Assembly: GCA_039679385.1 (NCBI GenBank)
Contig: JBDKVB010000007.1
Span: forward strand, 1-52,474
Direction: 5' to 3'
DNA length: 52,474 bases
From: Armatimonadia bacterium
GTDB lineage: Bacteria; Armatimonadota; Zipacnadia; Zipacnadales; JABUFB01
Below the pieces are notes generated by a model, which saw only the letters and a list, made by a program, of their open reading frames with translations, ran no database searches and was not told the DNA's origin. Below, piece after piece: positions 1 to 52,474 of this stretch (its first letter is position 1; every line of letters starts with the position of its first letter). The position numbers and the translations under genes are program-made.

Positions 1-721
1 GACGGAGTTCCTGCTGCACGACCGCCTCGAGCCGCGAGATGAGCGCCTGGTCGGGTGGGCGAGTGCCGGTCAGTGGGTAGTCGATCCCGAGCGCTTCCCA
101 CTTGCCCAGCCCAAGGGTGTGGTAGGGAAGCAGCTCAAGGCGCTCCAGCGACGGGACCCCGGCGACGAGTCGCGCCAGATCGCGGACTTCCTGCTCGGTG
201 TCCGTCCAACCGGCGACGATCACCTGGCGCACCCACAGGGGGATCCGACGGGCTGCAACTTCCCCCAGGAAGGTGAGAGTGGCTTCGAGGCTCCCGCCGG
301 TCAGGTCATGGTAGCGTGCGGGGTCGGCGTGCTTGAGGTCGAGAAGGATCAGGTCGGTGTAGTCGAGGGCGTTACGGACCTCGTCGTTCAGGCAAGCGCC
401 ACTGGTGTCGACCGCTGTGTGGATGCCGTGCTCCTTGCAGCGTTGCAGGGCCTCGCGAACGAAGCGGGGCTGAGCCAGGGGCTCTCCGCCGGAGAGTGTG
501 ACGCCGCCCTCGCGGCCGAAGTAGGGACGGTAGCGAAGAAGACGCTTGGTCAGTTCCTCGGCGGCCACTTCGGTGCCCCCGTCGAAGCCCCAGGTATCGG
601 GGTTGTGGCAGTAGCGGCAACGCAGAGGGCAGCCCTGGAGGAAGACCACGCAACGAACTCCGGGCCCATCCAGGGCGCCCAGCGTCTCGACAGAATGAAG
701 GCGTCCCCGCGCTGACTCCAT
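1..721 (-). CDS. pflA: Pyruvate formate-lyase activating enzyme (radical SAM), 3' end cut by window edge
   Basis: PflA uses S-adenosylmethionine and a [4Fe-4S] cluster to abstract a hydrogen from the glycine of PflB, creating the glycyl radical in the cytoplasm. The reading frame is open from the start to base 1, giving about 240 residues with the C-terminus missing. The radical-SAM cluster motif is visible near residues 31-38 as CPLRCRYC, followed by HNPDTW. The SAM-binding GGE motif (TLSGGEPL) lies near residue 78. Two in-frame starts exist, ATG at 727 and ATG at 721. The GAGG of the ribosome-binding site is only about 2 bases from the first but 8 from the second, so 721 is preferred. The gene begins about 10 bases after the pflB stop and is clearly cotranscribed with it. 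Confidence 0.93.
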   Translation of the reverse strand, partial: MESARGRLHSVETLGALDGPGVRCVVFLQGCPLRCRYCHNPDTWGFDGGTEVAAEELTKRLLRYRPYFGREGGVTLSGGEPLAQPRFVREALQRCKEHGIHTAVDTSGACLNDEVRNALDYTDLILLDLKHADPARYHDLTGGSLEATLTFLGEVAARRIPLWVRQVIVAGWTDTEQEVRDLARLVAGVPSLERLELLPYHTLGLGKWEALGIDYPLTGTRPPDQALISRLEAVVQQELR

Positions 722-731
722 CACCATCGCC

Positions 732-2963
732 TCACAACTGGTTGTGGAAGGTGCGAGCCAGGACTTCCTCTTGCTGCTCGCGGTTGAGCTTGTGGAAGTT
801 GACCGCGTAGCCTGAGACGCGGATGGTGAGCTGCGGGTACTTCTCCGGGTGATCCATGGCCTCGCGGAGGATCTCCTGGTTCAGCACGTTCACGTTGAGG
901 TGGTGCCCGGCCTGGGTGAAGTAGCCGTCCAGGAGGCTGACGAGGTTGTCAATCCGGGTGTCCGATTCCTTGCCGATCGTGTTGGGCGTGATGCTGAAGG
1001 TGCAAGAGATTCCGTCGCGACAGCAGTCGTAGGGAAGCTTGGCGACGGAGTTCAGTGACGCCAGGGCCCCGTGGCGGTCTCGCTGATGGAGCGGATTCGC
1101 GCCGGGGGCAAAGGGCACTCCGGCAGCCCGACCGTCGGGCGTCATGCCGGTCTTGTGACCGTAGACCACGTTCGAGGTGATGGTCAGAACCGAGAGGGTG
1201 GGTATTGCGTTGCGGTAGGTGGCATGGCGGGTGAGGCTGGCGTGGAACTGCTCCACCTGCTCCACGGCGATCTGGTCCACGCGGTCGTCATCATTGCCGA
1301 ACTGCGGGTACTCGCCCTCGATGCTGAACTGGGAAAGCAGCCCGCGCTCGTCGCGACTCGCCGTGACCTTTGCGTACCTGATCGCACTCAGGGAGTCTGC
1401 CAGGACCGAGAGCCCGGCGACGCCGAAAGCCATGAACCGCTCCACCTCGGTGTCATGCAGCGCCATCTGTAGCTTCTCGTAGGCGTACTTGTCGTGCATG
1501 AAGTGGATCACGTTCATGGTGTTGGCGTAGAGATCGCAGAGCCAGTCGCGGCAGAAGCTGTAGCGCTCGATGACCTCGTCATAGTCGAGGACGCCCTCTG
1601 GGATTGGCGGCATCTCGGGGCCGACCTGGTTGCCCGAGAGCTCATCCCGGCCGCCGTTGAGGGCCATCAGGAGGATCTTGGGCAGATTGCAGCGAGCCCC
1701 GAAGTACTGCATCTGCTTGCCGATGCGCATGGCCGAGACGCAGCAGGCGATTCCGTAGTCGTCGCCGTAGAGCGGGCGCATCACGTCGTCGTTTTCGTAC
1801 TGGATGGCCCCGGTCTCGATGGATACCTGGGCGCAGTACCGCTTGAAGGCCTCGGGTAGTGCCTGCGACCACAGGATGGTGAGGTTTGGCTCCGGCGCCG
1901 AACCGAGGTTGTAGAGGGTGTGCAGGAGGCGGAAGGAAGTGCGGGTCACCAGCGGACGGCCGTCTTCGCCGACGCCGCCGACGGCCTCGGTGATCCACAT
2001 CGGGTCACCGGCGAAAAGCTCGTTGTACTCCGGCGTGCGCAACTGACGGGCAAGGCGCAGCTTGAGGACGAAGTCGTCGGTCAGCTCCTGCGCTTGCGAT
2101 TCGTCCAGGGTGCCCTCTTCGGTATCGCGCTGCAGGTAGATGTCCAGGAAGGTGCTCACGCGCCCCAGGGACATCGCTGCGCCGTTTTGCTCCTTGATGG
2201 CACCCAGGTAGGCGAAGTAGGTCCACTGGATCGCCTCGCGGCTGTTCGTTGCCGGCCCGGAGATGTCCAGTCCGTAGGTGGCCGCCATCTCCTTGAGCTT
2301 GCTGAGGAAGTCGATCTGCTTGTAGAGCTCCTCGCTGAGGCGCATCGTCTCCTCGGTCATGGGCGTTTGACCCAGGCGGATCTTGTCCTGGCGCTTGGCC
2401 TCTATGAGGCGGTCGACGCCGTAGAGGGCTACACGCCGGTAGTCGCCGATGATCCGTCCGCGTCCGTAGGCGTCAGGAAGGCCGGTGATGATCCCGCTGT
2501 GGCGAGCCTTCTTCATCTGGTCGGTGTAGACGTGGAAGACGCCGTCGTTGTGGGTCGTGCGATAGGCGAAGTTCTCCTCGACTTTGGGGGAGACGTGGTA
2601 GCCGTAGGCCTCACAGGCCTGCCGGGCCATGCGGATGCCGCCGAAGGGATTCACGCTGCGGCACAGGGGTCGGGCAGTCTGCAGGCCCACGATCAAGTCG
2701 AGGTCGCGGTCCAGGTATCCGGGATGGTAGGAGAGCAGCGACGAGACCGTTGAGGTGTCGATGTCGAGGACGCCGCCGCTGAGTGCTTCCAGCTCGAAGT
2801 AGCGATCGGCCTTGGCCCGCACCTTCTCAGTGCGTTCGGTCGGTGGAGCCAGGAAGCTGGAGTCGCCGTCGTAGGGGGTGTAGTTGCGCTGGATGAAGTC
2901 GCGCACGTCGATGTCGGTCTGCCAGGGACCGGGGGTGAAACGGCGCCAAGCTTGTTCGGCCAT
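732..2963 (-). CDS. pflB: Formate C-acetyltransferase (pyruvate formate-lyase), glycyl radical enzyme
   Basis: The enzyme cleaves pyruvate plus CoA to acetyl-CoA and formate under anaerobic conditions. The 743-residue product is close to the usual PflB length of about 760. The catalytic cysteine pair is C407-C408 in GIACCVSAM. The C-terminal glycyl-radical motif RVSGYAVNF carries the radical glycine at residue 718. The frame extends upstream to 3095, but the true start is ATG 2963. It is preceded by AGGAGGT with 6 bases of spacing, and the upstream extension would run through the riboswitch and terminator. The gene is followed at once by pflA. Regulation is probably through the ZTP riboswitch/terminator at 3011-3116, read from the promoter at 3135-3163. 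Confidence 0.97.
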
Positions 2964-3010
2964 GGGAGGACCTCCTCCACAGAGAGTGAAGTCCACGATC
3001 CGCTGAACCC

Positions 3011-3048
3011 AAACAAAAAGCCTGGGCCAGTGATCGTGGGGCCCAGGC
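3011..3048 (-). terminator. Intrinsic terminator of the ZTP riboswitch expression platform (attenuator)
   Basis: On the minus strand two perfect 9-base arms, GCCTGGGCC (3048-3040) and GGCCCAGGC (3028-3020), enclose an 11-base loop and are followed by TTTTTGTTT (3019-3011). The hairpin lies between the pflB promoter and the pflB start, so it is an attenuator, not a gene-end terminator. Its 5' arm uses the same bases as the conserved 3' end of the aptamer (3050-3041), so aptamer folding and terminator folding exclude each other. This predicts read-through when ligand is bound. Confidence 0.93.
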
Positions 3049-3116
3049 GGTCGGCGCTTTGTATACCCGCCCTGATTCCTCGTGGTAAGCTCCACGGATC
3101 CGCCAGTCTCAGGGCG
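3041..3116 (-). ncRNA. ZTP/ZMP riboswitch aptamer (pfl RNA motif)
   Basis: All elements of the pfl motif are present on the minus strand. P1 is CGCCCTGA (3116-3109) with TCAGGGCG (3075-3068). The conserved strand GACTGGCGG follows P1. P2 is CGTGG-AGCTTA-CCACG. A linker leads to GCGCCGA and the highly conserved CCGCCTGGGC (3050-3041). GGCGG in the first part can pair with CCGCC in the second to make the family's pseudoknot. Known members bind the purine intermediates ZMP/ZTP, which accumulate when 10-formyl-tetrahydrofolate is scarce, and usually switch genes on. Here the aptamer precedes pflB directly. The identification comes from reading sequence and structure, not from a covariance-model search. 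Confidence 0.94.
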
Positions 3117-3134
3117 ACCTCAGATTGTGTAGGA

Positions 3135-3163
3135 ATCATACCCGGCAGATAGGGCGCTGTCAA
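3135..3163 (-). promoter_or_regulatory. Near-consensus sigma-70-type promoter for pflBA
   Basis: Minus-strand -35 TTGACA (3163-3158), a 17-base spacer, and -10 TATGAT (3140-3135), one mismatch from consensus. Transcription should begin near 3127-3129. This gives a leader of about 165 bases that contains the whole ZTP aptamer and its terminator. Confidence 0.88.
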
Positions 3164-3200
3164 GGTGAAGGACCTCGCTTCCGTCCACCCCGGCAACGGC

Positions 3201-3246
3201 ACCTCACCCCCCTTGCCCCCTCTCCACGCGGTGGCGAGGGGGAGTT
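3201..3246. repeat. REP-like palindromic intergenic element
   Basis: An imperfect inverted repeat at 3216-3242: CCCCCTC, one mismatched base, CCAC, loop GCG, GTGG, one mismatched base, GAGGGGG. It sits next to a C-rich CCTCACCCCCC stretch. Similar C-rich/G-rich palindromes are common as dispersed intergenic repeats in several high-GC phyla. It lies between the divergent pflB promoter and the 3408 gene and has no T tract, so I do not call it a terminator. No second copy is evident in this window. The rest of 3164-3407 shows only a short hairpin near 3364-3381 and the ribosome-binding site of the next gene. Confidence 0.45.
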
Positions 3247-3407
3247 GAACGACCCTAGGACGAGGGCAAGCCCCAGGGGGATATCCCTTCCGTGGACGCG
3301 AGGCAGGAGGTCGATCAGTCGGGCGGTCGAAGAGTCGCGGCATCCTGCAGGCTTACACGTTTCGCGGGCTTCAGTAGCCCGGCAAGAGCACGTCACCGGA
3401 GGGTACC

Positions 3408-4478
3408 ATGAGCAGCACAGAAGGCAGCTACCAGCGGGCAGACACCCAGTGGTTCGTCGAGGCCGGGTGGGGAGTGATGTGTCACTACCTGGCCGCGCCG
3501 CCCAGCAGTCACGGTCAGGCATCGTATACGGCCGAGGAGTGGAATCGGTGTGTGGACGGCTTCGACGTGGAGGGCCTTGCCGCGCAACTGGAGGCGAGTC
3601 AGGCCGGCTACCTGCTGATAACCCTGGGCCAGAACACCGGCTTCTACTGTGCGCCGAACGAGACCTACGACAACCTCGTGCGACGGGCTGAGAGTCGGCT
3701 TGCTCAGCGAGACCTGGTCAGCGATCTGTATGAGGCCCTCGCTCCGCGAGGCATCCGGCTGATGACATACCTGCCTTCGCATGCACCGGCCTTCGACAGA
3801 GAGGCCATCGAGGCCCTGAAGTGCACTCCTCGCTGGGACGCCTCTGCCTGGGGAATGAGACCCGGCACGTACCTTGCGACGACCGAGGTCGACGATCGGC
3901 TGACGGAGTTCCAGCGCAACTGGGAAGCGATCCTCCGGGACTGGTCGCTGCGATGGGGGAAGAAGGTCAGCGGCTGGTGGATCGACGGGTGCTACCATGC
4001 GGATCGGATGTACCGAAGCCCTGAGGCCCCGAACTTCCGCAGCTTCGCGGAGGCGATGAAGGCCGGTAACCCGGACAGCCTCGTGGCCTTCAACCCGGGC
4101 GTGAAGGTGCCGGTGGTCTGCCACAGCGAGTATGAGGATTACACGGCGGGAGAGATCGCCGGGGCGCTCCCGGTGCTGATGGACTCGCAGTGGAACGCGC
4201 CGAAGAAGCCCGAGCAGTACTGGGGCATGCCCGTGCACAAGACCGTGAAGGGGGCGCAGTACCACGTGCTGACCTTCCTGGGCTGCTACTGGTGCGGCGG
4301 GCACGAGCCGAGGTTCTGCGAGGAGTTGGCAGCAGGCTACTCACGCCATCTCAAGGACCTCGGCGGTGTGATCACCTGGGACGTGCCGATTGGCCGCGAA
4401 GGGCCTCGCAACGGACTGCTGCCCGAGGCCTTCATGCCGCAACTGAAGGCCATCGGGTCAGCAATGCGACGTGGATAG
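3408..4478 (+). CDS. GH29-like (alpha-L-fucosidase-related) glycoside hydrolase, no signal peptide
   Basis: A 356-residue protein resembling the catalytic TIM barrel of the alpha-L-fucosidase family. The N-terminal WFVEAGWGVMCHY (15-27) matches the WF.DAKFG.F.HWG block of GH29. SGWWIDGCY (188-196) sits where GH29 has its nucleophile strand, making D193 the candidate nucleophile. There is no signal peptide and no C-terminal beta-sandwich, and the protein is shorter than typical 450-600-residue fucosidases. The substrate therefore cannot be assigned. The start ATG 3408 follows GGAGG with 5 bases of spacing. The gene is convergent with 4496-6046, only 17 bases apart. It stands alone on the plus strand, suggesting an intracellular hydrolase acting on imported oligosaccharides. 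The hydrolase family is fairly clear; fucose specificity is not. Confidence 0.7.
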   Translation: MSSTEGSYQRADTQWFVEAGWGVMCHYLAAPPSSHGQASYTAEEWNRCVDGFDVEGLAAQLEASQAGYLLITLGQNTGFYCAPNETYDNLVRRAESRLAQRDLVSDLYEALAPRGIRLMTYLPSHAPAFDREAIEALKCTPRWDASAWGMRPGTYLATTEVDDRLTEFQRNWEAILRDWSLRWGKKVSGWWIDGCYHADRMYRSPEAPNFRSFAEAMKAGNPDSLVAFNPGVKVPVVCHSEYEDYTAGEIAGALPVLMDSQWNAPKKPEQYWGMPVHKTVKGAQYHVLTFLGCYWCGGHEPRFCEELAAGYSRHLKDLGGVITWDVPIGREGPRNGLLPEAFMPQLKAIGSAMRRG

Positions 4479-4495
4479 AAGGCCGAGTGCGCAGG

Positions 4496-6046
4496 CTAGG
4501 GCTTAGGCGGGACCTCCTGGGAAGGCTCGTAGGGCACGAACTGGAAGGAGTAGAGGTCGGCGTCCTTGAGGACCATGCGCAGGCGAACCGGGGTGCCTGC
4601 TAAGGCCTCTAGCTTGCCGTCGTTGCTCTGCCAGCGTACGAGATGACGGAGGGTGTCGCCGAGGATCGGCGGACACTGGTCGAGACGGTAGCCCTCGATC
4701 GGCTGGCCCGCAGCATCCTGCAGCTCGACCTGCACGCCACCGGCCCCCGAGGTCTCCATATTGAGCGCCAGGCAGCCACCCTCGAACAGGAGTGGCTTCG
4801 TGACGAACTCCCCGCCGGCGAGAGGCGCCTGCACCGACACAAAGCCGTCGATGCGCAGAGTATATCGACGGATGCTGGTGCTGAGGCCCTCCCAGTAGCC
4901 CTCGGTAGCGTAGATCGAGAGCTCGTTGGGCGCGTCCTCCGTGTCTGAGCGCGTCTCCGCCATTCCCCAGAGGATGTAGTTGTCGCCGTAGACCCAGCTT
5001 TCCTTTTGGCGTGGTCCGGGGCGGAGGAAGGCCTCCGGCCAGCGCTTGAAGGTGAGCCCGTCGCGGCTGCTCATGAACAGTGCATCGGTGACCGCGGTCG
5101 CGTAGCGGGGATGAGACTTGCCCCGGACGATCCGCTCCTCACGACCCGGGAGCGAGAACAGCGGCTCGGACCAGGCACGCTCGGTGTAGCGAGCCGGGAA
5201 CCCAACGAATAGGTGCGGCGCCCGGTAGTAGGGCATGACCTGATTCACGTAGAGATGCTCGGCGGGTGCGCCCGGGTACTGCAACCACTCGGGCTTCGGG
5301 AAGTGGCGGATGTCAGGCGAGACCGCGGTGAGGATGTCCCGCACGCCCTTGTTGAAGCCCCGGTGGTACTCGCGGTACTCCTTGCGGACCGGATCCCAGA
5401 AGGCGAGGTTCTCCGAGTCGAAGGCGCCCTCGGTGATGACCGGATCGGGACTGAGCAGGGAGAAGTGGTACCCGTCGCCGGACTTGAGGATATACAGCCC
5501 TGTGGGCTTGCTGCCCAGGATGACGATCTTGTACCTCTCGTCGGCCGGACACGCGGGATTCTGATCGAAAAACACCGACGTGTGGGCCGGGTCGCCGCCG
5601 ATCTGGCTCACGGTCTCCGGGGTGAGGACGATGTTGTTGGCCTTGGAGCCCTTGAACTCATAGATGCCAAGCTCCGGGCGAGTCCAGTGGATGCCGTCGT
5701 CGCTCTCGGCACAGCACAGATTCCAGGGGTGGTTCTCGAGGCCCTGGGCTGCCGGTCCGCTGTGCAGGTAGTGGCCACCGCGGTAGTACAAGCGATAGCG
5801 GTTGCCGTCGTGGACGATCGATTGATAGCCGCTGGCATTACCCTCCCAGGGCTTGTCGGTCTCAAACACAATCTCCCGCCGGACGGGCTGATGTAGCTGC
5901 AGGTGTGCGCCGCCGGAGAGAGAGGAGAGCAGCTCCTCGTCTACCAGGAGTTCGAGGCGGCTACCGAGGTTGATCGGCTCCTGAGCGCACAGCGGGGAGG
6001 CCATAAGCAGGATCACTCCTAGGATCAGACTGCCGGGACGGGTCAT
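4496..6046 (-). CDS. Secreted five-bladed beta-propeller protein (GH32/GH43-like fold), function unknown
   Basis: A 516-residue product with a signal peptide (hydrophobic residues about 6-20, then SPLCAQ). The body has repeated propeller blades: YRLYYRGG, SDDGIHWTRPELGIYEF, YREYHRG and SSRDGLTFKRW. Such DG..W and YY.G elements are typical of beta-propeller glycoside hydrolases of the GH32/GH43/GH130 type. The last 130 residues look like a beta-sandwich (FVSVQAPLAGGEFVTKPL onward). Related secreted proteins are frequent in Planctomycetota-like genomes, mostly uncharacterised. It is the last gene of a four-gene minus-strand run (11594-4496), 62 bases after the heparinase-like gene, which suggests a role in the same polysaccharide breakdown. 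I cannot assign catalytic residues. Confidence 0.75.
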   Translation of the reverse strand: MTRPGSLILGVILLMASPLCAQEPINLGSRLELLVDEELLSSLSGGAHLQLHQPVRREIVFETDKPWEGNASGYQSIVHDGNRYRLYYRGGHYLHSGPAAQGLENHPWNLCCAESDDGIHWTRPELGIYEFKGSKANNIVLTPETVSQIGGDPAHTSVFFDQNPACPADERYKIVILGSKPTGLYILKSGDGYHFSLLSPDPVITEGAFDSENLAFWDPVRKEYREYHRGFNKGVRDILTAVSPDIRHFPKPEWLQYPGAPAEHLYVNQVMPYYRAPHLFVGFPARYTERAWSEPLFSLPGREERIVRGKSHPRYATAVTDALFMSSRDGLTFKRWPEAFLRPGPRQKESWVYGDNYILWGMAETRSDTEDAPNELSIYATEGYWEGLSTSIRRYTLRIDGFVSVQAPLAGGEFVTKPLLFEGGCLALNMETSGAGGVQVELQDAAGQPIEGYRLDQCPPILGDTLRHLVRWQSNDGKLEALAGTPVRLRMVLKDADLYSFQFVPYEPSQEVPPKP

Positions 6047-6108
6047 GGTGGTTGCTGTCCTCTCGCACGAGGGTCGGGTGCTCAGACGACGGAAGGGCAG
6101 AGAGCCTG

Positions 6109-9100
6109 CTAAGGGTTGCGCCAGGAGACGACCGGCAGGACCTCCCAGGCAGTCCCAGCATAGGCCTGCACGCCGACGGCATCGCGCTTGGTGTGGGCCT
6201 TGAGCCTGGCGCCGTCGGCCTCGACATCGCGAACCGGATAGGCTCGGAGGTAGTCGCCGTCGGTGACCAGCAGTGTGGAACCCTTGAGCAGATCGGCAGG
6301 TGGCAGGGCGCCCTCGAGGACGAACCAGGAGTCCGTCAGCTCGCGGCCCTTGTCGGTGATTGCTCCGCGGTAGGAGGCTACCGGAGAGCTGAGCTTGACA
6401 CCCGGCGCCTCCAGACGAGTTCCGCCCACGAGACAGGCTTGCTGCGGCCGGTCCTTGAGCCCCAGGAGGGCAGCGAAACGGCCGTCAGTGGTCAGGTCGC
6501 CGAGGGCGGTTGTGCAGGTGACGGGAGTCGGAGTCAGGGCCGAGAGTATGACGTCGGTGCCCTCGCGCGTCTGGACCTCGATCACCACCAGGTCAGCGGG
6601 AGCCTTCGCGGGTGCGGGCAGGATCCGCACTCCGGTGACAAGCTCCTTGCCCGTAGCGGCGCCCTCAAACACGCTGACGAAGCTGCTCAGACCTGAGCCC
6701 TGACGCTGGCGGACGACGTAAGGCAGCGTCGCTCCGCGGTCGGTGTTTTGGTGGTCGCGCTGGCCCCAACCATCGCCGAGGAGAACAGTCTCACCCGGGC
6801 TTGCAGGCGTCCAGACGGTGAAGCCGTAGCCCGGCTTGTCTTTGGTCGGTTCGGACAGGCTCCACCGGACCTGCCAGGGGCCGTCGGGCTGGGCGCTCTG
6901 GACCTTCGTGAGGGGCAGAGCGTTCGAGGGCAAGGCGAACTCGAACTCGCAGCGCGTCCACTCGGCAGTTGGCGTCAGTGACCCGAGCCGGACGTAGAAA
7001 CGGTCGGAGGCGGAAGAGGGGTCATTGGGCCAGTAGATCACGTCCGGGTTGACGACAGGCACCGTGCCCCGGATCCAGAAGCTGAGCCGGTAGCGAGCGC
7101 CGGAGCGTCCAGGGATCGCCGTGAGGCCGCGATAGCCGTCTGCTTCGCCGGCAAGGAGGGCGAGGTTGACGCGGGTATTGGCGTCGCCCTGAAGGCCTGC
7201 CGCACGAGCGCAGGTCTGGTCGGTGCGTCCGGGACTGCCAGGGCCCCACTCGCCCTTGCCGTCGCCGCTGTAGAAACCCCAGCCGGACAGAGTCTTGCCT
7301 GTGGAGGTAGCAGAAGGATTCGGCGCAAGGTTCGGCCCCAGACCACCAGCGGGCAAGACCTCGTTGATCTCCACATCGTCGACGCAGACTTCGCCGACCG
7401 CAGTGAGAGGGAAGCGGAGGGCGAAGGGAATCGGCGTGCCTGCGGGCGAGAAGGGAGCGAGGTTCAGGCCCTCGACCTGGTACTTGGTGCCCGGGCCATG
7501 GAGGAGGTACTGGCGGGTTGCGCCGGCCTGGACGCGGAAGATATCCAGCGCGTAGGACCCGGCGGCTCCATGGTCGACCTGCACGCAGGTGCGACGGTAG
7601 ACGGAGGCCTTGTCGTAAGCCTTCGAGGAGGCCTCCATCACCTTGAAGGCAGGCGTGGTGGCGAAGAGGTGGAAGCTGCCTGCTCGCCCGCCGCTCTTCT
7701 GTTCGGTGGAGTCGAGCATGACGGTGTTGTGGGAGAAGGTGCGGCGGGTCTGGTAGGAATCCGGATGGTCCCACAGGTAACCGAGATCGGTGAGCAGCTC
7801 CTGGCCGTCCTTCCAGTAGTAGAGGTTGAGGCTGTCGATATGGTGGTGGCCGCCGAAGTCACTGGCGTTCAGCATCAGCAGGCTGTCGCGACCGGTGTCA
7901 CCGGTGCGTGCGAAGCCCTGGGCCAGATAGGGGAAGACGACGTCCGGCAGGATGAAGGGCGTCTTGTCGGTGCCGGCAAGGTTGGGATCGCGGTACAGGG
8001 TGGCAAGGTAGGCTGCGCCACCGGTGGGTTCCTGAGCGACGGTCTCGCCCAGGAAAGCGAGGTGCTGCGGCGTCGGGTAGCAGAGCTGCAGCTCCTCGGC
8101 GTAGGAGCCGCCGATGCCCGTGGTGCGGTAGGAATCAGCGGCCGGCGGGTGGCGCAGGTTGCCCTGCAGGGTCCACGGGAGGGACTGCCAGCAATCGCCG
8201 AAGCGCGTGGACAGGCAGGCGTTGAAGTTGTCGAGGCGCTCTCCCTGCGCATCGCGGTAACCCTCCGGGTCGGAGTAACCCCGGAAGAGCAGGGCGAAGT
8301 CCATCACGCCTCCCATGGTCATCATGGCGTAGGCGGCGGACTCCGAGGTGCCTCCGTCGGGGAGGAACCAGTCATCGACCGTCTTGCGGAAGCCCTCGAG
8401 GCCGAAGTGGGTCAGGGCGGGAAGGCCGACGGTCATCCCGACGGCGGCGGCTCCGCAGCGATTGCCGACGGACTTGTTGTTGATGCCCGTGTCGAAGTAG
8501 GCCAGGTACGCGCCCTCGATCAGCAGGTCACGCTCGATGAGCTTGCGCTCCTCCTCGGTGAAGACCGGCACACCCTCGTCGACGGCGGTGCAGACCAGGT
8601 CATAGGCGAGGGCCATCCGGCCGACCCAGCCGCCGTCCATGCCGGAGGAGCCGATACGACTCGCGGACCAGTATCCGGTGTGGAGCCTGCGATCCGGCTT
8701 GTTGGGCGGGTAGACGAGCTCGTCCTCGGGAAGGTTGTTGATCTGACGCGCCGCCACGTGGGGATCCATGTCGGCGATCTCACCGTAGGAGTAGCCCGCG
8801 CGAACCAGGTAGTGGGGAAAGACCTCGGCGAGACGCAGCAGGATGGCCTTCGCGGCCCGGGCATAGCGGACATCACCCAGGAGGCCGTAGGCGCTGGCAA
8901 GGGTACTCAGTTGCCCGGAGACATAGCTGAACTTGCGGCCACGGATCATCCCGGTGAAGCTGGGGCGCGCCATGTACCCGAAGCACAGGAAGGCCTCGCC
9001 ACCGCAGAAGGTGTAGCGCTGCGTCGGGTCCCAGCGGCTCTGCAGCACTACGCTCTCCGGGAATTGATCGTTGGGGAAGACCGTCTTGCACGCCTGGCAG

Positions 9101-9498
9101 GTGATCTGGTCAGGATTAGAGGGCGACCAGGACCATTGACCGTTGGGATGCCAGGGGAGACCCTTCGCGCGACATGCCGGACAGGGCCCGGTTGAGCTCG
9201 GTGAGGCAACGTCGATCATGCGCGTCAGGTACTCAGGGGTGATCTGAGGCAGCAGGGAATCGGCGGAACTGCGCAGGTTCGCCACGTACTTGCGGGCCCA
9301 TTCGTGGCGCTCAAGGTTAAGCCTGGCGCGCTCGAGATCGGCGGGCTTCACGACACCGGCTGGATGCTGCACCTGGGCCCGGTAGCGCTCCCACTGAGAG
9401 TAGTCCAGGTCGCCGGCGTCCTGTGCGTGCACGACACTCACCGTCCCGAGAAGAAGAGCCATGAGTAACCACGAAGGGCCGTGAGACACAACCGTCAT
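6109..9498 (-). CDS. Secreted heparinase II/III-like polysaccharide lyase, multidomain, with N-terminal double CxxC
   Basis: A 1129-residue exported protein. The signal peptide is residues 1-26 (LLMALLLGTVSVVHA). An unusual CPAC...CQAC pair (about 106-137), with 24 residues between the two motifs, looks like a zinc ribbon. An alpha/alpha-toroid follows (about 150-480). The heparinase II/III beta-sandwich carries FGGHHHIDSLNLYYW near 548-562 and the conserved RRTFSHNTVMLD. About 450 further residues of beta-rich sequence include a carbohydrate-binding-like segment. Lyases of this fold cleave uronic-acid-containing chains by beta-elimination; the substrate here is unknown. A GTG at 9507 is possible, but ATG 9498 has AGAGG at 8 bases of spacing and is preferred. 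It lies between the esterase gene and the 4496 beta-propeller gene in one minus-strand run. Confidence 0.88.
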   Translation of the reverse strand: MTVVSHGPSWLLMALLLGTVSVVHAQDAGDLDYSQWERYRAQVQHPAGVVKPADLERARLNLERHEWARKYVANLRSSADSLLPQITPEYLTRMIDVASPSSTGPCPACRAKGLPWHPNGQWSWSPSNPDQITCQACKTVFPNDQFPESVVLQSRWDPTQRYTFCGGEAFLCFGYMARPSFTGMIRGRKFSYVSGQLSTLASAYGLLGDVRYARAAKAILLRLAEVFPHYLVRAGYSYGEIADMDPHVAARQINNLPEDELVYPPNKPDRRLHTGYWSASRIGSSGMDGGWVGRMALAYDLVCTAVDEGVPVFTEEERKLIERDLLIEGAYLAYFDTGINNKSVGNRCGAAAVGMTVGLPALTHFGLEGFRKTVDDWFLPDGGTSESAAYAMMTMGGVMDFALLFRGYSDPEGYRDAQGERLDNFNACLSTRFGDCWQSLPWTLQGNLRHPPAADSYRTTGIGGSYAEELQLCYPTPQHLAFLGETVAQEPTGGAAYLATLYRDPNLAGTDKTPFILPDVVFPYLAQGFARTGDTGRDSLLMLNASDFGGHHHIDSLNLYYWKDGQELLTDLGYLWDHPDSYQTRRTFSHNTVMLDSTEQKSGGRAGSFHLFATTPAFKVMEASSKAYDKASVYRRTCVQVDHGAAGSYALDIFRVQAGATRQYLLHGPGTKYQVEGLNLAPFSPAGTPIPFALRFPLTAVGEVCVDDVEINEVLPAGGLGPNLAPNPSATSTGKTLSGWGFYSGDGKGEWGPGSPGRTDQTCARAAGLQGDANTRVNLALLAGEADGYRGLTAIPGRSGARYRLSFWIRGTVPVVNPDVIYWPNDPSSASDRFYVRLGSLTPTAEWTRCEFEFALPSNALPLTKVQSAQPDGPWQVRWSLSEPTKDKPGYGFTVWTPASPGETVLLGDGWGQRDHQNTDRGATLPYVVRQRQGSGLSSFVSVFEGAATGKELVTGVRILPAPAKAPADLVVIEVQTREGTDVILSALTPTPVTCTTALGDLTTDGRFAALLGLKDRPQQACLVGGTRLEAPGVKLSSPVASYRGAITDKGRELTDSWFVLEGALPPADLLKGSTLLVTDGDYLRAYPVRDVEADGARLKAHTKRDAVGVQAYAGTAWEVLPVVSWRNP

Positions 9499-9563
9499 TC
9501 CGGTCACCTCTGCAAGGTCGCTTGTGGTGGCGCGTGAGACTTGGCCAGGACTGCGTCAGAGGC

Positions 9564-10520
9564 CTATTGCCCGGCGCGACGTATGAGTCCTTCCGCGCGG
9601 AGCCAGGCCTCGCAGCGAAGCGGCCAGGCAGCCACCTCTCCGCCGTTGATGCCAAGGCCGTAGCCGTGGCCACCCTTGTCGAACAACTGAAGGGCGCAAT
9701 CGATCCCTCTCGCACGCAGGGCCTCGGCCATGAGCAGGCTGTTTTGCACCTTCACGCCGTCGTCGCGAGCATGGACGAGGAAGGTCGGCGGGGTCTGGGC
9801 GGTCACCTGCTTCTCGTTCGAGTAGAGCTCTACCAGGGCCGGGTCAGGCGTGGCTCCCAGGAGGGCCTTGCGTGAGCCCTGGTGGGTGACGGCGTCCGTC
9901 ATGGAGATCACCGGGTACACCAGGATCATGAAGTCCGGACGGGTGCTGAAGTGCTCCAGCGGGTTGGGCGAGGCCGGGTTCGCCGCAGCGAAGTGAGTGC
10001 CTGCGGTCGAGGTCAGGTGGCCTCCGGCAGAGAAGCCCAGGATGCCCACACGGTCGGGGCTGAATCCCCAGGCAGCCGCCTTGCTTCGGACCAGACGGAT
10101 CGCCTGCCAGGCGTCCTGAAGGGGAATCGGCGTCTCGCCCTGGGCGAGGTGTCCCACAGGCATGCGGTACTTGAGGACGATGCCCGCAACGCCGAGGGTG
10201 TTGAGCCAGCGTGCGATGTCGTGACCCTCCTTGTCGATGGCCAGGCCGCCATAGCCGCCACCGGGGCAGATCACGACGGCAGAGGTGGCCGGTCCCGAGC
10301 CGGGCAGGTAGACGGTAAGGGTCGGGTTGACGATGTTGGAGACGAAGCGGTCCGGAAGGGTCTTGCCGCGGTCGGTGGACTTCTCCATCTCCGACAAGTC
10401 AGGCGTCACGGGGCGGTCGGGCTCCCAGAGGAGCACCGTGGTCGGCTCGCCGGCACAGGCGCAGAGGGTGAGGCCCAGGAGGGCAAGGGTAAGGAAGCAG
10501 CAGGTGATCATGGTAGGCAT
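9564..10520 (-). CDS. Secreted alpha/beta-hydrolase, acetylxylan-esterase/BD-FAE-like
   Basis: A 318-residue alpha/beta-hydrolase with a signal peptide whose LGLTLCACAG end could also be a lipobox. The oxyanion-hole motif is CPGGGYGGLA and the nucleophile elbow is GFSAGGH. The expected acid is in HARDDGVKVQNS and the catalytic histidine in KGGHGYGLG near the C-terminus. The N-terminal LWEPDRP...VSNIVNPTLTVYLP block is typical of secreted esterases annotated as acetylxylan esterase or endoxylanase B-like. The likely role is removing acetyl or other ester groups from polysaccharides so that the neighbouring lyase can act. It lies 39 bases after the 10560 gene and 65 bases before the heparinase-like gene. 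ATG 10520 is preceded by GGAG at 5 bases. Confidence 0.88.
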   Translation of the reverse strand: MPTMITCCFLTLALLGLTLCACAGEPTTVLLWEPDRPVTPDLSEMEKSTDRGKTLPDRFVSNIVNPTLTVYLPGSGPATSAVVICPGGGYGGLAIDKEGHDIARWLNTLGVAGIVLKYRMPVGHLAQGETPIPLQDAWQAIRLVRSKAAAWGFSPDRVGILGFSAGGHLTSTAGTHFAAANPASPNPLEHFSTRPDFMILVYPVISMTDAVTHQGSRKALLGATPDPALVELYSNEKQVTAQTPPTFLVHARDDGVKVQNSLLMAEALRARGIDCALQLFDKGGHGYGLGINGGEVAAWPLRCEAWLRAEGLIRRAGQ

Positions 10521-10559
10521 AGCATCTCCGTGTTCGTCGGCGGTTGGTCCAGGAGTGGA

Positions 10560-11594
10560 CTAAGGGTTCTGGGGCAGGGCGTCGATGGCTCTGGCCAGAG
10601 CGATCTTCTGGTTCAGGCGCGGACCGACGGCGGTGAACAGGTACAGCTTGCCCTCCTCCTCCAGGAGGAAGGGGTCCGACTGGCGCATATTGTCCGGCGA
10701 GAGGAGCGTGCGGTCGTAGAACAGACCGATGAACCTGGCCTGCTGGAGGCCGGGGTCGACTTCGCTCACGTACAGATTGGTGGTGCAGCCGACACCTTTG
10801 GGCACGATGAGGTCGCCGTGGTAGACGACATAGAGCTTGCCCTTCCAGGGGAAGAGCCAGGGCGAACCAACCTGTCCCACGCCGGCCGGCGGGTTGAGGA
10901 GCGGCTCCTTGCGCGCCTCCCAGGTCAGCCCATCCCTGGACAGAGCCAGGTAGATGCGCCGGGTGCCGCCGTTGTTGCCCATGAACATCATGACGTAGCG
11001 GAAGTCCGTGCCCGGGACTGAGTAACGGAACACGTGAGCGTAGGAGGCCTCACTGAGGCCCCGGTACATGCTGGTGTCGACCGCCACGGCCTCGTAGTCG
11101 AAATGGAGGCCGTCGGCCGTCGAGGCGATGCGAGTGGTGTTGTTCTCGCCGTGGAAGTAGCAGAAGAGCTTCCCGCGCTCCTCGTTGTACACGACCGAGG
11201 GGCCGCTGATGTGGCTGACCTTGTAGTGAGGAGGCCAGGCGCTGCGAAGAATCGGGTTCTCGCCGTACTCCTTCCAGGGACCCTCGAGGGAGTCGGAGTA
11301 GGCCAGGCAGATCCCGCCGGGCGCGTTGTGCGGGGAGTAGTAGAGGTAGTACTTGCCCAGCGGGCTGCGTAGGACGCCCTCGGTGCGCAGGATACTGGGG
11401 AAGATCACGTCCTTGCAGGGGTTGTACTTGAGGCCCTGATAGTCGAGGGTGATGCGGTCCGGCATGAAGACCGGAAGTCCGGCTGCGATGATGGCAGGAT
11501 CGACCTTCGCCGACTTCGCCGTCAGGAGAGCAGGATCGGCGATGACGACTCCGCAGGTGAGGAGAAGCAACAGCGACAGCTTGAGCAGCAACAT
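10560..11594 (-). CDS. Secreted GH43/GH130-like five-bladed beta-propeller protein
   Basis: A 344-residue product with signal peptide LLLKLSLLLLLTCGVVIA. Blade motifs are YYLYYSPH, GICLAYSDSLEGPWKEY, SGPSVVYNEERGKLFCYFHG, IYLALSRDGLTWE and GKLYVVYHGDLI. Successive Y.YYS / SDSLEGPW / YHG elements are characteristic of the GH43/GH62/GH130 five-bladed propeller superfamily, which includes arabinofuranosidases, xylosidases and phosphorylases. Specific catalytic acids cannot be assigned confidently. It is the first gene of the minus-strand run. ATG 11594 is preceded by GGAGG at 5 bases. The 137-base gap to the divergent 11732 gene should hold both promoters, but I see no near-consensus pair there. 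Confidence 0.78.
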   Translation of the reverse strand: MLLLKLSLLLLLTCGVVIADPALLTAKSAKVDPAIIAAGLPVFMPDRITLDYQGLKYNPCKDVIFPSILRTEGVLRSPLGKYYLYYSPHNAPGGICLAYSDSLEGPWKEYGENPILRSAWPPHYKVSHISGPSVVYNEERGKLFCYFHGENNTTRIASTADGLHFDYEAVAVDTSMYRGLSEASYAHVFRYSVPGTDFRYVMMFMGNNGGTRRIYLALSRDGLTWEARKEPLLNPPAGVGQVGSPWLFPWKGKLYVVYHGDLIVPKGVGCTTNLYVSEVDPGLQQARFIGLFYDRTLLSPDNMRQSDPFLLEEEGKLYLFTAVGPRLNQKIALARAIDALPQNP

Positions 11595-11731
11595 GGTACC
11601 TCCGGGGCGGGCGGCCTATAGGCTGCATGGCAGGTGACGGTGCCGATTCCGGCGAATCACACCCTGTCCGCCAAGGCTCTTGGTGAGAGATCTGCGAGGG
11701 TTGCCGTCTGATTCGCAGGAGACACCTTTCG

Positions 11732-13363
11732 ATGACGCCACCCGAAACCTTGCGCAGAATTCCCCTGCCGGTACGCATCCTCCTGCTGGTTGTCGTGCTC
11801 GCAACTGTAGGCTTCCTCGGTTTCCGCGCTGTGCAGTCTTCCGCCGCCAGGGACAAGGGCGGGATTCGCGCGAGTGGGATCGTCGAAGCGCGGACGACCG
11901 AGATTGCCTCGGAAGTGGCGGGAACCGTTGTGGAGCGGCCGATCGAGAAGGGCCAGACGGTGAAGGCCGGGGACCTGGTCGCGGTGATCGCCAGTGAGGT
12001 GACTGCGGCACAGCTCCAGACCGCCGAGGCCGCCGTGGCGGCGGCTCGCGAGCAACTCCGGAAGGCAGAGGAAGGTGTGAAGCTGCAGGAGGGCGTCTCG
12101 TCGGGAGACCTCGCACGCTCGCGGGCAGCCCTGGGTACCGCCACGGCAAGATACGGGGATGTGCGCGACGGGTCTCGTCCGCAGGAGATCGAGGCGGCCT
12201 TCGCAGCGACCCGGCAGGCCTACGCAGCCCTGGAGGCTGCGAAGGCGCAGTTGCGTCAGCTTGAGCGAGGTCTGCGGCCCGAGGAGATTCGCCAGGCGGA
12301 AGCGGCCCTGGAAGCGGCGGCCGCTGAAGTACGGGTAGCGAAGGCGAGTCTGGCCGACCTGCAGGCGGGCGCGCTGGAAGAGGAGATTCGTCAGGCGGAG
12401 GCACAGGTTGAGAAAGCCTCTGCGTCGGTTGAGAAGACGCACAAGGACCTCAGCCGGGCTCGCTCGCTCAACGCCCAGGGCGCGATGTCGGATCAGCAGC
12501 TCGATTCGGCCGTTACGGCTGACGATGCAGCGCAGGCGGAGCTGAAGGCGGCTCGGGAACGCCTTGCGCAGGTGAAGCTCGGGGCACGCAAGGACCAGGT
12601 TACGGCTGCCCAGGCAAAGCTGGACAAGGCGCTGGCCTCAGAGCGAGGAGCCCGGGAAGCGCTGACACTGGCCCGGAAGGGGCCGCGTCAGGAGGATATC
12701 GACAGGGCCAGGGCCGCCGTGCGCCAGGCCTCGGCGACCTACGACGCAACCATCGCGCAGTTGAAGCTTGTGCAGGCCGGCTCGCGTCGCGGAGCAGAGA
12801 AGACAGCACGGGGACAGGTTGACGAGGCTCGGGCTGCACTGGTGCTGGCTGAGGCGAACCTGCGGCAGGTGGAGGTCAAGAAGGCCGACGCCGATGCGGC
12901 CCAAAAGCAGGTTGAGCAGGCTCAAGCGGGCGCAGAGGCTGCTCGCGCAAGTCTGGACAAGTACCGGATCCTCGCTCGGACGCCCGGCGTGATCGACGAC
13001 ACCCACGTGCGGGTCGGAGAGGTCGTCAAGCAGGGCAGCTCCCTGGCGACGCTGGTGGACTTCACGGACACCTGGATCAGCGTGTATGTGCCGGAGCCTC
13101 AGCTCGCGCGGGTGGCGCTGGGACAACCTGTGCAGGTGTTCATCGACGGGTACCCCGGTCAGGCCTTCAGCGGAAAAGTGCGGCGGATTGCCGAGCAGGC
13201 GGAGTTCACGCCCAAGTACGTGCAGACCTACGAGGAGCGCGCTCGAAGCGTCTTCCGGGTTGAGGTGGCGGTGGACAACGCGCGGGGAATCTTCAAGCCG
13301 GGAATGCCTGCCGACGTGGTGATCGGTGCGGGTGCTCAGGGCGCCGGTGCAGCGCGACCGTGA
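11732..13363 (+). CDS. HlyD-family membrane fusion protein (YbhG-like) with long symmetrical coiled-coil hairpin
   Basis: The periplasmic adaptor of an ABC-2-type exporter, 543 residues. It has an N-terminal membrane anchor (13-33), a lipoyl half-motif (about 44-85), a long alpha-hairpin (about 90-410), the second lipoyl half (about 412-440) and a beta-barrel (about 445-535). The hairpin tip has the TolC-contact pattern R242-x3-L246-x6-S253, so a TolC-like partner is expected although none is encoded in this operon. A G.RP.EI-like motif recurs exactly every 33 residues, three times on each arm (glycines at 147, 180, 213 and 284, 317, 350). The protein is far longer than E. coli YbhG (about 330 residues) because of this hairpin. 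ATG 11732 is preceded by AGGAG at 10 bases. It is the first gene of an operon with two ATPases and two permeases. Confidence 0.9.
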   Translation: MTPPETLRRIPLPVRILLLVVVLATVGFLGFRAVQSSAARDKGGIRASGIVEARTTEIASEVAGTVVERPIEKGQTVKAGDLVAVIASEVTAAQLQTAEAAVAAAREQLRKAEEGVKLQEGVSSGDLARSRAALGTATARYGDVRDGSRPQEIEAAFAATRQAYAALEAAKAQLRQLERGLRPEEIRQAEAALEAAAAEVRVAKASLADLQAGALEEEIRQAEAQVEKASASVEKTHKDLSRARSLNAQGAMSDQQLDSAVTADDAAQAELKAARERLAQVKLGARKDQVTAAQAKLDKALASERGAREALTLARKGPRQEDIDRARAAVRQASATYDATIAQLKLVQAGSRRGAEKTARGQVDEARAALVLAEANLRQVEVKKADADAAQKQVEQAQAGAEAARASLDKYRILARTPGVIDDTHVRVGEVVKQGSSLATLVDFTDTWISVYVPEPQLARVALGQPVQVFIDGYPGQAFSGKVRRIAEQAEFTPKYVQTYEERARSVFRVEVAVDNARGIFKPGMPADVVIGAGAQGAGAARP

Positions 13364-13409
13364 CCCTGGCGGGCCGGCGACGCAAGCACAACTTCATGTC
13401 AGGGGAGTC

Positions 13410-14375
13410 GTGTCTACTCCTTTGGACCCCGTGACCGCCTCCATGCCGAGTACCGAGCCTGCCATCGATGCCCGGGGGCTGCGGAAGTCCTTCGGGCCGA
13501 TCGTCGCCTGTGATGGGATTGACCTGAGGGTGCAGCAGAGGGAGATACTCGGCCTGGTCGGCCCCGACGGCGCGGGCAAGACCACTACCTTCCGTCTGCT
13601 GTGTGGAATCGTGCAACCGGATAGCGGAAGCGCCCGTGTCGCCGGGCAAGAGGTGACTCGCGACCCTGAGGCCGTGAAGGCGCGCATCGGCTATCTTCCC
13701 CAGCGCTTCAGTCTCCACCGAGACCTTACCATCGACGAGAACATCCGCTACTTCGCGGACCTGTACGAGGTGCCGCCGGGCACCTGGGAACGACGCCGCG
13801 ACGAGTTGCTGGAGATCACCTACCTGACGCCCTTCCGAAGTCGGCTTGCTGGACGGCTATCCGGTGGGATGCGCCAGAAGCTGGCGCTGCTGTGTACCCT
13901 GATTCACCGACCTCAGATCGTCCTGCTGGATGAGCCCACTACGGGTGTAGACCCGGTCTCGCGCCGGGACTTCTGGAAGATACTCTATGACCTGCCCCGA
14001 CAGGGCGTGACCATGGTCATCAGCACCCCCTACATGGACGAGGCCTCGCGCTGCAACCGGATTGCCTTCATGTATGAGGGACGTGTGTTGGCGCTCGACA
14101 CGCCGGAAAACCTGCGCGGGGCGATGAGGGGCCGGATGCTGCAGGTTCGGTGTACTCCGCAGCGCACCGCTCGCGAGGTACTGAAGGCGTGTGCGGCTGT
14201 GGAAGGGGTGGAGGTCTTTGGCGATCGGCTCCACGTGGCTCTGCGGCCCGGTGCGGGGACGACGCAGGTGCAGGAGGCGTTGGCGGCTGCTCCCGTGGAA
14301 TGCAGAGGCATTGAGCCCGCCGAGCCGACGCTGGAGGACGTGTTCATGGCGATGAGCCAGCGAGGACGACACTAG
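13410..14375 (+). CDS. ABC transporter ATPase, first half of a split YbhF-type pair
   Basis: A cytoplasmic ATPase subunit of the ABC-2 exporter. Walker A is GPDGAGKT, the signature is LSGGMRQKLAL and Walker B is IVLLDEPTTG. The H-loop position reads ISTPYMDEA, with proline instead of histidine, a degenerate switch also expected for the N-terminal domain of YbhF/RbbA-type double ATPases. The C-terminal extension ending EPTLEDVFMAMSQ is typical of this subfamily. The start is uncertain. The frame is open from a GTG at 13326, inside the previous gene. I use GTG 13410, which has AGGGGAG very close upstream; ATG 13443 is a conservative alternative. It follows the HlyD gene and precedes the second ATPase. 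Confidence 0.88.
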   Translation: MSTPLDPVTASMPSTEPAIDARGLRKSFGPIVACDGIDLRVQQREILGLVGPDGAGKTTTFRLLCGIVQPDSGSARVAGQEVTRDPEAVKARIGYLPQRFSLHRDLTIDENIRYFADLYEVPPGTWERRRDELLEITYLTPFRSRLAGRLSGGMRQKLALLCTLIHRPQIVLLDEPTTGVDPVSRRDFWKILYDLPRQGVTMVISTPYMDEASRCNRIAFMYEGRVLALDTPENLRGAMRGRMLQVRCTPQRTAREVLKACAAVEGVEVFGDRLHVALRPGAGTTQVQEALAAAPVECRGIEPAEPTLEDVFMAMSQRGRH

Positions 14376-14423
14376 GACCGACGAGAGCTCGGGACCATCG
14401 GAGGGCTGTAGACCGTCGGCTGC

Positions 14424-14438
14424 GGAGGCACTCTTATT
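14424..14438 (+). promoter_or_regulatory. Shine-Dalgarno site placed in front of a non-canonical ATT start
   Basis: GGAGG (14424-14428) is followed by 7 bases and then ATT (14436-14438). The in-frame stop TAG lies at 14409-14411, and no ATG, GTG or TTG occurs in frame until GTG 14502, which is too late to include the conserved N-terminus of the ATPase. The ideal spacing makes ATT, an initiator known from infC, the best-supported start. Confidence 0.6.
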
Positions 14439-15389
14439 CCCGCTGCGGTAGTCGTCGAAAACCTCACGAAGCGTTTCGGCACCTTCACCGCCGTCCGGTC
14501 GGTGAGCTTCACCGTCCAGGAGGGTGAAGTGTTCGGATTCCTGGGCCCCAACGGGTCGGGGAAGTCGACGACGATCCGCATCCTGTGCGGGCTCTTGCTC
14601 CCGACGCAGGGCTCGGCGACGGTGGCCGGCCTCGATGTGATGACCCAGACGGAGCGCATCCGCAAGAGCGTCGGGTACATGCCCCAGTTCTTCTCCCTGT
14701 ACGAGGACCTGACCGTGGCCGAGAACCTGGAGTTCTACGGCGGCATGTACAGCGTCCCGCGCCAGACGATCCGGGAGCGCCTTGCCGCACTGGGCGAGAG
14801 ACTCGACCTTGGGCCGGTGATGGGGCGCCTGACGCGAACGCTCTCGACCGGCTGGCGGCAGCGGCTTGCCCTGGCCAGCAGCCTCGTGCACTGTCCTCCG
14901 CTGCTGTTTCTCGACGAGCCGACGAGCGGCGTGGACCCTGTGACGCGGCGGCTGTTCTGGGAGGTCATTGACGACCTGGCTCACGAGGGCACCACCATCT
15001 TCGTGACCACTCACGTGATGGACGAGGCCGAGCACTGCACGCGGCTGGCGATGATGCACTACGGCGATCTGGTTGCCCAGGGCAGCCCGACGCAGATGCG
15101 TCAGGAGCATGCGGGAAGCCTGGTGGAGGTGCGTGCCCGGCCCCTGTGGGAGGCGCTGGAGTCGCTGGAGCATGCCTCGGGAGTTGCCGAGGTGGCGCTG
15201 TTTGGTGATGCGCTGCATGTCGAGGCTGCTGAGGGCGTGGAGGACCCCGTTGGGACAGTCTCAGAGGCCTTGCAGAAGGCTGGCGTGCAGCTTGAGGCCA
15301 TCTCACGAGTAGAGCCGACGATGGAGGACGTGTTCGTTTCGCTGGCTCGTCGCTACCGCCCCGCCGACCAGAAGGGGGGAGGCGAGTGA
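14436..15389 (+). CDS. ABC transporter ATPase, second half of a split YbhF-type pair, probable ATT start
   Basis: A 317-residue ATPase. The residues before the first canonical start (GTG 14502) read IPAAVVVENLTKRFGTFTAV, the conserved first beta-strand and A-loop of this family, so translation must begin upstream. ATT 14436 with GGAGG at 7 bases is the only good candidate. Walker A is GPNGSGKS (about 37-44). The signature is LSTGWRQRLAL (about 136), with threonine for the usual second glycine-site residue. Walker B is LLFLDEPTSG and the H-loop is VTTHVMDEA with H193. The C-terminal EPTMEDVFVSLARR matches its partner. The stop overlaps the next gene by 4 bases (GTGA), indicating translational coupling. 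In E. coli the two halves are fused in YbhF. Confidence 0.88.
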   Translation: MPAAVVVENLTKRFGTFTAVRSVSFTVQEGEVFGFLGPNGSGKSTTIRILCGLLLPTQGSATVAGLDVMTQTERIRKSVGYMPQFFSLYEDLTVAENLEFYGGMYSVPRQTIRERLAALGERLDLGPVMGRLTRTLSTGWRQRLALASSLVHCPPLLFLDEPTSGVDPVTRRLFWEVIDDLAHEGTTIFVTTHVMDEAEHCTRLAMMHYGDLVAQGSPTQMRQEHAGSLVEVRARPLWEALESLEHASGVAEVALFGDALHVEAAEGVEDPVGTVSEALQKAGVQLEAISRVEPTMEDVFVSLARRYRPADQKGGGE

Positions 15390-16564
15390 CCGAGGTGCCT
15401 GCCTCCTCGCCCGAAGGTGACCGGGGCACGCATCGGCTGAGCGTCCGGCGGATGCTCACCGTGGCAAGAGTGGAGTGGATCCACAACCGGCGGGATGTGC
15501 GCAGCCTGTTCGTGATCCTCGCGCTGCCGGTGGTGCTGCTGGTCCTGTATGGCTACGGGATCAACTTCGATCTGGACAAGATCCCCTTCGCCGTGTTCGA
15601 CCTCGACGGAGGGGAAGCCTCGCGGGACCTGCTGCAGCAGTTCGTGCAGAACCGCTACTTCTGGTTGCGCGAAGTGATCACCGACCAGCGACAGATCGAC
15701 GAACTGATGGACCACGGGCGCGTTGTGTTTGTGCTGGTGGTGCCACCCGACCTGGGCCGGACTCTCGGTGCTGGACGCAGTGCCCAGGTGCAGGTGGTGC
15801 TCGATGGCGCCGACACCACGCGAGCACAGGTGGCGATCGGCTACATAGAGGGTGCGCTCTTCGACTACTCCTCGCGTCTGGCGCTGCAGCACGCGGTGCG
15901 CCAGGGCGTCAGCCCGGCTGCTCCCTTCACGGTTCACCCGACGATTCTGTACAACGCCGACCTGCGCAGCACGCGGTTCATCGTGCCGGGTCTGATCGCG
16001 GTGCTGCTGACGATTCTGTCGGCGCTGCTCACGTCGACCTGCATCGTCCGGGAGCGCGAGTGGGGCAGCTTCGAGTCGCTGGTCACCTCGCCTGCCCACG
16101 CGACGGAGATACTGTTGGGCAAGATCATCCCCTATGTCTGCATTGCCTTTGTGGACGTGCTGGCATCGATCGCCGCCGGAAGGTTCGTGTTCGGCGTCTA
16201 TCCTGAGGGGAGTATCGCGCTGCTGCTGAGCGCTAGTGTTCTCTACCTGCTGGCCTCGCTGGCGATCGGAGTGCTGTTCTCCACCACGGTCCGCACCCAG
16301 CAGATGGCCATCCTGTTTGCCATGCTCTCGACGCTGCTGCCGACGATCCTGTTGTCGGGGTGCGCCTTTCCGCTCCGGAGCATGCCGGTTGAGCTGCGGG
16401 CGCTGTCAAATGTGATTCCGGCGACACACTTCCTGGTGATCATCCGCGCGCTGTACCTGAAGGGTGCAGGCCTGGCGATTCTGTGGCCGCGTCTGCTGGC
16501 CCTGTTCGGTTTCGCCGTGGTCCTGGTGACCATCGCCGTGCGGCGCTTCCAGAAGAGACTGTAG
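15386..16564 (+). CDS. ABC-2 type permease (YbhS-like)
   Basis: A 392-residue inner-membrane permease. An N-terminal TM segment (about 43-62, FVILALPVVLLVLYGYGINF) is followed by a periplasmic domain of about 130 residues (AVFDLDGG... to PTILYNADLRST) and five C-terminal TM segments. The family motif LLSGCAFPLRSMP lies between the last segments. EREWGSFESL, a short amphipathic element after TM2, is the conserved coupling-type motif of ABC-2 permeases. Translation starts at GTG 15386, overlapping the ATPase stop by 4 bases. It pairs with the next gene as a heterodimer in a YbhSR-like system. Substrates of this family are drugs or cations in E. coli and are unknown here. Confidence 0.92.
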   Translation: MTEVPASSPEGDRGTHRLSVRRMLTVARVEWIHNRRDVRSLFVILALPVVLLVLYGYGINFDLDKIPFAVFDLDGGEASRDLLQQFVQNRYFWLREVITDQRQIDELMDHGRVVFVLVVPPDLGRTLGAGRSAQVQVVLDGADTTRAQVAIGYIEGALFDYSSRLALQHAVRQGVSPAAPFTVHPTILYNADLRSTRFIVPGLIAVLLTILSALLTSTCIVREREWGSFESLVTSPAHATEILLGKIIPYVCIAFVDVLASIAAGRFVFGVYPEGSIALLLSASVLYLLASLAIGVLFSTTVRTQQMAILFAMLSTLLPTILLSGCAFPLRSMPVELRALSNVIPATHFLVIIRALYLKGAGLAILWPRLLALFGFAVVLVTIAVRRFQKRL

Positions 16565-16575
16565 GGCAGAGACCG

Positions 16576-17700
16576 ATGGGAAGGCTCGCGTACGTGCTGC
16601 GTAAGGAGTTCACCCAGCTGCGCCGCGACAAGATGATGCCGCGGATGATCCTGTTTGCGCCGGTCCTGCAGCTCGTGCTGTTTGGATATGCGGCGACCAG
16701 TGATGTGCGGAACGTCCCGGTCGCCGTGTATGATGGCGATCGCAGTGCCGACAGCCGCCTGATCGTGGAGGAGATCGCGCACAGCTACTACTTCCATCTC
16801 GTGCCCGCAGCCCAGGACCCACGGGACCTCGAACGCCAACTCCTAACGGGCAAGGCCCAGATTGGCCTGCACATCCCGCCGGACTTCCACCGCGACCTCA
16901 TGCTGGGGAAGACGCCGCAGATCGGGCTGTTAGTGGACGGCACCGACTCCAACACAGCCGGTGTGGCGGCAGCGTATCTGCAGGGGATCCTGCGGCAGAG
17001 GTCGCTGCAGTTCCAGACGCGCCAGTCACGCGCCGACGGTAGCTTCGGGGTCGACATGCCGATACTCACCCCCGAGCCTCGGGTGTGGTTCAACGACGAG
17101 CTCAAGAGCATCAACTTCATGGTGCCGGGTGTAGTGGGGCTGATCCTGCTGGTGCTCACCGTCAACCTGGCGGCTCTGTCCATCGTCCGCGAGCGCGAGA
17201 CGGGAACGCTCGAGCAACTGATGGTAACGCCCCTGCGCAGCTACGAACTGCTGCTGGGGAAGATGATTCCCTACGGGTTGCTCACCTTGCTCGACAGCGG
17301 CGTCATCGTCTTGGTGGCTCGGCTGTGGTTCCACGTTCCGCTGCGGGGAAGTCTGGTGCTGCTCTTCGCCATGGCCGCGGTGTTCCTGGTGACCAATCTG
17401 GGGCTTGGTCTGCTGATCTCGGCGGTGTCGCGGACTCAGCAGGAGGCGCAGATACTGGCCTTCCTGCTGATCATGCCCTCGGTGTTGCTCTCCGGCTTCA
17501 TGTTCCCGATTCAGAACATGCCGGAGGTGGTCCAGTGGGCGACGTACCTGATCCCCTTCCGCTACTTCCTGGAGATTGCTCGCGGGCTGTTTCTCAAGGG
17601 TGTCGGCGTGGCTGTCCTGTGGCCGCAGATGCTGGTGCTGTCGGCCTTCGCGCTGGCGCTTCTCGGCGCTGGTGTCGCGGCCTTCAAGAAGCGGCTGTAG
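16576..17700 (+). CDS. ABC-2 type permease (YbhR-like)
   Basis: A 374-residue partner permease with the same architecture as its upstream neighbour. An N-terminal TM segment (PRMILFAPVLQLVLFGYAA) is followed by a periplasmic domain starting VPVAVYDGDRSADSR and five C-terminal TM segments. The conserved RERETGTLEQLMVTPL follows TM2, and the family motif LLSGFMFPIQNMP is present. The frame is open further upstream, but ATG 16576 lies 11 bases after the previous stop and gives the conserved N-terminus MGRLAYVLRKEF. It is the last gene of the exporter operon; a strong hairpin follows at 17746-17778. Confidence 0.92.
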   Translation: MGRLAYVLRKEFTQLRRDKMMPRMILFAPVLQLVLFGYAATSDVRNVPVAVYDGDRSADSRLIVEEIAHSYYFHLVPAAQDPRDLERQLLTGKAQIGLHIPPDFHRDLMLGKTPQIGLLVDGTDSNTAGVAAAYLQGILRQRSLQFQTRQSRADGSFGVDMPILTPEPRVWFNDELKSINFMVPGVVGLILLVLTVNLAALSIVRERETGTLEQLMVTPLRSYELLLGKMIPYGLLTLLDSGVIVLVARLWFHVPLRGSLVLLFAMAAVFLVTNLGLGLLISAVSRTQQEAQILAFLLIMPSVLLSGFMFPIQNMPEVVQWATYLIPFRYFLEIARGLFLKGVGVAVLWPQMLVLSAFALALLGAGVAAFKKRL

Positions 17701-17745
17701 TCGGGGCTGAGGCGGCAAGCCCACGAGCTTGCGCACACGAACAAG

Positions 17746-17778
17746 AGGGCCGGACTGCCAGGATGGCGGTCCGGCCCT
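17746..17778. terminator. Hairpin between convergent genes, probable bidirectional terminator
   Basis: Arms AGGGCCGGACTGCC (17746-17759) and GGCGGTCCGGCCCT (17765-17778) form a 14-pair stem with one G-U pair and a 5-base loop. It sits between the convergent ends at 17700 and 17809. The T tracts are short (TTC on plus, CTTGTT on minus), so termination efficiency is uncertain. Confidence 0.7.
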
Positions 17779-17808
17779 TCGCATGTCGGCGAGTTGACGT
17801 CGCGGGCC

Positions 17809-20800
17809 TTAGCGCAGGGGAACGACCTTGCCGCTGCAGAGTGTGACCGGCCCTAGTAGACCCGAATCGAGCAGCGGCGAGTCCTTGTGGTAGTGCTTCC
17901 AGGTGGTGAAGGTATAGCGTCCGGTCGCCGGACGTGGCTTGCCTTCGAGGAGCCAGGAAGGCCACGCCTTCATCGAGCCACCGCTGGTGAACTCGGCGTC
18001 ATCGGGAAGCTGCTCGTCGCCGATGAGTCGGTTCGGCCACAGGTTGGTGATCCTGACCTCCAGCGAGTTCGCACCGGCCTTCGCAGCGGAGGTGATGTCC
18101 ACCTCGAAGGGCGGCTTCCACAGGGTTCCGAGGTCGCGACCGTTGAGTCGCACCTGGGCGAACTCGTGCACGACGCCCAGATTCAGCTTGAGCACGCTGC
18201 CGGGTGTGAGCAACTGGGCCGGTACGTCGATCTGCTTCGCGTAGGTCGCGGTGCCCGAGAAGTACTTGATGCCAAGGTCGTCGCTCTCGGGCCAGGAGAT
18301 CAGCTTGTCGAAGGTCGTCTTCTCGGGCGCTCCCCAGTTCGGCGGGAAGCGGACCTCCCAGGGACCGGCGATCTCGATCGGCGGCTGGACCTGCGCCACC
18401 TGTGCCCGCAGGACCTTGCCGCCGGCAGTGGTAGCCTCGTAGTTGCCCCGCTGCCAGGCGGTGAGGGTGGGCGTGCCGTCAGCGCTCAGCGACAGGTCTG
18501 CCATGGCCTGAAGGGTGGTGTCGAAGCCCGCCTCGGTGCCGTCCGGGAGGTCGACGGACTGGTTCTCGGCATAGGTCTTCGCGTAGAGCCGACCGTCGAG
18601 GAGGTACTCGACACGGAGCTGCTTGACGACCAAAGGCGCCGGGTCACCGGCGATGTCGTTGCCCGCGATGACAGAGAGGGTACCATCGTGGACCAGGGCC
18701 TGCAGTTGGGTGGTCAGATCGGCGGAACCGCTCTGCGCCGGAGTTGGCTCGTCAAGGCTGGGCAGGCCGTACAGCGCCTTCAGGATCACCAGGTCGGGCT
18801 TCTCACCCGGCTGAGCGGCCGCTAGCGCGTCCTTGCCGGGGAGCTGCAAGGTCGAGTTCTCGGTGACCGTCGCGACAAAGGGGCGGCCATTGTAGGTATA
18901 GCGGACGAGAAGCTGCTTGACGATGTCCTGAGCGGGGTCACCGGCCAGCGTGTTGTCCGCGCGGACCGTCAGTGTTGCATTGCGGACCATGTGCGAGAGC
19001 TGGGTCGTGACCTCCACTACGTTGGGAGTGGCGGCCTCCGCAGGACCGTAGAGGGCGCGACGGATCTGCAGGTCGGCACGGCGCATCGGCGGTCGCTGGA
19101 GCAGGGACACGCCGTCACGCTGAGCCGCTACGAGGTTGTCGGCAGCCTCAAGCGGCTGGCGGAAGACCACGAAGACCGTGCCCGAGGGATCAAGCCGCAG
19201 GGGCACGGTGGTGCGGCCCTGATCCTGGCGAAAGACCGGCGCGCGCTCGACGGTGCCGGTGTCCGGGTGCCAGAGCTCGGGGACCTTGCCCGCAACCCGG
19301 AAGGTGCACTCGACGTACTCGGTGCGCGGACTCTGACAGGCGACGAAGTAGAGGTCGGCACCTTCGGCCTGGCGGTGCAGGTAGTTGAGGATCGGTCGGC
19401 GGTTGCCGGCGGTGTACTCGAAGTCGGGCGGCCCAACGCGGGCGGCGAGAACCTCCTGGATGGGCTTGCCCCAGATGATAGAGCCCTTGCCGAAGGCGCG
19501 CTCGGTGACTTTCTGGCCGTCGCAGTCGCCCCAGAGCTCCTGGGCGAGAGCTTGCACCTGCGAGTCGGCTGTGGGGTAGCCCTGCAGCCCTGGTGCCCGC
19601 AAGGGGCGCGGACCGATGACAGTCGCACCGTCGCGCACCAGGTTACGGATACGAGTCAGGAGCGCGACGCTCATGGTCTGGCTCTCGGGCAGAACGAGGA
19701 GGCGATAGCTCATGCCGTCAGGCAGCACGAGGCGGCCGTCTTGCACGGTCATGCGGTGGAGGATCACGTCGGTGTTGCAGGCGTCGTAGTCATAGCCCTC
19801 GGGCGGCGCCGGACGCAGACCGCTCCGACCGGCGGGGCTGTTCGGCGACCCCTCACCGATGAAGTAGCACAGGTCGGCCGAGAAGAGGCCCTCCTGCAGC
19901 AGGTACTGGCAGCGAGTGAGGTAGCTGGTCCAGGCTGGAGCCTGCTCCCACCAGGTAATGGTGCGCTCGAAGTGGAAGCCGTGCGGCCCCATGGTCATCC
20001 CGGGCAGGTACTCGGTCCAGGGCTGATGCGCATAGCGGTGGAAGATGAAGCGGTTCACGCCGCCGCAGTAGATGAGGTCGCCCAGGGCCTTGAGCGAGTA
20101 GGGATGATTCTGCCACTTGCCCTCGCTGGAGTCGGCGGTGAAGGATTCCGCGCCGACGTACCTCCTGCCGAAGGTGTGGGCGATGGAGGAGGCGAGCTTG
20201 CTGTTCTGGTTGCTGTTGCCCTGCCCGGCCCAGAATTCGGACATGGGAACGTCAGCCTTCGAGCCGGAGGTAAGGTCGTCGAAGCCGCCGTTCCCATAGG
20301 GCTCAGCGGAGAGCAGCATCCCGCGCTGATGGAGAAGCTCGGCAAAGTAACCGAAGTAGTTCTCGGCGAAGAGGTCGGCGATGGTGCGCCGCAGGTCCCA
20401 CAGGAACCGCTCAGAGAGGTCGAGACTGCCGACCACTCGCCCGGTCATCACGGGGAGGAAGGGCAGCATGTCGTAACCGCAGCGGCGCTGGAACTCCTCA
20501 CGCATGAGCGGGGTCCAGTTCTGGGTGAAGACCTCGTAGCTGTCGATGAGACTGTGCTTGAGGGTCTTCCCGGCAAGCGGCCCGACGTCGCCGATCACCT
20601 TGTCCACCATCCCGGCGAAGTGGGCCCGGACCGCCTCGCGACTCATCTTGTCGCACTCCAGTCCGATTCCCTCCGCAGAGGCCGGGTGATTCTGCTTGCC
20701 CGTGGGAGTGTAGCCGAAGCGCAAAACGGTCCAGTCTCCGGCCGGGGCGTTCCAGGTCAGCTTCCCGTCGGCCTCCATCTGGGCAGTCAGGTCGAGGATA

Positions 20801-21870
20801 CGACTGCGGTCGACGGCGGCGTCGGCATCCACCGTCTGGGTGTCCGGCGCCGGGTTGTTGCCGCGCGTGAACCCGGCCTTGGCGGCGAGGTTGCCGATCC
20901 GGTACCCCGCCTCGATCTCGATCTCTCCGAGGTTGAAGGCCCCGCGAGGCGAGGCGATCTGCGGGAAGCTGATGCGCCAGATTCGGCCCGTTGCAGGGCT
21001 GAAGCCGACGGTCATCGGGGTCTTGGTGATGCCTGGCTCGGGCACGGTGAAGTCGGCGACCTTGCGGAAGGTGGCTCCGTCATCGGAGACCTCGAGGGTG
21101 CCCCGGATCGCGCCGCGACCACCGACTGCCTTGATGGAAAGCCCCCGGGCGGTGACGGCAGCGGGGTACTCCATCAGGAAGTCATAGGTCTTGTCCTTCA
21201 CGCGGCCGACGAGGGCGACCGCAGTCCCCGGGTTGCCGTCCACCAGTCGACCGGCATCGACCCCCGGCAGGTTCGTGGTCACCTTCGGTTGTGCCTCGGG
21301 TGCTGCGGCTTGCTCTGCCGGTGCTGTTGGGAAGGCCAGCACGGCGATGTCGCGGTAGAAGCCCACGTTTGCCTGGGGCTGAGCGAGCTGGACGGCCACC
21401 TGCGAAGGACCGGTCACGCGCTGCTCGGTGAAGACGACCATCTGCATGGCGTGCTCGGGAGTGTTCCAGGGGCCGCCGCTGCTGGACCAACCGGCGCAGT
21501 TGTGGATGCACAGCTCAAGACCCAGCCGGTTCGCCTCCTGCACGGCGTGAGTGATCATCTCGCGCCATTCCGGGCTCATGTACTTCACGGGGCCGGGCAG
21601 GATGCCATCGGTTACGTCGAAGATCTCTGCGCCGCCGAGGCCGACCTGCTTCATGGCCTCGAGGTCGCGGGTGATGCCGATCTTGGTGATGTTGCCGTTC
21701 ATCCAGTGCCACCAGGTCCAGGGCTTGGCCGAATCAGGAGGGTTGCGGAAGCCCTGCTCCAGCGCGACGCCGGCGGTAGCGTCCGCCGCTGGACAGACCC
21801 CCGAGAGCCCCAGGACAGTCAGGAGAACGAAGGCCAGGACAAGCGTGCCGACAAGGGGCGACCGTCGCAT
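17809..21870 (-). CDS. Secreted GH106 alpha-L-rhamnosidase with inserted tandem DUF3395-like domains
   Basis: A 1353-residue exported enzyme with signal peptide about 1-28 (VLAFVLLTVLGLSGVCPA). The mature N-terminus has the GH106 hallmarks FRNPPDSAKPWTWWHWMNGN, GLGGAEIFDV and LCIHNCAGWSSSGGPW, followed by a long catalytic barrel. The C-terminal galactose-binding-like domain (about 1130-1353) has GTATYAKQIDVPA, LNLGVVHEFAQVRLNGRDLG and ITNLWPNRLIGDEQLP. Between them are two homologous segments (about 935-1025 and 1027-1120), each running ALYG...TTQL...L.V...N..AGDPA...KQL.V.Y...GR. They resemble DUF3395 and are not a usual part of GH106. ATG 21870 has GGAG at 8 bases, so I prefer it to the longer frame starting at 21921. 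It follows the 22052 gene on the same strand after 181 bases. Confidence 0.9.
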   Translation of the reverse strand: MRRSPLVGTLVLAFVLLTVLGLSGVCPAADATAGVALEQGFRNPPDSAKPWTWWHWMNGNITKIGITRDLEAMKQVGLGGAEIFDVTDGILPGPVKYMSPEWREMITHAVQEANRLGLELCIHNCAGWSSSGGPWNTPEHAMQMVVFTEQRVTGPSQVAVQLAQPQANVGFYRDIAVLAFPTAPAEQAAAPEAQPKVTTNLPGVDAGRLVDGNPGTAVALVGRVKDKTYDFLMEYPAAVTARGLSIKAVGGRGAIRGTLEVSDDGATFRKVADFTVPEPGITKTPMTVGFSPATGRIWRISFPQIASPRGAFNLGEIEIEAGYRIGNLAAKAGFTRGNNPAPDTQTVDADAAVDRSRILDLTAQMEADGKLTWNAPAGDWTVLRFGYTPTGKQNHPASAEGIGLECDKMSREAVRAHFAGMVDKVIGDVGPLAGKTLKHSLIDSYEVFTQNWTPLMREEFQRRCGYDMLPFLPVMTGRVVGSLDLSERFLWDLRRTIADLFAENYFGYFAELLHQRGMLLSAEPYGNGGFDDLTSGSKADVPMSEFWAGQGNSNQNSKLASSIAHTFGRRYVGAESFTADSSEGKWQNHPYSLKALGDLIYCGGVNRFIFHRYAHQPWTEYLPGMTMGPHGFHFERTITWWEQAPAWTSYLTRCQYLLQEGLFSADLCYFIGEGSPNSPAGRSGLRPAPPEGYDYDACNTDVILHRMTVQDGRLVLPDGMSYRLLVLPESQTMSVALLTRIRNLVRDGATVIGPRPLRAPGLQGYPTADSQVQALAQELWGDCDGQKVTERAFGKGSIIWGKPIQEVLAARVGPPDFEYTAGNRRPILNYLHRQAEGADLYFVACQSPRTEYVECTFRVAGKVPELWHPDTGTVERAPVFRQDQGRTTVPLRLDPSGTVFVVFRQPLEAADNLVAAQRDGVSLLQRPPMRRADLQIRRALYGPAEAATPNVVEVTTQLSHMVRNATLTVRADNTLAGDPAQDIVKQLLVRYTYNGRPFVATVTENSTLQLPGKDALAAAQPGEKPDLVILKALYGLPSLDEPTPAQSGSADLTTQLQALVHDGTLSVIAGNDIAGDPAPLVVKQLRVEYLLDGRLYAKTYAENQSVDLPDGTEAGFDTTLQAMADLSLSADGTPTLTAWQRGNYEATTAGGKVLRAQVAQVQPPIEIAGPWEVRFPPNWGAPEKTTFDKLISWPESDDLGIKYFSGTATYAKQIDVPAQLLTPGSVLKLNLGVVHEFAQVRLNGRDLGTLWKPPFEVDITSAAKAGANSLEVRITNLWPNRLIGDEQLPDDAEFTSGGSMKAWPSWLLEGKPRPATGRYTFTTWKHYHKDSPLLDSGLLGPVTLCSGKVVPLR

Positions 21871-22051
21871 GGGCATCACTCCAGGAGAGACAGTTATCCC
21901 GCCACGGCGGGAGAGGTGCACGGCAGGACGAACCTCCCGGCCGTTCTGAGGCAGCCGGTTGGCCCCAGCGCAGTTTTCCTCGCGGTGCTGCGAATCCCTT
22001 CGGTGTTCGCTTCGGCGCCAATGGGTCGACCTTGCTTGGGCGAAGGGACGG

Positions 22052-25000
22052 CTAAGGCTTCGCCGGCAGCTTCACTGCCACGAGTTCGCGGTCGCCGGTA
22101 GCAAGGATCTCGTCCTGGCCGTCACCGTCGACATCAGCAGCGGCCACCTTGCGCACCGGACCCGACAGGCGCAGCAGAGGCGTGACATGACCTTCGGCAT
22201 CGACGAGTTGCAGCAGTCCATCGGCACAGCCGACGGCGACGCTGTCACCGCAGGCGGCCAGCATGAGAGGTATGCCGGATAGCTGCCTTCGCCAGGCCGC
22301 GCTGCCATCACTGCGGAAGGCGGCCAGGTTGAGGTCGTGAGACTCGGCGGAGGCCACCAGAAGGGTCCCCTGCGGGCCTCGCAGCGTCGTCAAGTCGGTG
22401 ACGAACCCACCCACGTTGGCATCGAAGACCCGGTTGCCGGCGCCATCGCGCACGTAGACCCCGCAGGTCTGAGCGCCGAAGACGGCTTCGTCCTTACCGT
22501 CACCGTTCAGATCAGCGCAGAGGGCTGCCGTGCTGATCGGCCCGGGCCCCGAGACCACGTAGAGGCGCTTCCCGGCACTGTCGAGGACATCCCAGCCGTA
22601 GTACTCCTGGCCGCAGAGGATCTCGAGCTTGCCGTCTCCCTTGAGGTCGCCGAGGGCCCCCTCCTGGCCGGCATGCTCGACTTCGAAGGCCCACAGATCG
22701 GCTCCCCTGGCGTCGAGGCAGTAGAAGTGCCAGTTCTCGCAGGACACGACGACCTCGGTCTGCGCGTCTCCGTTGAGGTCGCCCAGGCCGGTCCACATCA
22801 CATTGCCCTGACGGCCCCAGAAGAAGGGGAACTCGCGGGTCCAGAGTTGCTTGCCGGTCGGGTCGAGGCAGAGGAGCCGCTGACCGTTGGTGCCGACCAG
22901 GATCTCGTCGCCGGGCTTTCCGTCGAGGTTGCCGGCAGCAAGGCAGTTCACCTGGGCTCCGGCGTCTGCCGACCAGGCGACCTTGCCCTCGGTGTAGGCA
23001 AGGACGGTGCCGTCGCGAAGGCCGCAGATCACCGAGGCCGTGCCCCGCGTCAGAGCGGCACTGCAGAGGGCGGTCGCACTCCCGGTCTCGTTGGGCTCGA
23101 TGCGTGGGGTACCGGTCTGCGGCGTCTCAGGAAGGCCCCAGGCACGGATGCCCTTGAGGAAGAGTGCGCAGCCCTTGCGTGGCGTGGCGCTGACCTTGAG
23201 GTACCGGGCGCGCAGGCCGGGAGTATCGACTGCGTACTCGGGATAGGAGGGCACTTCGTGGTCGGCCGCGTCCTCGAACCGCTTCAGCTCCGTCCAGGGA
23301 CCGTTGAGGTTCTCCGCGGCACTGAGGGTGAGCGACGCGAGACGGTAGCTGATCCCGCGAGCGGAGTTGTTGGTGCACATCGTGCGGACGGCGACCCGGG
23401 AGACGTCGCGCACTTGCGGCAGGCTCACAGTGATCTCCGCCGCCTGGTCCTCCGGCCAAAGCACGATGCTGTCCCAGTCCGAGGCGAGCCGCTGCGGGTC
23501 GATACGGTACCCGGCATCCCAGGTGCTGACAGGTAGCGGCAAGGGCGTGCAGGAGACCTGCGTGCCGACCTCGCTGGTGACCAGTCGCGGCATCGGAGGA
23601 AGCTCGGTCTGCCACAGCGGCCTCGCGATCGGCTGAGCCGTCGACGGAGCGGGTATGGAGGCCGGAGGAAGGGTGGCAAGGGATTCGAGTGCCATGAACT
23701 GCTCCGTGAAGAGCGGCTGGGACTGGGCTGCGAGGCCGGGCAGATCTACGGAACCTCGCTCCATGGACCCCTCAAGGGCCTTGCCCTGCAACTCAAGGTG
23801 GTAGGCAATGGGCGCGCTGCAGTCGGCGGTCAGTCGCGCCGGAGCGAGAGTGAGTGAGTAGGAGGCGGGTGCCGAGGTCGTCACTGTCAGAGCGCCCCAG
23901 TGGAACCGTGTGGCTTCGGCGACGGCGATGGCTCCCGAATCACGCACGATCCAGAGACGGGCATCGGTGTCCGGGGCTCCCGCGAAGGTCGGCTGACCGG
24001 TACCTGCGACGAAGCGGTTGCTGCCGCTGCCCACCAGCAGAGCATCACCGGGCAAGCGACGCACCGGCGCCGGGGCTTGCCCCGTCTTGTGGGTCTGGAT
24101 CACGTTAAGGAAGCTGGAACTCTCGCCGGGCTGCAGCCTGCGCTGTTGGGTCTGTCGCAGCTCCTTGACCAGCCCATCGTTGCAGTAGGGATAGCTTCCG
24201 TAGTAGTTGATCCCGTGGTAGTCGAGCATCTCGCGCGCCCGACAAAGGGAGTCATCGACGCGGCTGAGGGTCATCGATTCGCCCTGCTGGTCGACGGTGA
24301 AGGCTCCGTTGTCGGAGAGCCGGGCATCGCCCAGACTTCGCCAGAGCGCCTCGAAGGAGTACTCGCCGGGCTCACGCGCGGTCAGACGGTCCACGACGAC
24401 GACAGCCTCCTCCGGCAGCCACAGGAGGCTGCGACGCCAGTCCACACCGTTGTAGGCGCTGGAGAGCAGCTCGACCAATCCGGCGGAGCCCAGACTGGCC
24501 TTGGCCTCCAGGCTCACCAGAGGCGGCGGCGCGTAGGAGACGCCGTCGTGGTTGACCAGCATCGTGTTGTGTCGGCGAGCGCTGATCTCGACATAGTGGC
24601 CCTCGGTGAGGAACAGGCGACCGTTGTCGGTGAAGCGCAGGATCGAGGCGCCGTCTTCGTGGCCATGACTGAGGACGGAGATCCCGTCGATGAGCAGGTA
24701 CTGGTCCTGGGGAGTGAAGCCCGTACGCAAGGAGAGCTTGTCGAAGGCCTTCTCGGGAGGAACGGACTCTGCCGGCCACTTCGCGGCCTCGGGGTCTTTG
24801 CGGGTTGAGGCGGCCACATCATACAGGCGACCCTTGAGTGGGATGTAGGCGACCCCGAGCAGGTCAGTGGGGAGCTTCGCCGGGCGGTCGTTCGCGAAGG
24901 CACCCAGCGGCGGACGAGTGCCCTGGAGGAACCACTTGAGCGTGTCGTCGCCGTAGAACCAGTTCGCCTTCTGCAGGAGGCCCGTAGGAAGTGAACCGCG

Positions 25001-26773
25001 CCAGGCGCCGTCATCGCCGAAGGTGCCGCCACCGTTGATGTTGTCGGTACACAGCATCTGCCAGCGTGCCTGCAGCAGACAGTTGCCGTTGGTGAAGTAG
25101 TCCATATCGCCGGACTTGAGGGCGTACTCGGAGAGGAAGTCGTTGCCTGCGATGGGGCCGTAGGCGTAGGAGTCATGCACCCGCGGCGTCTGCTCGCCCA
25201 GGGTGATGAGTGGTTCGGTCATGGTCTTCCAGTGACCGTTGATGCCGTAGTAACGGTCGAAGTAGGCTCCGTGCATGTACAGGCACAGGCCCTGGTCGAG
25301 CTGGTGTCCGTCGACGATGGGGCGATTGACGCTCTGCACGCTGCGACCGTAGGCCTGCTCGTTGCGCACGCCGATGAGTAGGAGGCGATTGAGTATCTCC
25401 AGCTTCAGCGTATCGGGCAGGGCCGGGCACTCATCGATCAGGTCCCAGCCCTCCAGGGTGTTGAAGGTCCACTCCATCGGCCCGCGAGCATTGGAGGCCG
25501 GGGCGTCGAGGATCTGGCGCCAGATCGCCGCGTAGAGGCGGGCCCAGCGCTCGTCACCGGTCAGGTACCAGTTGCGGGCCATGGCCTTGGTGCCCTGCAT
25601 GGTATCGCGCACGGGCACGAAGGCATTGGTGTCGAGGGCGCTCCTCGCCGCAGCGGCCTGGGTAGCGATGGCGGTGTCACTGGGACCGGTGGCAGGTACG
25701 ATGCCGTCGGCGAGAGCGGTGTCGCCGGGCTGAAGGTCCATGAGGTCAGGGAGTACGAGATCGGTCCGGGTAGCAGAGCGCCGGATCGTCTCGAGCAGAC
25801 GCTGCAGGGCAGGCTCGAAGCCCGCGGGGTCACTGGCTCCCACAACCACCACATTGCGACCGGCGCCCCAGGGGTCATGGACAGTCTGGACCACCACACC
25901 GGGATTGCCCAGGGCGAGGAGGTTCGTCGTGGAGCCCTCTTCGTACAGGGCCACGTCGTCGTACCAGATGCTGCCCTCGCCGTGCAGGTACAGGAGGAGG
26001 CGTCCGAAGGCGGCGCCCTCGGGGACCTTGAAGGGGTTGGCGACGGTAGTCCACTGGTCGGAGGTCTGCAGCGTCACGTCGTTACCGCCCAGGGGACGGC
26101 TGGGGGTACCGTTGTCGTAGAAGTCTACGTGGAAGAGGCCACGAGCCTTGGGCGCAAGCGTCGCGCGATAGGCTACGGTCATGCGGTAGGAGTGCCCCGG
26201 CTTGACGTCGAGGTTGCGCATGACGCAAGCTCGGCCCTCCGGCTCTGACCGCTTGCCATCGATGCGGACGCTGTTTGGCGCACTGCGGAACTGCGTCGAG
26301 TCCAGGGTCAGCGCATGCGTGGCCCCGGTCGGCGTGGAGTACGCCCACAGGTCGGGGGTGCCGTCCGAGTTGCTGTCGCGGTCGAAGCCGGGATTGGCCA
26401 GACCCTTGCCCGGGTAGATACCGTCGACGAAGCAGAGACGCCGGGCGTAGAGCTTGCCGATCAGCGCGTTCGAACTGCAGTCGCCGAGAGCGAGGCAGTG
26501 CTGCTGACGCAGTGTCTCCTCCGTGAGAGAGGAAGCCGACACAAGGGGGAGCTGCACGCCCGTGAGTCGGGCGATCTCGGCCTGGAGGTTCTTCGCCAGC
26601 TCTTGGAGACGAGGGTCCTCGCCGGGGACAAGGAGGGCCTGAGGCTTCCCGGCGCTCACCAGTGGAGTCTGCAGGCAGGGGTCCTTGAGACGGTCGAGGT
26701 GGTCCACCACTGCCGCCTGGGCGGAGAGAGTGGCCAGCAGAGTCAGGGCGAGACTCAGACAGAGACGTCGCAT
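22052..26773 (-). CDS. Giant secreted heparinase-like protein with carbohydrate-binding, F5/8C-like and FG-GAP propeller domains
   Basis: A 1573-residue exported protein with signal peptide 1-20. Residues 40-115 resemble the small N-terminal domain of alpha-glucuronidases (LAKNLQAEIARLTG). A calcium-type loop DRDSNSDGTPD (131-141) opens a carbohydrate-binding-like beta-sandwich to about 280. An alpha/alpha toroid (about 370-640) leads to a heparinase II/III-like beta-domain with HGHEDGASILRF (703-714) and HNTMLVNHDG (735-744). A discoidin/F5-8C-like domain covers about 1085-1213. The C-terminus (about 1230-1573) is an FG-GAP/VCBS propeller with D.NGDG.DE-type loops near 1282, 1332, 1376, 1421 and 1548. 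It probably binds and cleaves an acidic polysaccharide; the substrate is unknown. ATG 26773 is preceded by GGAGG. The gene is divergent from 26962. Confidence 0.85.
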   Translation of the reverse strand: MRRLCLSLALTLLATLSAQAAVVDHLDRLKDPCLQTPLVSAGKPQALLVPGEDPRLQELAKNLQAEIARLTGVQLPLVSASSLTEETLRQQHCLALGDCSSNALIGKLYARRLCFVDGIYPGKGLANPGFDRDSNSDGTPDLWAYSTPTGATHALTLDSTQFRSAPNSVRIDGKRSEPEGRACVMRNLDVKPGHSYRMTVAYRATLAPKARGLFHVDFYDNGTPSRPLGGNDVTLQTSDQWTTVANPFKVPEGAAFGRLLLYLHGEGSIWYDDVALYEEGSTTNLLALGNPGVVVQTVHDPWGAGRNVVVVGASDPAGFEPALQRLLETIRRSATRTDLVLPDLMDLQPGDTALADGIVPATGPSDTAIATQAAAARSALDTNAFVPVRDTMQGTKAMARNWYLTGDERWARLYAAIWRQILDAPASNARGPMEWTFNTLEGWDLIDECPALPDTLKLEILNRLLLIGVRNEQAYGRSVQSVNRPIVDGHQLDQGLCLYMHGAYFDRYYGINGHWKTMTEPLITLGEQTPRVHDSYAYGPIAGNDFLSEYALKSGDMDYFTNGNCLLQARWQMLCTDNINGGGTFGDDGAWRGSLPTGLLQKANWFYGDDTLKWFLQGTRPPLGAFANDRPAKLPTDLLGVAYIPLKGRLYDVAASTRKDPEAAKWPAESVPPEKAFDKLSLRTGFTPQDQYLLIDGISVLSHGHEDGASILRFTDNGRLFLTEGHYVEISARRHNTMLVNHDGVSYAPPPLVSLEAKASLGSAGLVELLSSAYNGVDWRRSLLWLPEEAVVVVDRLTAREPGEYSFEALWRSLGDARLSDNGAFTVDQQGESMTLSRVDDSLCRAREMLDYHGINYYGSYPYCNDGLVKELRQTQQRRLQPGESSSFLNVIQTHKTGQAPAPVRRLPGDALLVGSGSNRFVAGTGQPTFAGAPDTDARLWIVRDSGAIAVAEATRFHWGALTVTTSAPASYSLTLAPARLTADCSAPIAYHLELQGKALEGSMERGSVDLPGLAAQSQPLFTEQFMALESLATLPPASIPAPSTAQPIARPLWQTELPPMPRLVTSEVGTQVSCTPLPLPVSTWDAGYRIDPQRLASDWDSIVLWPEDQAAEITVSLPQVRDVSRVAVRTMCTNNSARGISYRLASLTLSAAENLNGPWTELKRFEDAADHEVPSYPEYAVDTPGLRARYLKVSATPRKGCALFLKGIRAWGLPETPQTGTPRIEPNETGSATALCSAALTRGTASVICGLRDGTVLAYTEGKVAWSADAGAQVNCLAAGNLDGKPGDEILVGTNGQRLLCLDPTGKQLWTREFPFFWGRQGNVMWTGLGDLNGDAQTEVVVSCENWHFYCLDARGADLWAFEVEHAGQEGALGDLKGDGKLEILCGQEYYGWDVLDSAGKRLYVVSGPGPISTAALCADLNGDGKDEAVFGAQTCGVYVRDGAGNRVFDANVGGFVTDLTTLRGPQGTLLVASAESHDLNLAAFRSDGSAAWRRQLSGIPLMLAACGDSVAVGCADGLLQLVDAEGHVTPLLRLSGPVRKVAAADVDGDGQDEILATGDRELVAVKLPAKP

Positions 26774-26961
26774 GGAAGTGCCCCTCCGGAGACGGATTGC
26801 GGCCTCGAGAGACAGTATTCTCGTTGCCCTCGGCGCGGACCTTGCCCCGGAACAGGTTGCCGCAGGCCCAGGCGTCCACGGTCAGTACCCAAGGAACCGG
26901 CGCGGGAGGCGGCGAACTCTTTGGCCAAAGCCGTGCCGACTTCGCGAGAACGGGTGAAACC

Positions 26962-29900
26962 ATGCGCAACTTGTGCTCTGTCGCAGTCGTAGCCCTGGGA
27001 AGTGCGCTTGCGTCGATGCCCGCGGTGGCAGGGACGATCCCCTGGGATACCACCTACGCACCGGAGGGTCTGCCGCAGGTGACGGTCCGCTGGGAGGATC
27101 CGGAGCAGCGTGAGGTCTTCGTGGTGGAGGGTCAGGAGTACCAGTGCCGGGTGGCGACGTGGCCGGCGAAGATCCTGTCGCTGCGAGTCCACGGCAAGGA
27201 TCTACTCGGCCCGGAGGGCCTCAGTCCGAGCTTCGTTGATGCCCAGGGCAGCCGATACACGGTAGCACCCCGGGACCTGACGCCGGTCTGGGACGTGTGG
27301 CGACGACGCTGGACACCGGCCTCCGACTCCCGGGCTCGAATGAACGTGTGGAGCGCGAGTCCCTACTACTGGGACGCGCATCTGCTGGAGATACCACTGG
27401 TAACTGAGGGCTACCTGGCCGCACGCAGCTCTCTGAAGGAGGGCCGCCTTCTGGCCGGGTGGGACTTCCAGGCCGATGCAGAGGGTTGGCGAGCGCTCCA
27501 TAGTTGCACCGTCGAGGCGAAGCCCGAAGGAACGCTGCTGATCACCGCCACGGGTGATGACCCGTACCTGGAGAGCCCGGCGGTGAGTGTTGCCGGGCCG
27601 CTGCAGGTCGTGCTACGGATGCGGACGCAGGCTGGTGGCGGCGCCGCCCTCTACTGGACCTCGGACACGGCCCCCGAGTATGGCGGAGGAAGTGTGGCGA
27701 CCTTCCCGGTCACGGCGGACGGCGAGTGGCATGAGTATCGGGTGCCGATTCAGTTCGCTGGGAAGCTGACTCGCGTGCGTCTCGACCCGCCGGGTGAGAC
27801 CGGGACCACCGAAGTCGAATGGGTGCGCCTCCAGGAGCGCCCGCAGGATGACCCGAAGGCGCCGAAACCCGCTCGCGGTGAGTTGGTATTCCACGCCTAC
27901 GCAGACCAGTTGCGGATTGAGTTTCGAGTGGACCAGCCCGAAGGCCAACCCGCTCCACAGAGGGCCATCCTGGAGGGCGAGACCCCCGGGGCGAGGGTCG
28001 AGACAGTTGGAGAACGCCCGCTGCTGAAGCTGGGCGAAGGAGAAGGCACAGCGCTGGTTCTGGGCCGCCCGCGAGCGACCTTCGACCCGGAGCACAAGCT
28101 CTGGTCGGCACGGATGGAAGACGCGCGTCCCGGCACCTACTGGGTGATGAAGCCGACGCATTCAGGGACGACTACGGAAGCGTTGTTTGCGAATGACCTG
28201 TTCCCGATGGGCGACAACGCGGTCTCCGTGACCGGGGGCTACTGGCTGGGCTATGACGAGGCCTCTGGGCTGTACCGGGTCCAGGTGGCGCGAACCGGCG
28301 GCGGCTATAGCTTCGAAGAGGGCTACATGAACCCGAGTCGGCGTGCCTCCGTGGGTCTGCGTTTCCACGATGAGAGCGTGGACCGGTCGATGATCGTGAA
28401 GTGCATGACGGGGATCGGTTGCCTGGAGGCTTCCGTGCTGACGGACGAGTACGGCTTTCCGCTTCCGACGCCTGCCTTCGTGTGCAAGAACTTCGGTGGC
28501 GAGCTGGAGGAGCCTGACGACTCGGCCTACGGGGACTCCTACTTCCCGGTGGCCCTGGAGGCCAACCAAGACAAGTCGCTGCAGGTGGCGAACCTGATCC
28601 AGGGCTGGGGCAACCACATGCTCAAACAGGTGTCCTCGATCCGCTTTTTCAACATCTACTGGCACCTGTCTACGGGCGCCTCGGAGACGACCTGCTTCAC
28701 CCACAACTGGATGCAGATCGGGCGCAGCGGAGTACTGCACATCCCCGACTTCCGCCCGCTCTCAGGGCCCTTCACGGTGGGGCAGCCGCAGCATGGGTGC
28801 GTGCAGTGGCCAGGCTTCCTGCAGTACAACGGCGGCAAGGGCAGGCTGGTATATGAGAAGACGGTACTCGAGTCGGTCAGCCCCTGCCTGGCTCGATTCA
28901 CGCTGCACTACCACACCTCAGACGACACCGCGCGGGCCCGGTTGTCGGTGATGGAGATCCCGCAACGCGACGAGATGCGTACCTTCGTGCGGCTACGGTA
29001 CGACTGGGAGAAGCCGGTTGAGATCGTGGGCGACGCTCGGCTGAACTTCCGGTGGCTGAACCTCTTCGAGAAGCGGATGCCCGCTGCGCTGATCTACACC
29101 GACGCCGAGGCCAAGACCCAGCAGGTGGCCATGAAGACCGACGACACCCCGATGCTGACCGGCGTGCCGCTGACGAAGCAGTCGCCCTTCGTGGGCTCGG
29201 TGGCAGACGCCGGCGGGTATGGCTGCGTGGTGCTGGTGCGTGGATTCCGCGCTCGGCTGGGAGGAGTGGACTACGACCAGGCGGCCGTCTCGGCCCAGTT
29301 CGGTACCGGCGACGGGAGCTACTGGCTCACGGTGCCGACGGAGACGCTGAAGCTGCTTGCCGGCGACTTCGTCGAGGCCGAGGTCATGCTCATGCCGCAC
29401 GGAGAGCCGACACTGCCCGCCTTCAAGGCCGAACGGGAACGCACCGAGCGCTTCGGAGACGGCGTGCCGGTGGTGAAGGAGGTCAAGGTGGGGGAGAAGC
29501 TGTCGGACTTCCCGGCGAGGGTGCAGGCGGCAGAGGAGGTGGCTGCCTTCTCGATCGAGGGCGGCTTCGACTACATGCCGCTCATCGTCGAGGGCTTCCA
29601 GCGGCCGGGCGTGCCGATCCTGTGGCGAGGTGACCTCTGGCAGGACCAGCAGGTCGGCGGCGGCGACGGCTACCAGGTGGAGGGCGATGGGAAGGGCGGC
29701 TACCGATTCGTGTTCCTCTACCCGGTTCGCAGGGGGCAGGGACTGAGCTGCATGGTGACGAGAGCGGATTGCACCACGGGGATCAGTCGGATGTACGACG
29801 AGAACGGAAGGCTGGTGCTCGAGGCCCCGCAGGAGGGCGAGTTCCACCTGAAGGCCCCGGTGCTGTTCGGGCCGGGCCGGAACGTGCTGACTGCCGGTGC

Positions 29901-30177
29901 GCCGGTTCTGTCCTTCACCGGGCAGGGGACGCGGGTCGCTGCAGTGCCGGTGTCCGTCTCGCCGGTTGAGGGAAGGGCCGTCGTTGAGACGAACGCCAAA
30001 GGCGATCAGGTGCGTGTGGCGGGTGCGGCGACGGTGACCTTCTCGCAGCTCCAGCCGGGCGGCGTGTACCAGGTGACGGTGGACGGTGTCGCCACGACTC
30101 AGGCCGCCGACCAGGGAAGGCTGCAGGTTCAGGTGAAGGGGCCGGAGAGCCGTATCGCGATTGCCCTGCTGAAGTGA
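26962..30177 (+). CDS. Large secreted beta-rich protein of unknown function
   Basis: A 1071-residue protein with signal peptide 1-23 (VAVVALGSALASMPAVAG). I do not recognise a catalytic family. A carbohydrate-binding-like beta-sandwich lies at about 162-270 (LLAGWDFQADAEGWRALHSC to EWVRLQERP). The rest is rich in aromatic residues and predicted beta-strands, with motifs such as FFNIYWHLSTGASETTCF and FNFRWLN-like stretches that could form a lyase or glycosidase supersandwich. The C-terminal about 80 residues look like a small beta-domain. The frame is open upstream to 26797, but ATG 26962 is the only start giving a signal peptide; its ribosome-binding site is weak. The GH29 fucosidase gene follows after 52 bases, suggesting cotranscription and a role in fucose-containing glycan use. 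Confidence 0.75.
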   Translation: MRNLCSVAVVALGSALASMPAVAGTIPWDTTYAPEGLPQVTVRWEDPEQREVFVVEGQEYQCRVATWPAKILSLRVHGKDLLGPEGLSPSFVDAQGSRYTVAPRDLTPVWDVWRRRWTPASDSRARMNVWSASPYYWDAHLLEIPLVTEGYLAARSSLKEGRLLAGWDFQADAEGWRALHSCTVEAKPEGTLLITATGDDPYLESPAVSVAGPLQVVLRMRTQAGGGAALYWTSDTAPEYGGGSVATFPVTADGEWHEYRVPIQFAGKLTRVRLDPPGETGTTEVEWVRLQERPQDDPKAPKPARGELVFHAYADQLRIEFRVDQPEGQPAPQRAILEGETPGARVETVGERPLLKLGEGEGTALVLGRPRATFDPEHKLWSARMEDARPGTYWVMKPTHSGTTTEALFANDLFPMGDNAVSVTGGYWLGYDEASGLYRVQVARTGGGYSFEEGYMNPSRRASVGLRFHDESVDRSMIVKCMTGIGCLEASVLTDEYGFPLPTPAFVCKNFGGELEEPDDSAYGDSYFPVALEANQDKSLQVANLIQGWGNHMLKQVSSIRFFNIYWHLSTGASETTCFTHNWMQIGRSGVLHIPDFRPLSGPFTVGQPQHGCVQWPGFLQYNGGKGRLVYEKTVLESVSPCLARFTLHYHTSDDTARARLSVMEIPQRDEMRTFVRLRYDWEKPVEIVGDARLNFRWLNLFEKRMPAALIYTDAEAKTQQVAMKTDDTPMLTGVPLTKQSPFVGSVADAGGYGCVVLVRGFRARLGGVDYDQAAVSAQFGTGDGSYWLTVPTETLKLLAGDFVEAEVMLMPHGEPTLPAFKAERERTERFGDGVPVVKEVKVGEKLSDFPARVQAAEEVAAFSIEGGFDYMPLIVEGFQRPGVPILWRGDLWQDQQVGGGDGYQVEGDGKGGYRFVFLYPVRRGQGLSCMVTRADCTTGISRMYDENGRLVLEAPQEGEFHLKAPVLFGPGRNVLTAGAPVLSFTGQGTRVAAVPVSVSPVEGRAVVETNAKGDQVRVAGAATVTFSQLQPGGVYQVTVDGVATTQAADQGRLQVQVKGPESRIAIALLK

Positions 30178-30229
30178 CGCACGGGACTTCGTTTCCCTCT
30201 GCACACGCTGAGCGAAAGGTGGAGATCAG

Positions 30230-31978
30230 ATGCGAATCAGACTGGCTTTGACGGTTGTGCTCCTGGCAGCCATGGGTACGGCAGCCCTGGCGCAAGCCCC
30301 GGCGACGGCACCCGAGGAGACCAAAGAGCAGCGGGACGCACGGGTGCAGTGGTGGCGTGAGGCGCGGTTTGGCCTGTTCATCCATTGGGGGCTGTATGCG
30401 GTGCCTGCCGGAGTGTGGAAGGGGCAGCCGGTCGCTGGGATCGGTGAGTGGATCATGAACCGGGGCAAGATACCGGTCCAGGACTACGGCGCCCTGACAA
30501 GCCAGTTCAACCCCGTGCGGTTCAACGCCGACGAGTGGGTGTCGATGGCCAAGAACGCCGGGATGAAGTACATCGTCATCACCTCCAAGCACCACGACGG
30601 CTTCGCGATGTTCCGGTCGGCGGCGACGCCCTACAACATCTACGACGCGACGCCCTTCCACCGCGACCCGCTGAAGGAGCTTGCCGAGGCCTGTGAGCGC
30701 CAGGGCATGCGACTGGGCTTCTACTACTCCCAGGCCCAGGACTGGCACCACCCGGGCGGCGCTGCTTCAGGCGGCCACTGGGACAAGGCTCAGGAGGGCG
30801 ACCTGGGCCAGTACCTGCGCACGATCGCCGTGCCGCAGGTGCGGGAGTTGCTGACCAACTACGGGCATGTTTCGGTGCTGTGGTGGGATACGCCGGTGGG
30901 GATGACCAAGGAGTATGCCGACCTGCTGCGACCGCTGCTGAAGCTGCAGCCGGGGATCATCACCAACAACCGGCTGGGTGGCGGTTACGGCGGCGACAGT
31001 GAGACACCGGAGCAGCGGATCCCGGCGACCGGTCTGGGCGACCGCGACTGGGAGACCTGCATGACCATGAACGACACCTGGGGCTTCAAGGTCAACGACA
31101 ACAACTGGAAGCCGACGGTCACGCTGATCCGGAACCTGATCGACATTGCCAGCAAGGGCGGCAACTACCTGCTGAACGTGGGGCCGACGGCCGAGGGCGT
31201 CATTCCGCAGGCCAGCGTCGATCGACTGGCGGAGATCGGCAAGTGGATGAAAGTCAATGGCGAGGCCATCTACGCGACGAAGCCGAGTCCCTTCAGGAAA
31301 CTCGCCTGGGGACGCTGCACCCAGAAACCGGGTAAGCTATACCTGCACGTGTTCGACTGGCCGACTGACGGGAAGCTGGTTGTGCCGGTGCTGAACCACG
31401 TCACGAAGGCCTACCTCCTGGCGGACCCGGAGACCACGCTGAGCACTACAGCGACGGCAGACTCGGTGACCATCGCCGTGCCTCCGACGGCACCGGATAC
31501 CCTGGCCAGTGTCGTCGTGGCGGAGATCGAAGGCGAGCCACAGGTCGCGGTACAGGACACGGCCATAGCCCAGCAGTCGGACGGGACGGCGAGGCTGCGC
31601 GCCTTCGATGCCGAGGTGATCGCCAAGAGCGCGAAGCTAGAAGGCTCCGGCGAGCAGAACATCGGGTTCTGGACCGAGGTCGACGACCTGGTGCAGTGGC
31701 AGTTGCGAGTGGACAAGCCGGGGCGCTACGAGGTCCAGGTCAACTACTCCTGCGAGCCCGGCAGTGAGGGGAGCGAATACGTTGTTGTGATCGGCGACCG
31801 GGCGGTTGTGGGGAAGGTGGCGGCCACGAAGTCGTGGACGGACTACCAGGTGGCAAGCCTCGGGACGGTGGACCTCACCAGCACGGGGAAGGTCGGGGTG
31901 ATGGTGCGGGCTTTGCGGAAACCGGCTCTGGCGGTGATGAACCTGCGGTCGGTGGTGCTCAAGCCGGTTGCGCAGTAG
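30230..31978 (+). CDS. Secreted alpha-L-fucosidase, GH29, with C-terminal carbohydrate-binding-like domain
   Basis: A 582-residue exported hydrolase that removes alpha-L-fucose from glycans. The signal peptide is about 1-21 (ALTVVLLAAMGTAALAQ). GH29 landmarks are WWREARFGLFIHWGLY (41-56), YIVITSKHHDGFAMF (114-128), GFYYSQAQDWHHP, and VSVLWWD with candidate nucleophile D220. NYLLNVGPTAEGVI marks the end of the barrel. A C-terminal segment (about 450-582, LRAFDAEVIAKSAKL... GFWTEVDDLVQWQLRV) resembles a carbohydrate-binding beta-sandwich appended after the usual C-terminal domain. ATG 30230 is preceded by GGAG at 5 bases. The gene follows the unknown 26962 gene and is ended by the strong hairpin at 32008-32039. 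Confidence 0.95.
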   Translation: MRIRLALTVVLLAAMGTAALAQAPATAPEETKEQRDARVQWWREARFGLFIHWGLYAVPAGVWKGQPVAGIGEWIMNRGKIPVQDYGALTSQFNPVRFNADEWVSMAKNAGMKYIVITSKHHDGFAMFRSAATPYNIYDATPFHRDPLKELAEACERQGMRLGFYYSQAQDWHHPGGAASGGHWDKAQEGDLGQYLRTIAVPQVRELLTNYGHVSVLWWDTPVGMTKEYADLLRPLLKLQPGIITNNRLGGGYGGDSETPEQRIPATGLGDRDWETCMTMNDTWGFKVNDNNWKPTVTLIRNLIDIASKGGNYLLNVGPTAEGVIPQASVDRLAEIGKWMKVNGEAIYATKPSPFRKLAWGRCTQKPGKLYLHVFDWPTDGKLVVPVLNHVTKAYLLADPETTLSTTATADSVTIAVPPTAPDTLASVVVAEIEGEPQVAVQDTAIAQQSDGTARLRAFDAEVIAKSAKLEGSGEQNIGFWTEVDDLVQWQLRVDKPGRYEVQVNYSCEPGSEGSEYVVVIGDRAVVGKVAATKSWTDYQVASLGTVDLTSTGKVGVMVRALRKPALAVMNLRSVVLKPVAQ

Positions 31979-32007
31979 GCACAGGGGAGCGTTGCGAGCC
32001 AAGATAG

Positions 32008-32039
32008 CGATGGCCGGGCTGCTTGCAGCCCGGCCATCG
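32008..32039. terminator. Perfect palindromic hairpin between convergent genes
   Basis: A 15-base perfect inverted repeat: GATGGCCGGGCTGC (32009-32022) and GCAGCCCGGCCATC (32025-32038), extended by one C-G pair and separated only by TT. It lies between the convergent ends at 31978 and 32053, so it probably terminates both transcripts. It lacks a long T tract on either side. Confidence 0.78.
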
Positions 32040-32052
32040 AGGTTTCGGCAGA

Positions 32053-33933
32053 CTACTCAGCAGTTACGCGCAGAACCCACTTACCTTCAGCGACTGCCTC
32101 GCGGCTTGTGAGGGTGATGCGGTACAGGTGGTCGCCCCATACGGGCACCATCCTGGGGTCCTGCAACTCGAGGCGTTCTACGGTCGGGGTCAGAACCTCG
32201 GCCGGATACTGCATAGTCACCCTTCGGCCATCCGGCAGCACGATCACGCCGGGTTGTGAGACGTCCGGCTCGCAGGGCGTCATGAGGCTGAGGGTTACCT
32301 CAGCGGCCTTGGTGAGACGGAAGTCGTCGATGACTTCGACCGCAGAGGAGGAACCGCGCTGCAGGCAGAGAGTGCGCTGCCAGGTCTTCACACCGGCCTC
32401 CTCAGGGTAGGCGCCGGCGATGTCCAGCGACAGGCAAGCATGGTCGTCGGTGCACTCGTGGCGAGCATCGCGGGCACGGAAGCTGCCACCGGGAGCCTGC
32501 TGCACGCCGCCGATAGTGGGCAGGTTGTGGTAGGCCGACTGCATGGTCCACAGCTCATAGCGGCGGGAGCTGAAGGTCTTCGCGGTGTACTGCTCCACAC
32601 CGGCGTCGATGAGGATCGGCCGGCCGTCGCAGAAGAGTATGAACTGGCCGACGTCGTTGTGGTTGTGGCTCTCGGCGTTGTGTCCACCCTTGCCGGCAAG
32701 GTACAGGCCCTTGTCGGAGCCCTCCTGCTCACGGGCGGCGAAGACCTCGATCCCGTCCATCCAGACGTCACGGACGAAGGGTGGCTCGGGCGATGCAGGG
32801 AGGATCTGGCTGTAGTTGAAGGCTGCCGGTAACTTGCGCCCCAGAGTGAAGGCACCAATCAGGGTCTTCTCTTCCGTTGTGCGGCGATGGAAGGCCGCCG
32901 AGCCCAGGGCCATGAGATTGTTGTCGCCGATGCGTTGCCCGTAGCGGAAGACCATCTCGGCGGAGATGCCGACCTTCGCGCTGCCGTCGGCGAAGTTGAG
33001 GAACCAGTTGCCGCCGCCGATGTAGGAGCGATAGAGGAACCGGCCCAGGTTGGCGACCAGCGGCTCCGCGTAGACGTCGATATGGCCTGCTGTGGCGCCG
33101 TGGAGGAGTTCCAGGCAGTCGAAGAGCGAACCACCGGCGCGGTCCCAGTAGGAGGTGCCCTCGTCGCAGCCACCGTCGGAGTGGTACACAGCCAGGAAGC
33201 TGTCGAGACTGCGCAGGGCCTTGGCGACAGCCGCAAGCCGCCGATCGAAATCGGTCTCCAGCACGAGCGCGGCCGTCAGGCAGTTCGAGTTGCACCACGG
33301 GCACCAGTTGTTCACGCTCCGGCGGGAGGACTCGTTGAGGCCCATCCACCAGAAATCGTCGCGGTTCAGGTAGGGCTCAAGGATGCGTTCGCTGACTTCG
33401 CGCCGCAGGCGGTCGCAGACAACGGGCGCCTCCATCTCCAGTTGTGAGGAGAGCAGGTAGTAGGTCCACGCCATCAACCCGCCGGTCTCGGCCGCGAACA
33501 GGTCGATGATGCGCTCGGCGGTGTCGGGCAGCGGGCTGCCGGGGAACCGCTGCGACTGGTTGTGAGCGGGCACGCCCCAGAAGGACTCCTCGCACACCGC
33601 CCAGAGGCCGTTGATAATGTCGTCGAGGAAGCGGCCCTTGTTCTCGATGCACTCGGCCATGACCAGGTTCGAGAGGTCACGTCGGCGAGCGAAGTGCGGA
33701 CCTTCGTAGCGGCTGCGGTTGCCCATGCGGCGGAACTGCATGAACAGCGTCGCGGGCAAGGAGGGCCACTCGTGGTACAGGAGCTTCTCGGCTGCCTGCA
33801 GGTAGGCATCGCAGACCTCCCGGGGCAGTGTCTCCCAGGCCTCGCGTTCCTTGGCGGTCGGGAAGGGATGGTACTGATCCTGGGGCAGCAGGAATCGGGC
33901 CAGATCATCTCTGGGGTAGCGTTCAGCTAGCAC
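32053..33933 (-). CDS. Heparinase II/III-family protein without signal peptide
   Basis: A 626-residue protein with the alpha/alpha-toroid plus beta-sandwich arrangement of oligo-alginate and heparinase II/III lyases. The toroid includes NESSRRSVNNWCPWCNSNC, GGCDEGTSYWDRAGGSLFD and a YIGGGNWFLNFADG segment. The beta-domain has GHNAESHNHNDVGQFILF, the characteristic NHND.G.F motif, then ILIDAGVEQYTAKTFSSRRYE. No signal peptide is present, so it probably acts in the cytoplasm on imported unsaturated oligosaccharides. The frame extends to a TTG at 33990. GTG 33933, with AAGGAAA about 9 bases upstream, is the better start. It lies 123 bases downstream of the phosphopantetheinyl transferase on the same strand. 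I see no functional link to the NRPS genes, so it may be a separate unit. Confidence 0.85.
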   Translation of the reverse strand: MLAERYPRDDLARFLLPQDQYHPFPTAKEREAWETLPREVCDAYLQAAEKLLYHEWPSLPATLFMQFRRMGNRSRYEGPHFARRRDLSNLVMAECIENKGRFLDDIINGLWAVCEESFWGVPAHNQSQRFPGSPLPDTAERIIDLFAAETGGLMAWTYYLLSSQLEMEAPVVCDRLRREVSERILEPYLNRDDFWWMGLNESSRRSVNNWCPWCNSNCLTAALVLETDFDRRLAAVAKALRSLDSFLAVYHSDGGCDEGTSYWDRAGGSLFDCLELLHGATAGHIDVYAEPLVANLGRFLYRSYIGGGNWFLNFADGSAKVGISAEMVFRYGQRIGDNNLMALGSAAFHRRTTEEKTLIGAFTLGRKLPAAFNYSQILPASPEPPFVRDVWMDGIEVFAAREQEGSDKGLYLAGKGGHNAESHNHNDVGQFILFCDGRPILIDAGVEQYTAKTFSSRRYELWTMQSAYHNLPTIGGVQQAPGGSFRARDARHECTDDHACLSLDIAGAYPEEAGVKTWQRTLCLQRGSSSAVEVIDDFRLTKAAEVTLSLMTPCEPDVSQPGVIVLPDGRRVTMQYPAEVLTPTVERLELQDPRMVPVWGDHLYRITLTSREAVAEGKWVLRVTAE

Positions 33934-34056
33934 GGGAAGGGTTTCCTTTCGCTCGGGCAGACGCGCTTGGGATCGGATTCCGGTCAACAAGCGAGGCTGA
34001 TTCGTCGCCGGTGTCCCTGCGGCCTTCCCCTGTGTGGGCCCTGGGTTACTGCGTCC

Positions 34057-34803
34057 TCACCGGGACTGCGCCTCAGGCGGCCACCAGCGGAACACCCAGG
34101 AGGGGTCCTCAGTCGCACAGGCCACGGCTGATAGATAGCCCGCTGCCGGTTCAAAGGAGACCAGCGACCAGGGACCGGAGTAGTGCGGCGGAAGGTGGAA
34201 GAAGGGTCGCGACGTCTCCGGGCAGATCTCGACCGCGAAGGAGTCCAGGGCACAGGAGAGCCCTTCGCCACAGGCCTTCACGAAGGCCTCCTTGCGCGTC
34301 CAGGTGGCGCAGAAAGCCCTGGCACGCTCGGGAGGCGGCAAGCTCGCCAGGGCTGCTGCCTCGGCCAAGGCAAAGAAGCGGGTGGCAACCTGCAGGTCGG
34401 TCTGGCCGTCGGAGATCGGCTCCACGTCGATGCCCACGGGGATCCCGTCAGTGACGGCGATCAGGGCCAGTTCACCTGCATGGGTGAGGTTGAAGTCCAG
34501 GGCCGTTGCATGTGCGCGGCTGTCCAGGAGAGGCTTTCCTTTGGGACTTCCCGCGAAGGTGACCGCAGAAGCCTCGATCCCTAGATATGCCGCCAACACC
34601 GAGCGCAGGAAGCAGTGCGACCGGACGTAGCGGCGACGATCACGGGGAAAGCGGAAGGCCTCGGCCCGGGCCAGTTCGGAGCTATCCAGCACCTCCTCCG
34701 GCGCCGGGACCGGATCGCCCTCCGTAAGGCGGAAGCCCCAGAGGTGAAGCTCGTCTGGGGCAGGAGACGGAAGGCTGAGGTCGGTTGTGGGTGTCGGCGA
34801 CAT
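34057..34803 (-). CDS. 4'-phosphopantetheinyl transferase, Sfp type
   Basis: A 248-residue enzyme that transfers the phosphopantetheine arm of CoA to the serine of carrier domains, here presumably the three in the adjacent NRPS proteins. The family's metal-binding and catalytic motifs are visible: VGIDVEPI near 122-129 and FCATWTRKEAFVKACGEGL near 167-185. FNLTHAGELALIAV lies just before the first motif. The length is typical for Sfp/Gsp-type enzymes. The start ATG 34803 is preceded by GGGAG at 8 bases. It follows the C-A-T-TE gene by only 27 bases, so it is the last gene of the NRPS operon. Confidence 0.95.
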   Translation of the reverse strand: MSPTPTTDLSLPSPAPDELHLWGFRLTEGDPVPAPEEVLDSSELARAEAFRFPRDRRRYVRSHCFLRSVLAAYLGIEASAVTFAGSPKGKPLLDSRAHATALDFNLTHAGELALIAVTDGIPVGIDVEPISDGQTDLQVATRFFALAEAAALASLPPPERARAFCATWTRKEAFVKACGEGLSCALDSFAVEICPETSRPFFHLPPHYSGPWSLVSFEPAAGYLSAVACATEDPSWVFRWWPPEAQSR

Positions 34804-34830
34804 CCTCGGTACTCCCTCGCTGCAAGCAGG

Positions 34831-37800
34831 CTATTGCGGCATCTGCTCCAGCCACTCCTCGACGGCAGCGATCAGGGCGTCAAGGTGAGGCGGCTCGAAC
34901 ATAGTGGCATGGTTGCCGGGCAGGAACCTCAGGTTCAGGTCGCCCGACACGAAGGGGCGCCATCCCAGGTCACGGCGGAAGCCGGTCAGCCAGGTCGTCT
35001 TCGCGGTGCGGAAGACGGTCATGTCTCCCGCGTAGGTCCCGGGGACGTAGGCGCGTGTCGCCTCGAAGTGGCGCAGCATCATGGCATGGCGTTCCGGCGG
35101 CGGCGGCGGATTCCAGTAGGCGAAGAAGGGCTCGCCTCGGTACTCCTCCCGACCGGCGAGGTGGCAGAGACGGGCGATCCGATGGCGGGCCCTGCCGAGT
35201 ACATCGGCGCACCATCGAGCCCTGGTCTCCGGGGAGGTGCGCAGGAGTAACCACTTGGCGGTTCGTGCCAGGGTCAGAAGACGGCTGACGGCGAAGGCTG
35301 ACCATAGCCGTGGATCCGCGGGCAGATGGTCGAACTCACCGACGGGTCGGTCCAGGAGCCCCAGATGGACCTCGTGCCTTCCGTGGGCCCGAAGTTGACG
35401 CGCCATCTCGAAAGCGATCAGGCCGCCGGAAGAGTAACCCAGCAGCGCGACCGGTCCCTCAGGACAGCGTGCCTCCAGTTCGGCCACATAGCTTGCGGCA
35501 ATCTCCTCGATGCTGCCGAGGGGCTCGCGGAGACCGTCAATCCCCTGGGCCTCAAAGCCATACACGGGACGGTCGGGCGACAGTCGGCGGACGATCTGAT
35601 AGAGCGTCAGGCAATCGCCGCCGATCCCATGAACCAGGAACAAGGGCGAGCTGTCGCCCTCGGCTCGCATTGTCACGAGGGGTGACCACTGGTGCTTCCC
35701 GGGATCCTCGCGCAAGGCCTGGGCGAGGCCCTCCAGAGTGGGAGACCTGAAGAGCGTGGACAGAGGCAGGCGGCGTCCGAACGTCTTCTCAACCTCCGCC
35801 AGCAGGCGCACCGCGAGCAGGGAGTGACCGCCCAGATCGAAGAAGTCGGCATGCACATCGACCGAGGAGAGCCCTAACAGTCGCTCCCAGATCTCGGCCA
35901 GACCTTCCTCCAGCGCATCGCGCGGACCGGCAGCAGCAGAAGGAGGAGCAGTTGCTGGAGCCGGCAGAGCCTGGCGGTCGACCTTGCCGTTCGCGGTCAG
36001 AGGCAGGTCCTTCAGGAGTACCACTGCCGAGGGGATCATGTACGCCGGAAGTCGCTGCTGGAGCTCGCTGCGGACCTTCTCCTGGGTCAGGTCCGCTCCC
36101 GGCTCGGTCGTCAGGTAGGCGACGAGGCGGCGCTCGCCCGGTGTGTCCTCCCGCAGCACCACGACGGCCTGCCGCACGTGCCTGAGCTCGGCCAGGGCTG
36201 CCTCGATCTCCGCCGGTTCGATGCGGAACCCACGCAGCTTCACCTGATTGTCGAGGCGTCCGAGGAAGTCCAGCGTCCCGTCGGGTAGCCACTTCACCAG
36301 GTCTCCCGTGCGGTACAAGCGTGCCCCTGGAGTGTCATCGAAGGGATTGGGGATGAACTCCTCGGCAGTCAACTCGGGACGATTCCAGTAGCCCTGCGCG
36401 AGCCCGTCGCCGCCCAGGTACGCCTCGCCGGGCACCCCGACGGGCACGAGGTTCTGATGGCTGTCCAGGACGTAGACCTCGGAGTTGGCCAGTGGTCGGC
36501 CGATGGGAAGGCTGTGAGCCTGTGGGGCGACCTGCGTCACGAGGTGCCAGGTGCTGAAGGTTGTGTTCTCCGTCGGCCCGTAGCCATTCACCATACGACG
36601 TGGTGGACCGGCAGCAAGAACCGCACGGGCGGCACGGGGATCAGCGGCCTCGCCCCCAAAGACAAGGTTGTCCAGACAGGAGAAGACGGCCGGGTCCTGC
36701 GCGGCGATCTCGTGGAACAGGGCAGTGGTGAGGAACAGGGTCCCGATCCGGCGGTCCGTGAGTGCCTGTGCCAGACGCTGTGGGTCCAGTGCGGTGTCGC
36801 GGTCGAGACCAACCAGACAGGCGCCGTTGAGCAGGGCGCCCCAGACCTCGAAGGTGCCGGCGTCGAAGGCGCAGTTGGAGGCCTGGGCGACGCGCATCCC
36901 CGGCCCGAGGCTGATGAAGTCGGTGTTGCACACCAGCCGGGTGATGCCGCGATGGGGGATCGCCACTCCCTTCGGCTGCCCCGTGGACCCGGAGGTGTAC
37001 ATCACGTAGGCCAGGTCCTCTGCAGAGCAGGCAGGAAGCGCTTCGGCAGGGACCTCGCCGGTAGACACGTCCTTGAGGTCCAGTAGCACCTGCGTGAGGT
37101 CGCGCTGTGGCAGTTGCGCAGTTAGGTGAGCGCTGGTGATGACCACCTGGGCGCCGGTGTCATCCAGGAGGAGGCCCAATCTCTGCGCAGGTGAGGCCGG
37201 GTCAAGCGGCACGTAGGCGGCACCGGCCTTGAGGATCGCGAGCCAGGCGACCACCATCTCGACGGAGGGCTCCAGCCACGTGGCAACCAGCGCTCCAGAG
37301 CCGACACCGAGACCGCGAAGCCGATGGGCCAGCGCCGTTGCCAAAGCCTCCAACTCGCGGTAACTCAGCGGCTCCTGCCCCGGGTACTCGACCGCCGGGG
37401 CGTCCGGGGTTCTCTCGGCCTGCCGCTGGAACAGCTTGTGCACGGATGCCTCTCGTGGGTACTCGGTACGCAGGCCCCGGGAGAGCTGGATAAGCTCCCG
37501 AGCTTCGGGCTCCTCGATCATGGGCAGTTGCGAGAGGTGGCAGTCCGGGTTGGCGACAGCGGCACGCAGCAGGTTGTGGTAGTGCTCGGTGAGCCTGCGC
37601 GCTGTCTCGGCCTCGAAGAGCGAGGTGCGGTACCGCATGTGGCAGCGAAGTGCCTCCGGCAGGGGCGTCAGTTCGCAGTATAGATCGAAGTTGGCGATGA
37701 CGGCAGGCGGTTCAATCGCCTCGACGCGCACATCGGGGGCAAGCTGCATCGGTAAGGGCGAGTCGAGGCTCTGGAAGGAGGCCTGGAAGATCGGCGTGCG

Positions 37801-38952
37801 GCTCAGGTCGCGCTCGGGCTGCAGCTCCTCGACGAGCTTCTCGAAGGGCAGGTCCTGGTGGGAGTAGGCGGCCAGCGCAGTCTCCCGTATGCGCCCCAGT
37901 AGCTCGCGGAAGGTCGGGTCGCCGGAGAGGTCTACCCGCAGCGGCAGCATGTTCACAAAGAACCCGACCAAGGGCTCGACCTCAGGCGAGTTGCGCCCCG
38001 CGATCGGGCAACCGATGATGAGGTCCTCCTGGCCACTGTAGCGGCTCAGGAGCACACAGAACACCGACAGCGACAGCATGAAGCCCGTAGCATCCGACTG
38101 GGCGGCCACAGAGACGGCCTCATCCCACAACTGGCGCGGCAGCATCTGGACATGGAAGCCGCCGTTGTGTTCAAGCGCTGCCGGTTGTGGATGGTCGGTT
38201 GGCATCTGCAGGACGGGCAAGGGGCTCGCCAGGTTTTCGCGCCAGTACGCCACTTGCTGCTCCAGCGTCTCGCCCGTCAGCCATCCGCGTTGCCACTGGG
38301 CGAAGTCACCGTACTGGATCGGCAACGCGGGCAGGTCTGGCTCGCGGCCTGAGGCTAGCGCCTGGTAGGCCTCGGACAACTCTCGCCAAAGCACTCCCAG
38401 CGACCAACCGTCGAAGACCGTGTGGTGTACCGAGAGGAGCAGCACATGCTCCTGGGGCGCAGTCCGCAGGAGCTGGACGCGCAGGAGCGGTCCGTGGGTG
38501 AGATCAAAGGGCCGAGGGCGCTCCGCCACCAGCAGTTGCTGGAGGGTCTCCCCTCGCTCCTCCTCGGGAAGCTGAGAGAGGTCCCGGGTCTCGTAGGACC
38601 AGGCCTCCGGCGCCAGAATCACCTGTACCGGCTCGCCCTTGCGCTCGTGGAACACGGTGCGCAGGACCTCATGGCGCTCAACGATCCTCGCCAAGGCCTC
38701 TCGCAGGGCCTTGGTGTCCAGGGGACCCAGGAGGCGGGTTAGGCGGGAGATGCTGTACAGGGGCGTATTGGGTTCGAGAGTCTCCAGGAACCAGAGTCGC
38801 TGCTGCGCGAAGGAGAGCAACAGCGGAGCGTCTGGATCGCGGGGCGGAATCGTGGCAGCAGGCCGGCCACCGCGCCGCCGGAGCAAGGCACGTTCCAGCG
38901 CCGCCCTCTGAGCGGGCGTCAGACCTGCGAGTCGGTCATCCAGGGAGGACAT
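34831..38952 (-). CDS. Nonribosomal peptide synthetase, C-A-T-TE termination module
   Basis: A 1373-residue module. The condensation domain (about 42-480) has the intact HHTVFDG motif (176-182). The adenylation domain (about 500-1000) has YTSGSTGQPKG (652-662) and YGPTE (791-795). The specificity positions read D697, A698, F701, F740, V764, G766, G790, T798, F799, K990 (DAFFVGGTFK). This is close to the valine-type code DAFWIGGTFK, so an aliphatic residue such as Val or Ile is the best guess. The carrier domain has LGGHS with S1044. The type-I thioesterase (about 1100-1373) has GYSSG with nucleophile S1174, candidate D1201, and H1348 in PGNHATMF. It is the third enzyme in assembly order, 78 bases after the C-A-T gene, and would release the chain by hydrolysis or cyclisation. 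Confidence 0.95.
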   Translation of the reverse strand: MSSLDDRLAGLTPAQRAALERALLRRRGGRPAATIPPRDPDAPLLLSFAQQRLWFLETLEPNTPLYSISRLTRLLGPLDTKALREALARIVERHEVLRTVFHERKGEPVQVILAPEAWSYETRDLSQLPEEERGETLQQLLVAERPRPFDLTHGPLLRVQLLRTAPQEHVLLLSVHHTVFDGWSLGVLWRELSEAYQALASGREPDLPALPIQYGDFAQWQRGWLTGETLEQQVAYWRENLASPLPVLQMPTDHPQPAALEHNGGFHVQMLPRQLWDEAVSVAAQSDATGFMLSLSVFCVLLSRYSGQEDLIIGCPIAGRNSPEVEPLVGFFVNMLPLRVDLSGDPTFRELLGRIRETALAAYSHQDLPFEKLVEELQPERDLSRTPIFQASFQSLDSPLPMQLAPDVRVEAIEPPAVIANFDLYCELTPLPEALRCHMRYRTSLFEAETARRLTEHYHNLLRAAVANPDCHLSQLPMIEEPEARELIQLSRGLRTEYPREASVHKLFQRQAERTPDAPAVEYPGQEPLSYRELEALATALAHRLRGLGVGSGALVATWLEPSVEMVVAWLAILKAGAAYVPLDPASPAQRLGLLLDDTGAQVVITSAHLTAQLPQRDLTQVLLDLKDVSTGEVPAEALPACSAEDLAYVMYTSGSTGQPKGVAIPHRGITRLVCNTDFISLGPGMRVAQASNCAFDAGTFEVWGALLNGACLVGLDRDTALDPQRLAQALTDRRIGTLFLTTALFHEIAAQDPAVFSCLDNLVFGGEAADPRAARAVLAAGPPRRMVNGYGPTENTTFSTWHLVTQVAPQAHSLPIGRPLANSEVYVLDSHQNLVPVGVPGEAYLGGDGLAQGYWNRPELTAEEFIPNPFDDTPGARLYRTGDLVKWLPDGTLDFLGRLDNQVKLRGFRIEPAEIEAALAELRHVRQAVVVLREDTPGERRLVAYLTTEPGADLTQEKVRSELQQRLPAYMIPSAVVLLKDLPLTANGKVDRQALPAPATAPPSAAAGPRDALEEGLAEIWERLLGLSSVDVHADFFDLGGHSLLAVRLLAEVEKTFGRRLPLSTLFRSPTLEGLAQALREDPGKHQWSPLVTMRAEGDSSPLFLVHGIGGDCLTLYQIVRRLSPDRPVYGFEAQGIDGLREPLGSIEEIAASYVAELEARCPEGPVALLGYSSGGLIAFEMARQLRAHGRHEVHLGLLDRPVGEFDHLPADPRLWSAFAVSRLLTLARTAKWLLLRTSPETRARWCADVLGRARHRIARLCHLAGREEYRGEPFFAYWNPPPPPERHAMMLRHFEATRAYVPGTYAGDMTVFRTAKTTWLTGFRRDLGWRPFVSGDLNLRFLPGNHATMFEPPHLDALIAAVEEWLEQMPQ

Positions 38953-39030
38953 GGGTTCAGGATACCGGGCACGTCAAGAGACCGGGTCTGGGTCAGTCGG
39001 CAGGTCACGTGGTCGGGTGAGCGAGGTCCG

Positions 39031-42000
39031 TCACAGAACCGGATCGCCCTCGGACGCCTCCACCGTGTCTAGCAGGTCGGCGAGTTCGCCTTCCTCCGTC
39101 TGGGCCATGAGCTCGCGGGTCAGTTCCCGAGACAGCCCTGCCACGGTCGGCGTCTCGAACAGCGTACGCAGCGGTAACTCAAGGCCGATGTCCTTGCGGA
39201 TCCGGAGCATCACTCGGACGGCGGCCAGGGAGTGCCCGCCCAGGTCGAAGAAGCTATCATGCACGCCGACACGGTCCAGCCCGAGCACCTGCCCGAAGGC
39301 GTCCGCAACGAGCTCCTCCACCGGCGTCCGGGGCGGTTCATAGCCGACCTCCAGCGCCGGACGGGTCTGCTCCGGTGGCGGCAGAGCTTCACGGTCCACC
39401 TTGCCGCTGGAGTTCAGCGGAAGGCGCTTGAGGAACACAAAGGAGCTTGGGATCATGTAGTCGGGCAGACGCTGTGCGAGTGACTGCCGCAGTTTCGTTA
39501 CCGTCGGCGAGGTCCCCGGCGCCGGCACGAGGTAGCCGACGAGAGTCCGTTCGGTGCCTGGCTCTCCCCAGACTGCCGCAACCGCCTGGGTCACCTCCGG
39601 AGGGTCTAGCAGCGCCGCTTCCACCTCGCCCAGCTCGATGCGGAAGCCACGGACTTTGACCTGCTGGTCGAGCCGACCAAGGATGTCAAGGTTGCCGTCG
39701 GGCAGCCAGCGCACGAGGTCACCCGTCCGGAAGAGACGGGAAGTCGGGTCGTCGCTGAAGGGATTGGGAAGGAAGCGTTCGGCGGTCAGCTCCGGCTGGT
39801 TCAGGTAGCCGCGGGCCAGCCCATAGCCGCCGATGTAGAGCTCCCCCGGAACCCCGATCGGTGTCGGGCGACCGCGCCTGTCGAGAACGTACATGGTCCG
39901 GTTCGCCAAGGGCCGGCCGATCGGCACACGAAGCACCGGACCCTCAGCGCCGAAGTCCGGTGGGAGATAGACCGCCATGGCCTTGATCGTCGTCTCGGTC
40001 GGTCCACAGGCGTTCATCAGGCGTATGTGGTCCAGTGGCAGCTCACGCCACTTGCGCAGTGTATCCGGGGGCATCACATCGCCGCCGAGGTTGATCCGGC
40101 GCAGAGGCATCCCGGTCAGCCGTTCAGGGCCCTGCGCCCAGTCTTCGAGCAGTTGCCGCCAGAAGACCGGGGTGATGTGCAGGTGGGTGATGCCGTGCTC
40201 GAAGATCTGCGGCAGGTAATCCGAGACACGCCACCGGCGAGTGTCCGGGAGGACGATCCGCGCGCCGACCGTCAAGGGTCCGAGAATCTGCTCGAGGGAC
40301 GGGTCGAAGGTGGGTGGCATGAACTGCAGGATGCAGTCGCTCTCGTCCAGTGGGAAGAGGTGAGCCACAGCCCGGCAGTGGTCGGCAATCGCCTGGTGGG
40401 AGATCATGACGCCCTTGGGCCGACCCGTGGAGCCGGAGGTGTAGATCAGGTAGGCCAGGTTGTCCCGAGTGACGCGGCAGGGCGGGTTGACGTCGGTCTC
40501 GTCGGCAAGACCATCGTCACCGGTGAGAGGCAGCACCTGCGAGTGAAGGCGACTGGCCAGGGCCTGATGCTCTGCGACGGTGACGATCACCTCTGCCCTG
40601 GTGTCAGAGAGGAGGAAGCGGAGACGCTCCAGGGGCCAGACTGGGGCGACGGGAAGGTAGACGCCGCCGGCCTTGAGTACCCCCAGCAGGGCGACGACGA
40701 GATCCGTGCAGCGTTCCATCAGCACAACCACGGGCACCTCGGGCCCTACTCCGAGAGCCTGGAGACGGTGCGCAAGCCGGTTCGCCCGACGGTTGAGGTC
40801 GGCATAGGTGACAGTCTCGCCCTCGTAGATCAGGGCCACAGCTTCGGGCCGCCGCCTCACCTGATCCTCGAAGCTCTGGACGACGAGTGCCTTGTCTCCG
40901 AAGTCGACGGCGGTGTCGTTCCACTCGACCAGGATCTGGTGGCGCTCCTTCTCCTCCATGATCGGCAGGTCCCAGATGCCTGCCTCCGGCCTGGCAAGGA
41001 CCCCACGGAGGAGTGTCGCGAAGTGACTGCAGAGCCTGTGGAGGGTGTGGGCCTGGAACAGGTCGGTGCTGTAGTTCGCCACCAGGGACAGGCCGGAGGG
41101 CTGAGGTGTGACGGAGGTCGCCAGCTCGAACCGTGCGACGCCGGGGTCGTAATCGTACTGCTCGACGCGTAGGCCCTCCGCGCGCACCCTGGGCCTGGGA
41201 ACATTGCGAAGCTGGAACATGGCCTGGAACACCGGCGAGCGACTGAGGGTGCGTGCAGGTTGCAGTTCCGCCACCAGCCGTTCAAAGGGGAGCTCCTGGT
41301 TGGCGTAGGCGGAGAGACAGGTTTCCCTGACTTGCGCCATCAGCTCAAGGAAGGTCGGTGTGCCGGTCAGGTCGAGGCGCAGGGCGAGAGTGTTGACGAA
41401 GAAGCCCAGGAGCCCCTCGGTCTCGAGCATCTGCCTGCCGGCGACCGGGACACCGATGACGACGTCCTCCAGCCCGGTGTGGCGAGAGAGGAGCACGCCA
41501 TAGGCTGCCAGGAGCGTCATGAAGAGCGTGCAGCCGTGAGCCGACCCCAACTCGCCCAGAGCCTGCGACACGTCTGCGTCGAGGTGCATCGACTCCTGAG
41601 CGCCACGTGAGGATGGCTGAGCGGGACGCGGGTAGTCGATGGGCAGTTCGAGGACCGGAAGATCACCGGCGAGGTGCTGCTTCCAGTGCTCAAGCTGCCG
41701 GGCAAGGTCCTCGTCCTGGAGCCTTCGGCGCTGCCAGGCTGCATAGTCACCATACTGGATCGGCAGAGGGCTGAGAGACGGACACCGGCCATGGCTCAAG
41801 GCGTGGTACGCTTGGTCGAACTCAGCCAGGAGCACGCCCATGGACCAGTCGTCAAAGGCGATGTGGTGCACGGCCCAGAACAGGATATGGTCGTCGGGCG
41901 CAAGACGGACCAGGAGCGGATGGTACAGCGGCCCTCGCGCGAGATCGAAGGGTGCAAGACCGTTCTCGACGCCCAGGCGGAGGGCTTCGGCTTCACGCTG

Positions 42001-42402
42001 GTCGGAGGGTAGCCCGGACAGGTCAACCAGAGGCACCTGCACCGCTGCCTCCGGGGCGATCGTCTGTGTCGGATGCCCGTCAAGGGACGCAAAGGACGCC
42101 CGCAGCACGTCATGGCGCTGCACGATCAGGCTGACCGTCGCATCAAGGAGACGAGGCTCAAGTGATCCACGCAACCGCAGAGCCCTCTGCGACCGGTAGG
42201 CGGGCGAATCAGGCTCCAGTTGCTCGAGAAACCACATCCGCTCCTGCCCGAAGGACAGTGGCGGGTGCTGACGGTCAGCCACACGGTCGATTGCCACCGG
42301 CGGCGCAGCCGCCGCCCGTCGCAGGCGCTGCAGCAAGGCCTGCCGTGTATCCAGCGGGCGAGATGCCCCGTCGATGCCTTTGCCCGGTCGATCTTCACTC
42401 AT
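39031..42402 (-). CDS. Nonribosomal peptide synthetase, C-A-T elongation module with unusual adenylation code
   Basis: A 1123-residue module. The condensation domain (about 47-490) carries HHIAFDD (179-185), in which the usual final glycine is aspartate. The adenylation domain (about 505-1010) has YTSGSTGRPKG (654-664). The specificity positions read D700, P701, E704, H742, N771, G773, A798, I806, K807, K1001. This DPEHNGAIKK pattern matches no common amino-acid code I know; D700 suggests an alpha-amino acid. The carrier domain has FFDLGGHS with S1058. There is no thioesterase, and the tail ends in a short acidic segment (LADLLDTVEASEGD) that may help docking. ATG 42402 has GGGAG at 7 bases. 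It sits between the loading enzyme and the C-A-T-TE enzyme. Confidence 0.94.
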   Translation of the reverse strand: MSEDRPGKGIDGASRPLDTRQALLQRLRRAAAAPPVAIDRVADRQHPPLSFGQERMWFLEQLEPDSPAYRSQRALRLRGSLEPRLLDATVSLIVQRHDVLRASFASLDGHPTQTIAPEAAVQVPLVDLSGLPSDQREAEALRLGVENGLAPFDLARGPLYHPLLVRLAPDDHILFWAVHHIAFDDWSMGVLLAEFDQAYHALSHGRCPSLSPLPIQYGDYAAWQRRRLQDEDLARQLEHWKQHLAGDLPVLELPIDYPRPAQPSSRGAQESMHLDADVSQALGELGSAHGCTLFMTLLAAYGVLLSRHTGLEDVVIGVPVAGRQMLETEGLLGFFVNTLALRLDLTGTPTFLELMAQVRETCLSAYANQELPFERLVAELQPARTLSRSPVFQAMFQLRNVPRPRVRAEGLRVEQYDYDPGVARFELATSVTPQPSGLSLVANYSTDLFQAHTLHRLCSHFATLLRGVLARPEAGIWDLPIMEEKERHQILVEWNDTAVDFGDKALVVQSFEDQVRRRPEAVALIYEGETVTYADLNRRANRLAHRLQALGVGPEVPVVVLMERCTDLVVALLGVLKAGGVYLPVAPVWPLERLRFLLSDTRAEVIVTVAEHQALASRLHSQVLPLTGDDGLADETDVNPPCRVTRDNLAYLIYTSGSTGRPKGVMISHQAIADHCRAVAHLFPLDESDCILQFMPPTFDPSLEQILGPLTVGARIVLPDTRRWRVSDYLPQIFEHGITHLHITPVFWRQLLEDWAQGPERLTGMPLRRINLGGDVMPPDTLRKWRELPLDHIRLMNACGPTETTIKAMAVYLPPDFGAEGPVLRVPIGRPLANRTMYVLDRRGRPTPIGVPGELYIGGYGLARGYLNQPELTAERFLPNPFSDDPTSRLFRTGDLVRWLPDGNLDILGRLDQQVKVRGFRIELGEVEAALLDPPEVTQAVAAVWGEPGTERTLVGYLVPAPGTSPTVTKLRQSLAQRLPDYMIPSSFVFLKRLPLNSSGKVDREALPPPEQTRPALEVGYEPPRTPVEELVADAFGQVLGLDRVGVHDSFFDLGGHSLAAVRVMLRIRKDIGLELPLRTLFETPTVAGLSRELTRELMAQTEEGELADLLDTVEASEGDPVL

Positions 42403-42481
42403 TCAGGCTCTCCCATGTACCACTGAAAACACAGGGAACTTCGGTCCGTGCCGGCTAGACCCTTGCGTCCCCCAGGGGCTG

Positions 42482-44383
42482 CTAACTCGACGTCCGGTCG
42501 GGGTCCTCGGCGAGCACCTCGGCCAGGAGCATTCTGGTGATCATCTCCGCCTGGCCGGGGAGCGTGGGGTGATCGAAGAGGCTGCGAAGGGTTACCTGAA
42601 GGCCAAAGGTCGCACGGTAGCGTGCGGCCAGACGGGTGGCCTTGAGCGAATCGCCTCCCTGCTCGAAGAAGCTGCGATCGGGGTCCGGCTCCGGTGTTCC
42701 CAGGACCTCCTCCCACATCGCGGCCATCAAAGCCTGCGCCGCTGCGCAGGTCTCACTCAGGGCCTCGGGGTCGTCCTCCAGGTCGAGTGGCACTTCGGGC
42801 GTCTGCGGGGTCAGCAAGTGTCCGAGCTTGTCCGCGAGGCCGATCCTCTGCAGCTTCCCGGTGGCACCGCGCGGCAGTTCGTCGACCAGAATCACCTCGC
42901 GCGGAACCTTGTAGTCGGCGAGCTGCCTGGCGGCGAAGATCACGAGCTCGTCCGGGTCTGGGTGGGAGCCCTCGCGCGGGACCACGGCCGCCACGATATC
43001 CTCGCCGAGGATCTCGTCGGGCACGGCGAAGGCGATGGCCTGGGAGACCTCCGGGTGAGCGGTCAATACGTCGTCAATCTCGCGAGGCGCGACCTTCTCG
43101 CCTCCGCGATTGATGAGCTCCTTGAGGCGCCCGGTGAGGTAGTAGTAACCGTCCTCGTCACGGTAGCCCTGGTCGCCGGTATGGAACCACCCTCCGGTGA
43201 AAGAGGACGCGTTGGCTGCGGGGTTGCTCTCATAGCCGGAGGTGATCGTCTCTCCGCGAGCCACGACCTCGCCGATGTCGTTGGGTCCTAACAGTCGACC
43301 CTCCTGGTCCATGTCCATGATGGCCAACTCGGTGCCGGTGGGAAGGCCGACAGATCCCGGCTTGCGCGGACCCGGTGGCAGCGGATTGCAGGCCATCAGG
43401 TGGGTTGCCTCGGTCATTCCGTAGGCCTCGAGCACCGGGACAGCGAAGGTCTGCTCCAGTTGACCGAGTACCGAAGGCGGAAGTGGCGCCGAGCATGAGC
43501 GAAGGAAGCGTAGCGGACGACGGGCGATGACCTTGCGGTGTGCAGGCGCAGCACCCAGTATGGCCTGGTGGATTGTCGGGACGGCGGTGTACCAGGTGGG
43601 CGCCAGGGCGTCCATCCAGCCGAAAAACTCCGCGGCCGATGGCCCCGGCGCACAGATCACGCTGCCCCCGACACAGAGCGAGGACAGCAAGGCGCCAATC
43701 AGACCGTGGACATGGAACAGGGGCATGACATTGAGGCAACGGTCGGCGCCGGTGAGCTCAAGGGCCCTGGCGACACCGCGCATCGCACCGGTGAGATTGG
43801 CCTGCGAAAGCGGCACGATCTTCGGGCGGGCCGTGGTTCCGGAGGTATGCAGCGCCAGTGCCACGTCCTGGGCGCAGACCGGACCGGGAAGAGCTGCCGC
43901 GCCGAAGGGCTCGGCTTCCAGACGGAAAGCGCCGCAGCCCTGCTCCGGCTGTGGGTGCAGTTCGATCGCGGGAAGGCCCAGTGCCCTGGCGACGTCTCGA
44001 GCCGGAGAAGGGACTCCAGCCTGCACAACCACAGTCTTCACACCGAAGTCGGTGAAGGCGAACTCGAAGTCCTCCTCGCGGTAGCGCGGGTTGAGAGGAG
44101 CGCAGGTGGCTGCGGCACAGAAAGCGATGAAGGCAGCCGCCATCTCAGGACCGTTGGGCAGAACCAGCGCCACCCGGTCCTGGCGACCAAGGCCGAAGGT
44201 CTTGCAGGCTGCAAGGGTCTCGGTGACCTGCCTCCCGAGGCCTTCGTAGGTGAGAGGAGAAGCACCGGGTGCCAGCAGAGCGGGCCGGTCGGGAGTTGCC
44301 TGGATATGCGGCAGAAGGACCTCGTGTAGCGTCTGCGGAACAGTCAGATTGGGAGTACAATGCGGTGTGCTGGTATCGACCAT
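42482..44383 (-). CDS. AAE3/oxalyl-CoA-synthetase-like adenylation domain fused to a carrier protein (putative NRPS loading enzyme)
   Basis: A 633-residue AMP-forming ligase plus carrier protein. The ligase part (about 15-520) has LHTSGTTARPK (178-188), MPLFHVHGL (220-228), TWYTAVPTIHQAIL (263-276), RFLRSCSAPL (292-301), EAYGMTEATHLM (319-330) and K510 in GATGKLQR. These blocks are nearly identical to those of the oxalate-CoA ligase (AAE3/Pcs60) subfamily, not ordinary NRPS A domains. A carrier domain follows (about 545-620) with EQGGDS and S579. No condensation domain is present. It is the first gene of the NRPS operon, so it probably activates a carboxylic acid and holds it as the starter. 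The frame is open to 44641, but ATG 44383 has AGGAG at 5 bases. Confidence 0.9.
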   Translation of the reverse strand: MVDTSTPHCTPNLTVPQTLHEVLLPHIQATPDRPALLAPGASPLTYEGLGRQVTETLAACKTFGLGRQDRVALVLPNGPEMAAAFIAFCAAATCAPLNPRYREEDFEFAFTDFGVKTVVVQAGVPSPARDVARALGLPAIELHPQPEQGCGAFRLEAEPFGAAALPGPVCAQDVALALHTSGTTARPKIVPLSQANLTGAMRGVARALELTGADRCLNVMPLFHVHGLIGALLSSLCVGGSVICAPGPSAAEFFGWMDALAPTWYTAVPTIHQAILGAAPAHRKVIARRPLRFLRSCSAPLPPSVLGQLEQTFAVPVLEAYGMTEATHLMACNPLPPGPRKPGSVGLPTGTELAIMDMDQEGRLLGPNDIGEVVARGETITSGYESNPAANASSFTGGWFHTGDQGYRDEDGYYYLTGRLKELINRGGEKVAPREIDDVLTAHPEVSQAIAFAVPDEILGEDIVAAVVPREGSHPDPDELVIFAARQLADYKVPREVILVDELPRGATGKLQRIGLADKLGHLLTPQTPEVPLDLEDDPEALSETCAAAQALMAAMWEEVLGTPEPDPDRSFFEQGGDSLKATRLAARYRATFGLQVTLRSLFDHPTLPGQAEMITRMLLAEVLAEDPDRTSS

Positions 44384-44790
44384 GACGTCTCCTGCGGAAG
44401 GCCTGACCCTCTGTCGGGTGTGTTGCGAGGGGTGGACGATGGCCAGGGCGGTTTTGCTCCTGAGGCGTTCGGACCTGTGCTTGGAGCCTGTGTTCCCGAT
44501 GTTGCCGTCTGCCACCTTCGTGCGCTCTCCACGTCCAGATCGCGCGATAGCGTGGACCTGCGGGTCGCGAGGAGCCCGGGGAGGTCTGCACGCCGGGGAG
44601 TGTCTGGCACACTGTGAACCCCAGAGCGCCTGGTTCGTCAATGCACAGCAGGGGGTCGCTCTGTCCCTCGGTTTGGGCAGGAAGGAAGCTGCAGGGCGGG
44701 CGGGGAATCAGGACTAGGATTGGTTCCCCCGCCTTCTTGTCGTGTCCGTCTCTGACGCACCTAGTCGTGTTTCCGAATGGAGTGTAGCCG
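44384..44790. other. Divergent intergenic region between the NRPS operon and the TolC-MacAB operon
   Basis: A 407-base gap that must contain promoters for both operons. A possible minus-strand -35 TTGACG lies near 44637 (CATTGACGAACC), but its -10 at 17 bases is poor. A weak inverted repeat GCGGGGAA/TTCCCCCGC (44700-44707 and 44724-44732) could be an operator or structural element. The small open frames here (for example 44360-44617 plus) lack good ribosome-binding sites and look like chance frames. No convincing gene or promoter was found. Confidence 0.5.
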
Positions 44791-46230
44791 ATGTTAGCAA
44801 TTGAGGTCATAGCGGCTGACCTTTCAGCAGTCTCAGCCCCGGTCAAGGCGCCTGTGCTCGGCAGTCGGGGTCGTCCTGTCGCCCCAGCCGCGGCCGGTGT
44901 CCTCGCAGTGATGGTCGTGGCGCTCCTTCTGGCTCCGTGCCTGGCCGCATGGTCCGAGACGCCCGCAGTGACGCTCCCCCAGGGCGTCGACCTCAACAAG
45001 CCCCTCTCCCTTGTTGATGCGGTCCGGGTTGCGATAGCCAACAGCCCCAGGCTGCCGATCGCTACGGAGACCGCCAAGCGAGCGGAGGCCTCGGCCGTTC
45101 AGGCACGAGCGGCGAAGCTTCCGGAGTTGACCGCGGGCTACGACTGGGCAACCGGCGAGACTGCCGCCGCCCGTCACCGCAGCACCTCTCACACCCTCGC
45201 CCTTGAGCTGAACCAGACCTTCTACCAGAGCGGCCTGAAGGAGAGCATCCGTGCCGCCGAAGAGAGTGCGAAGGTCTCCTGGCACGGCGTGGCAGATACG
45301 CAGCGCCAGTTGATCCTGGATGTGGCGACGGACTACTACGCGGCGCAGGCCGCGCTGGCGTACGTGCAGGTGTCGCGGCGTTCGGTGATGTCCTCGCGTC
45401 AGCACCTCGATGCGGTCGAAGCGCGCATCGAGCAAGAGCTCGCGGCCAAGGCAGACCGCTATGCCTTTGACGTGGAATTGGCGCAGGCCCAGGTACAGGC
45501 CATCTCGGCGGAAAACCAGGCAGAAGTGGCCCTGAACGCCCTGAAGACCGTCATGGGACTTCCGGCAGATCAGCCCCTGCAGCTCGCCGACACCCTGGGA
45601 CGGCCGGTGAAGCCCGAGCGGCTGCCGGACCTGGTCGCGCAAGCTTACGCAGCGCGTCCCGACATCCGCCAACTCGAAGGACAGGTGGAGGTTGCGCGTC
45701 AGAACCTGCGGATCGCCCAGATCAACCGTCGTCCGGTGGTCAGTGCCGGTGGCAGCGCGGGCTACGGTGACTACAACGGCGACACCGATGACAAATGGCA
45801 GGTGCAGGTCGGCGTGTCCCTGCCTCTGTATGATGGTGACTTCACCAGGGCCAAAGAGAACAGCGCGCGCTCGGCTCTGACCATCGCCGAGGAGAACCTG
45901 CGGCAGGCGAAGATCGAGATCAGCGCCGAAGTCGAGCGCAGCTATCGGAACGCGATCCTATCGGACGCGCGGATTGACGCCGCCGATGCGGCAGCGAAGT
46001 CAGCGCAGACGAGCCTGGATGCGGCCCAGGGCAAGTACCTGGAAGGGCTGGCGAACGTGGTGGAGGTCACCGATGCGGAGTTGCGCCTGCGCGAAGCAGA
46101 TGTGGCGCTGGTCCAGGCGCAGTACGACTACAACTCGGCTCTGGCAGCACTTCGGGCTGCCCTCGGACAAGCTGCCGCGCCGGGGACCGAGAAGCTGATC
46201 ACCGGCAGTCCCGCTCCGGCTTCGAAGTAG
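44791..46230 (+). CDS. TolC-family outer-membrane efflux protein
   Basis: A 479-residue outer-membrane channel that would connect to MacA across the periplasm. After an unusually long N-region, a hydrophobic signal segment ends around residue 53 (VLAVMVVALLLAPCLA). The body shows the two homologous halves of TolC proteins. SLVDAVRVAIANSPRL starts the first, and ARPDIRQLEGQVEVARQNLRIAQINRRPVVS starts the second. Long alanine-rich helices, the strand segment VQVGVSLPLYDGD and a final GLANVVEVTDAELRLREADVALVQAQYDYN helix complete the fold. ATG 44791 is preceded by GGAG at 8 bases. It is the first gene of the export operon and divergent from the NRPS operon. An outer-membrane partner shows the organism is diderm. 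Confidence 0.92.
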   Translation: MLAIEVIAADLSAVSAPVKAPVLGSRGRPVAPAAAGVLAVMVVALLLAPCLAAWSETPAVTLPQGVDLNKPLSLVDAVRVAIANSPRLPIATETAKRAEASAVQARAAKLPELTAGYDWATGETAAARHRSTSHTLALELNQTFYQSGLKESIRAAEESAKVSWHGVADTQRQLILDVATDYYAAQAALAYVQVSRRSVMSSRQHLDAVEARIEQELAAKADRYAFDVELAQAQVQAISAENQAEVALNALKTVMGLPADQPLQLADTLGRPVKPERLPDLVAQAYAARPDIRQLEGQVEVARQNLRIAQINRRPVVSAGGSAGYGDYNGDTDDKWQVQVGVSLPLYDGDFTRAKENSARSALTIAEENLRQAKIEISAEVERSYRNAILSDARIDAADAAAKSAQTSLDAAQGKYLEGLANVVEVTDAELRLREADVALVQAQYDYNSALAALRAALGQAAAPGTEKLITGSPAPASK

Positions 46231-46393
46231 AGTACCTCCGGCCGGCTCGTCTTGATGACGGCCACGCTGAACCGCAGACATCCTGATACCCCTGAGTTGT
46301 CCGGAGGGCCCCGGGCAGAGGATCGCCCATGGGCCGACGTGGTGTTCGTCCTCTTCCCAGAAGGCGGACGCTCGAGGCGAAAGGAATCCACAG

Positions 46394-48472
46394 ATGGCCG
46401 CTGAAGAGATACTCCCCCCGCCGAACAACAACCGAAACACGCTGCGGCGCTGGATCGTGCGGATTGTGGTGGTCGTGGTGGTTGCGGCCGTCGTCGTGGG
46501 CCTGGTCATCGTCAAGAAGCGTCGCGCTTCTGAGGCGGAGATGGCGGCCATCAGTACGGAGAAGGTGACCCGGGGGTCGATCCTTGAGACGGTATCGGCT
46601 ACGGGAGTGATTGCTGCCGAGACGGGCGCCCAGGTGAAGATTGGCTCCCAGATTAGCGGGCGCATCAAGAAGCTGTACGCCGATATTGGCGACCGTGTGG
46701 AGGCCGGGCAGGTCGTCGCTGAGATCGATGCGCCGGACCTCGAGGCAAACCTCGAGAGTTCACGGCGCAACGCCGCCGCTCAGAGCGCCAAGTACTTGCA
46801 GCAGTTGCAGGGCGCGCCGATGCAGCACACGCAGCTCATCAGCGCCTTTGAGCAGGCCTCGGAGTCCTTGCGACGCTCGGAGGCGGACAAGCAGCGTTCG
46901 GATGCCGCCCTGGCATCGGCTGAGAGCAAGCTGAAGAGCGCCATCGCCGCCCAGACGGGAGCCTACGCTCGGCTGCGTGAAGCCGAAGCCAGGGTCCGGT
47001 CGGCAAGGGCTGCCGTGCCCCTGCAGAGCACCCAGACGACGGCCGAGATCGACCGTGCCAAGGCAGCAGTGAACGTGGCTGCGGCGAATCTGCAGCAGGT
47101 TGAGAAGAGCGCGAACCTGGAGATCGCCAATGCTGTGGCTGCCCTAAAGCAGGCGCAGTCCAACGCCGCCCTGTCCGCTCTGACCCTCAAACGTCAGCAG
47201 GCGCTCGTGGGCAAGGGCTATGTGTCCGGTGCCGAGGTGGACAGTGCTCGGACCGACAGCGAAGTCAAGGCTCAGGCCGTGCAGACGGCCCAGGCGAATG
47301 TGGACCTGGTCAAGGAGAAGGTCGCGGCGGAAGTTCCGACCGCCCAGGAGCAGTTGGGCCAGGCCAAGGCATCCCTCACTGCGGCCCAGGCAGGCAGCTA
47401 CCAGGACTTGATGAGCTCGGAGTCGCTGCGCACTGCCGAAGCGAGCATGGAGGACGCGGTCTCCTCGATAGCGCAGGCCAAGCAGACGGTGGCGTCGGGG
47501 CAGTCGGACATTGACTCGGCGAAGGCTGCGATCACGGCGTCCGAAGCGGATGTGCGCAGTTCGCGAGCGGCCCAGCAGACCGCCCTCGCGAACCTCACCC
47601 AGGACAAGCTCAAGCAGCAGGACATCAAGGCGGCCTACGAGGCCAAGCGCCAGTCGGAGTCGCAGGTCAAGTACCAGGAGGCCCAGTACTCGAAGAGCTA
47701 CATCCGCAGCCCCTTCAGCGGCATGGTGGTCTCCCTGGCGCAGCAAGAGGGCGAGACGGTGGCCGCAGGTCTGTCGGCGCCGACCTTGATTGAGGTCGTC
47801 GACCTTGAACGGCTTGAGGTGGACGCCTACGTGGACGAGACAGACATCGGCCAGGTGAAGGTCGGTCAGGAGGCGGAAGTCACTGTCGACGCCTACCCCA
47901 AGAAGACCTTCAAGGGCCAGATCACGAAGGTTGCCTCTTCGGCCACCAAGACGGAAAACGTGGTTACCTATCTTGTGAACGTCAAGATCGAAAAGGGCGG
48001 AGAGGGGCTGCTAAAGCCCCAGATGACGGCCAACGTCACGATCACCGTCACCCGCAAGGATGGTATTGTTCTCGCGCCCAATGAGGCGGTCAAGCAGCAG
48101 AAAGCAGGCACCCAGGCGGTCGTCCTGAAGGGTGGCAAGCCGGAGGTTCGAACGCTTGAGATCGGGATGACGGACGGCGACAACACCGAGATCGTTTCCG
48201 GACTGCAGGAGGGTGAAGAGGTCGTGGTGGCCGGCTGGGACAAGCTCGGGATCGAGGACTTCGCCAGCACACGCAAGCCTGGGTTCATGAACCGCACGCC
48301 CTTCGGTACGACTAGCTCGCGGCAGACCACAGGCGGCGGTGCAGCCGGTGCGGGTGGTGCAGCCGGTGCGGGTGGCAGAAGCGGTGCCGGAGGCGGGGGC
48401 GGAGGCGGTGCAGCCGGCCGCGGTCGTGGTGGTAGCGGTGGTGGAGCTAGTCGCGGAGGTGGCGGGTCCTAA
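46394..48472 (+). CDS. MacA-like periplasmic membrane fusion protein with extended hairpin and Gly-rich tail
   Basis: A 692-residue adaptor, much longer than E. coli MacA (371). An N-terminal TM anchor (20-40) is followed by a lipoyl half (about 55-115) and a long coiled-coil hairpin (about 115-435). The hairpin contains the TolC-contact pattern R267-x3-L271-x6-S278. The second lipoyl half begins YIRSPFSGMV (436-445). Beta-barrel and membrane-proximal domains run to about 640. Residues 647-692 are a Gly/Ala/Ser/Arg-rich tail encoded partly by a tandem DNA repeat. The start ATG 46394 lies 163 bases after tolC; the gap has GC-rich hairpin potential but no clear terminator. The stop overlaps the ATPase start (TAATG), indicating coupling. 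Confidence 0.93.
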   Translation: MAAEEILPPPNNNRNTLRRWIVRIVVVVVVAAVVVGLVIVKKRRASEAEMAAISTEKVTRGSILETVSATGVIAAETGAQVKIGSQISGRIKKLYADIGDRVEAGQVVAEIDAPDLEANLESSRRNAAAQSAKYLQQLQGAPMQHTQLISAFEQASESLRRSEADKQRSDAALASAESKLKSAIAAQTGAYARLREAEARVRSARAAVPLQSTQTTAEIDRAKAAVNVAAANLQQVEKSANLEIANAVAALKQAQSNAALSALTLKRQQALVGKGYVSGAEVDSARTDSEVKAQAVQTAQANVDLVKEKVAAEVPTAQEQLGQAKASLTAAQAGSYQDLMSSESLRTAEASMEDAVSSIAQAKQTVASGQSDIDSAKAAITASEADVRSSRAAQQTALANLTQDKLKQQDIKAAYEAKRQSESQVKYQEAQYSKSYIRSPFSGMVVSLAQQEGETVAAGLSAPTLIEVVDLERLEVDAYVDETDIGQVKVGQEAEVTVDAYPKKTFKGQITKVASSATKTENVVTYLVNVKIEKGGEGLLKPQMTANVTITVTRKDGIVLAPNEAVKQQKAGTQAVVLKGGKPEVRTLEIGMTDGDNTEIVSGLQEGEEVVVAGWDKLGIEDFASTRKPGFMNRTPFGTTSSRQTTGGGAAGAGGAAGAGGRSGAGGGGGGGAAGRGRGGSGGGASRGGGGS
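48338..48373 (+). repeat. Perfect 18-base tandem duplication in the Gly-rich tail of macA
   Basis: Two identical adjacent 18-base copies beginning GGTGCAGCCGG (48338-48355 and 48356-48373) encode the repeated GAAGAG unit of the tail. This kind of in-frame tandem repeat is likely to vary in copy number between strains. Confidence 0.85.
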
Positions 48473-49230
48473 TGGGCGTTATTAGTGTGCGGGACGTGAC
48501 CCGGGTGTACGCGCTTGGCGAGGTCGCCGTGCGTGCACTCAGGGGTGTGAGTCTGGAGATCGATAAGGGCGAGTTCGTCGCTATCACCGGCCCTTCAGGC
48601 TCCGGCAAGAGCACGATGATGCATATCCTGGGGTGCCTGGACACCCCGTCTTCGGGCTCCTATGTTCTGGACGGCGTGGAGGTTGCGACCCTCAACGACC
48701 GGGAACTGGCGAAGACCCGGAGCCTGAAGATCGGCTTCGTGTTCCAGCAGTTCAACCTCCTGCCGCGGACGACGGCGCTGGACAATGTGGAACTGCCTCT
48801 GTTGTACAACGGTGGTGGTGAGAGGCAACAGCGCGCTGCGGAGGCGCTGCGGCGTGTGGGGCTTGGCGACCGACTGTACCACCTCCCGAACCAGCTCTCG
48901 GGCGGGCAGCAACAGAGAGTCGCCATTGCACGGGCGCTGGTCAACAGCCCCTCGCTCCTGCTCGCAGACGAGCCGACCGGGGCTTTGGCCACACTGCAGA
49001 GCGAGGAGATCATGGCTCTGTTCCAGGAGCTCAACGACGCGGGGATCACCGTTGTGATGGTCACTCACGAGCCTGACATTGCCCGGCACGCTAAGCGCAT
49101 CGTCCGCTTCCGCGACGGCCGCATTGTCGGTGATGCTCCGGTGGTTGATCGGCTGCGGGCGCAGGGCTTGCTGGAGGAGCTTCTGAAGGATCCGATGCTG
49201 AAAGCGGACAACGGTGGTGGGATGCAATGA
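48472..49230 (+). CDS. MacB-type ABC exporter ATPase (separate polypeptide)
   Basis: A 252-residue ATPase of the MacB/LolD group that powers the exporter as a mechanotransmission pump. Walker A is GPSGSGKS (40-47), the Q-loop is [10 protein letters not shown], the signature is [15 protein letters not shown] (142-156), Walker B is LLLADEPTG (162-170) and the H-loop is VTHEPD. The D-loop normally reads GALD or GNLD, but here it is GALA with A173 in place of the aspartate. In E. coli MacB the ATPase and permease are fused; here they are separate genes. ATG 48472 overlaps the macA stop by one base, and the stop overlaps the permease start by 4 bases (ATGA). Confidence 0.94.
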
Positions 49231-50459
49231 GTGTGTGGGAGAGCATCCGCATTGCCTTGCGAGCCCTGCGCAGTAACAAGATGCGCACGGCGCTCACGAT
49301 GCTGGGTATCATCATCGGCGTGGCGGCGGTCATTGCTATGGTCGCCCTCGGACAGGGTGCTGCCAAGAAGATCCGCGAGCAGTTCGAGTCGATGGGCACC
49401 AACCTGCTGGTCGTCCGGGCGGGGAGCCCGATGCGTCGCATGGGTCCCTCTGGTGGGTCAAGCAGGAATACGCTCATGCCCTCCGACTCCGAGGCGATCG
49501 TCCGCAAGTTCAAGGGGACCATTGCCATGGCCTCGCAAGTGTGCCGGGGCAATGGAGACGTGAAGCTTGGCAACACCACCTGGACAACCTCCATCGTCGG
49601 GGCGACCCCCGAGTACGAGACCGTGGCCAAGATGCCCGTGGAGGAGGGGCGCTGGCTGACCGATCAGGAGGAGAAGGGCCGGCAGCGCACCGTACTGGTG
49701 GGACGAACGGTCATCGAGAAGCTCACCGGGGACCGTTACGCCAGCATTGTCGGTAGGGACGTGCTGATCCTGCGGACTCGCTTCCAGGTGGTCGGGGTCC
49801 TGAAGGAGAGAGGCGCCGGCGGGTTCGGCCAGGACCAGGACGACCTGCTGATCGTGCCGTGCAACACTGCGATGCGTCGGCTGTTCAACCGCACCAGCCT
49901 GAGCGAGATCGACATCAGTTGCCGCACTCAGGGGGACACCGCGCTGGCTACCGAGCAGGTGGTCTCGCTCCTGCGGGATCGCCACAAGCTGCGGCCGCCC
50001 TTCCCGGACAACGACGACTTCAGCGTTCGCAGCCAGGCGCAGATGCTTGAGGCGAGTGCCGAGAGCTCGCAGACCATGACCTCGCTGCTCGGCGGCATTG
50101 CCCTCGTCTCGCTGCTCGTGGGCGGCATCGGCATCATGAATATCATGCTGGTGTCGGTTACCGAACGAACGAGGGAGATCGGGATCCGCAAGGCAGTCGG
50201 CGCGACCAGTCACCACATCCTGATGCAGTTCATGATCGAGTCCCTGGTGATCGCGGTTATCGGCGGTCTCACTGGAATCGCCCTTGGGGTGGGAACGGTG
50301 CTCATCATCTCCAATGCCCTGGGCTGGGACGCGCTCATCCAGACCTCCTCGGTGGTGCTGTCTGTGGTCGTCTCGGGCGCAGTGGGTGTGTTCTTCGGCA
50401 TCTACCCTGCCTACCGCGCCGCCAACCTGAACCCCATCGACGCCCTGCGGTTCGAGTAG
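49227..50459 (+). CDS. MacB-type ABC exporter permease (FtsX/MacB fold)
   Basis: A 410-residue inner-membrane protein with the MacB arrangement. The amphipathic N-terminus WESIRIALRALRSNKMRTALTMLGIIIGVAAVIAM includes TM1. A periplasmic domain of about 220 residues follows. Three C-terminal TM segments complete it, including GGIALVSLLVGGIGIMNIMLVSV followed by TERTREIGIRKAVGAT, the hallmark FtsX/MacB motif. The ending is YPAYRAANLNPIDALRFE, also conserved. It overlaps the ATPase gene by 4 bases and ends the operon before the terminator at 50495-50526. With TolC and MacA it should form a tripartite pump spanning the envelope, plausibly for the NRPS product. Confidence 0.95.
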   Translation: MSVWESIRIALRALRSNKMRTALTMLGIIIGVAAVIAMVALGQGAAKKIREQFESMGTNLLVVRAGSPMRRMGPSGGSSRNTLMPSDSEAIVRKFKGTIAMASQVCRGNGDVKLGNTTWTTSIVGATPEYETVAKMPVEEGRWLTDQEEKGRQRTVLVGRTVIEKLTGDRYASIVGRDVLILRTRFQVVGVLKERGAGGFGQDQDDLLIVPCNTAMRRLFNRTSLSEIDISCRTQGDTALATEQVVSLLRDRHKLRPPFPDNDDFSVRSQAQMLEASAESSQTMTSLLGGIALVSLLVGGIGIMNIMLVSVTERTREIGIRKAVGATSHHILMQFMIESLVIAVIGGLTGIALGVGTVLIISNALGWDALIQTSSVVLSVVVSGAVGVFFGIYPAYRAANLNPIDALRFE

Positions 50460-50494
50460 TCCAAAGCAGCGCGCTTGCATCCAGACACAAAGGA

Positions 50495-50526
50495 GGGGCT
50501 CCCGCCGGAAGGCAAGAGCCCCTTTT
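50495..50526. terminator. Intrinsic terminator after the MacAB operon, probably bidirectional
   Basis: Arms GGGGCTC (50495-50501) and GAGCCCC (50516-50522) with a 14-base GC-rich loop are followed on the plus strand by TTTT (50523-50526). The minus strand has TCCTTTG after the stem. It separates the convergent ends at 50459 and 50555. Confidence 0.85.
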
Positions 50527-50554
50527 CGCTTCTCCGGGGTATCTCGAGTCCAGA

Positions 50555-52474
50555 CTACTGGGGAGCCAGAAGCCTGAAGCGCACGGGCATGTTGTAATCG
50601 GTGGGGACGACGACGAGGGTACTGGCCTGCTCCGCCAAGAGAGCGCTACCCTCCGGAAGCTCACCGGCGCTCCACACCCCACTCAGCCGCAGGAGGTACG
50701 GGTCGGTTCGCGCGATATCCGAGGAGGCGACACTGACCTCGAGGCCTCCCTCCACAGGTCTGACCATCACCACGCAGGGACGTCCCGCTGCCAGCAGGGG
50801 CCCTTCGCCGGGAAGCGCCTCGCCCGTCTCGAAGAGAACATAGGCGGTCGTCTCGGTTGCACGATCGTAGAGGATATGGGCGCGAGAGTCGGCGGCGAGG
50901 AGGCGGTACGGAGCGGTCTGTTCCTTCTCCATGTCGCGGGCGAGCTTGCCCATAGCCTCCGGGGTCGTCTCGACCAGCAGGCTGTACACTGCGCGCCCGT
51001 TCTCCGGGCGGGTGCCATGCTCGAAGTAGGCCTTCGCGAAGTCGCCCTTTGAGGGCGTGAAGTACTTCGCGTTGTCCTCGAGCTTCTTCTCGCGGAACCG
51101 CTGGGTACGAATATCGATGATTGGATCGTCTTGCTTGTCCTTGAGGTAGCGGTGGAGCAGGTAGGTCCACTCCTGTGGACCTCGGCGGACCTGCAGGGGC
51201 GGTCCTCCGGCGTGCACGTAGTAGCCGTTCCGCTGGCTATCCAGGAGCCAGTGAGCGCGGCCGTCGGTGAGGCGCAGGTCGGTGGCAAGGCCGGTCTGGC
51301 TCTCGCCATCCACCCAGGTCCTCTCCTCAGGCGTGGCCATCGCGCATTGGTAGAGAGTCGTGTCGCAGGGGCGGTCCTGGGTGCTCTTGATGTCCGTGGT
51401 GATCGACGTGACGCGGTTGCCGAAGAAGAACCAGGAGCGCCGGAAGGACACGTCGCGGCCCTCGAAGTCCATGCCCCAGGCACCGTCCTGATCCAGCGCG
51501 GTGCCTCCGGCGAAGGGCTTGGAGTTGCCGTACATGGTGTAGCCGTCGAACATCTCCTGCTGCGGGCGGACCAGGGAAGTGGCTCCCGGCCAGTGGCACC
51601 AGTCCCACCCGTCATAGCGCCAGCCACTGGCCTCGCCCGAAACGGGATTGCCGCTTGACTGCACCAGCAGTGAACCGTTGCGAGCGTAGCGGCCGTAGTT
51701 GTTGTTCTCCATCCAGCCGTAGATCTCCAGCCCGCGCCAGAACTTCACCATGCCCACACCCGCGACCAGCCAGTTGTCGCGTCGATGGAGCGCAGCGGCG
51801 GCGCCGTTGAAGGTCCAGTGGCCGGTGAGCGTCAGAGGCTTGATGCCCCTAGCCGTTAGCTCGGCCACCCGCGGGTCCGTCGGGTTGCTGCAGTGCAGCA
51901 GGAACAGCCCGGCCATCTCGGGATCGAGCGCGGCCGACCCATCCGGCGTGCCACTGATCGCCAGGGCATAGGCCAGCTCGGCGAAGTTGTAGTCCATCGG
52001 CACTCCTGCACGGCCGAGCAGGTTAGCAGGCATCGAGTACTTATCGCAGGCGAAGGCATTGGCATACACGTAGGTCTTGAGTCGCTGCATGGCGCCCATG
52101 CTGAGGCGCAGGAACGTCGGAGCGAAGTCGCGGGCGAAGTAGAGGATCGTCGGCATCGAGTAGGACGCATAGGCGAAGTGATGCATCCAGTGATGGTAGG
52201 CAGTGCCGTCCGGGCCGACGGTGGTGTTGTTCGTCAGGACAGTGTCGAGGTGGTACTTGAAGGCCTGCAGGCGCTGCAGACGCTCACTCTCGTCGGGCAG
52301 CATCAGCATCAAGGCGGGGTAGTTGCGGTTGAAGCACTGGAAGGCGTCCATGTTGGACGAAGGGTTCTGGACGAAGACGTCGCCGTGCAGCGCCGCCATT
52401 GACCAGCAGACACCCAGTGCCACGTCGCGCAGCAGTCCCTCCTCGGCGAGGACATCCCGCATTGCCATGAAGAT
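50555..52474 (-). CDS. Polysaccharide lyase family 8-like protein (chondroitinase/hyaluronate-lyase type), 5' end cut by window edge
   Basis: The visible part is about 639 residues and the frame remains open to the window edge, so the N-terminus is missing. The alpha/alpha-toroid catalytic region includes VGPDGTAYHHWMHHFAYASYS, which supplies candidate catalytic histidines. The central beta-domain has VAGVGMVKFWRGLEIYGWMENNNYGRYARNGS and WDWCHWPGATSLV. These match PL8 lyases, where a WNRFPGTT-like motif and a Tyr/Arg pair in a YGRY.RNG-like context are conserved. The C-terminal beta-sandwich follows. PL8 enzymes cleave chondroitin, hyaluronan or xanthan by beta-elimination; the substrate is undetermined. 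The end is convergent with the MacAB operon. Confidence 0.85.
   Translation of the reverse strand: MFMAMRDVLAEEGLLRDVALGVCWSMAALHGDVFVQNPSSNMDAFQCFNRNYPALMLMLPDESERLQRLQAFKYHLDTVLTNNTTVGPDGTAYHHWMHHFAYASYSMPTILYFARDFAPTFLRLSMGAMQRLKTYVYANAFACDKYSMPANLLGRAGVPMDYNFAELAYALAISGTPDGSAALDPEMAGLFLLHCSNPTDPRVAELTARGIKPLTLTGHWTFNGAAAALHRRDNWLVAGVGMVKFWRGLEIYGWMENNNYGRYARNGSLLVQSSGNPVSGEASGWRYDGWDWCHWPGATSLVRPQQEMFDGYTMYGNSKPFAGGTALDQDGAWGMDFEGRDVSFRRSWFFFGNRVTSITTDIKSTQDRPCDTTLYQCAMATPEERTWVDGESQTGLATDLRLTDGRAHWLLDSQRNGYYVHAGGPPLQVRRGPQEWTYLLHRYLKDKQDDPIIDIRTQRFREKKLEDNAKYFTPSKGDFAKAYFEHGTRPENGRAVYSLLVETTPEAMGKLARDMEKEQTAPYRLLAADSRAHILYDRATETTAYVLFETGEALPGEGPLLAAGRPCVVMVRPVEGGLEVSVASSDIARTDPYLLRLSGVWSAGELPEGSALLAEQASTLVVVPTDYNMPVRFRLLAPQ

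Follow-up and report, generated by a model that had tools for sequence, protein, structure and literature searches.

An AAE3-type ligase fused to a peptidyl carrier as a probable oxalate-activating starter module of a nonribosomal peptide synthetase

Genes at the locus

The window, i.e. the whole analysed stretch of 52,474 nucleotides from an Armatimonadia bacterium, contains on its minus strand an operon-like series of genes in the order ligase-carrier, C-A-T, C-A-T-TE and phosphopantetheinyl transferase (PPTase). Divergent from the ligase gene, and beginning some 400 nt before its start, lies a group of export genes. The coordinates of genes and domains are reported in Table 1.

Table 1. Genes and protein domains of the locus, with window coordinates
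Feature	Position	Strand	Basis or remark
Ligase-carrier starter protein, AAE3-type ligase and peptidyl carrier, 633 aa	42482..44383	-	Pfam, PDB, trees, start site
AMP-binding domain, AAE3/oxalyl-CoA synthetase clade, aa 28-384	43232..44302	-	Pfam E 7.5e-65
AMP-binding_C subdomain, aa 435-510, A10-type motif GATGKLQR at its end	42854..43081	-	Pfam E 6.6e-18
Carrier domain PP-binding, aa 554-614, FFEQGGDSL	42542..42724	-	Pfam E 1.4e-15
NRPS module 1, C-A-T, 1123 aa	39031..42402	-	begins 79 nt past the end of the ligase gene
NRPS module 2, C-A-T-TE, 1373 aa, Val/Ile-like pocket letters in the A domain	34831..38952	-
Phosphopantetheinyl transferase, 248 aa, would prime carriers	34057..34803	-	PF01648, PF22624
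TolC-type outer-membrane channel, possible exporter, divergent from ligase gene	44791..46230	+
Membrane-fusion adaptor, MacA/HlyD-like, 692 aa	46394..48472	+
ABC ATPase, MacB/LolD type	48472..49230	+
MacB-type permease, MacB_PCD and FtsX	49227..50459	+

The starter gene opens with an ATG at 44383, preceded by the ribosome-binding-like sequence AGGAGA, and closes with a stop at 42482. A first-pass annotation, made from the letters of the sequence, had described a carrier fused to the ligase and had named an inactive carrier serine as the finding that would speak against it. The fused PP-binding domain was recovered by Pfam, and the serine is present, intact, as residue 579 in the GGDS of FFEQGGDSL. 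Pfam detected no C domain before the ligase-carrier protein, and the protein which follows opens with one. The starter position and the dipeptide length proposed in the annotation both agree with this gene order, a ligase-carrier followed by C-A-T and C-A-T-TE, and the protein is very probably an NRPS loading module. Nothing was found in a promoter scan, and the terminator count was not above chance.

The C domain which would accept the starter carries HHIAFDD at 41848-41868 (minus strand), with Asp replacing the Gly of HHxxxDG. Among the divergent genes, the adaptor is unusually long, and models of the membrane-fusion and lipoyl types match it at several separate places. The cluster is flanked by polysaccharide-degradation genes (17809-33990 and 50555-52468), coding for a GH106 rhamnosidase, an alpha-L-fucosidase, a heparinase-like protein, a polysaccharide lyase 8 and a protein of 1573 aa with a lambda-carrageenase-type propeller.

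The ligase family and the recurrence of the fusion

When the window protein was compared with the PDB by phmmer, the top matches were four oxalate-CoA ligase sequences, at 429 (6qjz), 423 (5ie0), 359 (8aff) and 252 bits, after which scores fall to 188 bits for LgrA, 180 for a 4-coumarate ligase and 171 for a malonyl-CoA synthetase. A maximum-likelihood tree of 51 sequences joins the window ligase in one clade, with support 100/99, to the oxalyl-CoA synthetases of plants and yeast and to the stand-alone orthologues from bacteria. The clade with the oxalyl-CoA synthetases was retained at 86/81 in a smaller tree, with FAAL, EntE (a long branch in the trees), FadD, MatB and the NRPS A domains outside; the placement among fatty acyl-AMP or aryl-acid ligases, which the first-pass annotation had set against its own assignment, was not what the trees returned. 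An AlphaFold model of the protein, built from 34 sequences, has a mean pLDDT of 82, the carrier part being of low confidence. Its eight best Foldseek matches are oxalyl-CoA synthetases (E 3e-61 to 2e-47), the next match standing at 5e-46, and in a second structure aligner, whose ranking covers the listed families only, oxalyl-CoA synthetase entries reach Z 48.6-55 versus 46.5 for MatB, the next family.

The sequence blocks quoted earlier as diagnostic of the AAE3/Pcs60 subfamily are all present: PLFHVHGL (aa 221-228), TWYTAVPTIHQ (263-273), RSCSAPL (295-301) and EAYGMTEATHLM (319-330). They recur almost letter for letter in AtAAE3 and LsOCS, and are absent from the other aligned ligases. It is clear from sequence, tree, structure comparison and family-specific residues that the window ligase belongs to the AAE3/Pcs60 oxalyl-CoA synthetase family.

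Three other identities were rejected. A FAAL is excluded by the absence of PF23024, the presence of an ordinary AMP-binding_C subdomain and the position of FAAL outside the clade, and an aryl-acid AMP ligase (EntE/DhbE) by the lack of grouping with EntE in either tree. In an amino-acid A domain, the Asp of the A4 core, which binds the alpha-amino group, would sit where the ligase has His224 (FHVHG); the A domains of window modules 1 and 2, unlike the ligase, have FD at the A4 core.

The ligase-carrier fusion is found in 5 of 291 genomes of the phylum, including that of the window, and always stands ahead of a condensation domain. In G268, a ligase-PCP of 625 aa is followed by C-A-T-TE and PPTase; in G031, motifs and similarity identify a ligase-PCP of 634 aa, a 1321-aa protein reading as C-A-T-TE and a 246-aa PPTase-like protein. 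The window order, a protein with C first and then a PPTase, is repeated in loci L103 and L111, and a PPTase gene closes the set in the window, in G268 and, judging from translation similarity, in G031. In G048 the whole line, AAE3-PCP-C-A-T-TE with one extension module, is a single chain of 1890 aa. In G061 ligase, PCP and C domain make up one polypeptide of 1060 aa, in the vicinity of which a gene codes for ketosynthase-like, KR and C domains. A single clade for the five fusions, as one origin of the fusion would give, was not rejected (p-AU 0.43), and two further genomes (G251, G252) carry stand-alone AAE3 ligases. A pattern scan of GTDB contigs, of limited sensitivity for fusions, returned stand-alone orthologues only.

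Some features of these loci deserve mention in their own right. The Asp change of the window C domain is also seen in G048 (HHIVFDD, L112 P0004 aa 746-754), and the C domains of G268 and G031 are without it. The nucleophile motif of the G031 thioesterase (L103:13644-17609, minus strand) reads GFCVDG, with Cys in place of the Ser seen in the window, G268 and G048. The hybrid region beside the AAE3-PCP-C gene of G061 (L114:2099-15474) includes a free-standing C-domain protein, an acyltransferase-3 protein and a protein of 1893 aa with AMP-binding, ketosynthase-like, KR, carrier and C domains. At a contig end of a genome of the same order (L105:1-873, G026:C258), short pieces of ligase, A domain and PPTase-like tail are joined in one short frame, probably the decayed remnant of an AAE3-NRPS-PPTase cluster.

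Signature residues and the choice of substrate

The nearest stand-alone AAE3 proteins come mostly from Alphaproteobacteria, with about 50-59 % identity over the ligase. Of 81 stand-alone loci, 44 have a gene of the PanE family (2-dehydropantoate 2-reductase type) no more than 4.5 kb away; two of them were checked, and in CP049030 the gene is annotated directly downstream of the ligase. One PanE protein, from Methylobacterium extorquens, is an oxalyl-CoA reductase (PMC9485241, PMC8411744). In a Methylobacterium locus (L009), an oxalate/formate antiporter is encoded near the stand-alone ligase (TIGR04259, 624 bits, cut-off 335). This gene context does not depend on the ligase sequence, and it suggests that the bacterial AAE3 branch originally acted on oxalate. 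Two plasmid proteins from Gemmobacter and Sphingobium (L118, L119; 36-37 %) were not counted as members, as several signature residues are missing and no NRPS gene is annotated nearby. In the Gemmobacter aquarius protein, of 873 aa and AMP-binding (L118:14905-17526, NZ_CP028919.1), the match to the query extends through the carrier region at 37 %.

Alignment revealed 65 positions which set AAE3 ligases apart from 26 other ligases. Ten residues rare in the latter (H179, H226, W264, R295, S298, M323, H328, N391, N425 and K430) are all found in the window protein; they are identical in three characterised oxalyl-CoA synthetases and invariant or nearly so in the 81 bacterial stand-alone orthologues (99-100 % for the nine besides N391). 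H224 is kept as well. By alignment, H224, R295, S298 and H328 correspond to H214, R286, S289 and H319 of AtAAE3. They lie in core motifs which line the acid pocket across the superfamily, and may be the residues that bind oxalate.

Inside the fusion family these residues are not uniformly kept: H328 is replaced by Gln in G031 and by Pro in G061, where Tyr also replaces H224. The substrate of these two ligases may have drifted because some putative pocket residues are lost, and drift after fusion is possible for the window ligase too. A reading with the same architecture and loading role, in which the fused ligase has exchanged oxalate for a different small polar acid (malonate, glyoxylate, a 2-oxo acid, fumarate or a short hydroxy acid), therefore has to be weighed. 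The longer branches of the fusion ligases, relative to the stand-alone bacterial ones, speak for it, as does the rank of the malonate enzyme MatB as next nearest structural family. The ligases of the window, G268 and G048, however, retain the core-motif residues which AAE3 ligases of plants, yeast and bacteria have in common, including H328, R295 and S298 of the putative acid pocket, which are common to all sampled AAE3 ligases, and drift to another acid is considered unlikely, albeit to be taken seriously. Oxalate is the probable substrate of the window ligase, and is not put forward more firmly mainly because of the losses of H328 and H224 in the family. If H328 matters for oxalate, the fusion family would divide into oxalate-type loaders and changed ones.

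Two other explanations depart further from an oxalate starter. Loaders of lipopeptides commonly have the ligase-carrier order, and the best NCBIfam model for the window protein is the FadD7 fatty acid-CoA ligase, so that a FadD7-like ligase priming a lipodipeptide might be envisaged. The score to NF004511 is, however, 416 bits, under the curated cut-off of 650, and identity with FadD7 was rejected on this ground; moreover, the DIP2-like C-terminal domain of FAAL is absent, and the clade includes neither FAAL nor FadD. The label itself says little about the substrate, because the stand-alone Methylorubrum orthologue L017 is also called FadD7 below threshold (446 bits). A fatty-acyl loader is thus very improbable. 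Even harder to credit is a genuine CoA ligase that serves to detoxify oxalate and has an incidental carrier, next to an NRPS making an unrelated dipeptide. Such a function would agree with the oxalate catabolism for which AAE3 is known in plants and yeast, as passages of PMC9935904 and PMC9485241 state, but no oxalyl-CoA decarboxylase was detected above the curated cut-off in the genome of the window, where only sub-threshold relatives occur. The intact carrier serine also argues against it, as does the adjoining C domain in each of the five genomes with the fusion, in the same polypeptide in G048 and G061.

Proposed product and comparison with known systems

The reading preferred, at a probability of about 0.6, is that of an oxalate-activating NRPS starter module contributing to an oxalyl-capped dipeptide. 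We infer that the window ligase would use ATP to adenylate oxalate, and that the fused carrier, rather than free CoA, would receive the oxalyl group on its phosphopantetheine arm. Condensation with a first amino acid would fall to the C domain of the following protein, and addition of a Val/Ile-like residue to module 2. Release by the thioesterase would yield an N-oxalyl dipeptide, for which the TolC/MacAB-type system nearby is a possible exporter.

The pocket letters of the A domains, obtained by manual anchoring on core motifs and to be taken as leads only, are DAF..VGGTF, DAF..LGVTF and DAL..IGGTF for the last A domains of the window, G268 and G031, which we take to resemble Val/Ile pockets, and DVW..LSLVD for G048, presumably close to a Ser pocket. 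The A domain of window module 1 has unusual letters by manual mapping (DPE..NGAIK), and we know of no common code which they fit. With oxalate as starter, the expected products would be oxalyl-X-Val/Ile for the window, oxalyl-Val/Ile for G268 and oxalyl-Ser for G048. We see even odds that these loci, known so far from a single bacterial phylum, represent a family of NRPS assembly lines with oxalate as the starter, whose products are N-oxalyl amino acids and dipeptides of these kinds.

Should this hold, a very small charged building block would join those already known, bacteria would possess a pathway dedicated to N-oxalyl amides, and a specific product class could be predicted from the ligase signature. 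N-oxalylglycine inhibits 2-oxoglutarate oxygenases, and N-oxalyl products could mimic 2-oxoglutarate or chelate metals. The recurrence in five genomes, together with the single chain of G048 and its one extension module, offers a compact test system. No paper tying an oxalyl-CoA synthetase or an oxalate starter to an NRPS was found in the open-access literature searched.

Among known systems, Arabidopsis AAE3 (5ie0/2/3), Lathyrus sativus OCS (6qjz) and yeast Pcs60 (8aff) share with the window ligase the fold, about 38-45 % identity, the active-site blocks and the clade. They are stand-alone enzymes acylating free CoA, whereas the window ligase is fused to a carrier and heads an NRPS operon. 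The stand-alone bacterial AAE3 ligases are closer in sequence and have core-motif residues in common with it, but they lack both carrier and NRPS and stand in a context of oxalate assimilation. FAAL-ACP, aryl-acid ligase with ArCP and malonyl-type loaders resemble the window starter in architecture, an adenylate-forming ligase and a carrier with no C domain before and C-A-T after; it differs from them in that its ligase comes from the oxalyl-CoA synthetase clade. The plant route to N-oxalyl amino acids, formed by LsAAE3 with LsBOS (PMC9935904), leads from activated oxalate to an N-oxalyl amide, as proposed for the window system, but uses a separate acyltransferase partner in place of a carrier protein and an NRPS.
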